Below are positions 1-64,000 of a stretch of 64,000 bases of DNA, in pieces. Source of the DNA: Xestospongia bergquistia (Eukaryota; Porifera; Demospongiae; Haplosclerida; Petrosiidae). The stretch's first letter is position 1. Every line of letters begins with the position of its first letter. The notes below the pieces were generated by a model. The model saw only the letters and a program-made list of their open reading frames with translations. It searched no databases and was not told the origin of the DNA. The stretch is taken from NCBI GenBank assembly GCA_963965975.1, contig OZ014419.1:3995677-4059676 (forward strand), given 5' to 3'. A program made the position numbers and the translations under genes.

Positions 1-909
1 TCATTTCATATATAGAGTTAACACTGTGGTTTAACACTCCTTTGAATATTGCAATTTATATTTGTGTTTCATAAAAACAACAGTATTAATTAAATAAATT
101 AACACATGCAACAATAATGTAAACTAGCATTGTTTTAAAATATAGAAGAAAATTATCAAAATGTTTGAAAATACTGAGGATGGATCATTACAGTACCTTT
201 CACTAATTCATTTAGTCATACCTATATCAAAGACAATGATCAGTAATACTGTAAAGAAACTAAGTACTATCTGTTTATTGTTTAGATTAGTCTGCTAGAC
301 TAACAAACTTAAAATTAACAGTAAGGTTGCGTTTGATAAGTTCTACCTTTAGATTAAAGCTTGTCAAGTCATGACAAAGGCTCTAAATAATTACAAACTG
401 TTTCTCTCTTGTCAAAAGCTATAAACCAAAACAATTAAATTCTTGTTTGGTAGTGTATTGTCCACTCAAGTTTTCTTTATACACAAATGGGCTAAATATC
501 ACTTTGTCATATATGCTGCTCATCCTATGACTATTGAAAGCTCGTTAGTTGGTGTGAACAAATCAGACATTACATGTTTTAAATTTTAATTGTCAGTTTT
601 GTTGCATAAAACTTAAGGATTAAGATTATTGTTATAAAAATAGAACATTGACACCATTTTTTACATTCATTGTGAGACTATATTTTAAGCATAGAAATAT
701 AAGCTATGTCACAGTAGGACGAATGCTTTAATCTCCAAACATATCATAGCTGGTGATCATGAATGCTGTTGCTAACATCACAATAAACATCAACCTCTCT
801 AAAAATATTACTGATAAGACAATGAATTATTTACCTATCTGTTATAATGTATCATTGGATATATTTCTATAAAAATAAATTGATCATAAATATTTACATT
901 TTTATATAG
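1..909 (+). other. intron upstream of the first visible ankyrin exon
   Basis: No coding exon is seen here. The stretch aligns by eye with about 4810-5598, the intron before the third ankyrin exon: both share TTTGTGTTTCATAA-type blocks in the same order and both end in an acceptor directly before an exon beginning AGCAAGAATACTCC. It is therefore probably intron of the same gene, whose 5' end lies outside the window. Confidence 0.6.
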
Positions 910-1008
910 AGCAAGAATACTCCACTTCACAAGGCTGCTTACCATGGCCACAGTGATGTAGCTGATATACTTATAAAAGCTGGCGCATCACTAGATGCTG
1001 TTAACAAT
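910..1008 (+). CDS. ankyrin repeat exon 1 (33 codons)
   Basis: The exon is exactly 99 bp, phase 0 at both ends, after TTTTTATATAG and before GTATGT. It encodes one ankyrin repeat starting SKNTPLHKAAYHGHSDVA and ending in a GASLDAVNN-type turn. TPLH, the Ala pair and the GA.LDA loop are canonical. Its closest relative is the exon at 5599. Confidence 0.85.
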
Positions 1009-4000
1009 GTATGTATCTCCATTATTAAACATCATCTTATCATTTATATACAAGCCTTATTTTGTATGTAATGTTGTTATTACTGCATTTAATTATGTAG
1101 TTTTTTGTGATTTAGTGACCTATTATACCTTTTTATGTAAATACTCCTAAAATAATTACAATAACAAAAAAAAGATTATTGTGGTAGCTATAATTAATTG
1201 AAGATCACACAGTGCCCGTAATGTACACTGATAATGTCAGAGATTATAAACAAGTTGTTGTATGTAGTAAAGTCACATTTTGCTTGAAGTTGTGCATTGG
1301 GGGTGCTTGACTGACCAAGTGACAATAATTAGCCTATAAGCTAGAATTAAACTTCAAAAGCCTGCATATTAGCACAGTATAAACAACATGGCTGCTCATT
1401 TTGTAAGTGAATTCATTTCACACTCTCAATAGCAACAAAGTGAGAATACCAGGACACTGTTTATTACTTAAAGAAATATGTTCTGATACTATACATTCAG
1501 AGATGAAGTATAGTTGTATAATAGAATTTTCTGAATGTTTTTGACTTTAATAAGCATACAACATGGACAGTAAATCTTAATAAACTACTGTTCATATTAA
1601 TTATATTATTTTAATAACAATAACAACAAGAAATGATAGAGTACATCACCAACAAAATAGTTAACTCAGTATTGCCACAAACAGATATTTTGTGTGCTCC
1701 TGTTTTATTTTGTTGTATTTATACCATAATTTTACTGTACAACGTGTAATATATTGAACTGTGAAACATGCAATGGAGACATATGAATATGCTATCATTA
1801 CTTATAAAAGTTATTACTTGAGACATTCCATATAGGCAGTAGTTGATAATGGATTTATATTATGTGAAAAGGTCTAGTCAGAGATAGTATGACATTTATG
1901 TATGTGATGGAACTCATAGCTACATAAAAAATTGTAGGGATTGGAGTATGAAGTACCCATGTCAAAAAAATTGAAATGTCTACTTTTGCTATGCTAGTTA
2001 CATTACAAGTTTAACATACACACTTGAGCAAAAACTGTCAAAAACACTGACTATGTAATAATAAACTCTAACTGAATTATTGCTAATTGTACAAAAAAGT
2101 TATCCTTTCTACACCATAATAACAGGCTATGGGTAACAGCATTAACATGCCTACAATCTTAGCACTAACTAGTCAGTGCTATTGCTTTGTCTATTTTTCT
2201 TTGTTTTGTAAGTTTAATGATCCACTGTTTTATCTACAGATATGATAAACAAAGTATACCATCGGATATATATTGACAGCATTAAGTAGCCTTTTATGGT
2301 AAAAATAATTGATTGTTAGTTATAATGGGTAGAATCTTGTGCAAAATTTCTTTTAAGTTTCTCTGTTGATATAATAACATGTGCATACTGCCTCATATCA
2401 TATTGTAGAGACTTTGAAAATTAGTATTATTGAGTTTATTGTGAAAAACCTTTTATGAACTGGAGATATAATGGAATTTGTGTCTACATTTTCTATGGTA
2501 CAAGTTTATCCTCTTTGCAATTTTAAGTCAACATTAGAAGTCATCACTTGTTTATTTACTTACACTGTACAATAATGTATTATACAAGCAACATGGTTGT
2601 AGAAAACATGTACCATACTACATGCACATTAATTAACAGTTATTTTGTGATACATTAATATTAGCCAACATTTTGTCATAGTGTACCAGTACAGTCTGTG
2701 TACATGTGTTACTTTGTATGGATTATTAATATTGTCTATAACTTTTAGAACATGATAACTCCTTTGCATGATGCCATATGTAATGGAAGGACTGAAGTTG
2801 TAGCACTCTTGATTAAAAGCAGAGCAAATCTAGATGCAGTTGATAAAGTGAGTGCCATATAAATTAACTTCATACATCACATATAATGTTGTCAAAATTA
2901 TGATTTAGCACCTCATCTTTGCAAGGTATCACACCCGTATATACAATAATATTAATAATAATACTTTTGTGTGTATAACATACATGACACTTAATGATTG
3001 GTACATTTAGTTAGCTTTGATACAACTTCGTATAAGATAAATTTTAATATCAGTAGAGAAGGCAAATTCTTTTCTATGTTAGTGAATTCTAAAAATCAAT
3101 GACATGCACGCTTATTTTAAACAAGAGATTTGATTGCATTCCAAAACCTTATTATCCATGCCTGAGAATATTCTAGGGTTTACTTTGAAAGATATAGCAC
3201 AAACTCTAACCAAAAGTGTATGATTACCTGTGTGTCAAAAATTGATGATAATGCATACCTTTCCAATAAAGTACCTGTTCGATATGAATCATTACGTTGT
3301 TTCACATTCATTTGAAGTCTTATAAGCACACAATATTAATAATGGCTTTTGGATTACATGTTAACTATATTTTTATGTCTGCATTTCGACTTGCTTTGGT
3401 AAGTTATATTGTTGTATGTGACAATTAAAAGTGAAGAGTGACTGACACATATAGCAACCAGTAAATTTATTAACATTAATCATTAGTTCTACAACAATTG
3501 ATATACTTGATCATGCTTGAAGTGTCTCATTATCTGCTTCTTTGCCTATATTTTTAGTATTAAATACTATCAGTCATCCTCAGACAATGCAGTTTTAAAC
3601 ATAGCTCTAGTCAAGTATTTGTAGTAGAACAAGATTTAATCTACACTAAAAGTGAAAGATAAAATTAAATTGCACATAATAAAGTTCTAACATTGATTAT
3701 TATGCCAACTAAACCAAACACAATGTATATATCCTCATCACATTTGACATATGACAAGCATGGTACATTTTTGTTGTAACAAGACAATAATGTTTATTTA
3801 AATAATTGCTACTACTCACAAAAGTGAATTAACTAACATTCAAAACTTCAATAACAAACGTCAATTTTTGTGTCATGTAATTCACAGTCAGCTGCTTCTA
3901 TCATTATTTCATTCATTTTTGTCTGATGAGCGATCATAATGGAGGATGTTATCCAAAGTACTTTATATTTCTATGTGGGTGGAGTCAACAAGACATGTTG

Positions 4001-7000
4001 TACAACACAAAGCAATCTTACAATGTTTTCATTAAAATCACTCTTTAACACAAAAAATGCCAATTATACAAGAATATAATGCAACAAGGCTTCTAGATAT
4101 TCTAATACATGACACTGTTTCAGTTTATATGTATTGATCAATGGTTCCAAATGAATAATGTACCACCTTGGTTATTGTCATCAAATAAAGCTAATTATGA
4201 TACATTATATCTGTAGTCAGTATCATGTCTGATGTAGGTGTATGTTATAATTGAGTCTTAATCCCCAAATTTGAAATTTTTATATAATATAACCTGTTAA
4301 TATCACAAAGATTAATACTAACACAATTAAACAATTGTCATACATGTCCAGTCATATTATAAGTGTTAATGATTATAGAGGGGTGTGTTTAGAGTATTAA
4401 ATACATATAAAGTTTGTTAAGGACTGCTTTTTAATAGACAAGATTCAAAGTCATTGTATCATCTTATTCAGTCTACAATATCAACTCCATAATATCCATT
4501 ACTATAATGTAAACTGTCAACTCCAGTGACCAGTATTAGTATCCAGTGAAGATATTATGGTTGTAGTCCAGCATTATTTGAGGTAATTAGAGTATAGCAA
4601 AGACTAATATGATGTCAACAGAACACATGAATAGGTCATTGATATTATTATTATAAAGAAAATATCTCTATATGAAGCCCTATTTGTTGGTTCTTTGTTA
4701 ATGACAAGAAATCCTGTTTGTAACCTGTTCTAGAACAGCTTAATATATTTGTTTATTATTCATAGTTGATATATAGTATAGTATATAAAACTAAATGCAC
4801 TATTTTCTCATGGTGTGATATCATGTATAGAGACTACACCCTATGGTTTGACAATTGTTTGGAACATTGCAATTATTTGTGTTTCATAATAACAGCAGTA
4901 TTAATATTAATTGACGCATGTGGAAACAACTCAAACTAACAATGTATATGAGAACTTTTATAACAATGTCTCAAAATACTAAGGACAATACTTTGTGTAC
5001 ATTTCACCTCTTCATTAGTCACATCTATATCAATGAAAACTATTAGTAATATTATAAAGCAATTCGATTGCTAGATCATTCTTTTAGACTGATAAAATTA
5101 TAATTAACAACAAACTTTAATTGGATAACTTCTGTCTACTTTTATAGTTGTTAGTTTCAGGTTTGTAAAGTGATCATGAAGACTTTAAGCCTTGTATACA
5201 AACTGAAAGAATAAAAAAAACAATTAATGTATGGGTTAGGCATACTCTGTACACACAAGCTTCATTTATAGACCTAAAGGCTGGATCTTGGGTTATCATA
5301 TAGACCACTCATTCTATGGCATTATCATCTATTCAAATTTCCCTAGTAGGTGCAGACAGTCAGACATTACACTGTGGACCTTGCTTTAAGTTTTACTTGT
5401 CAGTTTAGTTGCATAATAATAAGGATTACATTATATAGTTATAGTAATGAGATCATTGATGACACATTTGTCATGAGACTATAAATAAGTAGATAAAAGC
5501 TATGTAACATAATAGGACAAACATTTAAATCTACAAACATAGTCACAATGAATACTAATGTATGATTGATCATAAATACTGACATATCTTTTATTTAGAG
5601 CAAGAATACTCCTCTTCACTGGGCTGCTTACAAAGGCTATTCTGAGATAGCTCAAATGCTAATAAATTCTGGGGCATTACTAGATGCCATTGACAAAGTA
5701 AGGATTAACGTTATTGAGCATGTTGTCTATGACTATATTTTGTATGTAATGCTGTTATTAATACTTGTAATTTTATAGTTTTTTGTGACTTGTATAAGTT
5801 TTATATAAACACTGCTAAAACTCTTTCAAAAACAAATTTCAAAGTGATTATTGTAGTAGTTATATTAAAAGAGATTGATTTAGTAACTGTAATGTACAGC
5901 GTCCATTACATTTTACATAATTTATATGGTCTGGCTGATGTCAGAGATTATAAAAATTATTGTTTTAGTGTGTAGCAAAGTCCTGTTGTGTTTAAAGTTG
6001 TGCATGTGGGTATGGATTTGACTGACCCAATGTCATCAATTAGTCTATAAGCTAGAATAAAATTGTCTCCAACTTTCAAAAGACTTCATATCAACACATT
6101 ATAAACAGCATGGCTATATTTAATATAACCTTCAATATGTTTATTCCATTCTGTTACTTGGTTTGTTTGAAACTCACATTAGCAACAAAGTGAATATCAC
6201 TGATACTATTTATTACTTAGAGAAATGTGCTCTGACATTTTACATTGAAAGATAAAGTGTGCTTGTAAAATAGAATTTTTAGAATGTTAATTACATTAAT
6301 AAGCTTATAAAATGATATATGAAGTGGATCATGATAAACTATTGCCCATATTAATCATAATATTTTAGTAACAATTAACAACAATGAATGATAGAGTACA
6401 TTACTTACAAAATAGTTGACTCAGCATTGACACAAACAGATATTACATGTGTTCCTGTTGCTTTTATACCATGCTCCTTCTAATTATAATATCTGTCTTA
6501 TGTACAGTACAACATGTATTATATTGTACTGTAAAAAATACACTGGACACATATTAATATGCCCTTATTGCTTGTCAAAGTTACTATTTGAAACAGTTAA
6601 TTTATGCAGTAGTTAAAAATGAACTTAAATTTTTACTCTAGTCATAGATATTATGACATTTCAGCTGTACATACTGGAAGTCATATTTACAAAAAAATTG
6701 TAGGGAGAGAATTACAAAGTGCCCACATAAAAAATTGAAAGCCCACTTTTTCCCATGCTAGTTAGCTTGCTTGATTGAAACAAGTTCTTTGAGTAAGGAC
6801 TGCCTAAAACACTGTCTGTATGTAGTATGACTCAGTTATTTCTCATTGTACTGATTTACTCTAGTGCTGACTTGAATAACTCAAGTAAAATTATTGTTTC
6901 TGCACCATGATAACAGGCTATGGGTAACTGAAACATTGGTACAGTACCTAAAATATGCTTCTTTAGCCGGTGGTATTTGTGACAACCTTCAAAAAGTGGC

Positions 7001-10000
7001 AACAGAGATAAAAGAAACTACAATTACTTCTTTAGCACAGATATCTCAGACATTAAAGTCAAAGCAAATATCCAGTTGTCAGGATGGGTGTCTAAATATA
7101 GCAACATGACTCGTGTAGGAAGAATAAACATTTCGTGATCAATCCTCCCTATCCCATTTTTATATAAAGAAATATATGATAAAAATTTTGTTTAAATACA
7201 TACATTAGTGTCTTTGTTTATTAATAGTTTATGGTATAAATGATGGCCAGTTCATTTGCACCCAGCGTTTAGACTTTCAACCATAATTTCCAGAAAAAGG
7301 ATCAATAGCGCATTTGCAAATACTATAAGATCACTGTCAGCTCAATACAGGTAGTGTAGAGGAATCCTGGATGCTCTTTGAGAAAATCTAATGTGATTTA
7401 TTTTATCATTGTCCTCATGAAAGTGTCAGTAAATATGCAAAAACAAGTTAAAGAGAAAGATTCAAACATTATCAGCAGACAAGGCAGTTTATTGTTATAT
7501 TTCATGTCATAGAAGTATAGAGGTTCATCTTATGTGTAGACTCATAGCTACCTATAGAATAATCAGCACTAATATATCTACAACCCTAGAATTAACTACT
7601 CAGTGCCATTGTGTCATCTATTTCTTATCTTGTATAAGTTTAATGGTTGGTTGTTAATCTACACCTATAACAGCAACAAAGTAGATCCTCAGATTAAGAG
7701 CATAAAGTAGGCTTTTATGGTAGAAATAATTCTGATTGTTAGTCATTTCTAGAAACTACATCACTACTATAAATTATGAAAATACTTGTAGTGTCATTTC
7801 AAGTCATTTTAGTAACAAGTAAAAACATTAGATAAATCAGAAGGTCACTTATTAAATTGTTCACTTAATATTACCTCATCCAGATATGATGTTCTTTTAT
7901 GTCATTTCACTTTGTAATTCCTCCATCTTATTAATACTGTGCATTCCTTAATATTATTATAAAATTATAATACAGAATTATCATGCATACAGTCTTGTGT
8001 AGAATATACCTCTTTATTTCTTCTTATACCATAATAACATGTGCATACTGCCTTATACAATATTGTAGAGATTTTGAAAATTAATATCGATGAGTTTATT
8101 GTGAAAAACTTTATGAACTGGAGATTATAATGGTTTGGTGTTAATCTAGATTTTCTATATTAGATGTTCTATCTTGTCTGTTATGTCATGTTAACATGAG
8201 ACGTCATACCTTGTTTATGAAGTTTTAGTGTGTGAAAATGTATTATACAAGCAAACTGGTTGTAAAAACCTGTACCATACTACCCCCACATAACAGTAAT
8301 TAACAGTTATTCTGTGATACATTAGTATTAGCCAAAATTTTGTTATAGTGTACTAATACAGTCTATATACATATATTACTTTGTATTTTTTTCTATTTAT
8401 TTTAGAACAAGAGGACTCCTTTGCATGTTGCTGCACGTAATGGAAAGACAGAAGTTGCTACACTTTTGATCAACAGCAGAGCTAATCTACATGCAGTTGA
8501 TAAAGTTAGTACAATATAAATTTTATTTTATGCATCACATATAATATTGTCATGTACATAAAATCAAGACGTAGCACTCGTCTTTACAAGATGACATATT
8601 GTATATATAATAATAATACTCCTGTGTGTCTTACATACATGACATATAATGAATGGTACTTATAGTTAGTACTGACATAATTTCTTATTATATAGTCTTT
8701 GATCTCAACAGAGATGGCAAATTTTCTTTTACCCATGTTAGCGAATGTTAAAAATTTGTAGTAATGTACCTCTTTTTGTTATGCATGTTGCATTTTAAAA
8801 ACAAGTGTTTTGAGCAACAGTTGCTCTTCCCACTGACTGTACATTTGATATTATAAAAGGAAGTTGGCTAGAAGACTTGAACTTGTTGCTCTGTGTCCTG
8901 AATTTTGACACATTGGATATCCTTCTCAGCAGCTTCAATGCTGTCACCTATTTCAATGGGTTGAGAACATTAACTTTAAAACCCATACCACAATTCCATG
9001 AACCTATCTTATAACTTTTTATTCAGATACACTTCAAAGGAGCAATTTATACACAGTTTCTTTAATATAGCCAAATACACTGATACTGTCTTACTTGCTG
9101 ACTGATTTCTATAATGAAAATTGAGAAGTAATGTTGCAAATACTTCACTTTTACAAGAATGTAGCATATATTTTATAGGCTACCTGCTGCTTTCTTCATT
9201 TTTTCTACTATCCACTTTATGATCCACTTACTTCAATTTCTTTAATTGGTTATTCAATTATATATTACAATCAGTCTTGTCAACAATAGCATGAGGAAAT
9301 CTTGTTTACTTCCAATAGGTCACATTTCATTATAAATAAATTTTCCACTAAAATTGTCTCAATCTCTTCATCATGAATTGACTTATACTCTCTGTAGCCG
9401 CAATGGTAAAGTATTTTCATTACCATTACTTTTAGTTACTATAACTTACATAAGTATCCAGAACATTATAGTTTAAAGGCCAAGACTTTTGCTACAATCT
9501 GATATATCACCTAGCAAATATCCAGGAATGAAGAAGACCATGTGACATTGATTTTCAATTACAGGTATAAAGTTTCTAAGAAGCATATACTTAAGAATTC
9601 TTGTAAAACTGACACTGATTGGCTACCTATGTAGAGATTTTATATTGTTTCTGTCTTCATTCATACCTTCTTCTTTTGTTTTTGGGATTGTCATCCCTAC
9701 ATCTTTCCATTTTAAATTGCTTTATATTATCTTATAGTAAGTATTTCAGTTGTATAAAAAATACTTTTAATAACACAAATAAATTGTGGCATTTATGAAA
9801 GAAACAATTCTTATTGTAAATCAATTCAAAGAATTATAACTTTAGTATAAACTACAAAACTACTGTAGTGTCATTAAAAATCATTTGAAAAGAAACAGAA
9901 ACATTAAATACTTTACTTAATATTATCTCATCCAGATATTACATTTTGTTCGTTTGGCTTTCTTATGACACTCAATGATTCCTAGTTCTTATGAGTACTG

Positions 10001-13000
10001 TGCATTCCTGAATGTAACATAAACAATACAAAATATATATTTTAAAATTGTAATACAGAATTATAATCCAAAGGTCTTGTGCAAAATTTCATTTAAGTTC
10101 ATCTTTATAAAAACATGTGCTTACAGTTTCATAACATATTGTAGAGAATTTAAAATTGATATTATTGAATTTATTGCAAAAATCTTCATAAAATGGAGAT
10201 TGTAATGGATTATGTGTTAATTTACATTTTTGGCTGAGCATGTTCCCTCCTGTCTGCCATTCTCCAATCTGTATACACATGTCATGATAATGTTGTCTCT
10301 GTATACTCCAGATTAATGTTATATCAACATAGAAGTTATAGCATTATTATACAATTATTTTTTGTGCAAATGTTTTATACAAATAAACTGGTTGTATATA
10401 ACTTGTACCATACTACACCTACATAACAGTATTTAACAGTTTTTCTCTGATACATTAGGAATAGCCAACATTTGGACATAGTGTACCAGTACAGCCTATG
10501 TACATGTGTTACTTTGTATTGTGTTGATAAAGGTGTCTATATATTTTAGGACAAGAGAACTCCTTTGCATCTTGCTGCAAGTAAGGGAGAGACTGAAGTT
10601 GCTGCACTTTTGGTTAACAGAGGAGCTAATCTAGATGCTGATGATAAAGTTAGTACCATATACATTTAATTCATACATCACATATAATGTTGTCATTTAC
10701 TTATAATCATGATGTAGCACCTTCTCTTTACGAGTGTTGTACTTGTATATATAATAATAATACTCTTGTTTGTATAACGTGTATGATACTTAGTGGTTGT
10801 TATGCTTTTGCTTGCATTGATATAACACCTAAAAATGGTCCTTGACTTGCATGTTTCTTGTAAACAAAACATGCAATTGCATTTGCAAAACAGCCCTGTA
10901 CTGTCTGTGATTATTCTAGAATTTACTTCACAAGAACATATTATAACAAAAACTGCAGGTTGACTTTAGTTGACATTATCACCCTTGACCATTCTGTTCA
11001 ACATCAACTGTAAATACATGAACCTAGTAAAGTTTACTATAGTTCTTAAGAATAACTAAAGAGTCAGAGAGGGGTACTGATGGGAAGAGTTGTCTCTTCT
11101 TGCACTTTGTAATTACTGAAACTCATGGTATCAATCTTTCATTCACAATTGAGTGCTGTTGGAGAATATAGTAACAATTAATGCATTAACTACACACCAT
11201 AGGAAATATAATACTTGTTCTTTTTTAGAAAAAGTCATTTACTAGTTTAAAGTACAATTCTGAGCAGGTTTGATCACCACCTTTATTGTAATATTAGCTA
11301 GTATGTTCTTTAGAACAGCTTTTATCATTAAGCAGAGTAATTATGTTTCTTACAACAAGGAAAGTTATAAACATTTATTTTTCCTTATGAATGTTTTCAC
11401 AGCTAATATGGCTTCTAGATAAGTCAAAAAGTATTTCCTCTCTCACCTACTGCTTTCTTGTATCTTTATCTTCTCCTCTTTTGAAGATCCACTTACTTCA
11501 CTTTCTTCAATTGGTTATCCAAGTCCATATTACATGTAGTCTTGTCAACAAAAACATGAGTATAGCTTGTTATTTTCTTTCCAATAGCTCACATTTCATT
11601 ATAGCTAAGTTTTCCAGTAAAATTATCTCTAACCCTTCATCCTGAATTGAATTATTCTCACAGTAGCATGAAATTCCAGATTAATTTTCATCACCATTGC
11701 TTTCAGTGCCTTCATTTTCAACATTTAATGCAATCTCTTTACTTATCATTCTTTTAGAAAAATAATATTTAGTATAAATTTCAATAGTAGTGTTCACACA
11801 ATGATAAAGTGTCTCTTAAATCTTACATAACAATTATTACATTTAAATGACAAATAAAACACAGGTCTTGTAAATGGATGGCTTAAAACAATGATCATCA
11901 TCAGTTAAAAGTTGATTGAGTCTCCACAGATTTGCTAGGTTATTTTAATGATTGTATCAGCAATGGTTCATAAAGTCAAACCAAAGTTATAAATATCCAA
12001 AAAGAATGACAACCAAGTAAAATAAAACTTTTTCAAATAAGAAAGATCTAGGAAACAAACAGTATTGATGAAAAATAAATTAGTGCAATAAAACTTTCAT
12101 ACGTAACCAGAATTTTACAGTAAAAAGTCTGGACTCTTAGCTACAATTTGATATATATTAGTCTTTCAGTGGTGAATATCCAGGATTGAAAATAATCAGG
12201 TGACCTTTATTTTTATACAGGTCTATACGTTTTCAGAACCATATACTTATGAATTCTAATATTGATGCTCATTGGGTATCATGTTGTGATTTGATATGAT
12301 TTTTTTCATCCATATATGTTTCTCTCGTATTTATCCTTATCATCCCTAGATTTTTTCATCCTTTAAATTGTTTTATATTACTTACATTATGTGTTTTTCT
12401 TGTGTCAAATAATGCATCTAACAAGCACAAAATAATTGTGGCATGCAATATTATTACAGGTACATGTATTGTAAAATCAACACATTGTAATTATAAGAAT
12501 AAGTACATGTGCTCTTATATATATAATAAAAATTAATAGCGCTTCATATTTCTTAATTTAATATTGGACTATTAGCAGTAAACATATACACTTATATATT
12601 TTTGCTGCTAATAGTCCAATATTGAATTAAGAAATATGTAACAATATTACTTTTTATTAAATATACACTCAGAGGAGTACATGAATATTTTGTAACATAG
12701 AATCCAAACATGACTAATATTGTGTTAAGTAGAATTATATTTTATAAATAAGAACATAAGCATGAGGTCTTTTTAGTACAGCGTCTAAAAGCTATGCGAA
12801 TGTAATTAATGTTAATGTTAACTTGCTTGAGCAGAAAAGAATTTATGCCTAAGTTTTATATTTGCCAAGTTGATAATATAATCTACAATCAATCATTTCC
12901 ATAATCTAGTATACTGCAATATAATAGTGAAGACAAACTATTACTTTTACATTGCAAAATAATAGACAGCATATTAGTTTTGATATTGTGTTATTGAATG

Positions 13001-16000
13001 TCTCTTCTTCTTATTACAGGATTGTAAAACTGCACTTGATTTGGCACCTAATCATCATGTTTTGAGAGTGCTAACTGATACAAGTATGTATTCTGTAACT
13101 AGTGCATGCATTCTATCATATTATATACAGTGATCATTGGTCAGTTAATTGAATCCACCACTGCTACAGTTATACAATACATCCATATTGTCTTTATTTT
13201 AACCTAAAGATAGACTGTCATTGTTTGTGGAGTCATGACATCAATTTTATTTCATACTGTTTTGTCTAACTCCAGTAATATTGACAAATGAGAGAATTAT
13301 TTAACACAAACAAAGATGACATAACAAATATACTTTATTTGCTTTTCTTTATATCTTTTATAATGTAGACTTACGCCTGGTTTCACTCAATCGTTTGAAA
13401 TGTGGTCTCCACAAAGGTGTTGTTCATCTTACTAACATCCGATTGGTTCTAATGGGGCCTCCTTGTGTTGGAAAAACATCATTCAAGTCCTTATTATTCG
13501 AATGGCCTCCACTTAAAGTTCGTGATAGTACAGCTTTAGCAATGAGACCAGTTCGTGCAATAGAAAGAGTGGCAGAATGTAATGATGGCAAGATTTGGTT
13601 AACAGTTACAGGCCTTGACCTATTGAAGATGCTCTCAGATGCCATTATTGCCATTGAAAATGAGTCTGTGAAAAACAATCCTCAAATATCAGAAAATGCT
13701 AATGACAGCGTTTTAACAGTTGACCCAATGTCACATTTAGATGAAAATATTTTACTGGAGTCAACAGAACAGAACTTTGCTCTAGAAGAATGTGATTTAT
13801 CTACTAATGAATCACCTGTTCCAGCTGAGGTGGCTTCTTTACAAGATCATAAACCAGTACAGTCAGGACTAGATATACTACACCACACCTCTAACAGTCC
13901 AGAAAATGACAAAACTACTGCTTTTGAGGAATTAACACCTTTGTCAAGACAGCCTAATACTGATCACTATTCTACTGATATGGTAGAACTCCTTACTAAA
14001 CGAAAAAAATCAGAAGATCTCCATAAAGCCACGTGGATAAATATTGTTGATAGTGGTGGTCAGCCACAATTTGCCGATGTATCACGAGCATTTGTTCATG
14101 GTAATACAATGAACATAATTTGCACAAAATTAACAGAAAAACTTTCTGATAAGCCTCAGTTCTCTTACTCACTGAATGGCAAATTGCTCAGTCAACCTAG
14201 TGAGTTGCAAATGACTAACCTACAGCTTATAGAACATTTTGTGCGATCTATAGTTGCTTCTAAGAATGCAGTAGTATTGAAAGGAAACAAACGCTTCCCA
14301 TTTTTTATGATAATTGGCACCTATTATGACAAGATGAAAGGCTCAAAACAAAAGATATTAGAGATATTGCATGAAAAGAATGAGCAGATTCTCTCAACCC
14401 TTCATGAATTTCAAGATCATTTTATTTTCTATAAGGATAATCCTGCAGAGCTTATATTTCCAGTTGACAATCTTTGTTGGTGGAATCGCAAAAAGATATC
14501 ATCATATTTCCGTGAGCGTATCATGTCATATAAGAAGCACATTGGTATAACTGTACCAATACCAGTGCGTTATTACATGTTTGAAATGCGTCTAACAGAG
14601 GAAGCGTCACAAGAGGAACACGGCATGGTATCATTTGACTCCTGTTGTAGTATTGGAGTTAATCTAGGAATGGATCGTAATGATGTACTGAAATCCATCA
14701 TATATCTTCATTCCATGGCCTTGTTCCTCTTTTTTCCAAAAGTGCTTCCTAATGTTATTTTTACTAATCCTCAGTATCTTATTGATATGCTTTCAGCTCT
14801 TATACAATTTTCATTTGTTGAATCGCTAGAAGATATTTTACCAGTAAATCAGTGCTTAGAAGTAGATGCTAAGCAGATTTTTCGTGAAGCTGGAGTATTT
14901 GATAGTTCTTTACTTGGTAAGCTTTGCCTTCCTTTTGTTCCTAATCTGTTTTCAGAAGAGAAGTTTCTTAAATTGCTTAGATATCTCTGTATCCTTGCTC
15001 CTCTTTCTTCAAACGAAACCCAAAAGCAATACTTTATGCCAGTTGTGTTACCACCATGTCAAATCACTGAAGAAGATACAAGTGTATTTAGAATGTCATG
15101 TGATCCAATGATAATTGCTTTTAAGACTAAAGTTGTTCCTCAGGTATAAAAATATGTTCTTATAAATTAGTTAATTGGTTATGACTCTACTTTTAGTCAC
15201 ACTTACTATTATATTTCTGTTTGTTTTGTTTAGGGTGTATTTCCTGCTGTAGTAGTTGCTCTTGTTACTCGAGAAGAGAAGCCTCAATTTTATATTAGTC
15301 ATGAAACATGTTTATCTACATTTTCCACACAGCTCCGTTACGCTATTTTACTTGATACCTCCGTAGATCTATTTGGCTCAGTTCTTCTAGTCGACAGATT
15401 CTATTGGATTGAAGTGTATTATACTGGCCTTACCAAAAATTGCTTTCGACTTCGTCAAGTCATCTGTGAAGCCATATCAACATGTGGTGATATACTGGCA
15501 TATGAACAAGGAGCTTTAAAAGCTGAAGTAACAGTGTCTTGTCAACGACAACATCAGAAAACAGGATACAAGTTACATCCAGTGTTAATATCATATGAAG
15601 ATGATCCTCCATCCATTAGATGTAGTATTGAGAAGAACTTGCCAACATTACAGTTAACAAATGAAAGACAAAGATGTTGGCTCATTGGTTAGTTTACAAA
15701 AGCATATTATATGTACAAATCAATGATTAACATTATTTTAATGTAGATTCTACCCCATTACCTGCCATAGTTCCTTTCCACACCAATATACCAGATGGAC
15801 CTTTAGGTATGCAAGAACATAAGACTATACTGTTATATGTTACTTTCTTATTAGATGAGACACATCTCTATGCTGTCTTACAGGCTGTTGATGATGTAGT
15901 TGATTGGTACACACTAGGTATATACTTGGGCTTTCGAGATTCTGTTTTGAAGGCGATTAAAGAAGACACGTTTTATCAATCAGAACCAGGTCGAAGAAAA

Positions 16001-16114
16001 ATGATTACCATATGGTTAAATGAGGGCAGAGCTACTAAAGAAGCTTTGATTAAGGCAGTTAGGGATATGAAGTTGCATCGTATTGCTGACAAAATTGCTG
16101 AGCTACCTTCATAA
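910..16114 (+). CDS. ankyrin-repeat / Roc-like GTPase / death-domain protein, 5'-partial
   Basis: This is the 3' part of a multi-exon gene for a cytoplasmic signalling protein. Exons read: five ankyrin exons (910-1008, 2749-2847, 5599-5697, 8406-8504, 10550-10648), a partial repeat (13020-13083), the GTPase/COR-like exon (13369-15143), then 15234-15687, 15747-15806 and 15855-16114 with stop TAA at 16112-16114. All junctions are GT-AG and phase-consistent. The GTPase has a P-loop, a DSGGQ switch motif and a TYYDK motif. The C-terminus is a death domain. ROCO/DAPK-like proteins with ankyrin, GTPase and death modules act as scaffolds or switches in cell-death and innate signalling; a role for this copy is inference. 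The start codon is outside the window. No frame break was found, so it is probably functional. Confidence 0.85.
2749..2847 (+). CDS. ankyrin repeat exon 2
   Basis: A 99-bp, phase 0-0 exon between CTTTTAG and GTGAGT. It encodes one repeat (NMITPLHDAICNGRTEVVAL, then LIKSRANLDAVDK). HDAI replaces the usual HxAA. It resembles the exons at 8406 and 10550 more than the one at 910, which matches the duplication history seen in the introns. Confidence 0.85.
5599..5697 (+). CDS. ankyrin repeat exon 3
   Basis: A 99-bp, phase 0-0 exon after TTATTTAG and before GTAAGG. It encodes one canonical repeat (SKNTPLHWAAYKGYSEIA, ending GALLDAIDK). Both the exon and the flanking intron are close relatives of the 910 exon region. 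Confidence 0.85.
6930..7560 (+). other. insertion of about 630 bp in one ankyrin intron copy, with a 71-codon ORF
   Basis: Both intron copies contain CAGGCTATGGGTAAC (2124 and 6915), but the duplicate then carries extra sequence before homology resumes near CTACTCAGTGCCATTG. The extra sequence includes the end of an open frame, 6894-7109, with coding-like content (KYASLAGGICDNLQKVA). I do not recognise it. It could be a mobile-element fragment; no terminal repeats were identified. Confidence 0.35.
8406..8504 (+). CDS. ankyrin repeat exon 4
   Basis: A 99-bp, phase 0-0 exon after TATTTTAG and before GTTAGT. It encodes one repeat (NKRTPLHVAARNGKTEVA, ending RANLHAVDK). It is a sister of the exons at 2749 and 10550. 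Confidence 0.85.
9130..9440 (-). pseudogene. decayed coding-like remnant inside an ankyrin intron
   Basis: On the minus strand a stretch reads IHDEEIETILVENLF, then IMKCDLLEVNKISSCYC, before stops. The same remnant occurs, diverged differently, at 11391-11900, because the two introns are duplicates. The protein is not recognised and no intact frame remains. Confidence 0.3.
10550..10648 (+). CDS. ankyrin repeat exon 5
   Basis: A 99-bp, phase 0-0 exon after ATATTTTAG and before GTTAGT. It encodes one repeat (DKRTPLHLAASKGETEVA, ending GANLDADDK), the most canonical of the five. Homologous intron sequence on both sides ties it to the exons at 2749 and 8406. Confidence 0.85.
11391..11900 (-). 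pseudogene. decayed unknown ORF remnant in the last ankyrin intron
   Basis: The minus strand contains coding-like blocks such as TIEIYTKYYFSKRMISKEIA (about 11750) and DEGLEIILLENLAIMKCELL (about 11600), in different frames with stops between. It parallels the remnant at 9130-9440. It may be a transposon-derived gene that inserted before the intron duplicated. No conserved catalytic motif was identified. Confidence 0.3.
12545..12639. repeat. near-perfect 38-40-bp inverted repeat (hairpin)
   Basis: The arm starting CATATTTCTTAATTTAATAT at 12545 is answered by its reverse complement ending at about 12639, across a short AT loop. The two arms differ at only a few positions. It could be a small MITE remnant or a hairpin in the pre-mRNA; it lies in the intron before the 13020 exon. 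Confidence 0.7.
13020..13083 (+). CDS. partial ankyrin repeat exon joining repeats to the GTPase
   Basis: A 64-bp exon after TTATTACAG, with donor GTATGT. It encodes DCKTALDLAPNHHVLRVLTD, the first helix pair of a degenerate last repeat. It ends in phase 1; the next exon starts with AC, which completes an Asn codon and keeps frame. Confidence 0.8.
13369..15143 (+). CDS. Roc-like GTPase plus COR-like exon
   Basis: A long exon, open for about 590 codons. Near its start is the P-loop GPPCVGKTS (13455-13481). An acidic, Ser/Thr-rich insert of about 150 residues follows. DSGGQ (14049-14063) is the switch II motif with the GGQ seen in Roc-type GTPases, and GTYYDK (14316-14333) sits at the position of the base-specificity motif. 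The second half (VRYYMFEMRLTEEASQ, then NPQYLIDMLSALIQFSFV) matches the helical, winged-helix style of COR regions, which couple GTP state to dimerisation. No signal peptide or membrane segment is seen. The exon ends at CAG before GTATAA. Confidence 0.85.
15234..15687 (+). CDS. exon linking COR-like region to death domain
   Basis: A 454-bp exon after TTGTTTAG, entering in phase 0 and ending in phase 1 before GTTAGT. It encodes about 151 residues from GVFPAVVVALVTREEKPQFY through VDRFYWIEVYYTG to NERQRCWLI. It continues the region between the COR-like part and the death domain; I do not recognise a separate named domain. No frame break is present. Confidence 0.75.
15747..16114 (+). CDS. death-domain exons around an optional 48-bp intron
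   Basis: Sequence 15747-15806 continues the frame (STPLPAIVPFHTNIPDGPL). A likely intron, 15807-15854 (GTATGC...TTATTAG, 48 bp), follows, then 15855-16114. The last exon encodes a typical death domain: VVDWYTLGIYLGF, then RRKMITIWLNEGRATKEALI and RIADKIAELPS, with the conserved Trp-Leu-Gly and the TxEAL helix. Death domains form homotypic complexes in apoptosis and innate signalling. The 48-bp segment is in frame without a stop, so retention would add 16 residues just before the domain. Confidence 0.8.
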
Positions 16115-16565
16115 TTAAATTTGTATGTAGTGTGATCCAATATTTACTTTTGTATGTAATTACAAGTTTGAAATTTTGATTTTGAATACAGTTTGAATTA
16201 TGTATAATTATGTCATTGTTGTTAGTACTGTTAGTCAAGCTACTGTTTTTGTACAAGAATATTTTTTGTCTACTGTCAACTTAATTTGATTTTCTTTTTC
16301 TTTAAAAATGTAGTTCATTTATTTTTTTAAGTAACAATGTGGGACAGACCTCACTAAGATGGAAAAATTAGAATATTATTAACCTGAACTGTTTTCTTCT
16401 CATTAGAAAATCTGAGTTCTAAACTATCCTGTAGGCAACTACACTTTCAACAAGTCTCAAACATTCATAAATGTGCAGAGCCCACTAGATTGATTATAAA
16501 CACTAATATTGGATATTATATATATCTATGTGCATGTATATACATACATACATATAAATATATAC

Positions 16566-16566
<1 letters not shown>
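16115..16566. other. 3' flank of the ankyrin-GTPase gene
   Basis: No coding signal was seen beyond the stop codon. The sequence is AT-rich with poly-T tracts and probably holds the 3' UTR and intergenic DNA. It runs into TATATACATACATA-type simple sequence from about 16510. Confidence 0.5.
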
Positions 16567-16639
<73 letters not shown>

Positions 16640-16643
16640 TATA
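16567..16643. repeat. (TA)n microsatellite
   Basis: An almost uninterrupted AT dinucleotide run that directly abuts the inverted-repeat element starting at 16644, which probably inserted into TA-rich sequence. Confidence 0.9.
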
Positions 16644-17067
16644 TGTGACCGGATATGCAAAAAGGGACCACTTTAGTCATTTCTGTCATTTTCACTTTTT
16701 CATACCATTTTAAAGTGTAGATAATTCTGAATTGTTTGATACCTTGGATAAATGCATGCGTTGCTCAAGACACGAGATATAAACGGAAATAGAGTGGCTA
16801 CTACCAAAAATTAATTTTCAGAAAAGTGGAATTTAATTTTCCACCCCCGCATCCCGTACACTAATATTTGATAACGCGAACGCTTCTACGTGCAAAGCTA
16901 GAAAGAACTTTCGCTTTTTGGACGCTTCAAAATGACTGTCAGGAACTATTCTCTTCGTTTATTGGTTTAACTTAAATTCTCCAAAAGATTGAAACCATCA
17001 CTTTTTCTGTCCATACTGAAATTTTTGTTTTTGACAGAAGTGGTCCCTTTTCGCAAATCCGGTCACA
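16644..17067. mobile_element. MITE-like element, 424 bp, TGTGACCGGAT ends
   Basis: The left end TGTGACCGGATATGCAAAAA is matched in reverse complement by the right end, which reads outward TGTGACCGGATTTGCGAAAA. The arms are about 30 bp and include GGGACCACTT. The interior has no transposase. TA dinucleotides flank both sides, consistent with TA-target insertion. A second family member lies at 21743-21981. Confidence 0.75.
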
Positions 17068-17298
17068 TATATATGTATGTATGTATGTATTTGATATAGA
17101 TGAAGATTGCTATACAGTTATTAGTTTACGACTATAGTTATAGCTCTATCTAATAATAAGACTAAAATTAATGCTAAGCACATTTGAAAGTTGTTCTTGC
17201 ATGTTGAGATTAGAATTATAATATAATAATGTGTCATCCAAGTTGATCCAACATACATATCTCAAACAAGATAAAATTTTGTGTGTATATGCTTCAAA

Positions 17299-17352
17299 AC
17301 TAGTAGTACAAGAACTGACATGAACTTGTATGTCAGTTCTTGTACTACTAGT
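17299..17352. repeat. perfect 23-bp inverted repeat, 8-bp loop
   Basis: Arm 17299-17321 (starting ACTAGTAGTACAAGAACTGA) is exactly reverse-complementary to 17330-17352 around the loop 17322-17329. The arms are perfect, so the hairpin is recent or maintained. Confidence 0.85.
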
Positions 17353-19142
17353 AACAAAGAGCCATCAATGTGTTAACTATTAAAATTATTAGAAATTAAC
17401 TTAAGCAAATTACCATTGTACCTACATACTTTATTATTATAGTAACAACTAAAATATTGATTACGAAATTTGGGATGAACCGAAATTGATTTCAACAACT
17501 ATAATGGAACAAATTAGTCTAAAATAGCTGCTGTTTGATATTAAAACAGCTAAAAATTGTACAGTGTTCCCCAAACTCATGCACTTCAAGTGTACATGTG
17601 GTTTTCTTAGTCATTGAAATGCTTAGTGTTCAGTAATGGAATATTATTATCCACTTACTCTTAATCAAATGGGAATTAATTCCTATGTGTTCATTACATT
17701 ATTAATAGTTTAAAGATGAAATAACACAAGATATCTCATTTTTGCAAATGAACTACATTAAAAGCAATAGTGATACAATGTACACTAAGTCTGTCCAATT
17801 ACACATCCAAAGTTAACTAAAGCTTTAGTATAAACAACTAGACACTTAATGTTATACAATGGTATAACATAATAGTTATCAAAAGAAACAGTACTCCATA
17901 CTACTGTTAGATATTGACACCATACTTTGCACTGATGATGGTCAGACAAAGACACTACTGCAAACAACTTTTTGACATATTCTCTTTCTACTCTAATAAC
18001 AACTGTACATTCAACAAAACTTGTACCTGTGCTAGTCTGGTTTCAAGACTAGAATCATATGAAGCCAAAACAAATGAAGAGTGAGAATGTCGACTACCAT
18101 AACCAGCTAAAATATAGTCACCGAACATTAAATGGACAAACTAAATGGACAAAGATAAGGACAATGAACAAAGATAAGGACTATTACAGAAATCAGGAAT
18201 GAGGCAAGTTTTACACATACTTAAATAACACTTAATTCAAATAAAATGTGGTTATAGACTTACAGAAAGACTAAATTACACACAAATGAATACAGTTAAA
18301 CACCTTAACCAATTACTTTTTGCAACAGTCACTACATACCTTGCCTGAGTCTCAAATACTTGTATCACATATAGAAACAGTTTGACAAAAGTAGTTCATT
18401 ATTACAAAACACATCATATATGATGCATTATTATATTCTATACATATAAATTATGTACCAAAATTGTAAAAGATGATTGATTGCAAATTGATTTATTTTT
18501 AAATACAGTGTGTACAGGTTGCATAGTTATAAAAATATCAACATATATCCTATTAATTACTAATGTATTACGAAAGTGAAGGTGATGTAGCTAGACAAAC
18601 AATACTACATTAGTAAAAGCAACAGTTTATGCTTATTTTCAACAAAAATAAATTTGCATTTTCAATCTGTATATATAACTAGTGGTAATTATACTGTTGT
18701 ATATCAGGTTTATTCCAAGTATAGCTGTTAAGTACTTCATATATTTTTTAAGTGTAGTCTGTTAAGTTTATATCAGCTCATTGTTATAATTGGGAATTAT
18801 AAGAGTTGATGAATAGCATTATAAATTTTTAGGATTCTCTGTTTTAAAGTATAATATTTGAGAAACGACAAGTCTTCAGTCAAGATTCTTTAGTCATTTC
18901 TGTCATTTGTCTTCACAGTCATCTATTTTTGTAAATTGTCTAAGATGTTCCAATGTATAACAAAAGTATATTTATAAGATATTTTGGAGATACTATGTAC
19001 AGCAAACTCAGACATTAAATAGTGCCAGCAATACTACTTTTTTATAATAAATATTTTATGGGTTTTCTTTGTTGTCATTACTTAGATAAATAGCTAACAT
19101 GTGGACAGGATATTATAAGATCATTGTCACTGGCATCTTCTT
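17353..19142. other. AT-rich intergenic stretch without recognisable genes
   Basis: Only short, non-descript open frames occur on either strand and none has a familiar motif or plausible exon boundaries. A MITE-like phrase (TTTAGTCATTTCTGTCATTT) near 18889 recalls the interior of the element at 16644, so old element fragments may be present. Confidence 0.45.
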
Positions 19143-19630
19143 GTGATTTTTGCTTGGACATTTTCTGGTGTGTTTTATTATCAGCATATTGCCCTAATAA
19201 TCCATTATTTTTTTGTAATATATGCACTTGCATATCTTTGTACTGTAGTTGGATATGTTGGTTTTCATGCTAACATTGTTCAGTTCAATATTGATCGACT
19301 TGTAGAAGCTTTAGTAGATGAACTAAGTTCTATCATTTACTGGCATAATATTAATGGACAGTTATATTTGCTATATTTGAAGTTGGACGGTGTTCTTTCC
19401 ACCTTTTTCTTCTATTATCCTTTGTAACAATAAAAGTAGCAGTCTCTGTGATAATAATAACTCATTCCTTTCAAACATTGGCTGGAAAATACTCTCATGA
19501 ATTCTGTCAACTTGATTGCTAAAGTACTCAACTATGCTGGGAAGAACAAGTACCCAAAGAATCATAGTGAATTCACCTACTGGGAGGAGGACTACCATGC
19601 CAAATCACTCATTATCAGCACTTTATATTA
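19143..19630 (+). pseudogene. proton-coupled oligopeptide transporter (POT/SLC15-like) relic
   Basis: Two blocks in the same frame match POT transporters, which import di- and tripeptides or nitrate-type solutes with protons. The first (GFHANIVQFNIDRLVEALVD, about 19258-19345) is the conserved 'NIxQFxxDQL' segment after a hydrophobic stretch. The second (NLIAKVLNYAGKNKYPKNHS, then FTYWEEDYHAKS, 19472-19615) is the cytoplasmic loop typical of animal members. Several stops lie between them (from 19425), and the rest of the roughly 500-residue, 12-helix protein is absent. This is a dead fragment; no neighbouring exon was found. Confidence 0.7.
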
Positions 19631-20129
19631 GATAATGTATATAATGTAGTTTATATTGAGAAATTAAAATTTGTTTTAGCTCTTTTAATGTTTTTACTGT
19701 ACAGGAAACAACAGACACCCATAACATTAACTGGAATTGCAGCATAATTAATTCTTGCATTACTCCTGCTCTGCTCTACTAAATGGCTTTTTTAAAGCCA
19801 CCATTACGAGTTGTGCTGTTGTTGTTTACTAGAAAGGGACTGTGGCTGATTCAAAAACATGTGTTGCAAGCTGTTCTATTAAGTATTCTTTAATTCAATA
19901 TACTGAGACTTTATAGGACAGTATCTTTCATACTAAAGCTCTTTCCTACTCTATCATGCACTCATTCTCACTCTTTTTATATCATCTTGTCTAATATGTC
20001 AGTGAAATCTTTGTCTCAATTTATATGGACTCAATCTAAACCTTGTTCTCTGGCATTCATGATTTCATAATAGTATAATTTGTTGTTAAGCTGCATTCAA
20101 ATGTGACAACATGCACTTTTAATTAATAT

Positions 20130-21546
20130 TTAGCATGCAGTAGTGACAACACAGTTAACTTCTCCTCTATAGGCACTCATAACTATACCAAAAGCTTTGA
20201 TCACTCCAGAGATTATTTTCACCTAATGCACCTGTAAAATTATTATGACAACACATAATATGTCACTGTGGATTATGGACAACTAACTGAAGAGGTTCAC
20301 AGTGAGATCAGAATACTTCTTTTCTTTTAAAACATCATTAAGACCAGCTAAAGATGAGTAAGTATTAAAAAAGCACTTATCTTAATTACTTACTTTGCTT
20401 CTGTTGTTTTCTGATGGTAGGGTTATTAATAAAACTAGAGAAAGATGCTGAATCAGTTTCTAGAAAATTAAGAAATCCATTAATTTAACAAACAATTGTA
20501 TAAACCATTACATGTACATATACTCTCTACATGTACTTCATTATAAATTATACATTAGCAGTTATAATAAGAGTTATATTAATATCTATCAATTACCTGA
20601 ATGTCTTTTAGTTCCTCTTCCACTTTCTCTAATAATGTTTTTATAAGCAGCTAAAAACAAAGCATGAGCATATCTTCCTTCTAATCCAAACACTTGAATA
20701 GGAGCCTATAATATAAATGATAAATACTGTATATACTAGTCACAAATCACAATGGATATCGTTCTTTGGTTACAAATCAAAATGTAATGATCACATAACA
20801 TTTAATAATTTAGCATATACAATAAATTGTCTTATATACATCAGTCTATATGTCTAGTAATGTTATTAATATCAGGTTTATTCAATTTTAGGGTGGAATC
20901 TAGTTACTATAATTTTTATAATTTACATAAACTAGATAAAGTTGCTGGCTTGAGACTGTTGAGAGCAAGAACACATATTTCATGTATGTACTCATTAACA
21001 GAACCAAATTAAATACTCTTTATTGAGATGATTCCCTCATTAAAATGTTGACCAATACTATACCTATCATCACAGACATTTTAGACAATTACCTTAACAC
21101 TTTGTTGTGCAGCTGCTTCTATTGGTAATGTTGTACTCAGATATCTCATTGTACTAGTCTAAATGAATAAAAGAACAAGTCGTGTATAACTTAATGTAGT
21201 GTAAATTCTAAAATCATTGAGATACACTTTCATATTGATTGTCTCTATTTATCAATCCTTAAACAAAGGAGTTTACCTATTACTTAATTTTGTGACAATG
21301 ACCAAACCAGAAGTCAGACTCCACATAGTCTCATATCCAGACCTACAAACATGAGGGAACATTGTAGGTCTGGGTATGATGCTGTACATAGCTCAACACT
21401 GACCACTTTCATGTTGGATATGATTCATGTAATATATTCATCCTTATATTAAGTGATATATGTACATAATTATTTCAATACTTGTTTTAGCTATATACTT
21501 ACTAAATGGTTGACTCTGAGCCAGCTAAGTGCTTCCAGCCAGCCAT
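20130..21546 (-). pseudogene. mitochondrial ATP synthase OSCP subunit pseudogene (ATP5PO-like)
   Basis: OSCP joins the F1 head to the stator stalk of ATP synthase. Exon-like blocks on the minus strand are: 21503-21546 (possible start, weak), 21093-21158 (ending IEAAAQQSVK), 20597-20705 (APIQVFGLEGRYAHALFLAA), 20394-20459 (TDSASFSSFINNPT), 20288-20347 (GLNDVLKEKKYSDLTVNLF) and 20130-20231 (GVIKAFGIVMSAYRGEVNC). The order and the PIQVFGxEGRYA signature identify the family. The LLEKVEEELKDIQ helix is out of frame in the 20597 exon, the 20130 exon is frame-shifted after GENN, and the product would stop about 50 residues early. Introns are kept, so it arose by DNA duplication and not by retrotransposition. 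Confidence 0.7.
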
Positions 21547-21742
21547 AGTTGTTTATGTTTGGTGCAGCAGGTCTCATGATACTTATGTGGTGTATAGTGT
21601 AAGGAATGTGTGGCTAATGCTTTTGTTGGCACGCCCATAACAATATGGCTACTAAGACAGAACATTATGTCCCCTTCATTTATTTCTTAATTAACTCCAT
21701 TAGATAACAAGCATTTGTACAGATTGAAACACAGTAGTAATA

Positions 21743-21981
21743 TGTGACCTGATTTGCAAAAAGGGATCATTTCTGTCAAAGCATTTGTGACTTGATTTGT
21801 GAAAAATCAACTGTTAAAACATCTCAAAAAACAGTTTTGTATATATACAATTGTTATATATGCATAACTAATCTATATGTATGCAAAACTGTTTTATTGA
21901 TATGTTTTAAAGATGTTTTTTTCACTAATCAGGTCATAAATGTTTTGACAGAAGTGGTCCCTTTTTACGAATCAGGTCACA
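21743..21981. mobile_element. second MITE of the TGTGACC family with a nested inverted repeat
   Basis: The outer ends TGTGACCTGATTTGCAAAAA and its complement (ending AATCAGGTCACA) match the 16644 element. Inside, about 21785-21940, a second inverted repeat (TTGTGACTTGATTTGTGAAA against TTTCACTAATCAGGTCATAA, plus AAAACAGTTTTGTAT arms) looks like a related element inserted within the first or an internal duplication. It is non-autonomous with no coding capacity. Confidence 0.7.
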
Positions 21982-22604
21982 TATTATCAGCTTATAATGG
22001 AGATGTATGATATCTGACATTTTTGTCCCTGATCCTATGACTTTATTGGAATGACTACTCAACAGTTGTTATTAAGTGGTCATCCTCTTATTATAATTCT
22101 AGATGGTATAGTTTAAAGAAAGTCAAGTTCATAGACTTACCATATCTTAGTCATTGACTACTGCACACTCTACAAAGATAACTGTAAAATATAGACATTA
22201 CAGATATATACATCAATGAAACTGATTTATAATGTTTTGATTTTTATTTATGTTAATATCTTGTTATATTGATGACTTTATATTTATACTGTTCTAACTA
22301 TTGTTCATTGGGAAGCATACTTAATAAATCATAATTTATGTTCCTGAATCGGTTCAAATGATTGGCAGTAACTTCACCCATTCTAACGAGGTGATGACGT
22401 ATTGCAGCACAATGGCAGGGCTTCATATATTTGTGATTAATAAACTTATATTCAGACAGACAATGCTCATTGTGTACTTGATAAGATATAGGGAGTTATA
22501 TTGTTGTTCCTATCATGGAGTAATATCCATGATCAACTGAGCATGCTCAGTTCGATTAGCCACACTAGTGGCGCCAAATTTGTACTAAAAATTAATAAAC
22601 TTAG
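21982..22604. other. intergenic, no gene recognised
   Basis: Nothing coding was recognised. Near 22543 is the short palindrome TGAGCATGCTCA, followed by CACTAGTGGCGCCAAATTT, which is unusually GC-rich for the area and could be regulatory. That is speculation. Confidence 0.35.
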
Positions 22605-22844
22605 ATGCCATTACTTCATTTTAGCAACAAATGTTTCAGACCTTTACTTCTGCAGGGCTGTTTAGCAAGACAGAAGAAGGAAGTGGATTCCATGCAGACA
22701 GAAAAGGGAACTGGATTCCATGCAGCCAAGTCATTTGAAGGTATTCTTTCCAGTAAATATGAGACAATGATGTTCCTCGCTACAAGAAAAGGAAAAGACA
22801 GTAGCAACAAATACAGTCAGAGTAGCAGTACTCCAGTGTATTAG
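22605..22844 (+). CDS. hypothetical 79-codon ORF
   Basis: An open frame with coding-like composition (SKYETMMFLATRKGKDSSNK) ending in a stop. It includes a short internal direct repeat, ACTGGATTCCATGCAG-like, seen twice around 22683-22725. No family was recognised and it may be a chance or relic frame. Confidence 0.2.
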   Translation: MPLLHFSNKCFRPLLLQGCLARQKKEVDSMQTEKGTGFHAAKSFEGILSSKYETMMFLATRKGKDSSNKYSQSSSTPVY

Positions 22845-23529
22845 TATATCTAGCTTGCCCAACTTAGCTTTTAAATTCAGTGAGCTTTAGCCCTTAGTTT
22901 TAGTGCATCTGTTATCTGAACTAAGCCTGTTATAAGTCTTTTTTAAACATAATACTCACTAGGCCTTTTCTCTGTAATATATAGACTTTAGTAACCAGTA
23001 TATTTAGTACAATGTAGCAAGTGTGAATAAAACTAGTCAAGTGTTTTTATTTAGTAAAAGCCTATTTCCCCCCATTGTGTCTACTTTTGTATCACTATCA
23101 GCTTGTAATGGTAAGACAATTCCTCTTCTCTTGCACTTATTGTGTAGTGCATTACAGCATACAGGTGTATAGATCTCTCTATTATTGATAGCCTATTATC
23201 CTTTTATTATAGTAAATTGTTTTCAAAGTATATTTTATTCCCTATAAACTTACTATATGAACAATATAAACATAGTTACTACCACCTATTAAATTTATTT
23301 ATCCTATATTCACAGTGTTCTAATAATATATCCTCATATAGTACATAACTGTATATCATGAAATATTAAACATCTGTTGAGTATTCCCTACCTTCTTTGT
23401 ATCATAAAGACAGTCTAAACTTAATTTGATTTTACTCAGTCTTCCTAATATCCCACACCAACTCTGTCTTTTTATTTCTTTACATTGTCCCTTGATGTAT
23501 CCATCATTATATCCTGTAAGTAACCATGT
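22845..23529. other. AT-rich intergenic, nothing recognised
   Basis: Only simple AT-rich sequence was seen between the hypothetical ORF and the minisatellite; no exon-like blocks were found on either strand. Confidence 0.4.
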
Positions 23530-24545
23530 CTCCTTAACTTTTATTATGTCTACTGTGTCCTAATGTAATTGTCCCCTCTACTGTGTGCTGTCCTGCTACA
23601 ATTTTCTAAATTAACTGATCTGTCTACTGTTTTCAAATGTAACTGTCTCATCTACTGTATCTAAATATAATTCTCCTGTCTACTGTGTCTAACATAACTG
23701 TCCAGTCTACACAGTGTTTTAGTATAATTGTCCTGTCTACTGTTATACTAATATAATTGTCCCATCTACTGGGATATAATATAGCTGTCTAATTTACTGT
23801 GTTCTAATGTAACTGTCCCGTCTACTGTGTCCTAATGTAATCATCAAGTATAATGCATCATAGTATAATTGTCCCATCTACTTTGTCCTAATGTAATTGT
23901 CTAATCTGCTGTATCCTAATGTAACTTTCCCTTCCACTGTGTCCTAACGTAATTGACAATCTACCTTGTCCTAATGTAATTGTCCAATCTACTACTTTGT
24001 CTTAGTTTAATTATGCCATTTACTATGTCTTAATGTAGTTATCCTAACTACTGTTTCCTAATGAAACCATCTGTTTACTGTGTCATAATGTAACTTTTGT
24101 ATATACTGCGTCCTAATGTAATTGTCCTATCTACTGTGTCCCCTAATACAACCATCATGTCTATTGTGTCGTAATAAAACTTTCCTGTCTAATTTGTCCT
24201 AATGTAATTGTCTCATCTACTGGGTTCTAATGTAATTGTCTTCTAATAATTGTCTGTGTTCTATTATAACATTTCATTCAACTATGTCCTAATGTAATTG
24301 CTGATCTAACGTCTTCTAAGGCAACTGTCCCATAGACTGTGTCCTAATATAAGCGCCAATCTACTGTGTTGTAATGTAACTGTCCCATCTACTATGTGCT
24401 AACATAATTTTCCCATCTGCTGTATCCGGATGAAAGTTTACATTCTACTGTGTCCTAGCATAATTTTCTCAACTACTACTGTCCTGTCTAGTGTGTCCTA
24501 ACATAATTATCAGGTCTACTACTGTGTCATAATATAACTGACTGT
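23530..24545. repeat. degenerate minisatellite, period about 28 bp
   Basis: The phrase CTACTGTGTCCTAATGTAA, followed by TTGTCCC/ACTGTCC, recurs roughly every 28 bp with many substitutions and small indels, about 35 times in 1 kb. No ORF crosses it. Both strands appear non-coding. Confidence 0.8.
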
Positions 24546-24795
24546 TTGATGCTAAAAATCACCTTAACTTGAAAAAAGGATGTGTGCAAGCTCATTTCCC
24601 TATCATTAACATAACGCTACATTTGTCAGAATCGTAAAACAGCTTTAAAAATAGCTAAAACAAATAGGTCAATATTTCTACAAAAGGCTCAAGGATCAAA
24701 TTGATCAGAACATTAAGTGCAAAGTATCTTTAAATAGGAAATGATTGAAATTTTGTTATTATTAATTCAGGCGAAAGTATCTTACTGCAAGCTAT

Positions 24796-25204
24796 TGTTA
24801 TACTGTCAATTAAAAATTGATTTTGTGGGTCCTTCAGTTGTCAGTAAGACCTTCTTCAAAAATCTTCTCATTGACTGTGGAGCCACCATGTCACCATCAT
24901 AGTACAGCTATTGCTAATCAACCAATTAGAGCTGTTGAATAAGTAGTGACAGTGCATAGAATGGGAAATGGTTGCTACAAGGGAACTGATGGAAATGCTA
25001 GCTGAAGCTATTCATTTTAAAGCAAGTACAAATACCATGGATGCTATACAGCATTCTCTGCTTTCTTGTGCAAAAAAGAATCCCTTTTCCTACAATCAAG
25101 ACATAAAAGAAAACCACACCCAAATGTCCCAGACACTTTCTCCAGTCCCTCCTTTGGTGTTGTCAGGCAAGGAAAGAAATACAGGACCCTTAGCATTTCA
25201 TTAA
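24796..25204 (+). pseudogene. decayed copy of the Roc-like GTPase exon
   Basis: The sequence parallels the start of the 13369 exon in order but in shifting frames: IDFVGPSVVSKTFFKNLL (P-loop region), then a frameshift, STAIANQPIRAVE (compare DSTALAMRPVRAIE), a stop, then TRELMEMLAEAI (compare GLDLLKMLSDAI) continuing to 25204. The P-loop Gly-Lys is lost (VVSKT instead of CVGKT). It stops before the DSGGQ motif. It shows that the ankyrin-GTPase family has other copies in this genome. Confidence 0.65.
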
Positions 25205-27913
25205 AAACATGACAAAAAACCAAATCCAAAATCAAAGATAACAAAATAGTTAAGATACTCTATCTAAACAATTACATCATCTTTCACTCAGAAGAGTGGT
25301 TTTTGTTAAAGTAGATGATTCTATTCAGCTAATAAATGATTCTAGGTTTTCAAGAGTGATATAGTTGCTCCACAATCAGCCAAACAGGAAAACATTCTGC
25401 AACTCTCTAAAAATACTCACATTAAAATGAGAGGTGCAGCTTCTCAACAATTTTTGTTCAACCTGGATACAAATATTGGACAGTAAGTGTCAACTACAAT
25501 TTTATGATGTATGTGGAGTTTTACACATGGAAATACAATCATAGTGATTGTATACAAGTTAACAAACTGACTGTCAAATAAGCTATACTAAATCAATTGT
25601 TGGTTGCCTTAAGAGCTTAGAATGAGTAATTTCTAATAACTACATAAATATTGTTCAGTGTTTCTTTATGTTCACTACAAAGGTTTTAGCACCCTTTGTA
25701 ACTTGCTGCAGTAGCTAGTGTCCCTCACATGCATAAGCCAACCCATAAAATTAATATTAAATATTAATAATCAACCACATCATAAATAATTGATTAAATG
25801 CTATACTTAAGGCCTCTGTAGTTCTTTTTCAGATAAGAAAATATTACTATTGTTCAAGTAACAATTTTGGGGCATACTTATTATATTTGACCTCAACATT
25901 AATTTTGTTCATAAAATCTTGTTTAAAACCACAAATTCACATACATGACAATGCAATAAGCTAATTGACATGTTAATATTGATTATAATGTAATGAATAA
26001 AATAAATATTGATTCTTGCTCATAATATTTGTTTATTATTTGTTAGTATGCATATCAGTGGTTCTGTGCAAATCTCCTTGTAGAGGTTGTGGGTCTACTA
26101 CTTTTTCATTTATCATGATAGTTCTGTATAAAGAATAGTTACTTTTTAAAGAGATATAGTTGTGCATAATATTTATTATACATTTTAAGAACCCTTACAT
26201 GGGATGTTTATACATAGGCTTAGGAATTGTGTGGCTGAAATAGTTATTTCCCTATGTATTCACTTAACACGAGAATGTAAGTCTAGCAATTTTGCTTCAG
26301 TTTCTTAGTAGATTATCAGAATGCCTTAAATCCACGACATCTACTGAACAAATTATTATTAGAAAATAAAGATATGACTAATGATTAACAGTTTATAGTT
26401 CCCTTGAGAATAATGCTTTAAACCATTATCAATATGAAAGAGTAAGATGCTTTCTACCATATGTGAAGCAAATTCTCTTGCCATCATTCGTTGATGGAAC
26501 AGTGCCAAGAATTACACCAAAGTCATCAAGTGCTCTTTCTCACATTTAGCAAGAGAGTATCTAGAGACAAAACTAGAGCTGCAACCCAGCAACTTTGGAA
26601 TCCTGTTATTGACTCTGATTTTAGTTCATATCCAAGTTCACACATTTTTTTGCAAAGCTCCAACAAAATAAGCTACTAAATAGAAAAGTATTTCCAGTTC
26701 TATTTCACATGTTAAATATACTAGAAATAAATTTTTTGCATAACATTTTACATGAACAAATAGGCACACACCTCCTTATGCTGACAATTGAGTTAAAATG
26801 TTAAGCAACCCATAAAACTACTTACTTCTGCCTACAACTTATATTTAATTCCAATACCATTTCAATGGTATAGATGCTTTGGTGTGTATTTCGAATCATT
26901 AAAGAATTTTGGTTTAAAATTTATAAATTACTCAATGACTTACAATGTCTGTTGTATAACTGCTGGTAGCCTAATAAATGACAAGTTATTGTTGATAGTA
27001 GTCTCTTTACACAAGTGTTCTAGTGAGGGTACTACATAAAGATTATTACATAAACAATTATTTTATTAGAAGGAAATAAACATTTTCTAAGTAAATGCTC
27101 AATATCTTCAATACCAAGAATGCAAACAAGATAGTAGGAATGGAAATTAAATCATCCATACATAATAGCACAAAAACAGAATGCAACAATATATTTAACA
27201 TAATAGATGAACATCCTTAACTGTTCGTACTACCTGTGCAATTATGTGGGATGATACAATGGCCATCCCTACGATATTGTTAACATTTTTTGTATTGCAC
27301 TGATATTAGCCATACCTACATCAAGTTTACTTTATTTTCAAAAAATGTCTATTCATTTTCTTATTTTTTAAATGTAAGCATTTTGATAGCAAACAGAAAG
27401 AGCTATAGAAGGCAAAGATATTTAAAAGCTATACATTATAGTTAAAAGCATTACATCAATGAATTTGTTTTCCAAACTTATTATTGAGTTATTGAGTTAA
27501 CATGAGCCAAAAACAGCAGAGGCAGAGGCAAAAAGAGGAACAAACTCAAATTTTAACCAATAGTGTCTGTGATACTTGTCATAATGAAGTGATTATTATA
27601 GAAAAATATATTGTAAAGAATTAGAGGATTTTGATCAGTTTCTATGAATAAATTTTAATAAAGAATCTGGGACATCCCTACATAGGCAGTGCTACCAAGT
27701 GCCTAGATAAGTCAATAATATCCAAGAAGTATAAAGTATGTGTACATGTATACTCTAAGTTTTATATTGTATCTCAGGCTAGGCATAAGCTATAAAGAAA
27801 TGGTTTGCACCATTAAATACATGTTATAACTTTCACAAACTTTATAGAAAACTAGCTATTCAATAAAGTAATAAACTAGAATTCCGATAAAAAGTGAAGT
27901 GTTCTTTACCTTT
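25205..27913. other. long AT-rich gap without recognisable genes
   Basis: An open frame at 26491-26679 has no recognisable motif. Homology with the GTPase gene may fade out just after 25204. I see no repeats, RNA genes or consistent exon chains in the remaining 2.7 kb. Confidence 0.4.
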
Positions 27914-29324
27914 TTACCATGACATCACATCACACATAATTTGCATATCAGACAAATGCTCATGCAAACGTTCTCTAACTGTAACAGAAATAATCAGAAA
28001 CAGTGGCAAATGGGTTTAATTTACAAGGCCACACTACGAAAATATTCAAGCTACAATGCCAAGCCTAGGTTAGGATGATAATGTTTTTCATTAACCTCTT
28101 CTTGAACAGGGTATACATATGATTAACACATTTACTGTCTCTAGGTATTACAGTAGTACACATACCTAAGTGAAGTGTGTATGTGTCATCAAATGTCATT
28201 AATGTGTGATGATGTTTCTCTTTAGATTGGTTTCGGCTGTAACATAATCAGCAACATAATTATTAACATAATTATACATGATACAAGTTATAAAATATAT
28301 ACTACACAATGCTACATAAAAGGAAATGGCAATATCAATTGATTAAAGTAAGCATCTATTTATCTATGAAAGGGAGACTAGAAAGTAGAAACTGTCCATG
28401 TTGCAAAAAATTCTTACCATGATCATCACACAATTACCAAATTTGAATTAGGCTTATAAATTCCTCAATACATTTGGGAGGACCAATAATTATGAACACA
28501 TTTCTGACAGAAAAACATACCATATGTCTAAATTGAAGCAATAAAATCGGAACGATGCAGTTTTAATTACCCAACACCTCCACTCTCCACAAACAACTAG
28601 TTCAGATCCAAGAAGACACAGCCCCACTCTCCTTCTAGGACAAGGACCTATATCAAATGGTTTCAGCTTCAAAACATGTTTTATATCTAAACAAAGAAAC
28701 AATAAAAGACACAGTATGATGTAGTCATGTAATCTTTTCTGACCTGTGTTAAAAATAAATAAATCTGAATAAAAAAAATTATTTCCTGTACTATATAAAT
28801 AAATAACAGATTCTTCTCCATATGGTATAGCTTGTAAACTCTGCCTACCAGGTGGGTGATACCCAGTTGTTTCTAATTTCTTCCATTCACTAGTACCTAA
28901 ATATTTAAGTTAAGTGACAGTTGTATAATAGACTTCTAGCCAAAATTATATTCATAAAATCCATCATCATCTTCATTAGGAAAAGGACCTAAAGTATAAA
29001 CAAATATAAAAATAAGCAGATAACCTAACATGTTGTATATATATAACTTTACATTCAATGTATCCATATTATTTTATTATCTACGTTGGCCACAGATTTA
29101 GTATATCATATAGGATAAAAACATAATAATTATGAAGTATATGCAGAAGTGCACATGTACTTTATACATATAATATGTAATTAAGGAAACATTTCTGCAA
29201 CTTACATTTCCCTCCAAAAACAATAATGCGTCCATTGCTGTACACACTAGAATGAAAATCCCTAGCCAAAGGCATCACTAGTCTAGCTCTCTTCCATCTG
29301 ACTCTATCATCCAGACATGACTCT
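27914..29324 (-). CDS. kelch-repeat protein, KLHDC3-like, 3' exons
   Basis: Minus-strand exons with matching phases: 29206-29324, 28941-28988, 28744-28896 and 28571-28686. They encode successive kelch blades: MPLARDFHSSVYSNGRIIVF with GGK, FPNEDDDGFYEYNFGTSEWK, TTGYHPPGRQSLQAIPYGEE, and KPFDIGPCPRRRVGLCLLGS with ELVVCG. The RDFHS and GPCPRRR signatures are those of KLHDC3, a substrate receptor of CUL2 ubiquitin ligases. Two more likely exons are 28166-28236 (ending TLMTFDDTYTLHL) and 27914-27978 (RERLHEHLSDMQIMCDVMSW, then stop); the link between these and the 28571 exon is not resolved. The 28941 exon would use a GC donor. The 5' kelch repeats were not found upstream, so the gene is partial or truncated. 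Confidence 0.65.
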
Positions 29325-30189
29325 CTAGATTAAACGACAATAGTTCTGATGTGTACAGAAGAGTAGGGCCTGTACTGTCCAATGTAGTACCTCCCTATGT
29401 AGTAGAATTATACATAGACATAATGTTAACCTTATACATGTACCAGAGGTTGAAGTTATAAATATGTATAGATATACATTGGACTGACTTGTATATACAT
29501 AATAGGACCATTTGTAGTACACACGTGAGCATAACGACCTAACAAATGAAATCATTAATTAAAACATTTTTATAACTGCAAATTTAGATTAGGTTATCTC
29601 AAAACAAGATTTTTTAAAAAAAGAGTAAGGTTACGTTAAAATAAACTAGATAAGTACAGTAACATTGGATAAAGAAAAGTTTCATTAACATGTCCATCAT
29701 TGTAAAATCTAAGGTCAAAAAATGGCTGCAATATGTGTCCATAAGATAGACAATACATAGATACGGCATTCCAAACTGGACAAAATTATATTGACAATAA
29801 TGCCATTAGTTCATTGCGTGATCGTGGTGATCAACAGACTGTCTGACAAGATCGTCATGCTCAACAATACTATCTGATCATTCATCGTTCTCATCAGCAG
29901 ACAAAATCGCCATGCTCAAACAAAATCGTAGTGGGCAAATCTTACCCCGCCCAACGAGTAGACGTCACCTGTCGTCATATGCTTTGTTAATGAGATTAAT
30001 TATTATTAATTATTAAATTGCTAGCAATCTATATCTACACATTGTTACGATACTTCAGATAATAGAGACTCTTGTACTGTAGATAACTTTGATAGTGCCT
30101 AAGAGAGTGGCATGCTTTCTTTTTAAAAGAATTTAGAATAGTTATGCCAACATGTAATCGATTAGGTTTACTACTTCGATGAGGTCTTG
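29325..30189. other. upstream of the kelch exons; no further kelch blades found
   Basis: The minus strand near 29330-29400 can be read as LDSTGPTLLYTSELLSFNLE, which resembles a kelch blade, but in a different frame from the 29206 exon, so it may be a frame-shifted part. At 29830-29960 the phrases CGTGGTGATCAACAGAC, ATCGTCATGCTCAACA and ATCGCCATGCTCAAACA recur as short imperfect repeats in less AT-rich DNA. No promoter was assigned. Confidence 0.35.
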
Positions 30190-30299
30190 AGTCTGAAACA
30201 AATTTATAAGTCGTTTTAATTGCAATGGCCAATGAAGTCTACTAAAGGGTCAGCCTTGGCATAATTATAAAATAAACCTGGAAGGAGAGGAAGAATTTG

Positions 30300-30650
30300 G
30301 TTTGGGAAGTTTTGTGTTGAGATAATTAAAGAAGATTGGAATAATGATCAGATATCAGTGTACTAGAATGTTTAAATGATATGATCAAGTCAGTGATAAG
30401 TGTTATTAGAGACAACTCTATCAGTCTAAGATGTTTTTATCTTTGTGGATGGATTTCTCGATGCATTGAACAAGGTTTGCATTTAAAATAAATTTATACA
30501 GATATATATAGCATCTTTCACGACAATCATCTCTTGTACACAGAGGGCCACCCAACTGTTTTACTGAATAACAAGCTGGTAAAGGGATTGCTTGAACTTC
30601 CTATATTAAATATAGTTTTAGGTGGCTTTAATTGTGCCGCAGACATTAAT
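30300..30650 (+). pseudogene. coding-like remnant in the left arm of the inverted repeat
   Basis: Plus-strand blocks read FGKFCVEIIKEDWNNDQIS, then with a one-base shift LECLNDMIKSVISVIRDNSI and RCFYLCGWISRCIEQGLHL, then FHDNHLLYTEGHPTVLLNNK and LVKGLLELPILNIVLGGFNC before a stop. The right arm preserves the same text with more damage. I do not recognise the protein; the composition suggests a soluble alpha-helical domain. Confidence 0.35.
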
Positions 30651-31664
30651 TAATTAGGTCTTCACTTAATACTACATCAGGTCTATCAATGTCACCAGTA
30701 TAATGAGAAATTCAATTCAACACAATGTGAAGATTTAAATAACTAACTTGGAACGTTATTGATCACTGTTACTAGTTATGTTAGAATACCACTATCATGA
30801 GATGTGGTGCAATCCAGCATACAAATATTATATCCTACAGTAATAAATTTCATTATCATACATTTGTGAATTAAGCTAAGTTTACTGATACAGTACTAAG
30901 GTTAGAAACTTATTAATTTCATTTTTAAGACTATGAGCATTCCACAGGATGAGAAAGAAAGCATGAAGTTAATCTGTTGTGGCAGAAACAGGTGAATAAG
31001 GGGAAGGGAATTATGTAGAAAAAAACATTTATTTCAGGTACCAACAACGGAACATTGGCTGGAAAAGTTTACACTATGTGTAATGTCAAAATCAAAAGTA
31101 GGTGTGATTCTATGAAAGATCAAGCAAGCAACATGATTAGATACTTGTCATTTAAACGGAATGAATCTGATAAGATGGATTTGGAAGGGTAGATGTGGTA
31201 TGGTGTGTCATTTGTGTCAAAGTAAAAATTTATATTGTTTAGTTCTGGAATGCATTCTTTAGATATAATTATAATAATAATGCACAATAATTCATAATTC
31301 ATTATTAAGTTTAGTTATTGGATAACATATTAAATGCATTATATATAATGCACAATTATTATTATCATTAATTATAAATAATTTATGTTTATTACAATTA
31401 TGATTTGGGTAGTCAATTCTGTTACAAAATCACTCAGCTTATATATAATATAGCTATTAAATAATAGATCCCTGAACTTGCAGACACACAGCCACATATA
31501 ATTTTTTTTACCTAAACATAGAGACTGCAAAATTGATGGTACCACACATAATATAATTAATTGCATAGAGTATCATGAATGACACAAGTACATGTGGCAT
31601 CTTTATATCTCAGTAAATCTTTTTCTTATATGAATGGTCTATGAAAAATACTTTGATTTGAAAC

Positions 31665-32070
31665 TTATAGCTAATCACTAATCACAATAACAATGACTCT
31701 GTCTATACCAGACTGACTCTAGGTAAACTACTCATATTAAGGTCAGTTTAGTTTGACCAAATTTATACAAAATACCCTGCAGAGTGATGTGGCATACACA
31801 ATGACTTTATATTGTATTCATACTCACTCTTAATTATGTGTACTCAACTAGACTGACCTAATATGGGTAGTGTACCTAGACTCAGTCTAATATAACATGA
31901 TTATGTTAATGAAATTGGCCACCTAGCTAGGAGTGACATCTGCTAGGTTTTGTCCATTCACAATTTCTGATTTGAAACTTAGCTAATCACTAATCACAAT
32001 AACAATGAGTCTGTCTATATCAGACTAACTCTTGGTAAACTACTCATATTAAGGTCAGTTAAGTTTGACC
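31665..32070. repeat. direct repeat of about 105 bp inside the inverted-repeat centre
   Basis: The segment GATTTGAAACTT...AGCTAATCACTAATCACAAT...CTCATATTAAGGTCAGTT occurs at about 31665-31765 and again at 31967-32065 with few differences. Confidence 0.8.
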
Positions 32071-33025
32071 ATAACCTACTCATGATCAACCCTGATTCAG
32101 TGTAATTGAAAAAAGTTATCATAGGGTATTCAAGTACAAAGAGACTGTCACCTCTAAAACCTCTGCCAAGGGGACTAAAGAAATGGCAGTTCTCTTTACT
32201 ATCTGTACATGTTTTGAAGTGATACAAGATGCTGATGACAAGAACCCAGAGGCAATATGTATAGTCTGCCTACAAAAATTTTTAACCTTAGTCATCTATC
32301 AGGAAACTTAGCTTAATTCACAAATGTATGATAATGAATTTATTACTTCACTTAATTGAGCTCAATTTTAGTTGTTAAATATTTCATCAAAGGATAGGAA
32401 ATAGAATTGGAATATTTTTGTAAAAGTTCAAAATAGAATATGAAATTACAATGGATGTCCACCTTCAGCTTCTGTAGGTTGTTATTTAGTAAAACAGTTG
32501 ATGGCCTTGTGTGTACAAGAGATGGTTGTCATGAAAGATGGTATCTGCCTAAATTTGACTTATAGAGTTATCTCTTAATAATACTAATTGCTGGCTTTAT
32601 CATATCATCTGAGCATTCTAGTACACTGATATTTGATCATTATTCCAATCTTCTTTAATTATCTCAACACAAAACTTCCCAAACCAAATTCTTCCCCTCC
32701 TTCCAGGTTTATTTTATAACTATGCCAAGGCTGACACTTTAGTAGATTTCATTGGCCATTGCAATTAAAACAACTTATAAATTTGTAACAAATAAATTTG
32801 TTATATCTTATTTAATTTATTGTGTAGGTATTGTATAGGATTTGAAACTTGAATCCTGTTTTTATCTTTGAACATGTAAGTAATAATATTATACCTCTTC
32901 TATGTTATGGTCTTTAATACTTCTAAAGTATGATCATTGAACTGTTGACACATATGACTGTATTAGCTTACCTCAGAGAAACAGTTAATTATGTTAGCTG
33001 TACAATGTAGTTATACTATTTTATC

Positions 33026-33350
33026 ACACCATATGCAGCACATGTATTCGTCTCTAGTTCAGTAGTAGGTAGTGTATTAGTGATCATATCAACATTCTCA
33101 TATTGAGGGATAACTTAATGAGGGACAATATCTGTTAGTATATTAACAGGAGATAGTACAGTTCCTAAAGTGTAATAACATGTTATATTCAAGTGAGATC
33201 ATTAGTCAATACTATGTATATCAAAACACACACACACACACACACTATTATTGGTCAATTATTATATCATACCATATGCAGCACATGTGGTTATCTCTAG
33301 TTCAGTAGTATGATGATAATTAGTAATATTCTCATATTGAGGTTTATCAA
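33026..33350 (-). pseudogene. two orphan copies of a receptor-like C-terminal tail exon
   Basis: Segments 33026-33165 and 33268-33350 repeat the phrase ACCATATGCAGCACATGT with neighbouring sequence. It encodes, on the minus strand, the tail ELEMNTCAAYGVI seen in the receptor-like copies at 33427 and 39535. Both are incomplete and follow the tail of the 33427 copy, suggesting local tandem duplication of the last exon. Confidence 0.55.
33227..33244. repeat. (CA)n microsatellite
   Basis: A short uninterrupted run of ACACAC between the two orphan tail copies. Confidence 0.85.
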
Positions 33351-33426
33351 TAATTATGTATAGTATCAATATATTGTATGCTATCTAGTATGTAAGAGAG
33401 TGTGTATAATATAGAGTAGCTGTTTT

Positions 33427-35193
33427 TTAATATTTTATCACACCATATGCAGCACATGTCTTAATCTCTAATTCAGTAGTAGGTAGTGTATTTAGTGATC
33501 ATATGGACATTCTCATATTGAAGTATAACTCGATGAGGAACAGTATCTGTTAGTGGATTAATAGGAGATGGTTTAGTACCTGCAATGTATAATATCGTTT
33601 GCAAACTATTTCCACTGTTAGTATTACCTTGTCTCAATGACTTAGTCTGAACAGTCATATGTATCTGTAGTCATGCAAACAGAACTTGTGGATACAGGAC
33701 AAGTCATCTGACAAAAAGATGTGCAAGTTGGTCCCAATCCAGTAATAGTGATATCAGTAGATGATATTGCCCAGTCATCTGATAATGTGTACTCCTCTCA
33801 ATATCGTATACATACATATTATATATACCAGTAGGTAGATCAGATGTACATCCAATTACTGTACTACTACATACTGGAGAACACATCAATGATATGTTAG
33901 TACTGTAGGTAGAGGAGATTAATGAAATAAGACAGCCTTTAACAAAATCTCCTCTTATAAAGTGACAGCTGTAACATGTTCTACCAATAGTACTTAGGTC
34001 ACTATATAGAGTAGCTTCAGTAATATCATATGTACCTAATGAATGAGAAAATATTTATAAGTCATTTATAATGTACTTACTTAGTATAGTTGATTCTGTT
34101 ACATCCATAACAGCTCCACTTGGTAATGATAAACTCATTCTTGTCTTCCATATTTTATTCTCAGTTATATTTATGATATAGATGGTAACAACAATAACTC
34201 CTTTATCAGTTATAATTATTGGATTATTTAGAAATATAGTAGAATTATCTTCATTGTATATAACAACATCTAGTTGAGCTGATTCCACTGTATGTGGACA
34301 TTGTTGAAGTTCCTAATATCACAAACATGAGGTATCTAGAGATATTGTAATGTAACTTACCAAATCATATATTGCTATATTAAGTAGCCAACTATTGACT
34401 GATCTGTAGTTGTTAAAATACTTATATTAGCTAAAATCAGAGTAATAAATGTTATGTTAGTAACCATAGTGATAATACCTCCTGGTACATGTAATGATAT
34501 AGTACTTATCTTTCCTACTCCAGCTGAGTTATTACCAGCTATACTAATTGTATATATGCATATGCCAAATTGGTTTAGGAGATAAAACTATGTTGTAGAA
34601 GATGTTGTGTTCTGTGTAACTAGTTCTCCATAAGTAACATTGATAATATAACCAGGTACGGATACCAGAGAGAAAGGAAGAGACCAGGAACAGTTTATAT
34701 ACTGACTTTATACAAGACATATCAAGTTGTTGACAGCAGCTAGTTCACCTAATGAGAGGAGATATAATGACATATATCAGAGAGTGTGTTATCTTGTATT
34801 CTCAGACTAGATTCATTAAAGTTGTAATAACTCATGTTACCATTCACAAATCCTGCAGCATTACATCTCACTACTGTATTGTTATATTGAGGATATCCAG
34901 GTATAGTAAGATTAGACTGTTGTGATCCATCTCCGTTTGTAAGTTGAATAATGTCATTATTAGCAGAACCTGTTCCATTAACATACTAAGTAATACTAAA
35001 ACCAGTATAATCAACTGAACATTGGTAATGTGCTAGTTGATAGACTTCAATGTTAGGAGATGGAGTAAATATGAACTGAATAGCTACATAATAAAACTAA
35101 ATAAAATAGTACATTAGTTATTAATATAATTATACCTGTACATATTAATATAATAGATACTAACAATATCAGTAGTAGCCATGTTGTCTTCAC
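33427..35193 (-). pseudogene. Ig/FN3 receptor-like gene, broken copy A
   Basis: Minus-strand exon-like blocks: 35136-35193, a signal peptide (KTTWLLLILLVSIILICT) whose expected ATG reads GTG; 34793-35083, an Ig-like domain (FIFTPSPNIEVYQLAHYQCS) with an in-frame TAG; 34479-34748, an FN3 domain (CSWSLPFSLVSVPGYIINVT, then TISIAGNNSAG) with two stops; 34361-34430; 34081-34312 (VIVVTIYIINITENKIW); 33628-34035, a Cys-rich module (TCYSCHFIRGDFVKGCLISL) with a later frameshift; and 33427-33579, the tail. The layout is that of a secreted or cell-surface adhesion/recognition protein. No membrane helix was found. The donor after the Ig exon reads AT instead of GT. Confidence 0.65.
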
Positions 35194-35299
35194 TAGATCT
35201 ATACTGATTTTATCATTACATCATTATTACATCACCACATATTATAGTAACATGCTGATAACAGTTAGTAATATAGTATATATTATACTAGACATACGT

Positions 35300-35610
35300 A
35301 TACGCAGTGTAGAGCCTCGCGCAGTGAATTGCATACATTTTTGTATGCAGATATTATTTTTATCTTTCTGTTAAAATAGCTGGGCCAGGGAAGATAGCAC
35401 ACATGATTCCATGCACAGCTGGAGAATAATAGCAACAGTGACATTTCAGGAGCACGTGAGCATACGTTTGCGCCAGTTTGCGGTTTGGGCTGAAATAATT
35501 GCATTCTCAAGCGTGACACATACATACATACATACATACATACAAACTATCTGCGAGATGCGACGCACGATTATTTGCCTCGCGCTAAGGCGCTCGGTAA
35601 TTAAGAGTTT
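35300..35610. other. GC-richer island with (TACA)n, between two diverging receptor-like copies
   Basis: This 300-bp stretch is clearly richer in CG dinucleotides than its surroundings (AGCCTCGCGCAGTG, CGTTTGCGCCAGTTTGCGG, GCCTCGCGCTAAGGCGCTCG). GCCTCGCGC occurs near both edges in the same orientation. A TACA microsatellite lies at 35519-35545. Long overlapping open frames on both strands are compositional and have no recognisable motif. It may be a promoter-type island or an unclassified short repeat. Confidence 0.4.
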
Positions 35611-35758
35611 GCATAATAGTTTGTGTAGTATATATGTTATTTATTAAATTATATGATATGTTTTTTTAATTGTTATTAATATGTATAACATAATTGATAA
35701 ATAATGTATAATTTGAATTAAATATATTAAAAATATTCGACAAATTAACATTCACAAT

Positions 35759-35870
35759 GACAGTATTCTAGATGACAATATTTTGAACAGTTGTTAATGT
35801 AAAAGTAGAATTTTGACAGTATTCTAGATGACAATATGTTAAACAGTTGTTAATTTAAAAGTAGAATTTT
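35759..35870. repeat. tandem duplication of a 56-bp unit
   Basis: The unit beginning GACAGTATTCTAGATGACAA at 35759-35814 is repeated at 35815-35870 with a few changes. Confidence 0.9.
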
Positions 35871-36833
35871 GCCAGTAACAGTAAATGTAGTTGTTTTGAG
35901 TTGTTTTATTGAGTTTTGCCAGTAACCATTGAACTCAAACAATTAAATAATTAGCCAAAGCAGGTTAATTTGAGAGGACTGTTTATATTATCTTGGTTTT
36001 AATGAGTTCAATTTTATAATAATATATGTAAGTAATATCAGATTTTTTCATCCACACTCTGCTATCTAAAAGTATACAAGAGATATTGTTATTAATCAAC
36101 TCAAAAGACATAAGTATAATTTGATTAATAAATTATGATATAATATCTTTTAATCACTATAATATTATAGATATTGATTCCCATATGATGGAGAATATAG
36201 CTTTCAACTATCAATAAGACATAATTATTCTGCTGGCTTCACAATTCCTAATAACAAAATTTAATAATTTCAATTTTAATCCTAATAATTTATCCAGTGT
36301 ACTTAATTGGCATAAGTAAACTGCTTTACAGCTGTAAAGTCATCTCTATATACTATAATGTTATCAGTACTATTGATATAGTGATCTTCCTTTTCCTCAT
36401 TTACCTTTAAACTGATGAGAATTGTATGACAAAATGGGGTCATTGTATATATAGAGCTCATTTGATAATATATCAATAAAATATTATAATAATTTTAATA
36501 TATTATATTATAACTAAGTACAAGTGCTATCTTATGAAAGAAATAATATGACCTCTTGTTGCTAGGCTCAACAATGTCTTCAGTCTGAATGAACTTACAT
36601 TAACTCTTGTTATAAATGTTTACTTATTGTCATTTGTATTATAGTATATAGTAATGAAACATATATATGTAAGTAATATGGTACATATATATTATATATA
36701 GACTGTTTTCTCACTTTTAGCTAGAAAACACTAGTATAGAACTATATAGTTACCTCAGCAAAAAGTAAAATATAATGTATATAATTATTATACTGCCATG
36801 TTGTCTTAATTTATTAACTGGGTATTATCCAAA
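35871..36833. other. AT-rich upstream region of receptor-like copy B
   Basis: No exon-like sequence was seen. A GTTGTTTTGAGTTG / TTGAACTCAAACAATT pair near 35891-35942 forms a small imperfect inverted repeat. The rest is AT-rich spacer. Confidence 0.4.
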
Positions 36834-38581
36834 ATGAGAGAACCATTAATACTAACTCTATTGATCATCATGACAATGTTATGTTCCAATATTATAGGTA
36901 TCATATAATTTAGTGTATATATGACCCATTGACCCATTCAGATTAACTTTATTATCATCGTGATAATGTTATGTTCCAAAATTATAGGTATTACGTAATG
37001 GACAGTATATTAGTAGAAATATGATTATTAATGATATAAATAGTTGTACAAAAGTACTAGAATTAGTAATTCTTGTATTTGTTGAAGATATAAACTATTG
37101 TAGTGATTGTTTTTATTAGCTATATTTAAAAATTGAATTGAACATTGTGAACATATGGATATAATGTCAGTATATTTATTATGTACATATGGATTAAGGT
37201 AATAATAATTTGTGGGTCAAAAGAATTTTATAATCGCCTTTCTTTTTTTAAAATTCAGACTAACCAAAAGTATATTTTATTTCATCTCATACCTACTGTT
37301 CAGTTGACATTCATACCATCTCCTAATATTGGACCCTATCAACTAACACATTACCAATGTTCAGTAGATCATCCTAATTTTTATTGTCTGGCATGTTAAT
37401 GGAACAGTTTCTACTAACATTGAGATTGAACAACTTGGTATCATTACAAAAGGTGCAAGAAAAAGTTACTCTAATCTTACAATACTTGAATGTCCTCAAT
37501 ATAACAATACAATAGTGACATCTATTGCCTATGGACTTGTGGAGTGTATTAATAATGCTACTTTGAGAATTTAAGATTTATGTAAACATCTCTAGGTAAT
37601 TACATCATTACTTTCTCTCTCCTCAGGAAAACTATCAGAAGTTGGTGTTTTAAATCATACCAAGCAGGGTTATTGTTGTATAAATTGTTCCTGGTCTCTT
37701 CCTTTCTCTCTTCATGGAGTACCTGTATGTGGTTATATTATTAACATCACTAATGAAGAAGATAATACACAATATAAAACAGCTGGTAATACTACCAACT
37801 GGAGCTACTGTACTAGACAATTTGGTACATATACAATTAGTATAGCTGGTAATAACTCAGCTGGAGAAGGAGAGATAAGTACTACATTGGTAACATTACA
37901 TACAGGTATTATTAATAGTATGTAATTTCTATTATATGGTATCCATAGTAAACAATTTTGAATGTTTTGTGTCAGCTGAAATGGTAAATAGAAATTGGAT
38001 TGCAATTTGTGTGATAAAAGTAATACATTATATTGTTTAATATATGTATATTATATTACTGTATTAAGTATGCAACACTTCTAGACAACAAACCATTACA
38101 TGTACATGTCCACTTAACTCCTATTAATAATGACGCATTTCCTGTTGATGGTCAAGGTAGTGGACAGTTTGAAGGAGATACATTTATAGGAACTGTAAAT
38201 ATGGGAGACTTGCTAGAAAGAAAGAAATGATTAATGTCATTTAGTTTAGTATATAACAGTGGATTATATATCAATGTATCACAACCTACTGAATTTAGTA
38301 AGTTAATATATACAGTATTATCATATGTATATGAAACTTGTCTACTAGCTACATTTGGTAGTTTAGAAGTTGCAAATTCCACTACTGGAGAAGTTTGTTT
38401 TATTTTTTACTTTGTTACTGGAAGTCAACCACAAGGATGTTATGTTGAATTTAGATGTCTCAAAACATATTTCAATGGAAATATTATAATTAACAGAACA
38501 TCAGTAGATACCAGTACAGGTAGTAAATGTGTGATAGGAATATATACCAGTAGCTATAATGTGACATTTTATGATTTATGA
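36834..38581 (+). pseudogene. Ig/FN3 receptor-like gene, broken copy B
   Basis: This copy lies on the opposite strand from copies A and C. Exons: 36834-36897, signal peptide (MREPLILTLLIIMTMLCSNI); 37259-37595, Ig-like (LTFIPSPNIGPYQLTHYQCS), where one extra base separates PNFY from IVWHVNGT and LRI is followed by TAA; 37627-37905, an intact FN3 domain (CSWSLPFSLHGVPVCGYIIN, then YTISIAGNNSAGEGE); 38085 onward, with stop TGA at 38228, then an open block to 38581 with the Cys module (FYFVTGSQPQGCYVEFRC). A partial second copy of the signal exon sits at 36942-36988. It is probably a secreted or surface recognition protein in origin, now dead. Confidence 0.65.
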
Positions 38582-39534
38582 TATATATATGATATACATA
38601 TTATAACATTGTACCATATACTACTGAGTATTCTGTAAAACTGATTAATCAATTAGTGACTAGTCTATCTCCTCCCTTATTACTACACTAACTACAAGTG
38701 TAACAATTATTATTAGATTATCATCTCCATCACCAACTACACTATGTACAAACTGTGATAATAGTAAGTTATTATTAATATTATAACTAAAACTGTATGT
38801 ATATTTCTCTCTTTGAGAAAGTATAAATTGTCATAATAAAGTTAAATTAATAAACATTTAATTATTTCATTCATATCTATTTTAAGTTGTTAAATAATAT
38901 TTCCAGTATTATCAGCTATCTGATCATTATATCATGAAATTAATTAAATTGATTGTCAGCAGAAATTGAAGACATACTATGATGAATACATAGTATTACA
39001 ATGCCTTCAGTCTCATTTGTATGAAAATAAAGCAACCATTATGAACTCTAGGAGTACTTTTCATTATCATTACCACTTGAAGGTCCAGGATAGAATACTT
39101 ACCCATACCAATACTGATGTATCCTGTCTATTTAAAGTATTGAGGAATGGTAGTAGCATTAATATACTGATACCAGCATTCATCTGCTACTATTAACCAC
39201 ACATCGTTAGCATCTGGTCTTTGTCCTTTAATAAAAATGATTGTGATGCTGAACATACTGCCACCTGACAGTATGCTTTCTTGAGTTGGAGATTACAGCA
39301 TCAACATTAAGACAATGGCTGAGAGCATTTTTTAAGGGTCTTAGAAAATTGCTTAATTCTTGACAGCTGGTTTTAATTTTTTAGTCTGATACTACTAAGT
39401 GTCACTGATATCCTTTGTTAATTGTTAAGTATACAGCTGGTCACTTATCACTGTAGACAACACTTCAAAGAGTCTTTCACATTGATATAAAACAAATACA
39501 CACTATATTATTGAAAACAATATTTTTTTATATT
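38582..39534. other. spacer between receptor-like copies B and C
   Basis: No exon was recognised. The first 200 bp still read Ser/Thr-rich coding-like text in places (CTATCTCCTCCCTTATTAC) and could hold decayed 3' exons of copy B. The rest is AT-rich. Confidence 0.4.
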
Positions 39535-40510
39535 TTAATATTTTATCACACCATATGCAGCACATGTGTTCATCTCTAGTTCAGTAGTAGGTGGTGTATT
39601 AGTGATCATATCAATATTCTCTTATTGAGGTAGAACTCAATGAGGGACAGTATCTGTTAGTGGATTAATGGGAGATGGTACGCTACCTATAATGGATAAT
39701 ATCATATACAAACTATTCCCACTGTTAGTATTACCTTGTCTCAGTGATTTAGTTCTTCTTATCCATCATATCACTATATGTACTTGTACAGTATATACTA
39801 GTATACTAGTATTAGAACTGACACATCCACTAGACTACCTATATATTACAATAATACATTATACAGTATACATAATAATATAATTATATGATAAGAGTTT
39901 TAATTTTGAACGTCAACTATTTACTAACTTATAATAATATGACTACTAGTGTTTATATTATTGTCATATTCATTACCTCCTAATATACCAGCAGCTGTTA
40001 TAAACACTTTATTAACTTGTGTATCATCTATATAACATACATAGAGATATAATGATGATAACAAATGTACTAATGATTACATACTTATCAAACAGTCACA
40101 TGATCATGCTGTAACCATTGATACTGGACAGTAGAAGTAAATACTGTTACCATAGAAACATAATGTGATACAAGACAAGTCATTTCAAGAGGCGTGTAAG
40201 TTGGTTCTAATCCAGTAAGTGATATTATCAGATGATATTGCCCAGTCATCTGATAATCTATCCTCCTCTTTAATATCATATGCATATATATTATATATAC
40301 CACTAGGTATATTATATGTACATCTAATTACTGTACTACTACATACTGGAGAACACATCAATGATATGTTAGTACTGTAGGTAAAGGAGGTTAATGAAAT
40401 AAGACAACCTTTAACAAAGGCTTGTCTTATAAAATGATAGCTATAACATATTCTACCGATGTTACTATGGTCATTAAATAGGGTAACTTCAGTAATATCA
40501 TATGTACCTA
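39535..40510 (-). pseudogene. Ig/FN3 receptor-like gene, broken copy C (3' half)
   Basis: This is a duplicate of the 3' half of copy A. The minus-strand Cys module starts near 40510 (TYDITEVTLFNDHSNIGRIC, then FVKGCLISLTSFTYSTNISL) and drifts out of frame after about 40270. The tail exon, 39535 to about 39690, ends in ENIDMITNTPPTTELEMNTC and AAYGVIKY before the stop at 39535-39537, with two in-frame stops upstream. The 5' Ig and FN3 exons are missing. The tail is better preserved than in copy A. Confidence 0.6.
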
Positions 40511-40966
40511 ATGAATGAGAAAATAGTTGTAAATCATTTATAATGTACTTACTTAATTAGTAGTTAATTAGTAGTAAAGGACCTTGGTGGTTTAACTACA
40601 TATTGATTTACATTAACAAGTGCAATATATATAGTTATATACTTTGTATATAATACACTATAAGGTATTAAGATGTAGTCAGTTTTCATAACTAATATAT
40701 TTAAAGTTAGATCTCTGGGGTACTAAGAACACCAGTTTCATAAAAATTATCTAAGAGGTGTATCTATGTGGTATAAACAAGGTTAAAATTAGAACCATTT
40801 GAATTAAAAAGTGTACATAACTTCATTGTATGTAGTAGCAGACGTGAATGAAGTATCAATTATCAAAACAGGAATTTTCCCAAGCCACCCACCCATGCAG
40901 CTGTTATAACTTATCAACAGCAAGTGAAACTATTTCTTTTATGCTTTCTCACATGTTGGGTAGTAG

Positions 40967-41180
40967 CCAGTAATGTATACTAACTATATATCATATAACT
41001 GGCCAGTACTGTATACTAATTATAACTATATATCACATTACTAGCCAGTACTGTATACTAACTATATATCATATTACTAGCCAGTACAGTATACTAACTA
41101 TAATTATATCATATTACTAGCCAGTACTATATACTAACTATATATCATATTACTAGCCAGTACTGTATACTTAGTATATA
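40967..41180. repeat. tandem repeat, about 36-46-bp unit, six copies
   Basis: The phrase TAGCCAGTACTGTATACTAA followed by CTATATATCATATTAC recurs six times with variable AT insertions. Confidence 0.85.
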
Positions 41181-41320
41181 TCGTGTTAGTATGTATATAT
41201 CACTGTTAAATTGTTTGGTTGATTTTATCAATATATGATATATATGATTATATATGTTGTATGTAGTGAACTTATTTTGATTAAAAGTAAGCATAATACT
41301 GTAAAGTAATCATAATGCTG

Positions 41321-41642
41321 TTTACTAATATATTTCTACTTATGCAGCTACATAACCAGTCAATTTCATGTCTATACTAAACACATAACATCCAATTCCT
41401 TTACTCTTGTACCACTTTAAACATTGATTGGTTGATTTAACCTATATTTGGTTATAGAAGGCGCTACTGAAAACTTGTTTTTGTCGGAAAAGTAATATTA
41501 ATACTATTTCATTACTAATACACTACTGTTTATGTAGCAACATAACCAATCAATTTCATAATACATTAATAATCAAAATAGCATTATGTATATGCAATCT
41601 ATATAACCATGTATTAGTTAAATCAACCAGTCATTGTTTAAG
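41321..41642. repeat. composite direct and inverted repeat, element-like
   Basis: Direct copies of GCAGCTACATAACCAGTCAA / GTAGCAACATAACCAATCAA lie at 41345 and 41535. Inverted arms lie at 41415-41441 (CTTTAAACATTGATTGGTTG) and 41617-41642. The pattern fits an old non-autonomous element with a partial internal duplication. Confidence 0.5.
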
Positions 41643-43083
41643 GTGCATATACAACTACATTGAGTGAATAACTTAAAAGTATTACCTGATAACTCCACAT
41701 GTTGTAATGTGCTACTTTGCTTATGATATATTCTTTGAAGTTTGAACCTATTATTAAAATATTATTATTATTAATACAGTATCTATCTAATATATAATAA
41801 CTAACGTATGTGCACTTTCTTTAGAAATAAAGTATGTACTACAGTGCACAGGCCTTGTTCTGCTGAGTATTAAATTCCATTGATCTCTTTAACGACTTAA
41901 CCACCCACCATCTGCTAATATCAGAGGTGTGACAGTTATATATTATACGTACAAAGCATAAATATCTATATCATACTTTGTTTATTACTATAGTAACATT
42001 AATATAATCATTAATTACACTATTTTATGACAGCATATATACACATAATATTTAGTTATTGTTAATGGATTATTTAGATTTACTAGCAAACTTTGTCCAC
42101 CACAAATGTGTCTCGTGAGACACACTATTTACTAGTTAGTGATGACATTGATAATATACCCTGTATTGTACACTGAATTGGTTCCTGACTTCCTCCTTAC
42201 AAGCTAGCAGATGTAGTGCGATGTAACATAAGAGAGTTGAAAGAAGCAAAGAGATGTATGGAAATGTAGACAGTTATGTATCTACTGGGTAGGTTGCTGG
42301 CTGTGTATACATAATATTAGTACATTACTTTTATCAGTGTTTAATCCACTTTATTCATATACATGTATTCATCTGAAGAGACTTCTCAAGCATAATTTAA
42401 TGAAGAGATTCTTAAATTTACGAAATGGTCACCTCAAGCTTCAAGTACATACTCACATCTTAAAGAGTAACTCCAGTTTGTTCATATAGTAAACAACACA
42501 AAAAACAATGTTTATGAACAAACGATTAGGCAAGATAACTATACAAAATGGATATAAAGGAAGAGTATCAATCCACATCTATCTCATAAATATAATTGGA
42601 TACTAATGAATATCCCATTTGTATCCATCTCAGGGAAAGTTGGAGTTGATATTCTGTGAGTTGACATTCATGGAAGTAAAATTAGACTAAACGATAGATG
42701 CTCGGACACCACGTATATTTGGACATCTTCCCTCTTTAGTAGAAAAGAGAAACAGTGAAACTGGTACATATAAATGCAGGTCATAGATAGGTAAAACACT
42801 AGATGTGGAAGGCTGCTGTCTTCGACAAGGAGTCGATTAGAAAACGAAGAATTTCGGACCGTCTAAGTTTGGATTAAATATTCTATTGTCGTACACTTGG
42901 CTCTTTTCATTGAAGATGAAACGAAACTATTGGCAACTAATAGTAAACAAATATCCTACTAAACCTTCTGCTACAGAACGTTTAAATTTAGTAGTGGCTT
43001 TTGCATCCAAAAGTAAGTGATCCAAAAGTAGGAGGCGTGGCATGTATATTCGTCCGTATATTTAAACACGAGTTAGCACATGC
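41643..43083. other. spacer upstream of the transposase gene
   Basis: No firm gene was found. A 31-codon frame from ATG 42916 (MKRNYWQLIVNKYPTKPSAT) runs into a good donor (AAAAGTAAGTGA) near 43010 and looks exon-like, but no partner exon was recognised. AT content drops from about 42700 on, consistent with the edge of a gene or element. Confidence 0.3.
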
Positions 43084-45265
43084 TGATTGAGATAGTCTTA
43101 CCTCAGTCGTGTTGTTGCTCTCTATTTCAACTTGCAGTACGAAGTCAAGAAATTTTACAACTAATTCAACTATTGCTATTGTTTTTTGTCATTGTGGAGA
43201 GTCTGAATTGAATTTTTTGCTACGACCACAAACTAGAACTGACTTTTTATCACGATTTGTTACGGTAAGTCAATCTGTTTCTTTCTAAGTTACAAATTAA
43301 AATGATCTCTACGTCAGACAGTGTGTTTTTTATGATGGTCTTGATTTATTCACCACTGTTGTCTGTGAATTCTTTTAGTTTGTAACTGTTAATGCTAACT
43401 CCTTAAATTGAATGTAGAGTGAAGTAATTTGTAATGAAGCAGTTTTGGGTGGTATGTCTGTATGTTTGTGATGATGTGATGAACGAACATATGCTGGTTT
43501 GAAAAATTGCTGTCTGAAGACACTTTGAACTTGTGGTTAATTAAAATCATAATGATGTAGGTGGGCCGGATTTCATAATGGGATAAATGAAGTGGGAACT
43601 TGTTAAACAAATTTAAGCTAATTGAAATTTTTTGTGTGTATAACCAATTTATCTGTTGCTATTTATATATAAAATGTTTTTCTGATGTAGCTGTCATCTT
43701 AAAATCTGCTTTTACCTGACAGAACCTTTCGATCATGCATGCCATAGGCCTTTCCTATCAAGCACATCTGAGCACCCTCCACAATACAAGCTTTACGAAA
43801 AGCAAAATTTACTTAAAGCTTATGAAGCAGTATTGGGTGGTATGTCTGTCCAAAGAGCAGCTGAAGAATACAATGTACCAAAAAGTACTTTACATGATCG
43901 CCTCACTGGAAAAGTGATGTTTGGATCTGTCAGTTGACCAACAAAATACCTTAGTGATATTGAAGAGGAAGAACTTGTGCAGTTTCTTCTTGATTGTTTT
44001 TCTAAAACAAAAAGATACTCAATCCATTACTACCAGTAACAAAACTCAAATTACTGTGCTGTCTTGTTGTAGTGCAAGTGGCCATGTCTTGCCACCTATG
44101 AAAGTGTTTGACTGAAAGACATTAAAGGCTGAAATGACTGTAGGACAGGTGCCAGGGTCAATGTATGACTTGTCAGAGAGTGGCTGGGTTAATGGTGAAC
44201 TGTTTGATCTATGGTTCAGGCATCATTTTCTGTCTCATACTTCACCACTTTGTCCATTGCCTTTATTGTTAGATGGACATTCATCTCACTGTACTCCATC
44301 TGTTTTTAATAAAGCTGCAGAGGAAGGACTGATTATGTTTTGTTTACCAGCTCATTCTACACACTTGACTCAGCCCCTTGATAAGGGATGTTTTTTGATT
44401 TTAAAGAGATATTGGTGAGAGGAGTGCCATAATTACTTAAGCTCAAATCCTGGAAAGGTTATCACCAGGTTTACATTTTGTCAGGTTTTTCGACATGCAT
44501 GGAGTCAAAGCATGACAATGGAAATGTTATAAGTGGTTTTCGTACCACTGGAGTTTGCCTTATTAACAGAGCAGCAGTTTTCATTAAAACGCCAGTAAAA
44601 TCTAGATTGACAGATTTAGAAGCCAAGAAAAACCATCACCTTTCCCTTTATAGCCCATCTCTATACGTCTCCAGTACATAATACTACCTTCACTACTGAA
44701 GAGATATTATGCTTTCAATGACGTTATGAGGAAAGCTATGATTTAGAGACTGATGTACGATATAACAAGTGGGTTGACATCCTCAAGGTGCACCATAGCC
44801 TTTATCACCACATGTTGGGGAGCTTTTTCTGTTTCGTGTTCACCTGATACTTCTAGACCTGAAGTAGAAAAATGTCATGGATCTCAAATTTCTCAACTTA
44901 CCTCAGTCACCACTCTTTCCAAGTTTTAAAAATGAAATGCCAAATACAAAACTTCCAAGAAAAGAAGCAAAGACATCTGCTTGTTTTTCACAAGCAGCGA
45001 AAATCGTAGGATACTTGAAGAAAAAGGAAGCTTTGGAAAAAAAATAAAAGAAAAAATGTGCCCTAGAAGAAAGAAATAGGAAGAAAAAAGAAGCTGAACT
45101 TAAGAGACTTGCAAGAGAAAGATCAAAATGTAATTGCATTAATATAATGAATACTTAATCAATTAATGCTCTTTGTATTTACTACATGCAGAGAATCGTA
45201 TGGCAATTGAAGAAAAAGAGAAAAGGAAATAAGAAAAAATGAGAAAGAAGAAAGAAAAAAAAGAA
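43084..45265 (+). pseudogene. pogo/jerky-type DDE transposase gene, degenerate
   Basis: A non-coding first exon (to about 43264, donor GGTAAGTC) is followed by an exon after CTGACAG at 43720. From about 43780 the frame encodes a psq-type helix-turn-helix (KQNLLKAYEAVLGGMSVQRA, then AEEYNVPKSTLHDRLTGKV) that would bind DNA ends. After a stop at 43935-43937, DIEEEELVQFLLDCFSKTKR is the start of the second DNA-binding domain. A deletion then removes the rest of it and the first catalytic Asp. The DDE part resumes as TTSNKTQITVLSCCSASGHV and holds the second and third acidic residues in LLLDGHSSH (44272) and QPLDKGCF (44380), 36 residues apart. A basic coiled-coil tail follows (44930-45262), with further stops. 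Confidence 0.75.
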
Positions 45266-45269
45266 GTAA

Positions 45270-45270
45270 G

Positions 45271-45304
<34 letters not shown>

Positions 45305-45305
45305 C
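45270..45305. repeat. (TA)n microsatellite in a transposase intron
   Basis: A short TATATA run just downstream of the donor GTAAGTATAT at the end of the coiled-coil exon. Confidence 0.85.
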
Positions 45306-45411
45306 TGCAACTTACACATTCTTCCTTTGATTAGATCAAGCTAGGATTGCTCAATTAAAAAAATGAGAATGACACATCGTTAAATTTTGATTCCTTTATA
45401 TTATTATAGAG

Positions 45412-45700
45412 AGTACTTACTCTAAAAAGTCCTGTACTGGTTCAGCCCCTATTGGAAGTTCTCAATCTACATCGAACAATCCCACTGAAAGTAGGTATTT
45501 ACATAATTCATCTTAAGTCTAGCACCATTTCAACCAGTATCAACGAAGGTATTCTTATATTATATTGCAATTAGGTTGCTTATTGTTTACAGTACCTGAA
45601 GAACTAGAGCACAGTTTAAATGAAGGTATAGTGTTAACTTATGAATTAGTATATATACCACAACAGGTACTACAGATATCTCCAACTCTCCAATAGATGA
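45412..45700 (+). CDS. three short Ser/Thr-rich exon-like segments leading into the array
   Basis: After ATTATAG, about 45411-45488 reads STYSKKSCTGSAPIGSSQST and ends GAA A before GTAGGT. After TTTACAG, about 45592-45624 reads PEELEHSLNE before GTATAG. After CACAACAG, about 45667-45698 reads TTDISNSPI and ends CCAATAG, the same end as every array unit. Phases agree (each ends in phase 1). They may be the last transposase exons or the first exons of a separate gene that the array extends. A second open frame exists in the first segment, so the protein reading is uncertain. Confidence 0.4.
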
Positions 45701-48700
45701 GTTTGTCTGGCCTTTAATTATTCATTATTAAAAAATCTACCCTCTAGAACTCAGCCTCTGAGATGTTCTCAAACTCAAAAGGCAACCACTGTCAAGACTC
45801 CAATAGGTCAGTTTGTCTGTTATCTTCTAAGTTATTCATTGTTAAATAATCTAGCTTCTAGTACTAGGTCACTGAGATGTTCTCAGTCTCGAAAGGCAAC
45901 CACAGTCAAGTCTTGAATAGGTCAATTTATCTGTTATCTTCTATATTCATCATAAAATAATCTAGCCTCTAGTACTCGGTCTCTGACATTTTCTCAGTCT
46001 CGAAAGGCAAACACTGTCAAGACTCCAGTAGGTCAGTTTGTCTTTTATCTTCTATGTTACTCATTGGTAAATAATCTAGCCTCTAGTACTTAGTCTATGT
46101 GATGTTGTCAGTCTCAAACAGCAACCACTATCAACCTTCCAGTAGATTAGTTTGTCTGTTACCTTCTATGTTATTCATTGTTAAATAATCTAGCCTCTAG
46201 TACTCACTCTGTGACATGTTCACAGTCTCAAAAGGCAAGAACTTTCAAGACTCCAATAGGTCAGTTTGTCTGTTATCCTCTGTAATTATTATTCATTATT
46301 AAATAATATAGTCTCTAGTACTCGGTCTCTGAAATGTTCTAAGTCTAAAATGGCAACCACTTTCAAGACTGTTATATGTCAGTTTGTTTATTAGCTTCTA
46401 TATTATTAATGTTATAATAATTTAGCCTCTAGCACTCAATCTCAGAGATGCTCACGGTCTCAAAAGCAGCCACTGTCAAGTTTCCAATAGATCATTTTGT
46501 CTGTTGCATTCTATATTATTCATTGTTAAATAATTTAGTTTCTAAGTCTAAAATGGCAACCACTTTCAAGACTGTTATATGTCAGTTTGTCTGTTTGCTT
46601 TTATATTATTAATGTTTTAATAATCTAGCCTCTACCACTCAATTTCAGACATGTCCTTGATCTCAAAAGGCAACCACTGTCAAGTCTCCAATAAGTCAGT
46701 TTATCTGTTATATTCTATATTATTCATTGTTAAATAATCTAGCCTATAGTACACAGTGTCTGAAATTTTCTCAGTGTCAAAAGGCAACCATTATCAACCC
46801 TCCACTAGGTTACTTTTTATGTTTGCTACTATAATATTAATGTTATAATAATTTAGCCGGTAGCACTCAATCTCATAGACACTCTCTGTCTCAAAAGGCA
46901 ACGACTGTCAACCTTCCAATAGATCAGTTTGTCTGTTACCTTCTATGTCATTCATTGTTAAATAATCTAGCTCTAGTACTCGGTCTCTGAGATGTTCTCA
47001 ATGTTCTGTAAAGCCTCTAATAGGTCAGTTTGCTTCTATAATTATTATTAATGTTATAATAATCTAGCCTCTGGCACTCAATCTCAGACACGTTCTAGGT
47101 CTCAAAAAGCAACAACTGCCAAGTCTCCAATAAGTCAGTTTGTCTGTTAACTTCTATATTATTCATTGTGAAATAATCTAGCCTCTAGTTCTTGGTCTCT
47201 GAGATGTTCTAAGTCTAAAAAGGCAACCACTGTCAACACTCCAATATGTCAGTTTGTTTATTTGCTTCTATATTATTAATGTTATAATAATTTAGCCTCT
47301 ACGACTCAATCTCTGAGACGCTATCAGTCTCAAAAGCAACCACTGTCAAGTCCCCGATAGGTCAGTTTGTCTGTTATCTTCTATATTATTCATTGTTAAA
47401 TAATCTAGTTTCTAGTAATCCATCTCTGACATGTTATTAGTATCAAAAGGCAACCACTGTTAAGCCTCCAATATGTCAGTTTGTCTGTTGTCTTCTATAT
47501 TATTAATGTTATAATAATCTAGCCTCTAGCACTCAATCTCAGACACGTTCTCGATCTCAAAAGGCAACCACTGTCAAGTCTCCAATTGGTCAATTTGTCT
47601 GTTATCTTCTATATTATTCATTGTGAAATAATCTATCCTCTAGTACTCACTCTCTGAAAAATTCTCAGTGTCAAAAGACAACCACTCTCAAGACTGTAAT
47701 AGATCAGTTTGTCTGTTATATCTTAAGAGTTATTCATTGATAAATAATCTGTCTTCTAGTACTCCGTCTCTGAGATGTTCTCAGTGTCAATAGTTACTTC
47801 TATATTATTAGTGTTATAATAATCTTGCCTCTAGCACTCAATCTCAGACACATTCTCGATCTAAAAAAGCAACCACTGTCAAGTGTCCAATAGGTCAGTT
47901 TCTTTCTTATCTTCTTTATTATTCATTGTTAAATAAACTGGTCTTTAGTGTTTTGTGTCTATGAGGTTGGCAGTCTTAAAAGGCAACCACTGTCAATACT
48001 CCAATAGGTCACTTTGTCCGTTTCCTACTGTAATTATTATTAATGTTATTAGCCTCTAGCACTCTATTTCAGACACATTGTCAGTCTCAAAAGGCAACCA
48101 CTCTCAAGACTGCAATAGGTTATTTTGTCATTTTGCTTCCATATCATTAATGTTATAATAATGTAGGCTCTAGTACTCAATCTCACACATGTTCTCGGTC
48201 TGAAAAGGCAACCACTGTCAAGTCTCGAATAGGTCATTTTGTCCGTTATGTTCTATATTATTCATTGTTAGCCTCTAGTACTCGGTGTCTGAGATGCTCT
48301 CAGTATCATAAGGCAGCCACTGTCAAGACTCCAATAGGTTAGTTTGTCTGCTTCCTTCTATATTATTTATTCTTAAATAATCTAGCTTCTAGTACTCAGT
48401 CTCTGAGATGTTCTTAGTCTCGAAAGGCACCACTCTCAAGACTCCAATAGGTCAGTTTGTCTGTTTTCTTGTATATTATTAATGTTATAATAATCTAACC
48501 TGTAGCACTCAATAGCGGACATGTTCTCAGTCTCAAAAAGCAGCCACTGTCAAGTCTTCAAAAGGTTAGTTTGTCCATGATATTCTATATTATGCATCAT
48601 TCTATAATTTAGCCTCTAGTTCTCGGTCACTGAGATGTTCTCAGTCTAGAAATGCAACCGCTGTCAAACCTCCAATAGATCACTTTGTCTGTTTGTTTCT

Positions 48701-51700
48701 ATATTATTCATTGTTAAATAATCTAGCTTCTAGTACTCAGTCCCTGAGATGTTCTCAGTCTCAAAAGGGAACCACTGTTAAGACTCCAATAGGTCAGTTT
48801 GTCTATTTGCTTCTATATTATTAATGTTACAATAATCTAACCTCTATCTCTCAATCTCAGGCACATTCTCTGTCTCAAAAGGCAACCACTGTCAAGTCTC
48901 TTTAATAGGTCAGTTTGTCTGTTATAGTCTATATTATTCATTATTAAATAATCTAGCCTCTAGTACTCAGTCTCTTACATGTTCTTAGTCTCAAAAGGTA
49001 CCCACTATCAAGACTACAATATATCAGTTTGTGTATTTGCTTCTGTATTATTAATGTGATAATAATATAGCCTCTAGTACTCAATATCAGAGACGCTCTC
49101 TGTCTCAAAACGCAATGACTGTCAACCTTCCAAAAGATCAGTTTGTGTGTTACCTTCTATGTTATTCATTGTTAAATAATAATCTAGCTCTAGTACTCGG
49201 TTTCTGAGATGTTCTCAGTGTCAATATACAACCACTGTCAAGCATCCGATAGGTCTGTTTGTCAGTTTACTTCTATATTATTAATGTTATAATAATCTAG
49301 CCTCTAGCACACAGTCTTTGACACGTTCTAGGTCTCAAAAAGCAACCACTGTCAAGTCTCCAATAAGTCAGTTTGTCTGTTATCTTCTATATTATTCATT
49401 GTTTAATAATCTAGCCTCTAGCACACAGTCTTTGACACGTTCTCAGTCTCAAAAGGCAACAACTTTCAAGACTCCAATAGATCAGTTTGTCTATTATCCT
49501 CTATATTATTCATTATTAAATAATCTGGCCTCTTGCGCTTGATCTCTGAGATGTTCTAAGTCTAAAAAGGCAACAACTTTCAAGACTTATATGTCAGTTT
49601 GTTTATTTGCTTCTATATTATTAATGTTATAATAATTTAGCCTCTACCACTCCATCTCAAAGATGCTCACGATCTCAAAAGTAACCACTGTCAAGTCTCC
49701 AATAGGTCAGTTTGGTTGTTATCTTCTATATTATTCATTGTGAAATAATCTAGCCTCTAGTACTTGGTCTCTGAGATGTTCTAAGTCTAAAAAGGCAACC
49801 ACTGTCAACACTCAAATATGTCAGTTTGTTTATTTGCTTCTATTTTATTAATGTTATAATAATTTAGCCTCTAGCGCTCAATCTCAGAGACACTCTCAGT
49901 CTCAAAAGCAACCACTATCAAGACTCGAATAGGTCAGTTTGTCTGTTATCTTCTATGTAATTCATTGTTAAATAATCTAGCTTCTAGTAATCATCAGTCT
50001 CTGACATGTTCTCAATCTCAAAAGGCAACTACTGTCAAGACTCCAATAGGTCAGTTTGTCTGTTTGCTTCTATATTTTTAATGTTACAATATTCTAGCCT
50101 CTATCTCTCAATCTCAGGCACATACTCTGTCTCAAAAGGCAACCACTGTCAAGTCTCCAATAGGTCAGTTTGTCTGTTATCTTCTGTATTATTCATTCTT
50201 AAATAATCTAGGCTCTAGTATTCAGTCTTTTACATGTTCTTAGTCTCAAAATGCAACCACTGTCAAGACTACAATAGGTCATTTTGTTTGTTATCTTATA
50301 TATTATTCATTATTAAATAATCTAGCCTCTAGTACTCAGTCTCTTACATGTTCTTAGTCTCAAAAGGTACCCACCGTCAAGACTACAATATGTCAGTTTG
50401 TGCTTCTGTATTATTAATGTTATAATAATCTAGCATCTAGTACTCTATATCAGAGATGCTCTCTGTCTCAAAGCGCAACGACTGTCAACCTTCCAATAGA
50501 TCAGTTTGTGTTTTACCTTCTATGTTATTCATTGTTAAATAATAATATAGCTCTAGTACTCGGTCTCTGAGATGTTCTCAGTGTCAATATACAACCACTG
50601 TCAAGCATCCGATAGGTTAGTTTTTCAGTTTACTTCTATATTATTAATGTTATAACAATCTAGCCTCTAGCACACAGTCTTTGACACGTTCTAGGTCTCA
50701 TAAAGCAACCACTTTCAAGACTACAATAAGTCAGTTTGGTTGTTATCTTCTATATTATTCATTGTGAAATAATCTAGCCTCTAGTACTTGGTCTCTGAGA
50801 TGTTCTAAGTCTAAAAAGGCAACTACTGTCAACACTCCAATATGTCAGTTTGTTTATTTGCTTCTATATTATTAATGTTATAATAATTTAGCCTCTAGCG
50901 CTCAATCTCAGAGACACTCTCAGTCTCAAAAGCAACCACCGTTGAGTATCCAATAAGTCAATATGTCTGTTATGTTCCACATTATTCATTGTTAAATAAT
51001 CTAGCTTCTAGTACTCCGTCTCTGACATGTTCTCAGTCTCAAAAGGCAACCACTGTCACAAAGAGATTAGTTTGTCTGTTATTTTCTATGTTAATTATTG
51101 TTAAATAATCTATCCTCTTGTGCTCAGTCTCTGAGATAATCTAAGTCTAAAAAGGCTACCACTTTCAAGATTCCTATATGTGAGTTTCCTTATTTGCTTT
51201 TATATTATTAGTGTTATAATAATCTAACCTCTAGCGCTCAATCTCAGGCACATTCTCTGTCTCAAAAGGCAACCACTGTCAAGTCTCCAATAGGTCAGTT
51301 TGTCTGTTATCTTCTGTATTATTCATTCTTAAATAATCTAGCCTCTAGTAATCATCAGTCTCTGACATGTTCTCAATCTCAAAAGGCAACCACTGTCAAG
51401 ACTCCAATAGGTCAGTTTGTCTAATTGCTTCTATATTTTTAATTGTTAATTAATCTGGCTTGTAGTACTCCGTCTCTGATATGTTTTCTGTCTCAAAAGG
51501 CAACCACTGTCAAGTCTCCAATCGGTCATTTTGTCTGTTATTTTCTATTTTATTCGTTGTGAAATAATCTATCCTCTAGTACTCGGTCTCTGAAATATTC
51601 TCAGTGTAAAATACAACCACTGGGAAGTCTCCAATAGGTCAGTTTGCTTCTATTATTATTATTAATGTTATAATAATCTAGCATCTAGCAATCAATCTCA

Positions 51701-54700
51701 GACACGTTCTAGGTCTCAAAAATCAACCACTATCAAGTCTCCAATAGGTTGTCTTCTGCATTATTCATTCTTAAATAATCTAGCCTCTAGTACTCAGTCT
51801 CTTACATGTTCTTAGTCTCTAAAGGCAACCACTGTCAAGATTACAATAGGTCATTTTGTCCGTTATTGTCTATATTATTCATTATTAAATGATCTAGCCT
51901 CTAGTACTCGATCTCTGAGAAGTTCTCAGTCTCAAAAGGCAACATATTGGGTATTTGCTTCTATATTATTAATGTTATAATAATCTAGCTTCTAGCACTC
52001 AATCTCAGGCACATTCTCCGTCTGAAAAGCCAACCAACGTCAAGTCTTATATAGGTCATTTTGTCTATTATCTTCTATGTTATTCATTGTTAAATAATCT
52101 AGCCTCAGTCTCTAACATGTTTTCAGTCTCAAAAGGCAACCGCTGTGAAGACTCCAATAGATCAGTTTGTCCTATATTATTTATTGTTAAATAATTTAGC
52201 TTCTAGTACTCAGTCCCTGAGATGTTCTCAGTCTCAAAAGGAAACCACTGTCAAGACTCCAATAGGTTTGCTTCTATATTATTAATGTTACAATATTCAA
52301 GCCTCTAGCTCTCAATCTCAGGCACATTCTCTGTCTCAAAGGGCAACCACTGTCAAGTCTCCAATAGGTTAGTTTGTCTGTTATATTCTATATTATTTAT
52401 TGTTAAATAATCAAGAGTCTAGTTCTTACTCTCTCAGATGTTGTCAGTCTAAAAAACAACCACTGTCAAGCCTCCACTAGGTCAGGTTTTTGCTTCTATA
52501 TCATTAATGTTATAATAATCTCTATCCTCTAGCAATTAATCTCAATCACGTTCTTGTCTGAAAAGGCAACCACTGTCAAGTCTTGAATAGATCATTTTGT
52601 CTGTTATCTTCTATGTTACTCATTGTTAGATAAGGTAGCTTCTAGTACTCGGTCTCTGAAATGTTCTCAGTCTCAAAAGGTATCCACTGTCAAGCCTCCA
52701 ATAGGTCAGTTAGTCTGTTATATTCTATATTATTCATTGTTAAATAATCAAATAATCTATCCTATAGTGCTCGGTCACTGAGATGTTCTCAGTCTCAAAA
52801 GGCAACCACTGTCAAGTCTCCCATAGGTCAGTTTGTCAGTTTACTTCTATACTCTTACTGTTATAATAGTCTAGCCTCTAGCACTCAATCTCAGAGACAC
52901 TTTCTGTCTCAAAAGGCAACCACTGTCAAGTCTCCATAGGTCAGTTTGTCTGTTATATTCTATATTATTCATGGTTATAAAATCTAGCCTATAGTACTCG
53001 GTGTCTGAAATTTTCTCGGTGTCAAAAGGCAGCCACTGTCAAGCCTCCAATAGGTCGGTTTGTCTGTTTTCTTCTATGATTATTATTAAAGGTATAATAA
53101 TGTAGCCTCTAGCACTCAATCTCAGATACGTTCTAAGTCTCAAAAAGCAACCATTGTCATGTCTCCAATAGGTCAGTTTGTCTTTTATCTTCTATATTAT
53201 TCATTGTTAAATAAACTGGTCTAGCCTCTTCTACTCGGTCTCTGAGATGTTCTCAGTCTCAAAGGCAACCACTGTGGAGACATTAATAGATCAGTTTGTC
53301 TGTTATCTTCTCAGTTATTCATTGTTAAATAATCTAGCTTCTAGTACTAGGTCTGTCAGATGTTGTCAGTCTCAAAAGGCAACCACAGTCAAGTCTCTAG
53401 TAGGTCAATTAGTCTGTTATCTTCTATATTATTCATTGTTATAATAATCTAGCCTCTTGTACTCAATCTCAGACGTATTCTCAGTCTCAAAAGGCAAACA
53501 TTGTCAACCCTCCACTAGGTCAGTTTATCTATTTGCTTCTATATTGTTAATGTTATAATAATCTAGCATCTAACACTTAATCTGAGTCATGTTCGCAGTC
53601 TCAAAAGGCAACCATTGTCAAGTCTCCAATAGGATAGTTTGTCTGTTTGGTTCTATATTTGTTCAATGTTGAATAATATAGCCTCTAGTACTCTGTCTCT
53701 GATATGTTCTCAGTCTCAAAAGACAACCACTGTCGAGTCTCAAATAGGTTGTTTTATCTGTTATCTTCTATATTATTCATGGTTATATAATCTAGCCTCT
53801 AGTGCTCAATCTCAGAGACGCTCTCTGTTTCAAAGGGCAACAACTGTCAACCTTCCAATAGATCAATTTGTGTGTTACCTTCTATGTTATTCATTGCTAA
53901 ATAATCTAGCTCTAGTACTCAGTCTCTGAGATGTTCTCAGTGTCAATATGCAAACACTGTCAAGCCTCCAATAGGTCAGTTTGTCAGTTTACTTCTATAT
54001 TATTAATGTTATAATAATCTAGCCTCTAGTAGTCAGTCTCAGACATGTTCTAGATCTCAAAAAGCAACCACTGTCAAGTTTCCAATAGGTCATTTTGTCT
54101 GTTATCTTCTATGTTATTCATTATTACAGAATCTAGCATCTTGTACTCAGTCTCTGACATGTTCTCAGTCTCAAAAGGCAACCACTGTCAAGACTCCAAT
54201 AGGTCAGTTTGTCTGTTTGCTTCTATATCATTAATGTTATAGTAATCTAGCCTCTAGTACTCAGTCTTTAACGTGTTCTCAGTCTCAAAAGGTAACCACT
54301 GTCAAGCCTCCAATAGGTTAGTTCGTCTCTTCTATTCTATATTATTCATTGTTAAATAATCTAGCCTCTAGTGCTCAGTCTCTGAGATGTTCTCATTATC
54401 AAAAGGCAACCACTGTCAAGCCTCCAATAGGTCAGTTTGTCTGTTTGCTTCTATATTATTTATATTATAATAATCTATAATACTCGGTCTCTGTGATGTT
54501 CTTACTCTCAAAAGGCAGCCACTGTCAAGACTCCAACAGGTCAGTTTGTCTGTTTGCTTCTATATTATTAATGTTATAATGATCTAGCTGTTAGCACTCA
54601 ATCACGGACACGTTCTCGGTCTCAAAAGGCAACCACTTTCAAGTCTTCAATAGATCAGTTTGTCTGTTATCTTCTTTGTTATTCATTGTTAAACAATCTA

Positions 54701-57700
54701 ACTTCTAGTACTAGGTCTCTAAGATGTTCTCACTCTAGAAAGGCAACGACTGTCAAGCCTCCAATAAGTCAGTTTGTCTGTTTGCTTCTATGTCATTAAT
54801 GATATAATAATCTAGCCTCTAGCACTTTAATAACTCTGACACGTTCTCAGTCTCAATAGTAAACCACATTGAAGTCTCCTATAGGTCATTTTGTCTATTA
54901 TCTTCTGTGTTATTCATTGTTAAATAATCTAGCCTATAGTTCTCAGTCTCTAACATGTTCTCAGTCTCAAAAGGCAACCACTGTCAAGCCTCCACTAGGT
55001 GAGTTTGTCTGTTTTGTCAGTTTGCTTCTATATTATTAATTATTACATAATGTAGCTTCTAATACTCAGTCTCTGAGATGTTCTGAGTCTCAAAAGGCAG
55101 CCACTGTCAAGATTCCATTATCTCAGTTTGTCTGTTTACTTCTATATTATTAACGTTATAATATTCTAGCCTCAAAAAGCAACCACTTTCAAGTCACCAA
55201 TGGGATAGTTTGTCTGTTATCTTCTATATTATTTAATGTTAAATAATCTGGCCTCTAGTACTCTGTCTCTGAGAGGTTGTCAGTCTCAAAAGGCAAAGAC
55301 TGTCGAGACTCCATTAGGTCAGTTTGTCTCTTTTATGTTACTCGTTGATAAATAATGTAGCATACTAGTACTAGCTCTCTGAGATGTTCTCATTCTCAAA
55401 AGGCAACTACTGTCAAGCCTCCGATAGGTTAGTTCGTCTCTTCTATTCTATATTATTCATTGTTAAAAAATCTAGCCTCTAGTGCTCAGTCTCTGAGATG
55501 TTCTCATTCTCAAAAGGCAACCACTGTCAAGCCTCCAATAGGTCAGTTTGTTTGTTTGCTTCTATGTTATTAATGATTTAATAATCTAGCCTCTAGCACT
55601 TTAACTCTGACATGTTCTCGGTCAACCACATTGAAGTCTCCAATAGGTCATTTTGTCTATTATCTTCTGTGTTATTCATTGTTAAATAATCTAGCCTATA
55701 TTACTCAATCTCTAACATGTTCTCAGTCTCAAAAGACAACCACTGTCAAGCCTCCACTAGGTGAGTTTGTCTGTTTTGTCTGTTATCTTCTATATTATTA
55801 ATTGTTACATAATGTAGCTTCTAATACTCAGTCTCTGAGATGTTCTCAGTCTCAAAAGGCAGCCACTGTCAAAATTCCAATATGTCAGTTTGTATGTTTA
55901 GTTCTATATTATTAATGTTATAATTTTCTAGCCTCTAGTTCTCAGTCTCTTACATGTTCTCAGTCTCAAAAAAGCAACCACTGTAAAGACTACTATAGGT
56001 CATTTTGTCTGTTATCTTCTATATTATTCATTGTTAAATAATGTAGCCTGGTCTCTGAGATATTCTTAGTCTCAAAAGGCAACCACTGTCAAGACACCAA
56101 TATATCAGTTTGTGTATTTGCTTCTATATTATTAATGTTATAATATTCTAGCCTCTAGTACTCAATTTCAGAGACGCTCTCTGTCTCAAAGGGCAACACT
56201 GTCAACCTTCCAATAGATCAGTTTGTGTGTTACCTTCTATGTTATTCATTGCTAAATAATCTAGCTCTAGTACTCAGTCTCTGAGATGTTCTCAGTGTCA
56301 ATATGCAAACACTGCCAAGCCTCCAATAGGTCAGTTTGTCAGTTTACTTCTATATTATTAATGTTATAATAATCTAGCCTCTAGCAGTCAGTCTCAGACA
56401 TGTTCTAGATCTCAAAAGCAACCACTGTCAAGTCACCAATAGGTCATCTTGTCTGTTATCTTCTATAGTATTCATTGTTAAATAATCTAACCTCTAGTAT
56501 TCAGCCTCTTACATGTTCTTAGTCTCAAAATGCAACCACTGTCAATACTGCAATAGGTCATTTTGTTCTATATTATTCATTATTAAATAATCTAGCATCT
56601 AGTACTCAGTCCTTGACATGTTCTTAGTCTCAAAAGGAAACAACTTTCAAGACTCCAATAGATCAGTTTGTCTGTTATCCTCTATATTATTCATTATTAA
56701 ATAATCTAGCCTCTTGTGCTCGATCTCCGAGATGTTCTAAGTCTAAAAAGGCAACCACTTTCAAGACTGTTATATGTCAGTTTGTTTATTTGCTTCTATA
56801 TTATTTATGTTATAATAATGTAGCACTCAATCTCAGACACATTCTTAGTCTCATTATCAGACACGTTGAAAAGGCAACCACTGTCAAGACTCCAATAGGT
56901 CAGTTTGTCTGTTATCTTCTATATTATTCTTTGTTAAATAATCTAGATTATAATACTCGGTGTCTGTGACATTCTTACTCTCAAAAGGCAGCCACTGTCA
57001 AGACTCCAATAGGTCAGTTTGTCTGTTTGCTTCTATATTATTAATGTTATAATGATCCTGCTGTTAGCACTCAATCACGGACACGTTCTCTTTCTCAAAA
57101 GGCAACCACTGTCAAGTCTTCAATAGATCAGTTTGTCTGTTATCTTCTTTGTTATTCATTGTTAAATAATCTAACTTCTGGTACTCGGTCGCTGTGATGA
57201 TCTCAGTCTAGAAAGGCAACCACTGTCAAGCCTCCAATAAGTCAGTTTGTATGTTTGCTTCCTTATTATTAATGTTATAATAATCTTGCCTCTGGCGCTC
57301 AATATCATACCAGTTCTCGGTCTCATAAAGCAACCACATTGAAGTCTCCAATAGGTTAGTTTACCTGTTATCTTCTATATTATTTATTTTTAAATAATCT
57401 GGCCTCTAGTACTCCGTCTCTGAGAGGTTGTCAGTCTGAAAAAGCAAAGAATGTCAAGCCTTCAATATGTCAGTTTGTCTGTTATTTTCTATATTATTCA
57501 TTGTTAAATAATCTCCCCTCTAGCACTTGGTCTCTAAGTTGTTCTTAGTCTAGAAAGGCAACCACTGTCAAGCCTCCAATAAGTCAGTTTGTCTGTTTGT
57601 TATTAATGATATAATAATCTAGCCTCTAGCACTCTAACTCTGACTCGTTCTCGATCTCAAAAGGCAACCACTGTAAAGTCTCCAATGGGTTATTTTGTCT

Positions 57701-59065
57701 ATTATCTTCTATGTTATTCATTGTTAAATAATCTAACCTATAGTTCTCAGTCTCTTACATGTTCTCAGTCTCAAAAGGCAACCACTGTCAAGCCTCCACT
57801 AGGTGAGTTTGTTTGTTTTGTCTGTTTGCTTCTATATTATTAATTGTTACATAATGTAGCTTCTAATACTCAGTCTCTGAGATGTTCTCAGTCTCAAAAG
57901 GCAGCCACTGTCAAGATTCCAATATGTCAGTTTGTCTGTTTACTTCTATATTATTAACGTTATAATATTCTAGCCTCTAGTTCTCAATCTTAGACATGTT
58001 CTCAGTCTCAAAAGGCAACCACTGTCAAGTCTCTAGTAGGTTAGTTTGTCTCTTATGTTCTATATTATTCATTGTTAAATAATCTAGCCTATAGTATTCA
58101 ATCTCAGAAAAGTTCTTGTCTCAAAAAGCAACCACTGTCAGGGCTCCGATAGGTCAGTCTGTCTGTCATCTTCTATATTATTCATTGTTAAATAATCTGG
58201 TCTTTAGTACTCTGTCTCTGAGAGGTTGGCAGTCTTAAAAGGCAGCCCCTGTCAATACTCCAATAGGTCACTTTGTCTGTTTCCTACTCTAATTATTATT
58301 AATTTTATAATGTTCTAACCTATAGCACTCAATTTCAGACACATTCTCGGTCTCAAAAGGCAACCACTCTCAAGACTGCAATAGGTTATTTCGTCTTTTT
58401 GCTTCTATATCATTAATGTTATAATAATGTAGGCTCTAGTACTCAATCTCACACACGTTCTCGTTCTGACAAGTTAACCACTGTCTAGTCTTGAATAGGT
58501 CATTTTGTCTGTTATCTTCTATATTATTCATTGTTAGCCTCTAGTACTCAGTCTCTGAGATGTTCTCAGTCTCAGAAGGCAACCACTGTCAAGTCTCCGA
58601 TAGGTCAGTTTGGTTGTTATCTTCTTTATTATTCATTGTTAAGTAATCTAGCCTCTAGTAATTACGGACACATTCTTTGTCACAATAGGCGACCACTGTC
58701 ATGTCTCCAATAGGTCAGTTTGGCTGTTATCTTCTATATTATTCATTGTTAAATAATCTAGCCTCTAGTACTCATTCTCTAAGATATTGTCAGTCTAGTA
58801 AGGCAACCACTGTCAAGCCTCCAATAGGTCAGTTTGTCTGTTTGCTTCTATATTAATAATATAATAATCTAGCATCTAGCACTCTAAGTCAGACACATTC
58901 TCAGTCTCAAAAGGCAACCACTGTCAAGTTACCTGTAGGTCAGTTTGTCTGTTATCTTCTATGTTATTTATTGTCAAGTAATCCAGCTTAATGTACTTAG
59001 TCTATGAGATTTTCTAAGTGTGAAAAGCCAACCACTGTCAAGCCTACAATAGGTCAGTTTATTCA
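45700..59065 (+). repeat. array of about 118 copies of a 114-bp unit with exon-intron architecture
   Basis: The consensus unit has a 66-bp half (CCTCTAGTACTCGGTCTCTG ... CAAAAGGCAACCACTGTCAA ... CCAATAG) and a 48-bp half (GTCAGTTTGTCTGTTATCTT ... TAAATAATCTAG). The 66-bp half encodes SSTRSLRCSQSQKATTVK plus TPI in phase 1-1, so removing the 48-bp half always keeps frame. The 48-bp half comes in two types: one lacks stops (TATTATTCATTGTTAAATAA), the other (TATTATTAATGTTATAATAA) has an in-frame TAA. The 66-bp half also has two types (SSTRSLRCSQSQ and SSTQSQTRSRSQ); types often alternate, giving a dimer of about 228 bp. Some units have 1-bp indels, stops, or a lost GT (ATCAG). The 66 + 48 length is strikingly constant. 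Confidence 0.85.
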
Positions 59066-59125
59066 CTTCTTCAATGCATCAACAGACTTTTCATTAATTT
59101 AACCATTTTTTCTCTATTTGTGTAG

Positions 59126-60400
59126 ATCCATTCTGACAATATTGAGGTCCTAACAAGTTTTCTAGAACAATATTCTGCTGGTTCAATACCTGCTCTACTT
59201 CCTTCTCTATCTTTCTTGACCTTTTTCAAGTTACAGCATGCACTTTCTCAGCATTTATAGAAGGTGAGAAAGAATTATTGACTAACAATAACAGCTATCA
59301 ATTAACTATAAAATAAAATGATAATTCAAAATTAATTACCTATTATTAAACTTAATAATTAAAATTTTATAAAAAGTTTAATAATTGAGTATGTTTAAAT
59401 TTTATTTCAAAACTTATATGGGTGTGGCTTAGAAAATTACTAATGAAACCATTCATAATCTCTAAAGACATTAATTTTAGTGATAGATGCAGTACGTTAT
59501 ATGTAATGAATAGCATGAATTAATAAATCTACACTTTGAATCTGAAATAAAAATACTATTTCATACAACATTTAGTGCATATTTTTAGAACTTTATTCTC
59601 ACCTTTAATTTTTAATTTTTAATTTTTAGTTTTCCCTCTTCTACATCATCTGATCCTATTACCCTTGACAACTGTTCCCCTCTCAACTGTTTCTTGCATA
59701 GTCGATTTCTAGAGCTCTTACAACAATTATGGCCTCATGAGTATTCCAGTACAAGAGCCACTTTGTGTATGAACAGGCTAATCCAGTCTAACAAGTTAAA
59801 CTTGTTTGTCCAGTTATAGAAGTTATTTCAAGAGTAATCAAAGTTGTTGTGGTGATGTTTTGCTTACAGTGAACAAGGGAGTCTCTCTAATTTTTATACC
59901 ATGTTTCCTATGTCCCACCCATCAATCTCAACTCAAGGGACTTATTGTTTTCCAATGGTGCTTATGTACGCTAATGTTATTGTACATGTTTATGTTATTA
60001 CTGTGCAGGTTGTCTGTTATCACGTTAAGACAATTTTCTCTGGGACTTGAGAGTAAAACTTAGATTCTTTTCACTTCTTGATGCCAATGAGCTAGCAGAC
60101 ATTACTATAGAGACTTTATGTAGTCCAACAGATCCTATTATCAACATACATCAATGTTTCCGTCCAACAGCTAGTTCACTGAATGGAAGGTACTCATGTT
60201 CTTTTTTAGCTTTCTAATCTCTTTCTCTTTCCCATAGATTGAGTGGTTAGTATAAGATGTCTCTTGTTTTCTTGTCATAGGAGAGCCCATCCTTTCAACT
60301 CGTTTATAACCCATAGCATGTCATGTACAAGGATGTTCTGGAAAGTTTTGAAATTGTATTTTCAGCAAGGAACAGATCAACTTTGTGTTTGATGCTCGAG
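59126..60400 (+). pseudogene. exon-like segments of an unrecognised gene downstream of the array
   Basis: After TTGTGTAG at 59125, 59126-59263 reads DNIEVLTSFLEQYSAGSIPA, then LLPSLSFLTFFKLQHALSQH, then a stop just before donor GTGAGA. After TTTTTAG, from 59630, the frame reads PSSTSSDPITLDNCSPLNCF and RFLELLQQLWPHEYSSTRAT to a stop at about 59816. About 60030-60190 reads FFSLLDANELADITIETLCS and PTDPIINIHQCFRPTASSLN before GTACTC. From 60281 comes AHPFNSFITHSMSCTRMFWK. The text is clearly coding-like but the frames do not all join. It could be a large unrecognised protein, decayed or with exons I misplaced. Whether the array is spliced to it is unknown. Confidence 0.4.
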
Positions 60401-61099
60401 CTTGTATGCATCAAATTCTATTGGTTAGATTGATGTTACCCTTGTCATTCATTCATCCATCCATTCATTCCCACATATCTCTCTTAATTCTGTCTCCTTT
60501 TTGACCTCTCTTTAATAGAGACACTCAACAGGACCCTGTAGCTCACCCTTTTCTTCTCCTCCATTCCTCTCACCCTTAGGTCCTCCCATTAATGTAGCAA
60601 CATGAGGAGTATGAGCAATAGTACTGGTAGCTGATAGTAACTATGACACTCTTTGAAGTAACACAAGTAGTAGTTTTACTTTCTCTATTCTTGTTATACC
60701 AAGTTTAATGGAGGATTTCCTTTGGTTGGTTATAAAAGTGCTGCCTCTTCATGTGGAGGTCTACTTATATAAATGGTTGTCAAAAAAAATTGCCAATCAC
60801 TTTATGAATATTATCATAAGTATGTGAGAAACAATGGCATGTTAGAAGTAATAAAGATTATATCAACAATGATGACGAAATGAAATCTTTTTCAAATGAT
60901 TTGTTCACAGTTTCTTCACTAGTTCTAAAAATCTAATCCATTTCTATAACCACAGCTTTACAAATGTGTTAATGAGTGCTATTCCTCATGTTTGTAATGC
61001 CATTATTAATATTATACTTCACTTAATGATACATAAACAATGTGTTACTTAAACTTAATATGTATTAATAATAATATACTCAATATATATTGCACTGAA
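60401..61099. other. spacer between unrecognised genes
   Basis: It holds a CATTCATTCATCCATCCATT-type simple repeat (about 60448-60470) and a C/T-rich stretch (60530-60585). No exon chain was recognised. A few coding-like words near 60590-60660 may belong to the upstream fragment. Confidence 0.35.
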
Positions 61100-62620
61100 A
61101 TTTTCTTTATTATAGAAGAACATGCTTGATTTAGTAATGATAATGAGAAAGACACCCTAAGTGTTCCTGGACATGCCTGTAGGAGAACATTTTCATTCTT
61201 GGCAATTAATATGGAAGAAAAATCCTTAAGACTGTCCACTTTTAGATAAATATAATCCTTCACTTGAATTTAAAACACAAAACAAAACAACATGTGATTA
61301 ATTAAACCTAGAAGAAAGTTTGGAGGTTGTGATATTGAAGTGATTGTCATACACTCTTATATCTAATCACCAATTAAGTGTGTGGCTCAAAAATGTGTAC
61401 GAGGTATGTTTTTCCTCTATTAGATTTTGACCTGCTGAAAAGTCTATAAAATTGGTAGCTCAGTGCTAGCTGTAATTAAATTTAGTTTTAAGTAATAATC
61501 CATTTTTTAGGATATGGATAAACTCTGTACAATAAGACAGTCACTCCTTTTACAGAGTATACACTTTTATTGTATATTGATACTTTTTTTGCTGTGACAA
61601 CTATAGTTCATACATATACAAAAGATTGTTAGGGCTGCTTTGCTCACAGAAAATGTCAGGTTAAAATAGCTTGGCAGTACTGTACATTTACAGTTACACA
61701 AATTATTTTTGGTATGTAGATACTGTTTACTAACTTGTGATACTCTTTTCTTTAGCTCATGTAATTTGTACATTGGGACTGCTACAATGCTGTCTCCATC
61801 CATTGAGAACTGTCTTGTTTGCACAGACTTTTGCATCCCATGTATTAGCAATGGTAGCTGGAGAATAATTAACAACAGCAGGATTACTAATGGATTCATG
61901 TCTGACATAATCATCTTCTTTACTACTCATTCTAGCCATAACATTTTCTACAACTGCAGCAATATGTGGTTGTTTATCTTCTTTTAGTTTACTCATTATT
62001 TTTGCAGAGACATTTTTAAATGCTATCTTCCATTTTTTAGGATCAGTTTCACAAGAGTTTATAAGCTCTTCTGTTCTTTCTTTTACAACCTCTTGTGTAG
62101 CTTTGACATGTGAATTAAAGTCTTCCAGCCTTTCTTTAAGACTTGTCCATGGAGTTGTTGTTGGAAAGAGATTCTCTGTTATTTTTCAAGCTGTCAAAAA
62201 TGTTAGGGAAATTTGTTCCAAATGTTTGAGTATCTTTTCCTGGTTTATTGTTGTCCTTCTTGTAGAAACAACTTTATTACCAATTCCATAACTTGTTCTA
62301 CTCTCTCAAATTTTTGTCTTCAAGTCATTTTACCAGGTAACTTCATATTAGCAGCTAAAGTTAAGTTCTCTAATATAATACTCATATAACATAAGACTCA
62401 TATAAAATTATTACATAACACAAACATACATATGACATGTTGGCAATGTAAAAGTCAAATAATAAAGATATATTTTTGTCATGTGATAGTCACTTGATGG
62501 TCTCATGATACTAAAAAATTCTTCTGGATTAAAATAGACTGATATTTCATGTACAATCTCCTTACATACTCGACCACACCCACAACAACCAGGAGTAAGT
62601 TGAATCTATAGTCATATACA
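61100..62620 (-). pseudogene. unrecognised alpha-helical protein, frame-broken exons
   Basis: The main minus-strand block, about 62346 to 61690, reads SLKERLEDFNSHVKATQEVV, ERTEELINSCETDPKKWKIA, KLKEDKQPHIAAVVENVMAR and SISNPAVVNYSPATIANT. After one frameshift near 61840 it continues SMDGDSIVAVPMYKLHELKK. The first 200 bases (from ATG 62344-62346) are in other frames with stops. A further block at about 61263-61100 reads YLKVDSLKDFSSILIAKNEN and LLQACPGTLRVSFSLSLLNQ. Upstream, about 62610-62480 reads LTPGCCGCGRVCKEIVHEIS and VYFNPEEFFSIMRP. No family was recognised; the charged helices suggest a cytoplasmic scaffold or coiled coil. It may be the 3' part of the gene starting at 63948. Confidence 0.45.
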
Positions 62621-62679
62621 AGTAAATGAAATATTTGTACATGTATGTATGTACATGTATAGGTAATGTTTACCTGAGC

Positions 62680-63948
62680 TTTATATTCCTATATCAGTAC
62701 TATCATAACTAAAATAACTAGAATTTCTTAACAGTAAACTTGAAGTCATTGATGTATCCATCTAATGGAATAAAAGCCAAATACATGGAACATAGAATGA
62801 CACTATATATGTACATGTTTGTCATTCTGTACATTATCTGTTTCTTGTGAAGTCACTGATGCATTCATCTAATGGAATAAAAGCCAAATACATGTAATAT
62901 ATGTACATGTGTTGTTATTCAGTACCATATCTCTTTTTTGTAATCTTTTAGTATGTGATGGCTGTACACTTTCTTCATAAGTTGCAAATATGGTGTTGGT
63001 AAGTTATCTGATGTAGTGAGCTACAAGATGTCACATATAATATACAAAACAATAAAAGTAGTCAGATCCTTTATACTTTATATTAGTACTGTTCTTAGGT
63101 ATATCATATTATAATACTGTACTACAAGAGTACAGTATGATGCAGTACAGTAGAGTACAGTATGTATAGTACTCTTACAATAACTTTAATGTATATATAT
63201 ACCTTTATAGGGCTTCTATGGTACCACTTACTTTAAATGAGTATTTCCTTTTGTAAATAGAAGGCATGGAGACTGCACCAAATTATTTTCTGCTACCAAG
63301 TTTTGTCCTAGAGCCTTTGATGTTTTAAAGCATCAATGATTTAGAAATACTATGTTCACTTTGAGAGGATACTTTATGTTCATTACTACTTATAGACATT
63401 AGAAAATTTTGAAAATCAAACACTATATGTAATATAAGATAGTTGCTATTAATAAAAATGTTGTACATGTAACTGTACATGTTGTACATATGAATATATT
63501 GTAAATTGACATGAAAATGTATGTATCCAAGAAGTAAAGCAATATTTTAACTATCATTTACTACATCATGACTACATGTACATGTTTACATGTACACATG
63601 TCATTACAATATACAGTGTACATATACATTGTAACATTCACACTATAGACAATTGAATACATACCAACAGAGGGTGTGGTCATAGGATCATCTTTTTTGC
63701 ACAACTCCGTATCTTCTTTTTCCTCAATTGTCTCTTCTTGAAATGTTGCTAGTTAAGAGGGACACCGAAAAGTTTTAAAGATAATTGGTGTAGCTATTTA
63801 AAGAATATACTAATCATGTGGCTACTATATAATGATCACATGACTTACATGTGCTGGAATGAAGTCTTAAGAGGAACTGAGCAGTCCAATATGTAGGTCT
63901 ATGTATTGTGCTTTTTGATTTCCTATGATATAAGGCACTATGAGACAT
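62680..63948 (-). CDS. unrecognised gene, 5' exons with matching phases
   Basis: Exon 63849-63948 starts at ATG (63946-63948), reads MSHSALYHRKSKSTIHRPTY and ends in phase 1 before GTAAGT. Exon 63665-63748 (TFQEETIEEKEDTELCKKDD) starts with CA to complete a Ser codon and ends in phase 1 before GTATGT. Exon 63232-63307 (QNLVAENNLVQSPCLLFTKG) continues the frame and ends before GTAAGT. Further candidates are about 62957-63040 (LTTSDNLPTPYLQLMKKVYS) and about 62680-62763 (DTSMTSSLLLRNSSYFSYDS, with one TAA), but their phases do not fit cleanly. The protein starts basic, then acidic. It is not recognised and may read on into the block at 62620. Confidence 0.45.
62742..62894. repeat. direct duplication of about 47 bp containing a splice acceptor
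   Basis: GAAGTCA(T/C)TGATG(T/C)A.. followed by TCTAATGGAATAAAAGCCAA ATACATG occurs at 62751-62787 and 62849-62893. On the minus strand each copy carries a TTTTATTCCATTAG acceptor followed by ATGxATxCATCAxTGACTTC, so an exon start was duplicated. Confidence 0.65.
63100..63200. repeat. short GTACAGTA-type simple repeats
   Basis: Phrases such as GTACAGTATG and AGAGTACAGTATG recur several times in a row in the intron between the exons at 63232 and 62957. Similar TACATGTACATG runs are found near 63570-63600. Confidence 0.6.
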
Positions 63949-64000
63949 TCTGAATACTAAGTAAGAAAAGATCTTTGTAAATAAAATCCATGAACCGTTA

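Follow-up and report, generated by a model that had tools for sequence, protein, structure and literature searches.

A giant tandem array in the sponge Xestospongia bergquistia as the probable remnant of a pogo-like transposon with a micro-exon tail

The tandem array described here, which lies in a 64-kb stretch of the genome of Xestospongia bergquistia (hereafter, the window), is a satellite-like fossil of a transposon system whose intact members lie elsewhere in the same genome. With a probability of roughly 0.83, what remains here is the overgrown micro-exon tail of a pogo-like transposon, intact relatives of which appear to encode a DDE transposase, a series of tandem micro-exons, and a PHD finger, in that order. 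The evidence comes from the decayed array itself, from relatives that share its unit, and from further transposon families with the same layout but units of different sequence.

The array in the window

A 114-bp period spans positions 45688 to 59060 of the window (TRF), and alignment to a cyclic unit divided the array into 117 exon-like and 118 intron-like segments, in agreement with the approximately 118 copies of a 66 + 48 bp unit that had been predicted. A separate segmentation gave a total of 120 whole or partial units, with modal lengths of 66 bp for the exon-like part (82 of 120 units) and 48 bp for the intron-like part (87 of 120). Chance can be excluded because the array reaches TRF scores of up to 6696 and the next best tandem array in the window scores 354. 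The 66-bp part reads in phase 1-1, as proposed, and the in-frame TAA reported for one of the two types of 48-bp segment was recovered on read-through of the TTATTAATGTTATAATAAT type (by eye, with corresponding ORF breaks), while the TTATTCATTGTTAAATAAT type has no in-frame stop (by eye).

The features that lead into the array are listed in Table 1. A broken pogo-like transposase lies directly 5' of it (Pfam, ORFs), and a genome search with its DDE piece gave 150 scored matches, the piece itself among them. Positions 3608-5919 of a related locus of another subfamily, L017, are 79% identical to window positions 45187-47445 (blastn); this DNA similarity begins at 45187 and continues into the array. 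Further, in the gene of a second relative, L032, a 33-bp exon whose 3' end is similar occupies the same place as the probable 33-bp former exon of the window. The terminal inverted repeat (TIR) end of the L032 element was looked for in the window and not found.

Table 1. Transposon-derived features in the window (positions count from the first nucleotide of the window).
Feature	Position	Strand	Basis
HTH_psq DNA-binding part of broken pogo-like transposase	43686..43937	+	Pfam HTH_psq, E 2.6e-11
Catalytic (DDE_1) part of this broken transposase (predicted)	44116..44418	+	Pfam DDE_1, E 1e-13
Lys/Glu-rich transposase tail, interrupted by stops	44980..45262	+	By eye
Probable former exon, 81 bp, followed by GTAGGT; upstream of array	45410..45490	+	By eye; counterpart in L017
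Probable former exon, 33 bp, between CAG and GTATAG	45593..45625	+	By eye
Probable former exon, 30 bp, before first repeat; donor GT lost (ATGAGT)	45667..45696	+	By eye; L017 counterpart keeps GT
Tandem array, 117-118 units (66-bp exon-like + 48-bp intron-like), decayed, over-expanded	45697..59060	+	TRF, segmentation, frame counts

The decay of the array is directly observed. A GT start is present in 94 and an AG end in 93 of the 118 intron-like segments; frame is kept in 89 of the 117 exon-like segments, and 66 of the 117 are both in frame and open. The frame breaks, stops, and lost GT dinucleotides already noted in some units by the original prediction are thus present, and the comparison of indels between exons and introns that it had proposed went against the array as coding sequence: among interior segments, the rate of frame-breaking length changes is 0.0037 per bp for exons versus 0.0023 per bp for introns, and pN/pS among the distinct 66-bp exons is 1.02. 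Since frame breaks are no less frequent in exons than in introns, and since 21 of 82 distinct 66-bp exons carry stops, the window copy is dead and is not protected as coding sequence.

It is barely conceivable that transcription and splicing of the array still yield a giant protein made of repeats. In favour of this, roughly 80% of the introns retain GT or AG, and more than half of the exons remain in frame and open; however, exon frame breaks are no rarer than those of introns, the transposase is broken, and a search with a query derived from the finger of another relative, L024, did not find a PHD exon after the array. A functional 118-exon gene in the window was rejected on the frame breaks, the stops, and the pN/pS. 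The huge, length-variable repeat protein originally envisaged is not supported for the window copy, given its frame breaks, stops, and pN/pS and the PHD exon that was not found, but the idea holds in part for the intact relatives described below, in which the number of units shifts by whole units and frame is kept.

Relatives that share the 66-bp unit

Matches to a 501-bp piece of the array number 145, with several in each array, and are spread over 10 of 21 contigs; at many places in the genome the array lies just 3' of a transposase on the same strand. Loci with this unit are referred to as family A. A set of 19 such loci was chosen for the array or the transposase at a point when the PHD exon had not yet been recognised, and in 16 of them a PHD exon lies 37-45 bp past the array (corrected for match start); it was not found after the array in the remaining 3, namely the window and the loci L036 and L028. 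The query for these loci was the L024 finger, that of L017 being out of frame near its start. The PHD exon has 37 matches at 36 places with an identity of at least 70%. Among solved structures the L024 finger matches ING-type PHD fingers (ING1, E 9.7e-17), and its match to the Pfam PHD model (E 3.3e-4) falls below the curated cut-off.

The anatomy of the gene can be read directly at L017, where a transposase frame of 666 aa precedes 16 micro-exons and, after these, the PHD finger exon. All 16 micro-exons are in frame and open, and all 16 introns, of 48-50 bp, begin with GT and end with AG. Both the L017 transposase and the broken one of the window carry HTH_psq and DDE_1 domains (Pfam). The L017 DNA as retrieved contains no inverted repeat of at least 40 nt. 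Several family-A copies do carry breaks: stops occur in 4 of 66 distinct 66-bp exons, and 8 of 150 family-A exons are off frame in the trimmed set defined below.

These relatives bear on whether the window array is a mere satellite or minisatellite with splice-like motifs by accident and no coding past. Such a reading accords with the window units taken by themselves, which show no frame protection, many stops, and a pN/pS close to 1. Against it, the 66-bp unit sits between a transposase and a PHD exon at other loci, every exon and splice site of the L017 array is intact, and the units of other families, which show no DNA similarity to it at E below 0.1, occur in the same layout. A purely non-coding satellite origin is highly improbable and was rejected, since frame and splice sites are kept in younger relatives. 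The suggestion that an exon-intron pair gave rise to the unit is borne out.

Expansion also differs among loci. The window array has 118 units, L034 has 49, and L036 has 48, versus 5-20 in the other loci of families A-C that were measured. L036 is a diverged duplicate of the window region (85% over 9 kb) with fewer than half as many units. In L034 a 67-bp, frame-breaking exon has been amplified through the array, yet its PHD exon is open. These three look like runaway arrays that grew after the death of their transposase.

Families with other units

A second, young family (B) is represented by L032, a 5.4-kb element with TIRs of 406 nt (99%) and, in this one copy, TA at both TIR ends. Its transposase matches HTH_psq and DDE_1 (Pfam) and is about 67% identical to that of L017. 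The gene reads as 20 exons with a predicted product of 996 aa and no internal stop; all 19 introns are GT-AG and lie in phase 1. The array consists of exons of 54 or 60 bp and introns of 49 bp. Over 13 family-B copies, in which array introns were located with a near-match pattern, all 136 interior micro-exons keep the frame and are free of stops, and 214 of 214 introns are GT-AG, an intactness that partly reflects shared ancestry because 12 copies are 98.3-99.9% identical to L032 over aligned bases. Even among these near-identical copies, the number of micro-exons is directly seen to vary, from 9 to 12 per copy, by whole units. In 12 of the 13, the frame runs unbroken as far as the PHD stop; in the exception, L040, the transposase piece is one base shorter and the finger exon nine bases shorter. 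On sequence grounds, the micro-exon introns are presumably spliced out. Exon-junction patterns for intronless copies of families A and B gave 0 matches, in a kind of search that diverged copies can escape.

A third family (L033, L049, and L050) has exons of 57/81 bp and introns of 43/45 bp, with TIRs of 384 nt (98%) in L033, and L051 and L052 represent a fourth and a fifth unit type. In addition, 12 further loci were taken from transposase (DDE) matches, blind to arrays. A strong tandem array was found in 11 of the 12, with best TRF scores per locus of 628-2616; the other locus, L056, is a decayed copy with a weak array only. The 11 strong arrays comprise six unit types, one of which was already known from L051. 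In total, the genome contains at least ten unit types, A to J, and comparison of the ten units yielded no pair that matched at E below 0.1. Segment lengths are available for nine of them (H, represented by L059, is excluded), with modal exons of 51-90 bp and modal introns of 42-55 bp across the segmented types. In family J, 3 of 11 exons are off frame.

Readable PHD-like fingers are present in six families: A, B, C, D, I, and J. A scan for a Cys-rich motif was too strict, catching only the fingers of L033, L050, and L063, and the remaining ones were identified in lists of ORFs and in the sequence itself. The six match PF00628 with E values of 1.6e-6 to 8.4e-4; the curated cut-off is 24 bits, which B, D, and J attain, whereas A (21.1), C (19.8), and I (23.1) fall below it. 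Compared with solved structures (PDB), three finger types are ING-like, Alfin/MLL5-like (best matches PHD finger family protein, 5.5e-6, and Alfin-like, 1.6e-5), and BPTF/KDM5-like (best match BPTF, 7.6e-5). In all six readable fingers a Trp stands two residues ahead of the His (or Asp) position (by eye), and a Trp at that position of PHD fingers lines the aromatic cage. By eye, the F finger contains a stop in the copy read, the E finger is out of frame, and no finger was seen in the DNA examined for G and H.

Selection on frame and on sequence

The keeping of frame in younger copies is a direct observation. Among the younger arrays, leaving out family B, exon length is a multiple of 3 in 262 of 273 cases. 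The set used for these counts omits the decayed loci L028, L034, L036, and the window, treats family B apart, drops two segments at either end of each array, and begins family A at the first 66-bp exon. Among distinct segments of non-modal length, 20 of 30 exons versus 7 of 38 introns step by 3 (Fisher p 7e-5, or 0.017 when a recurrent 84-bp exon is counted once), and these p-values are indicative only because units share descent. There is no sign of purifying selection on the amino-acid sequence of the micro-exons, with pN/pS values of 1.30 in the younger family-A loci and 1.66 in L034. The corresponding value for the PHD finger is 0.46, with a wide bootstrap interval of 0.20-1.24.

Absence of amino-acid constraint would also be expected if the arrays were a neutral by-product, in that symmetric phase-1 exons and minimal introns tolerate unequal crossing-over, selection purges only frame-breaking units, and the tail and its length are irrelevant to transposition. 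The differences in unit sequence from family to family also fit such neutrality, which we regard as a real possibility, if short of probable. Set against it are the finding of a strong array in all but one of the loci chosen blind and the constant order of transposase, array, and finger wherever a finger is readable (six families), which together are more than tolerance easily explains, and the rarity of arrays this strong in the background, as judged by the best score elsewhere in the window. It is also conceivable that the arrays act as DNA, providing repeated binding sites for the transposase or a host factor, with their coding appearance secondary. In its favour, DNA transposons that contain internal tandem repeats, foldback elements among them, have been published; nevertheless, the keeping of frame, the uniform phase 1, and the retention of GT-AG would be unexpected, and no unit sequence is common to the families. 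Such a role is very unlikely.

Proposed mechanism

In intact relatives, the transposase gene begins with an exon encoding the HTH and DDE parts and a Lys/Glu-rich end, continues through a few small exons into a row of micro-exons (about 5-20 in families A-C) separated by minimal introns, and finishes with a last exon for the PHD finger. Because the introns are in phase 1, micro-exons can be gained, lost, or skipped while the PHD finger is kept. The basic, Ser/Thr/Arg-rich tail may serve as a flexible linker in which length counts more than sequence, and the PHD finger may read H3K4 methylation (H3K4me3) and so steer integration. Upon death of the transposase, selection on frame would end and unequal crossing-over could grow the array into a satellite.

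The tails may, moreover, have moved as units. Window-type transposases (the window and L011-L016) are 40-57% identical to that of L017 and 43-55% identical to that of L032, and yet L017 and the window have a common 66-bp unit and the DNA identity described above; L032 has a different unit and a different finger from L017 despite the similarity of their transposases. The simplest reading is that tails were swapped between transposase lineages near the Lys/Glu-rich stretch, which we infer rather than observe because the underlying transposase tree is based on 100 aa. Tentatively, and at close to even odds, we suggest that transposon lineages in this genome repeatedly evolved their own phase-1 micro-exon array tail ending in a PHD finger, that whole tails were exchanged as cassettes, and that the array is a linker between catalysis and target choice, adjustable in length and by splicing, that is kept for frame and splice sites and free in sequence.

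Comparison with known systems

Neither micro-exon arrays in transposases nor PHD fingers in pogo elements were found in the literature searched, most subscription papers being outside it. The recombination carried out by RAG1/RAG2 is likewise of the DDE type; it is not pogo-like, its PHD finger is on the partner protein RAG2, and we know of no exon array in it. The RAG2 finger binds H3K4me3 (PMC8355894), whereas here the finger is encoded within the transposase gene and such binding is presumed. The elements described here resemble the pogo superfamily in their combination of an HTH_psq/Tc5-type DNA-binding part with DDE_1 and in their TIRs (PMC7386202). As given in the accessible text of that account, pogo elements measure 1.20-5.20 kb and encode transposases of 300-977 aa, and some of those in insects have TIRs as long as 392-856 bp; its main text contains none of the words intron, exon, and tandem. 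L032 differs from these in its greater length, its larger predicted product, its 20 exons, its micro-exon array, and its PHD finger. A DDE transposase with a C-terminal PHD finger is also known from Ginger1-9_HM, and some Ginger1 elements contain introns; however, Ginger1 belongs to another transposase superfamily and has 1-4 introns where there are any, and the accessible part of the source mentions no micro-exon array (PMC2836005).

Runs of short exons, mostly multiples of three, are likewise found in the micro-exon genes of Schistosoma, which, as far as the accessible text describes them, have introns of 0.1-5 kb and secreted products (PMC10526429), unlike the short array introns and transposase gene described here. 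The arrays are not classed with the schistosome type because their introns are modally 42-55 bp rather than long. Tandemly repeated exons of 81 bp have also been described (Davis et al., 1988, as cited in PMC10526429, available in part). In human duplicated genes, variable internal tandem repeats also alter exon content and intron formation, but according to the accessible portion of that report these repeats have units of approximately 30 bp in about 4 copies on average and are not exon-intron pairs in a transposon (PMC2812944).

If this account is true, a selfish element has been building and re-building a large gene of repeated exons. The presence of at least ten micro-exon units with one layout in one genome would provide a natural series for the study of how tandem exons arise, and raises the questions of how splicing copes with a dozen 49-nt introns that are nearly identical and whether borrowed PHD fingers direct transposons to active chromatin. 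The window, for its part, would document how a coding exon-intron unit can turn into a satellite of 13 kb.

Additional Features of the Window and of Related Elements

Besides the 114-bp array, the window carries a degenerate minisatellite of about 30 copies (window 23623-24525, detected by TRF), the 28-bp unit of which differs from that of the array. A large GTPase-like gene lies at window 13320-16114; its Pfam match to Roc is weak and under the cut-off (E 0.009), and its C-terminal ORF, as judged by eye from the sequence, may encode a death domain-like region.

Inspection by eye of the related loci revealed that L017, a copy of family A, carries in its 3' part an insert of about 780 bp (L017:6567-7350) whose ends are inverted (CCATGTCCGAGTTGAGA); this insert is missing from L024, also of family A, and a similar stretch starts near L052:3430, in a locus with another unit type. 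In the intact family-B gene (L032:1700-1753), a single micro-exon, repeat-like by eye, also lies 5' of the transposase exon. At the family-I locus L063, a second PHD stretch, ING-like, is located 3' of the finger (L063:1810-1940) and corresponds to the match at C14:3331078 in the genome search with the PHD exon.

Genomic Arrangement of Copies

At several loci, transposase pieces form pairs that face one another, with about 3-4 kb between them.

Facing transposase pairs, by contig
Contig	First piece	Second piece
C14	2141191	2143896
C3	5255824	5258727
C4	5488759	5491776
C9	4325635	4328286
C1	3810996	3815282

The stretch at window 34254-35788 has a 92-96% identical copy (blastn) at locus L005 on contig C9 that adjoins another array, and a larger segment was therefore duplicated. 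Transposase or array copies also occur on C2 (15.9996, 16.0396, and 16.0793 Mb) and in series on C5, C6, C7, C10, C13, and C15, at intervals of either about 40 kb or, roughly, 100-200 kb; these spacings suggest large tandem segment arrays.
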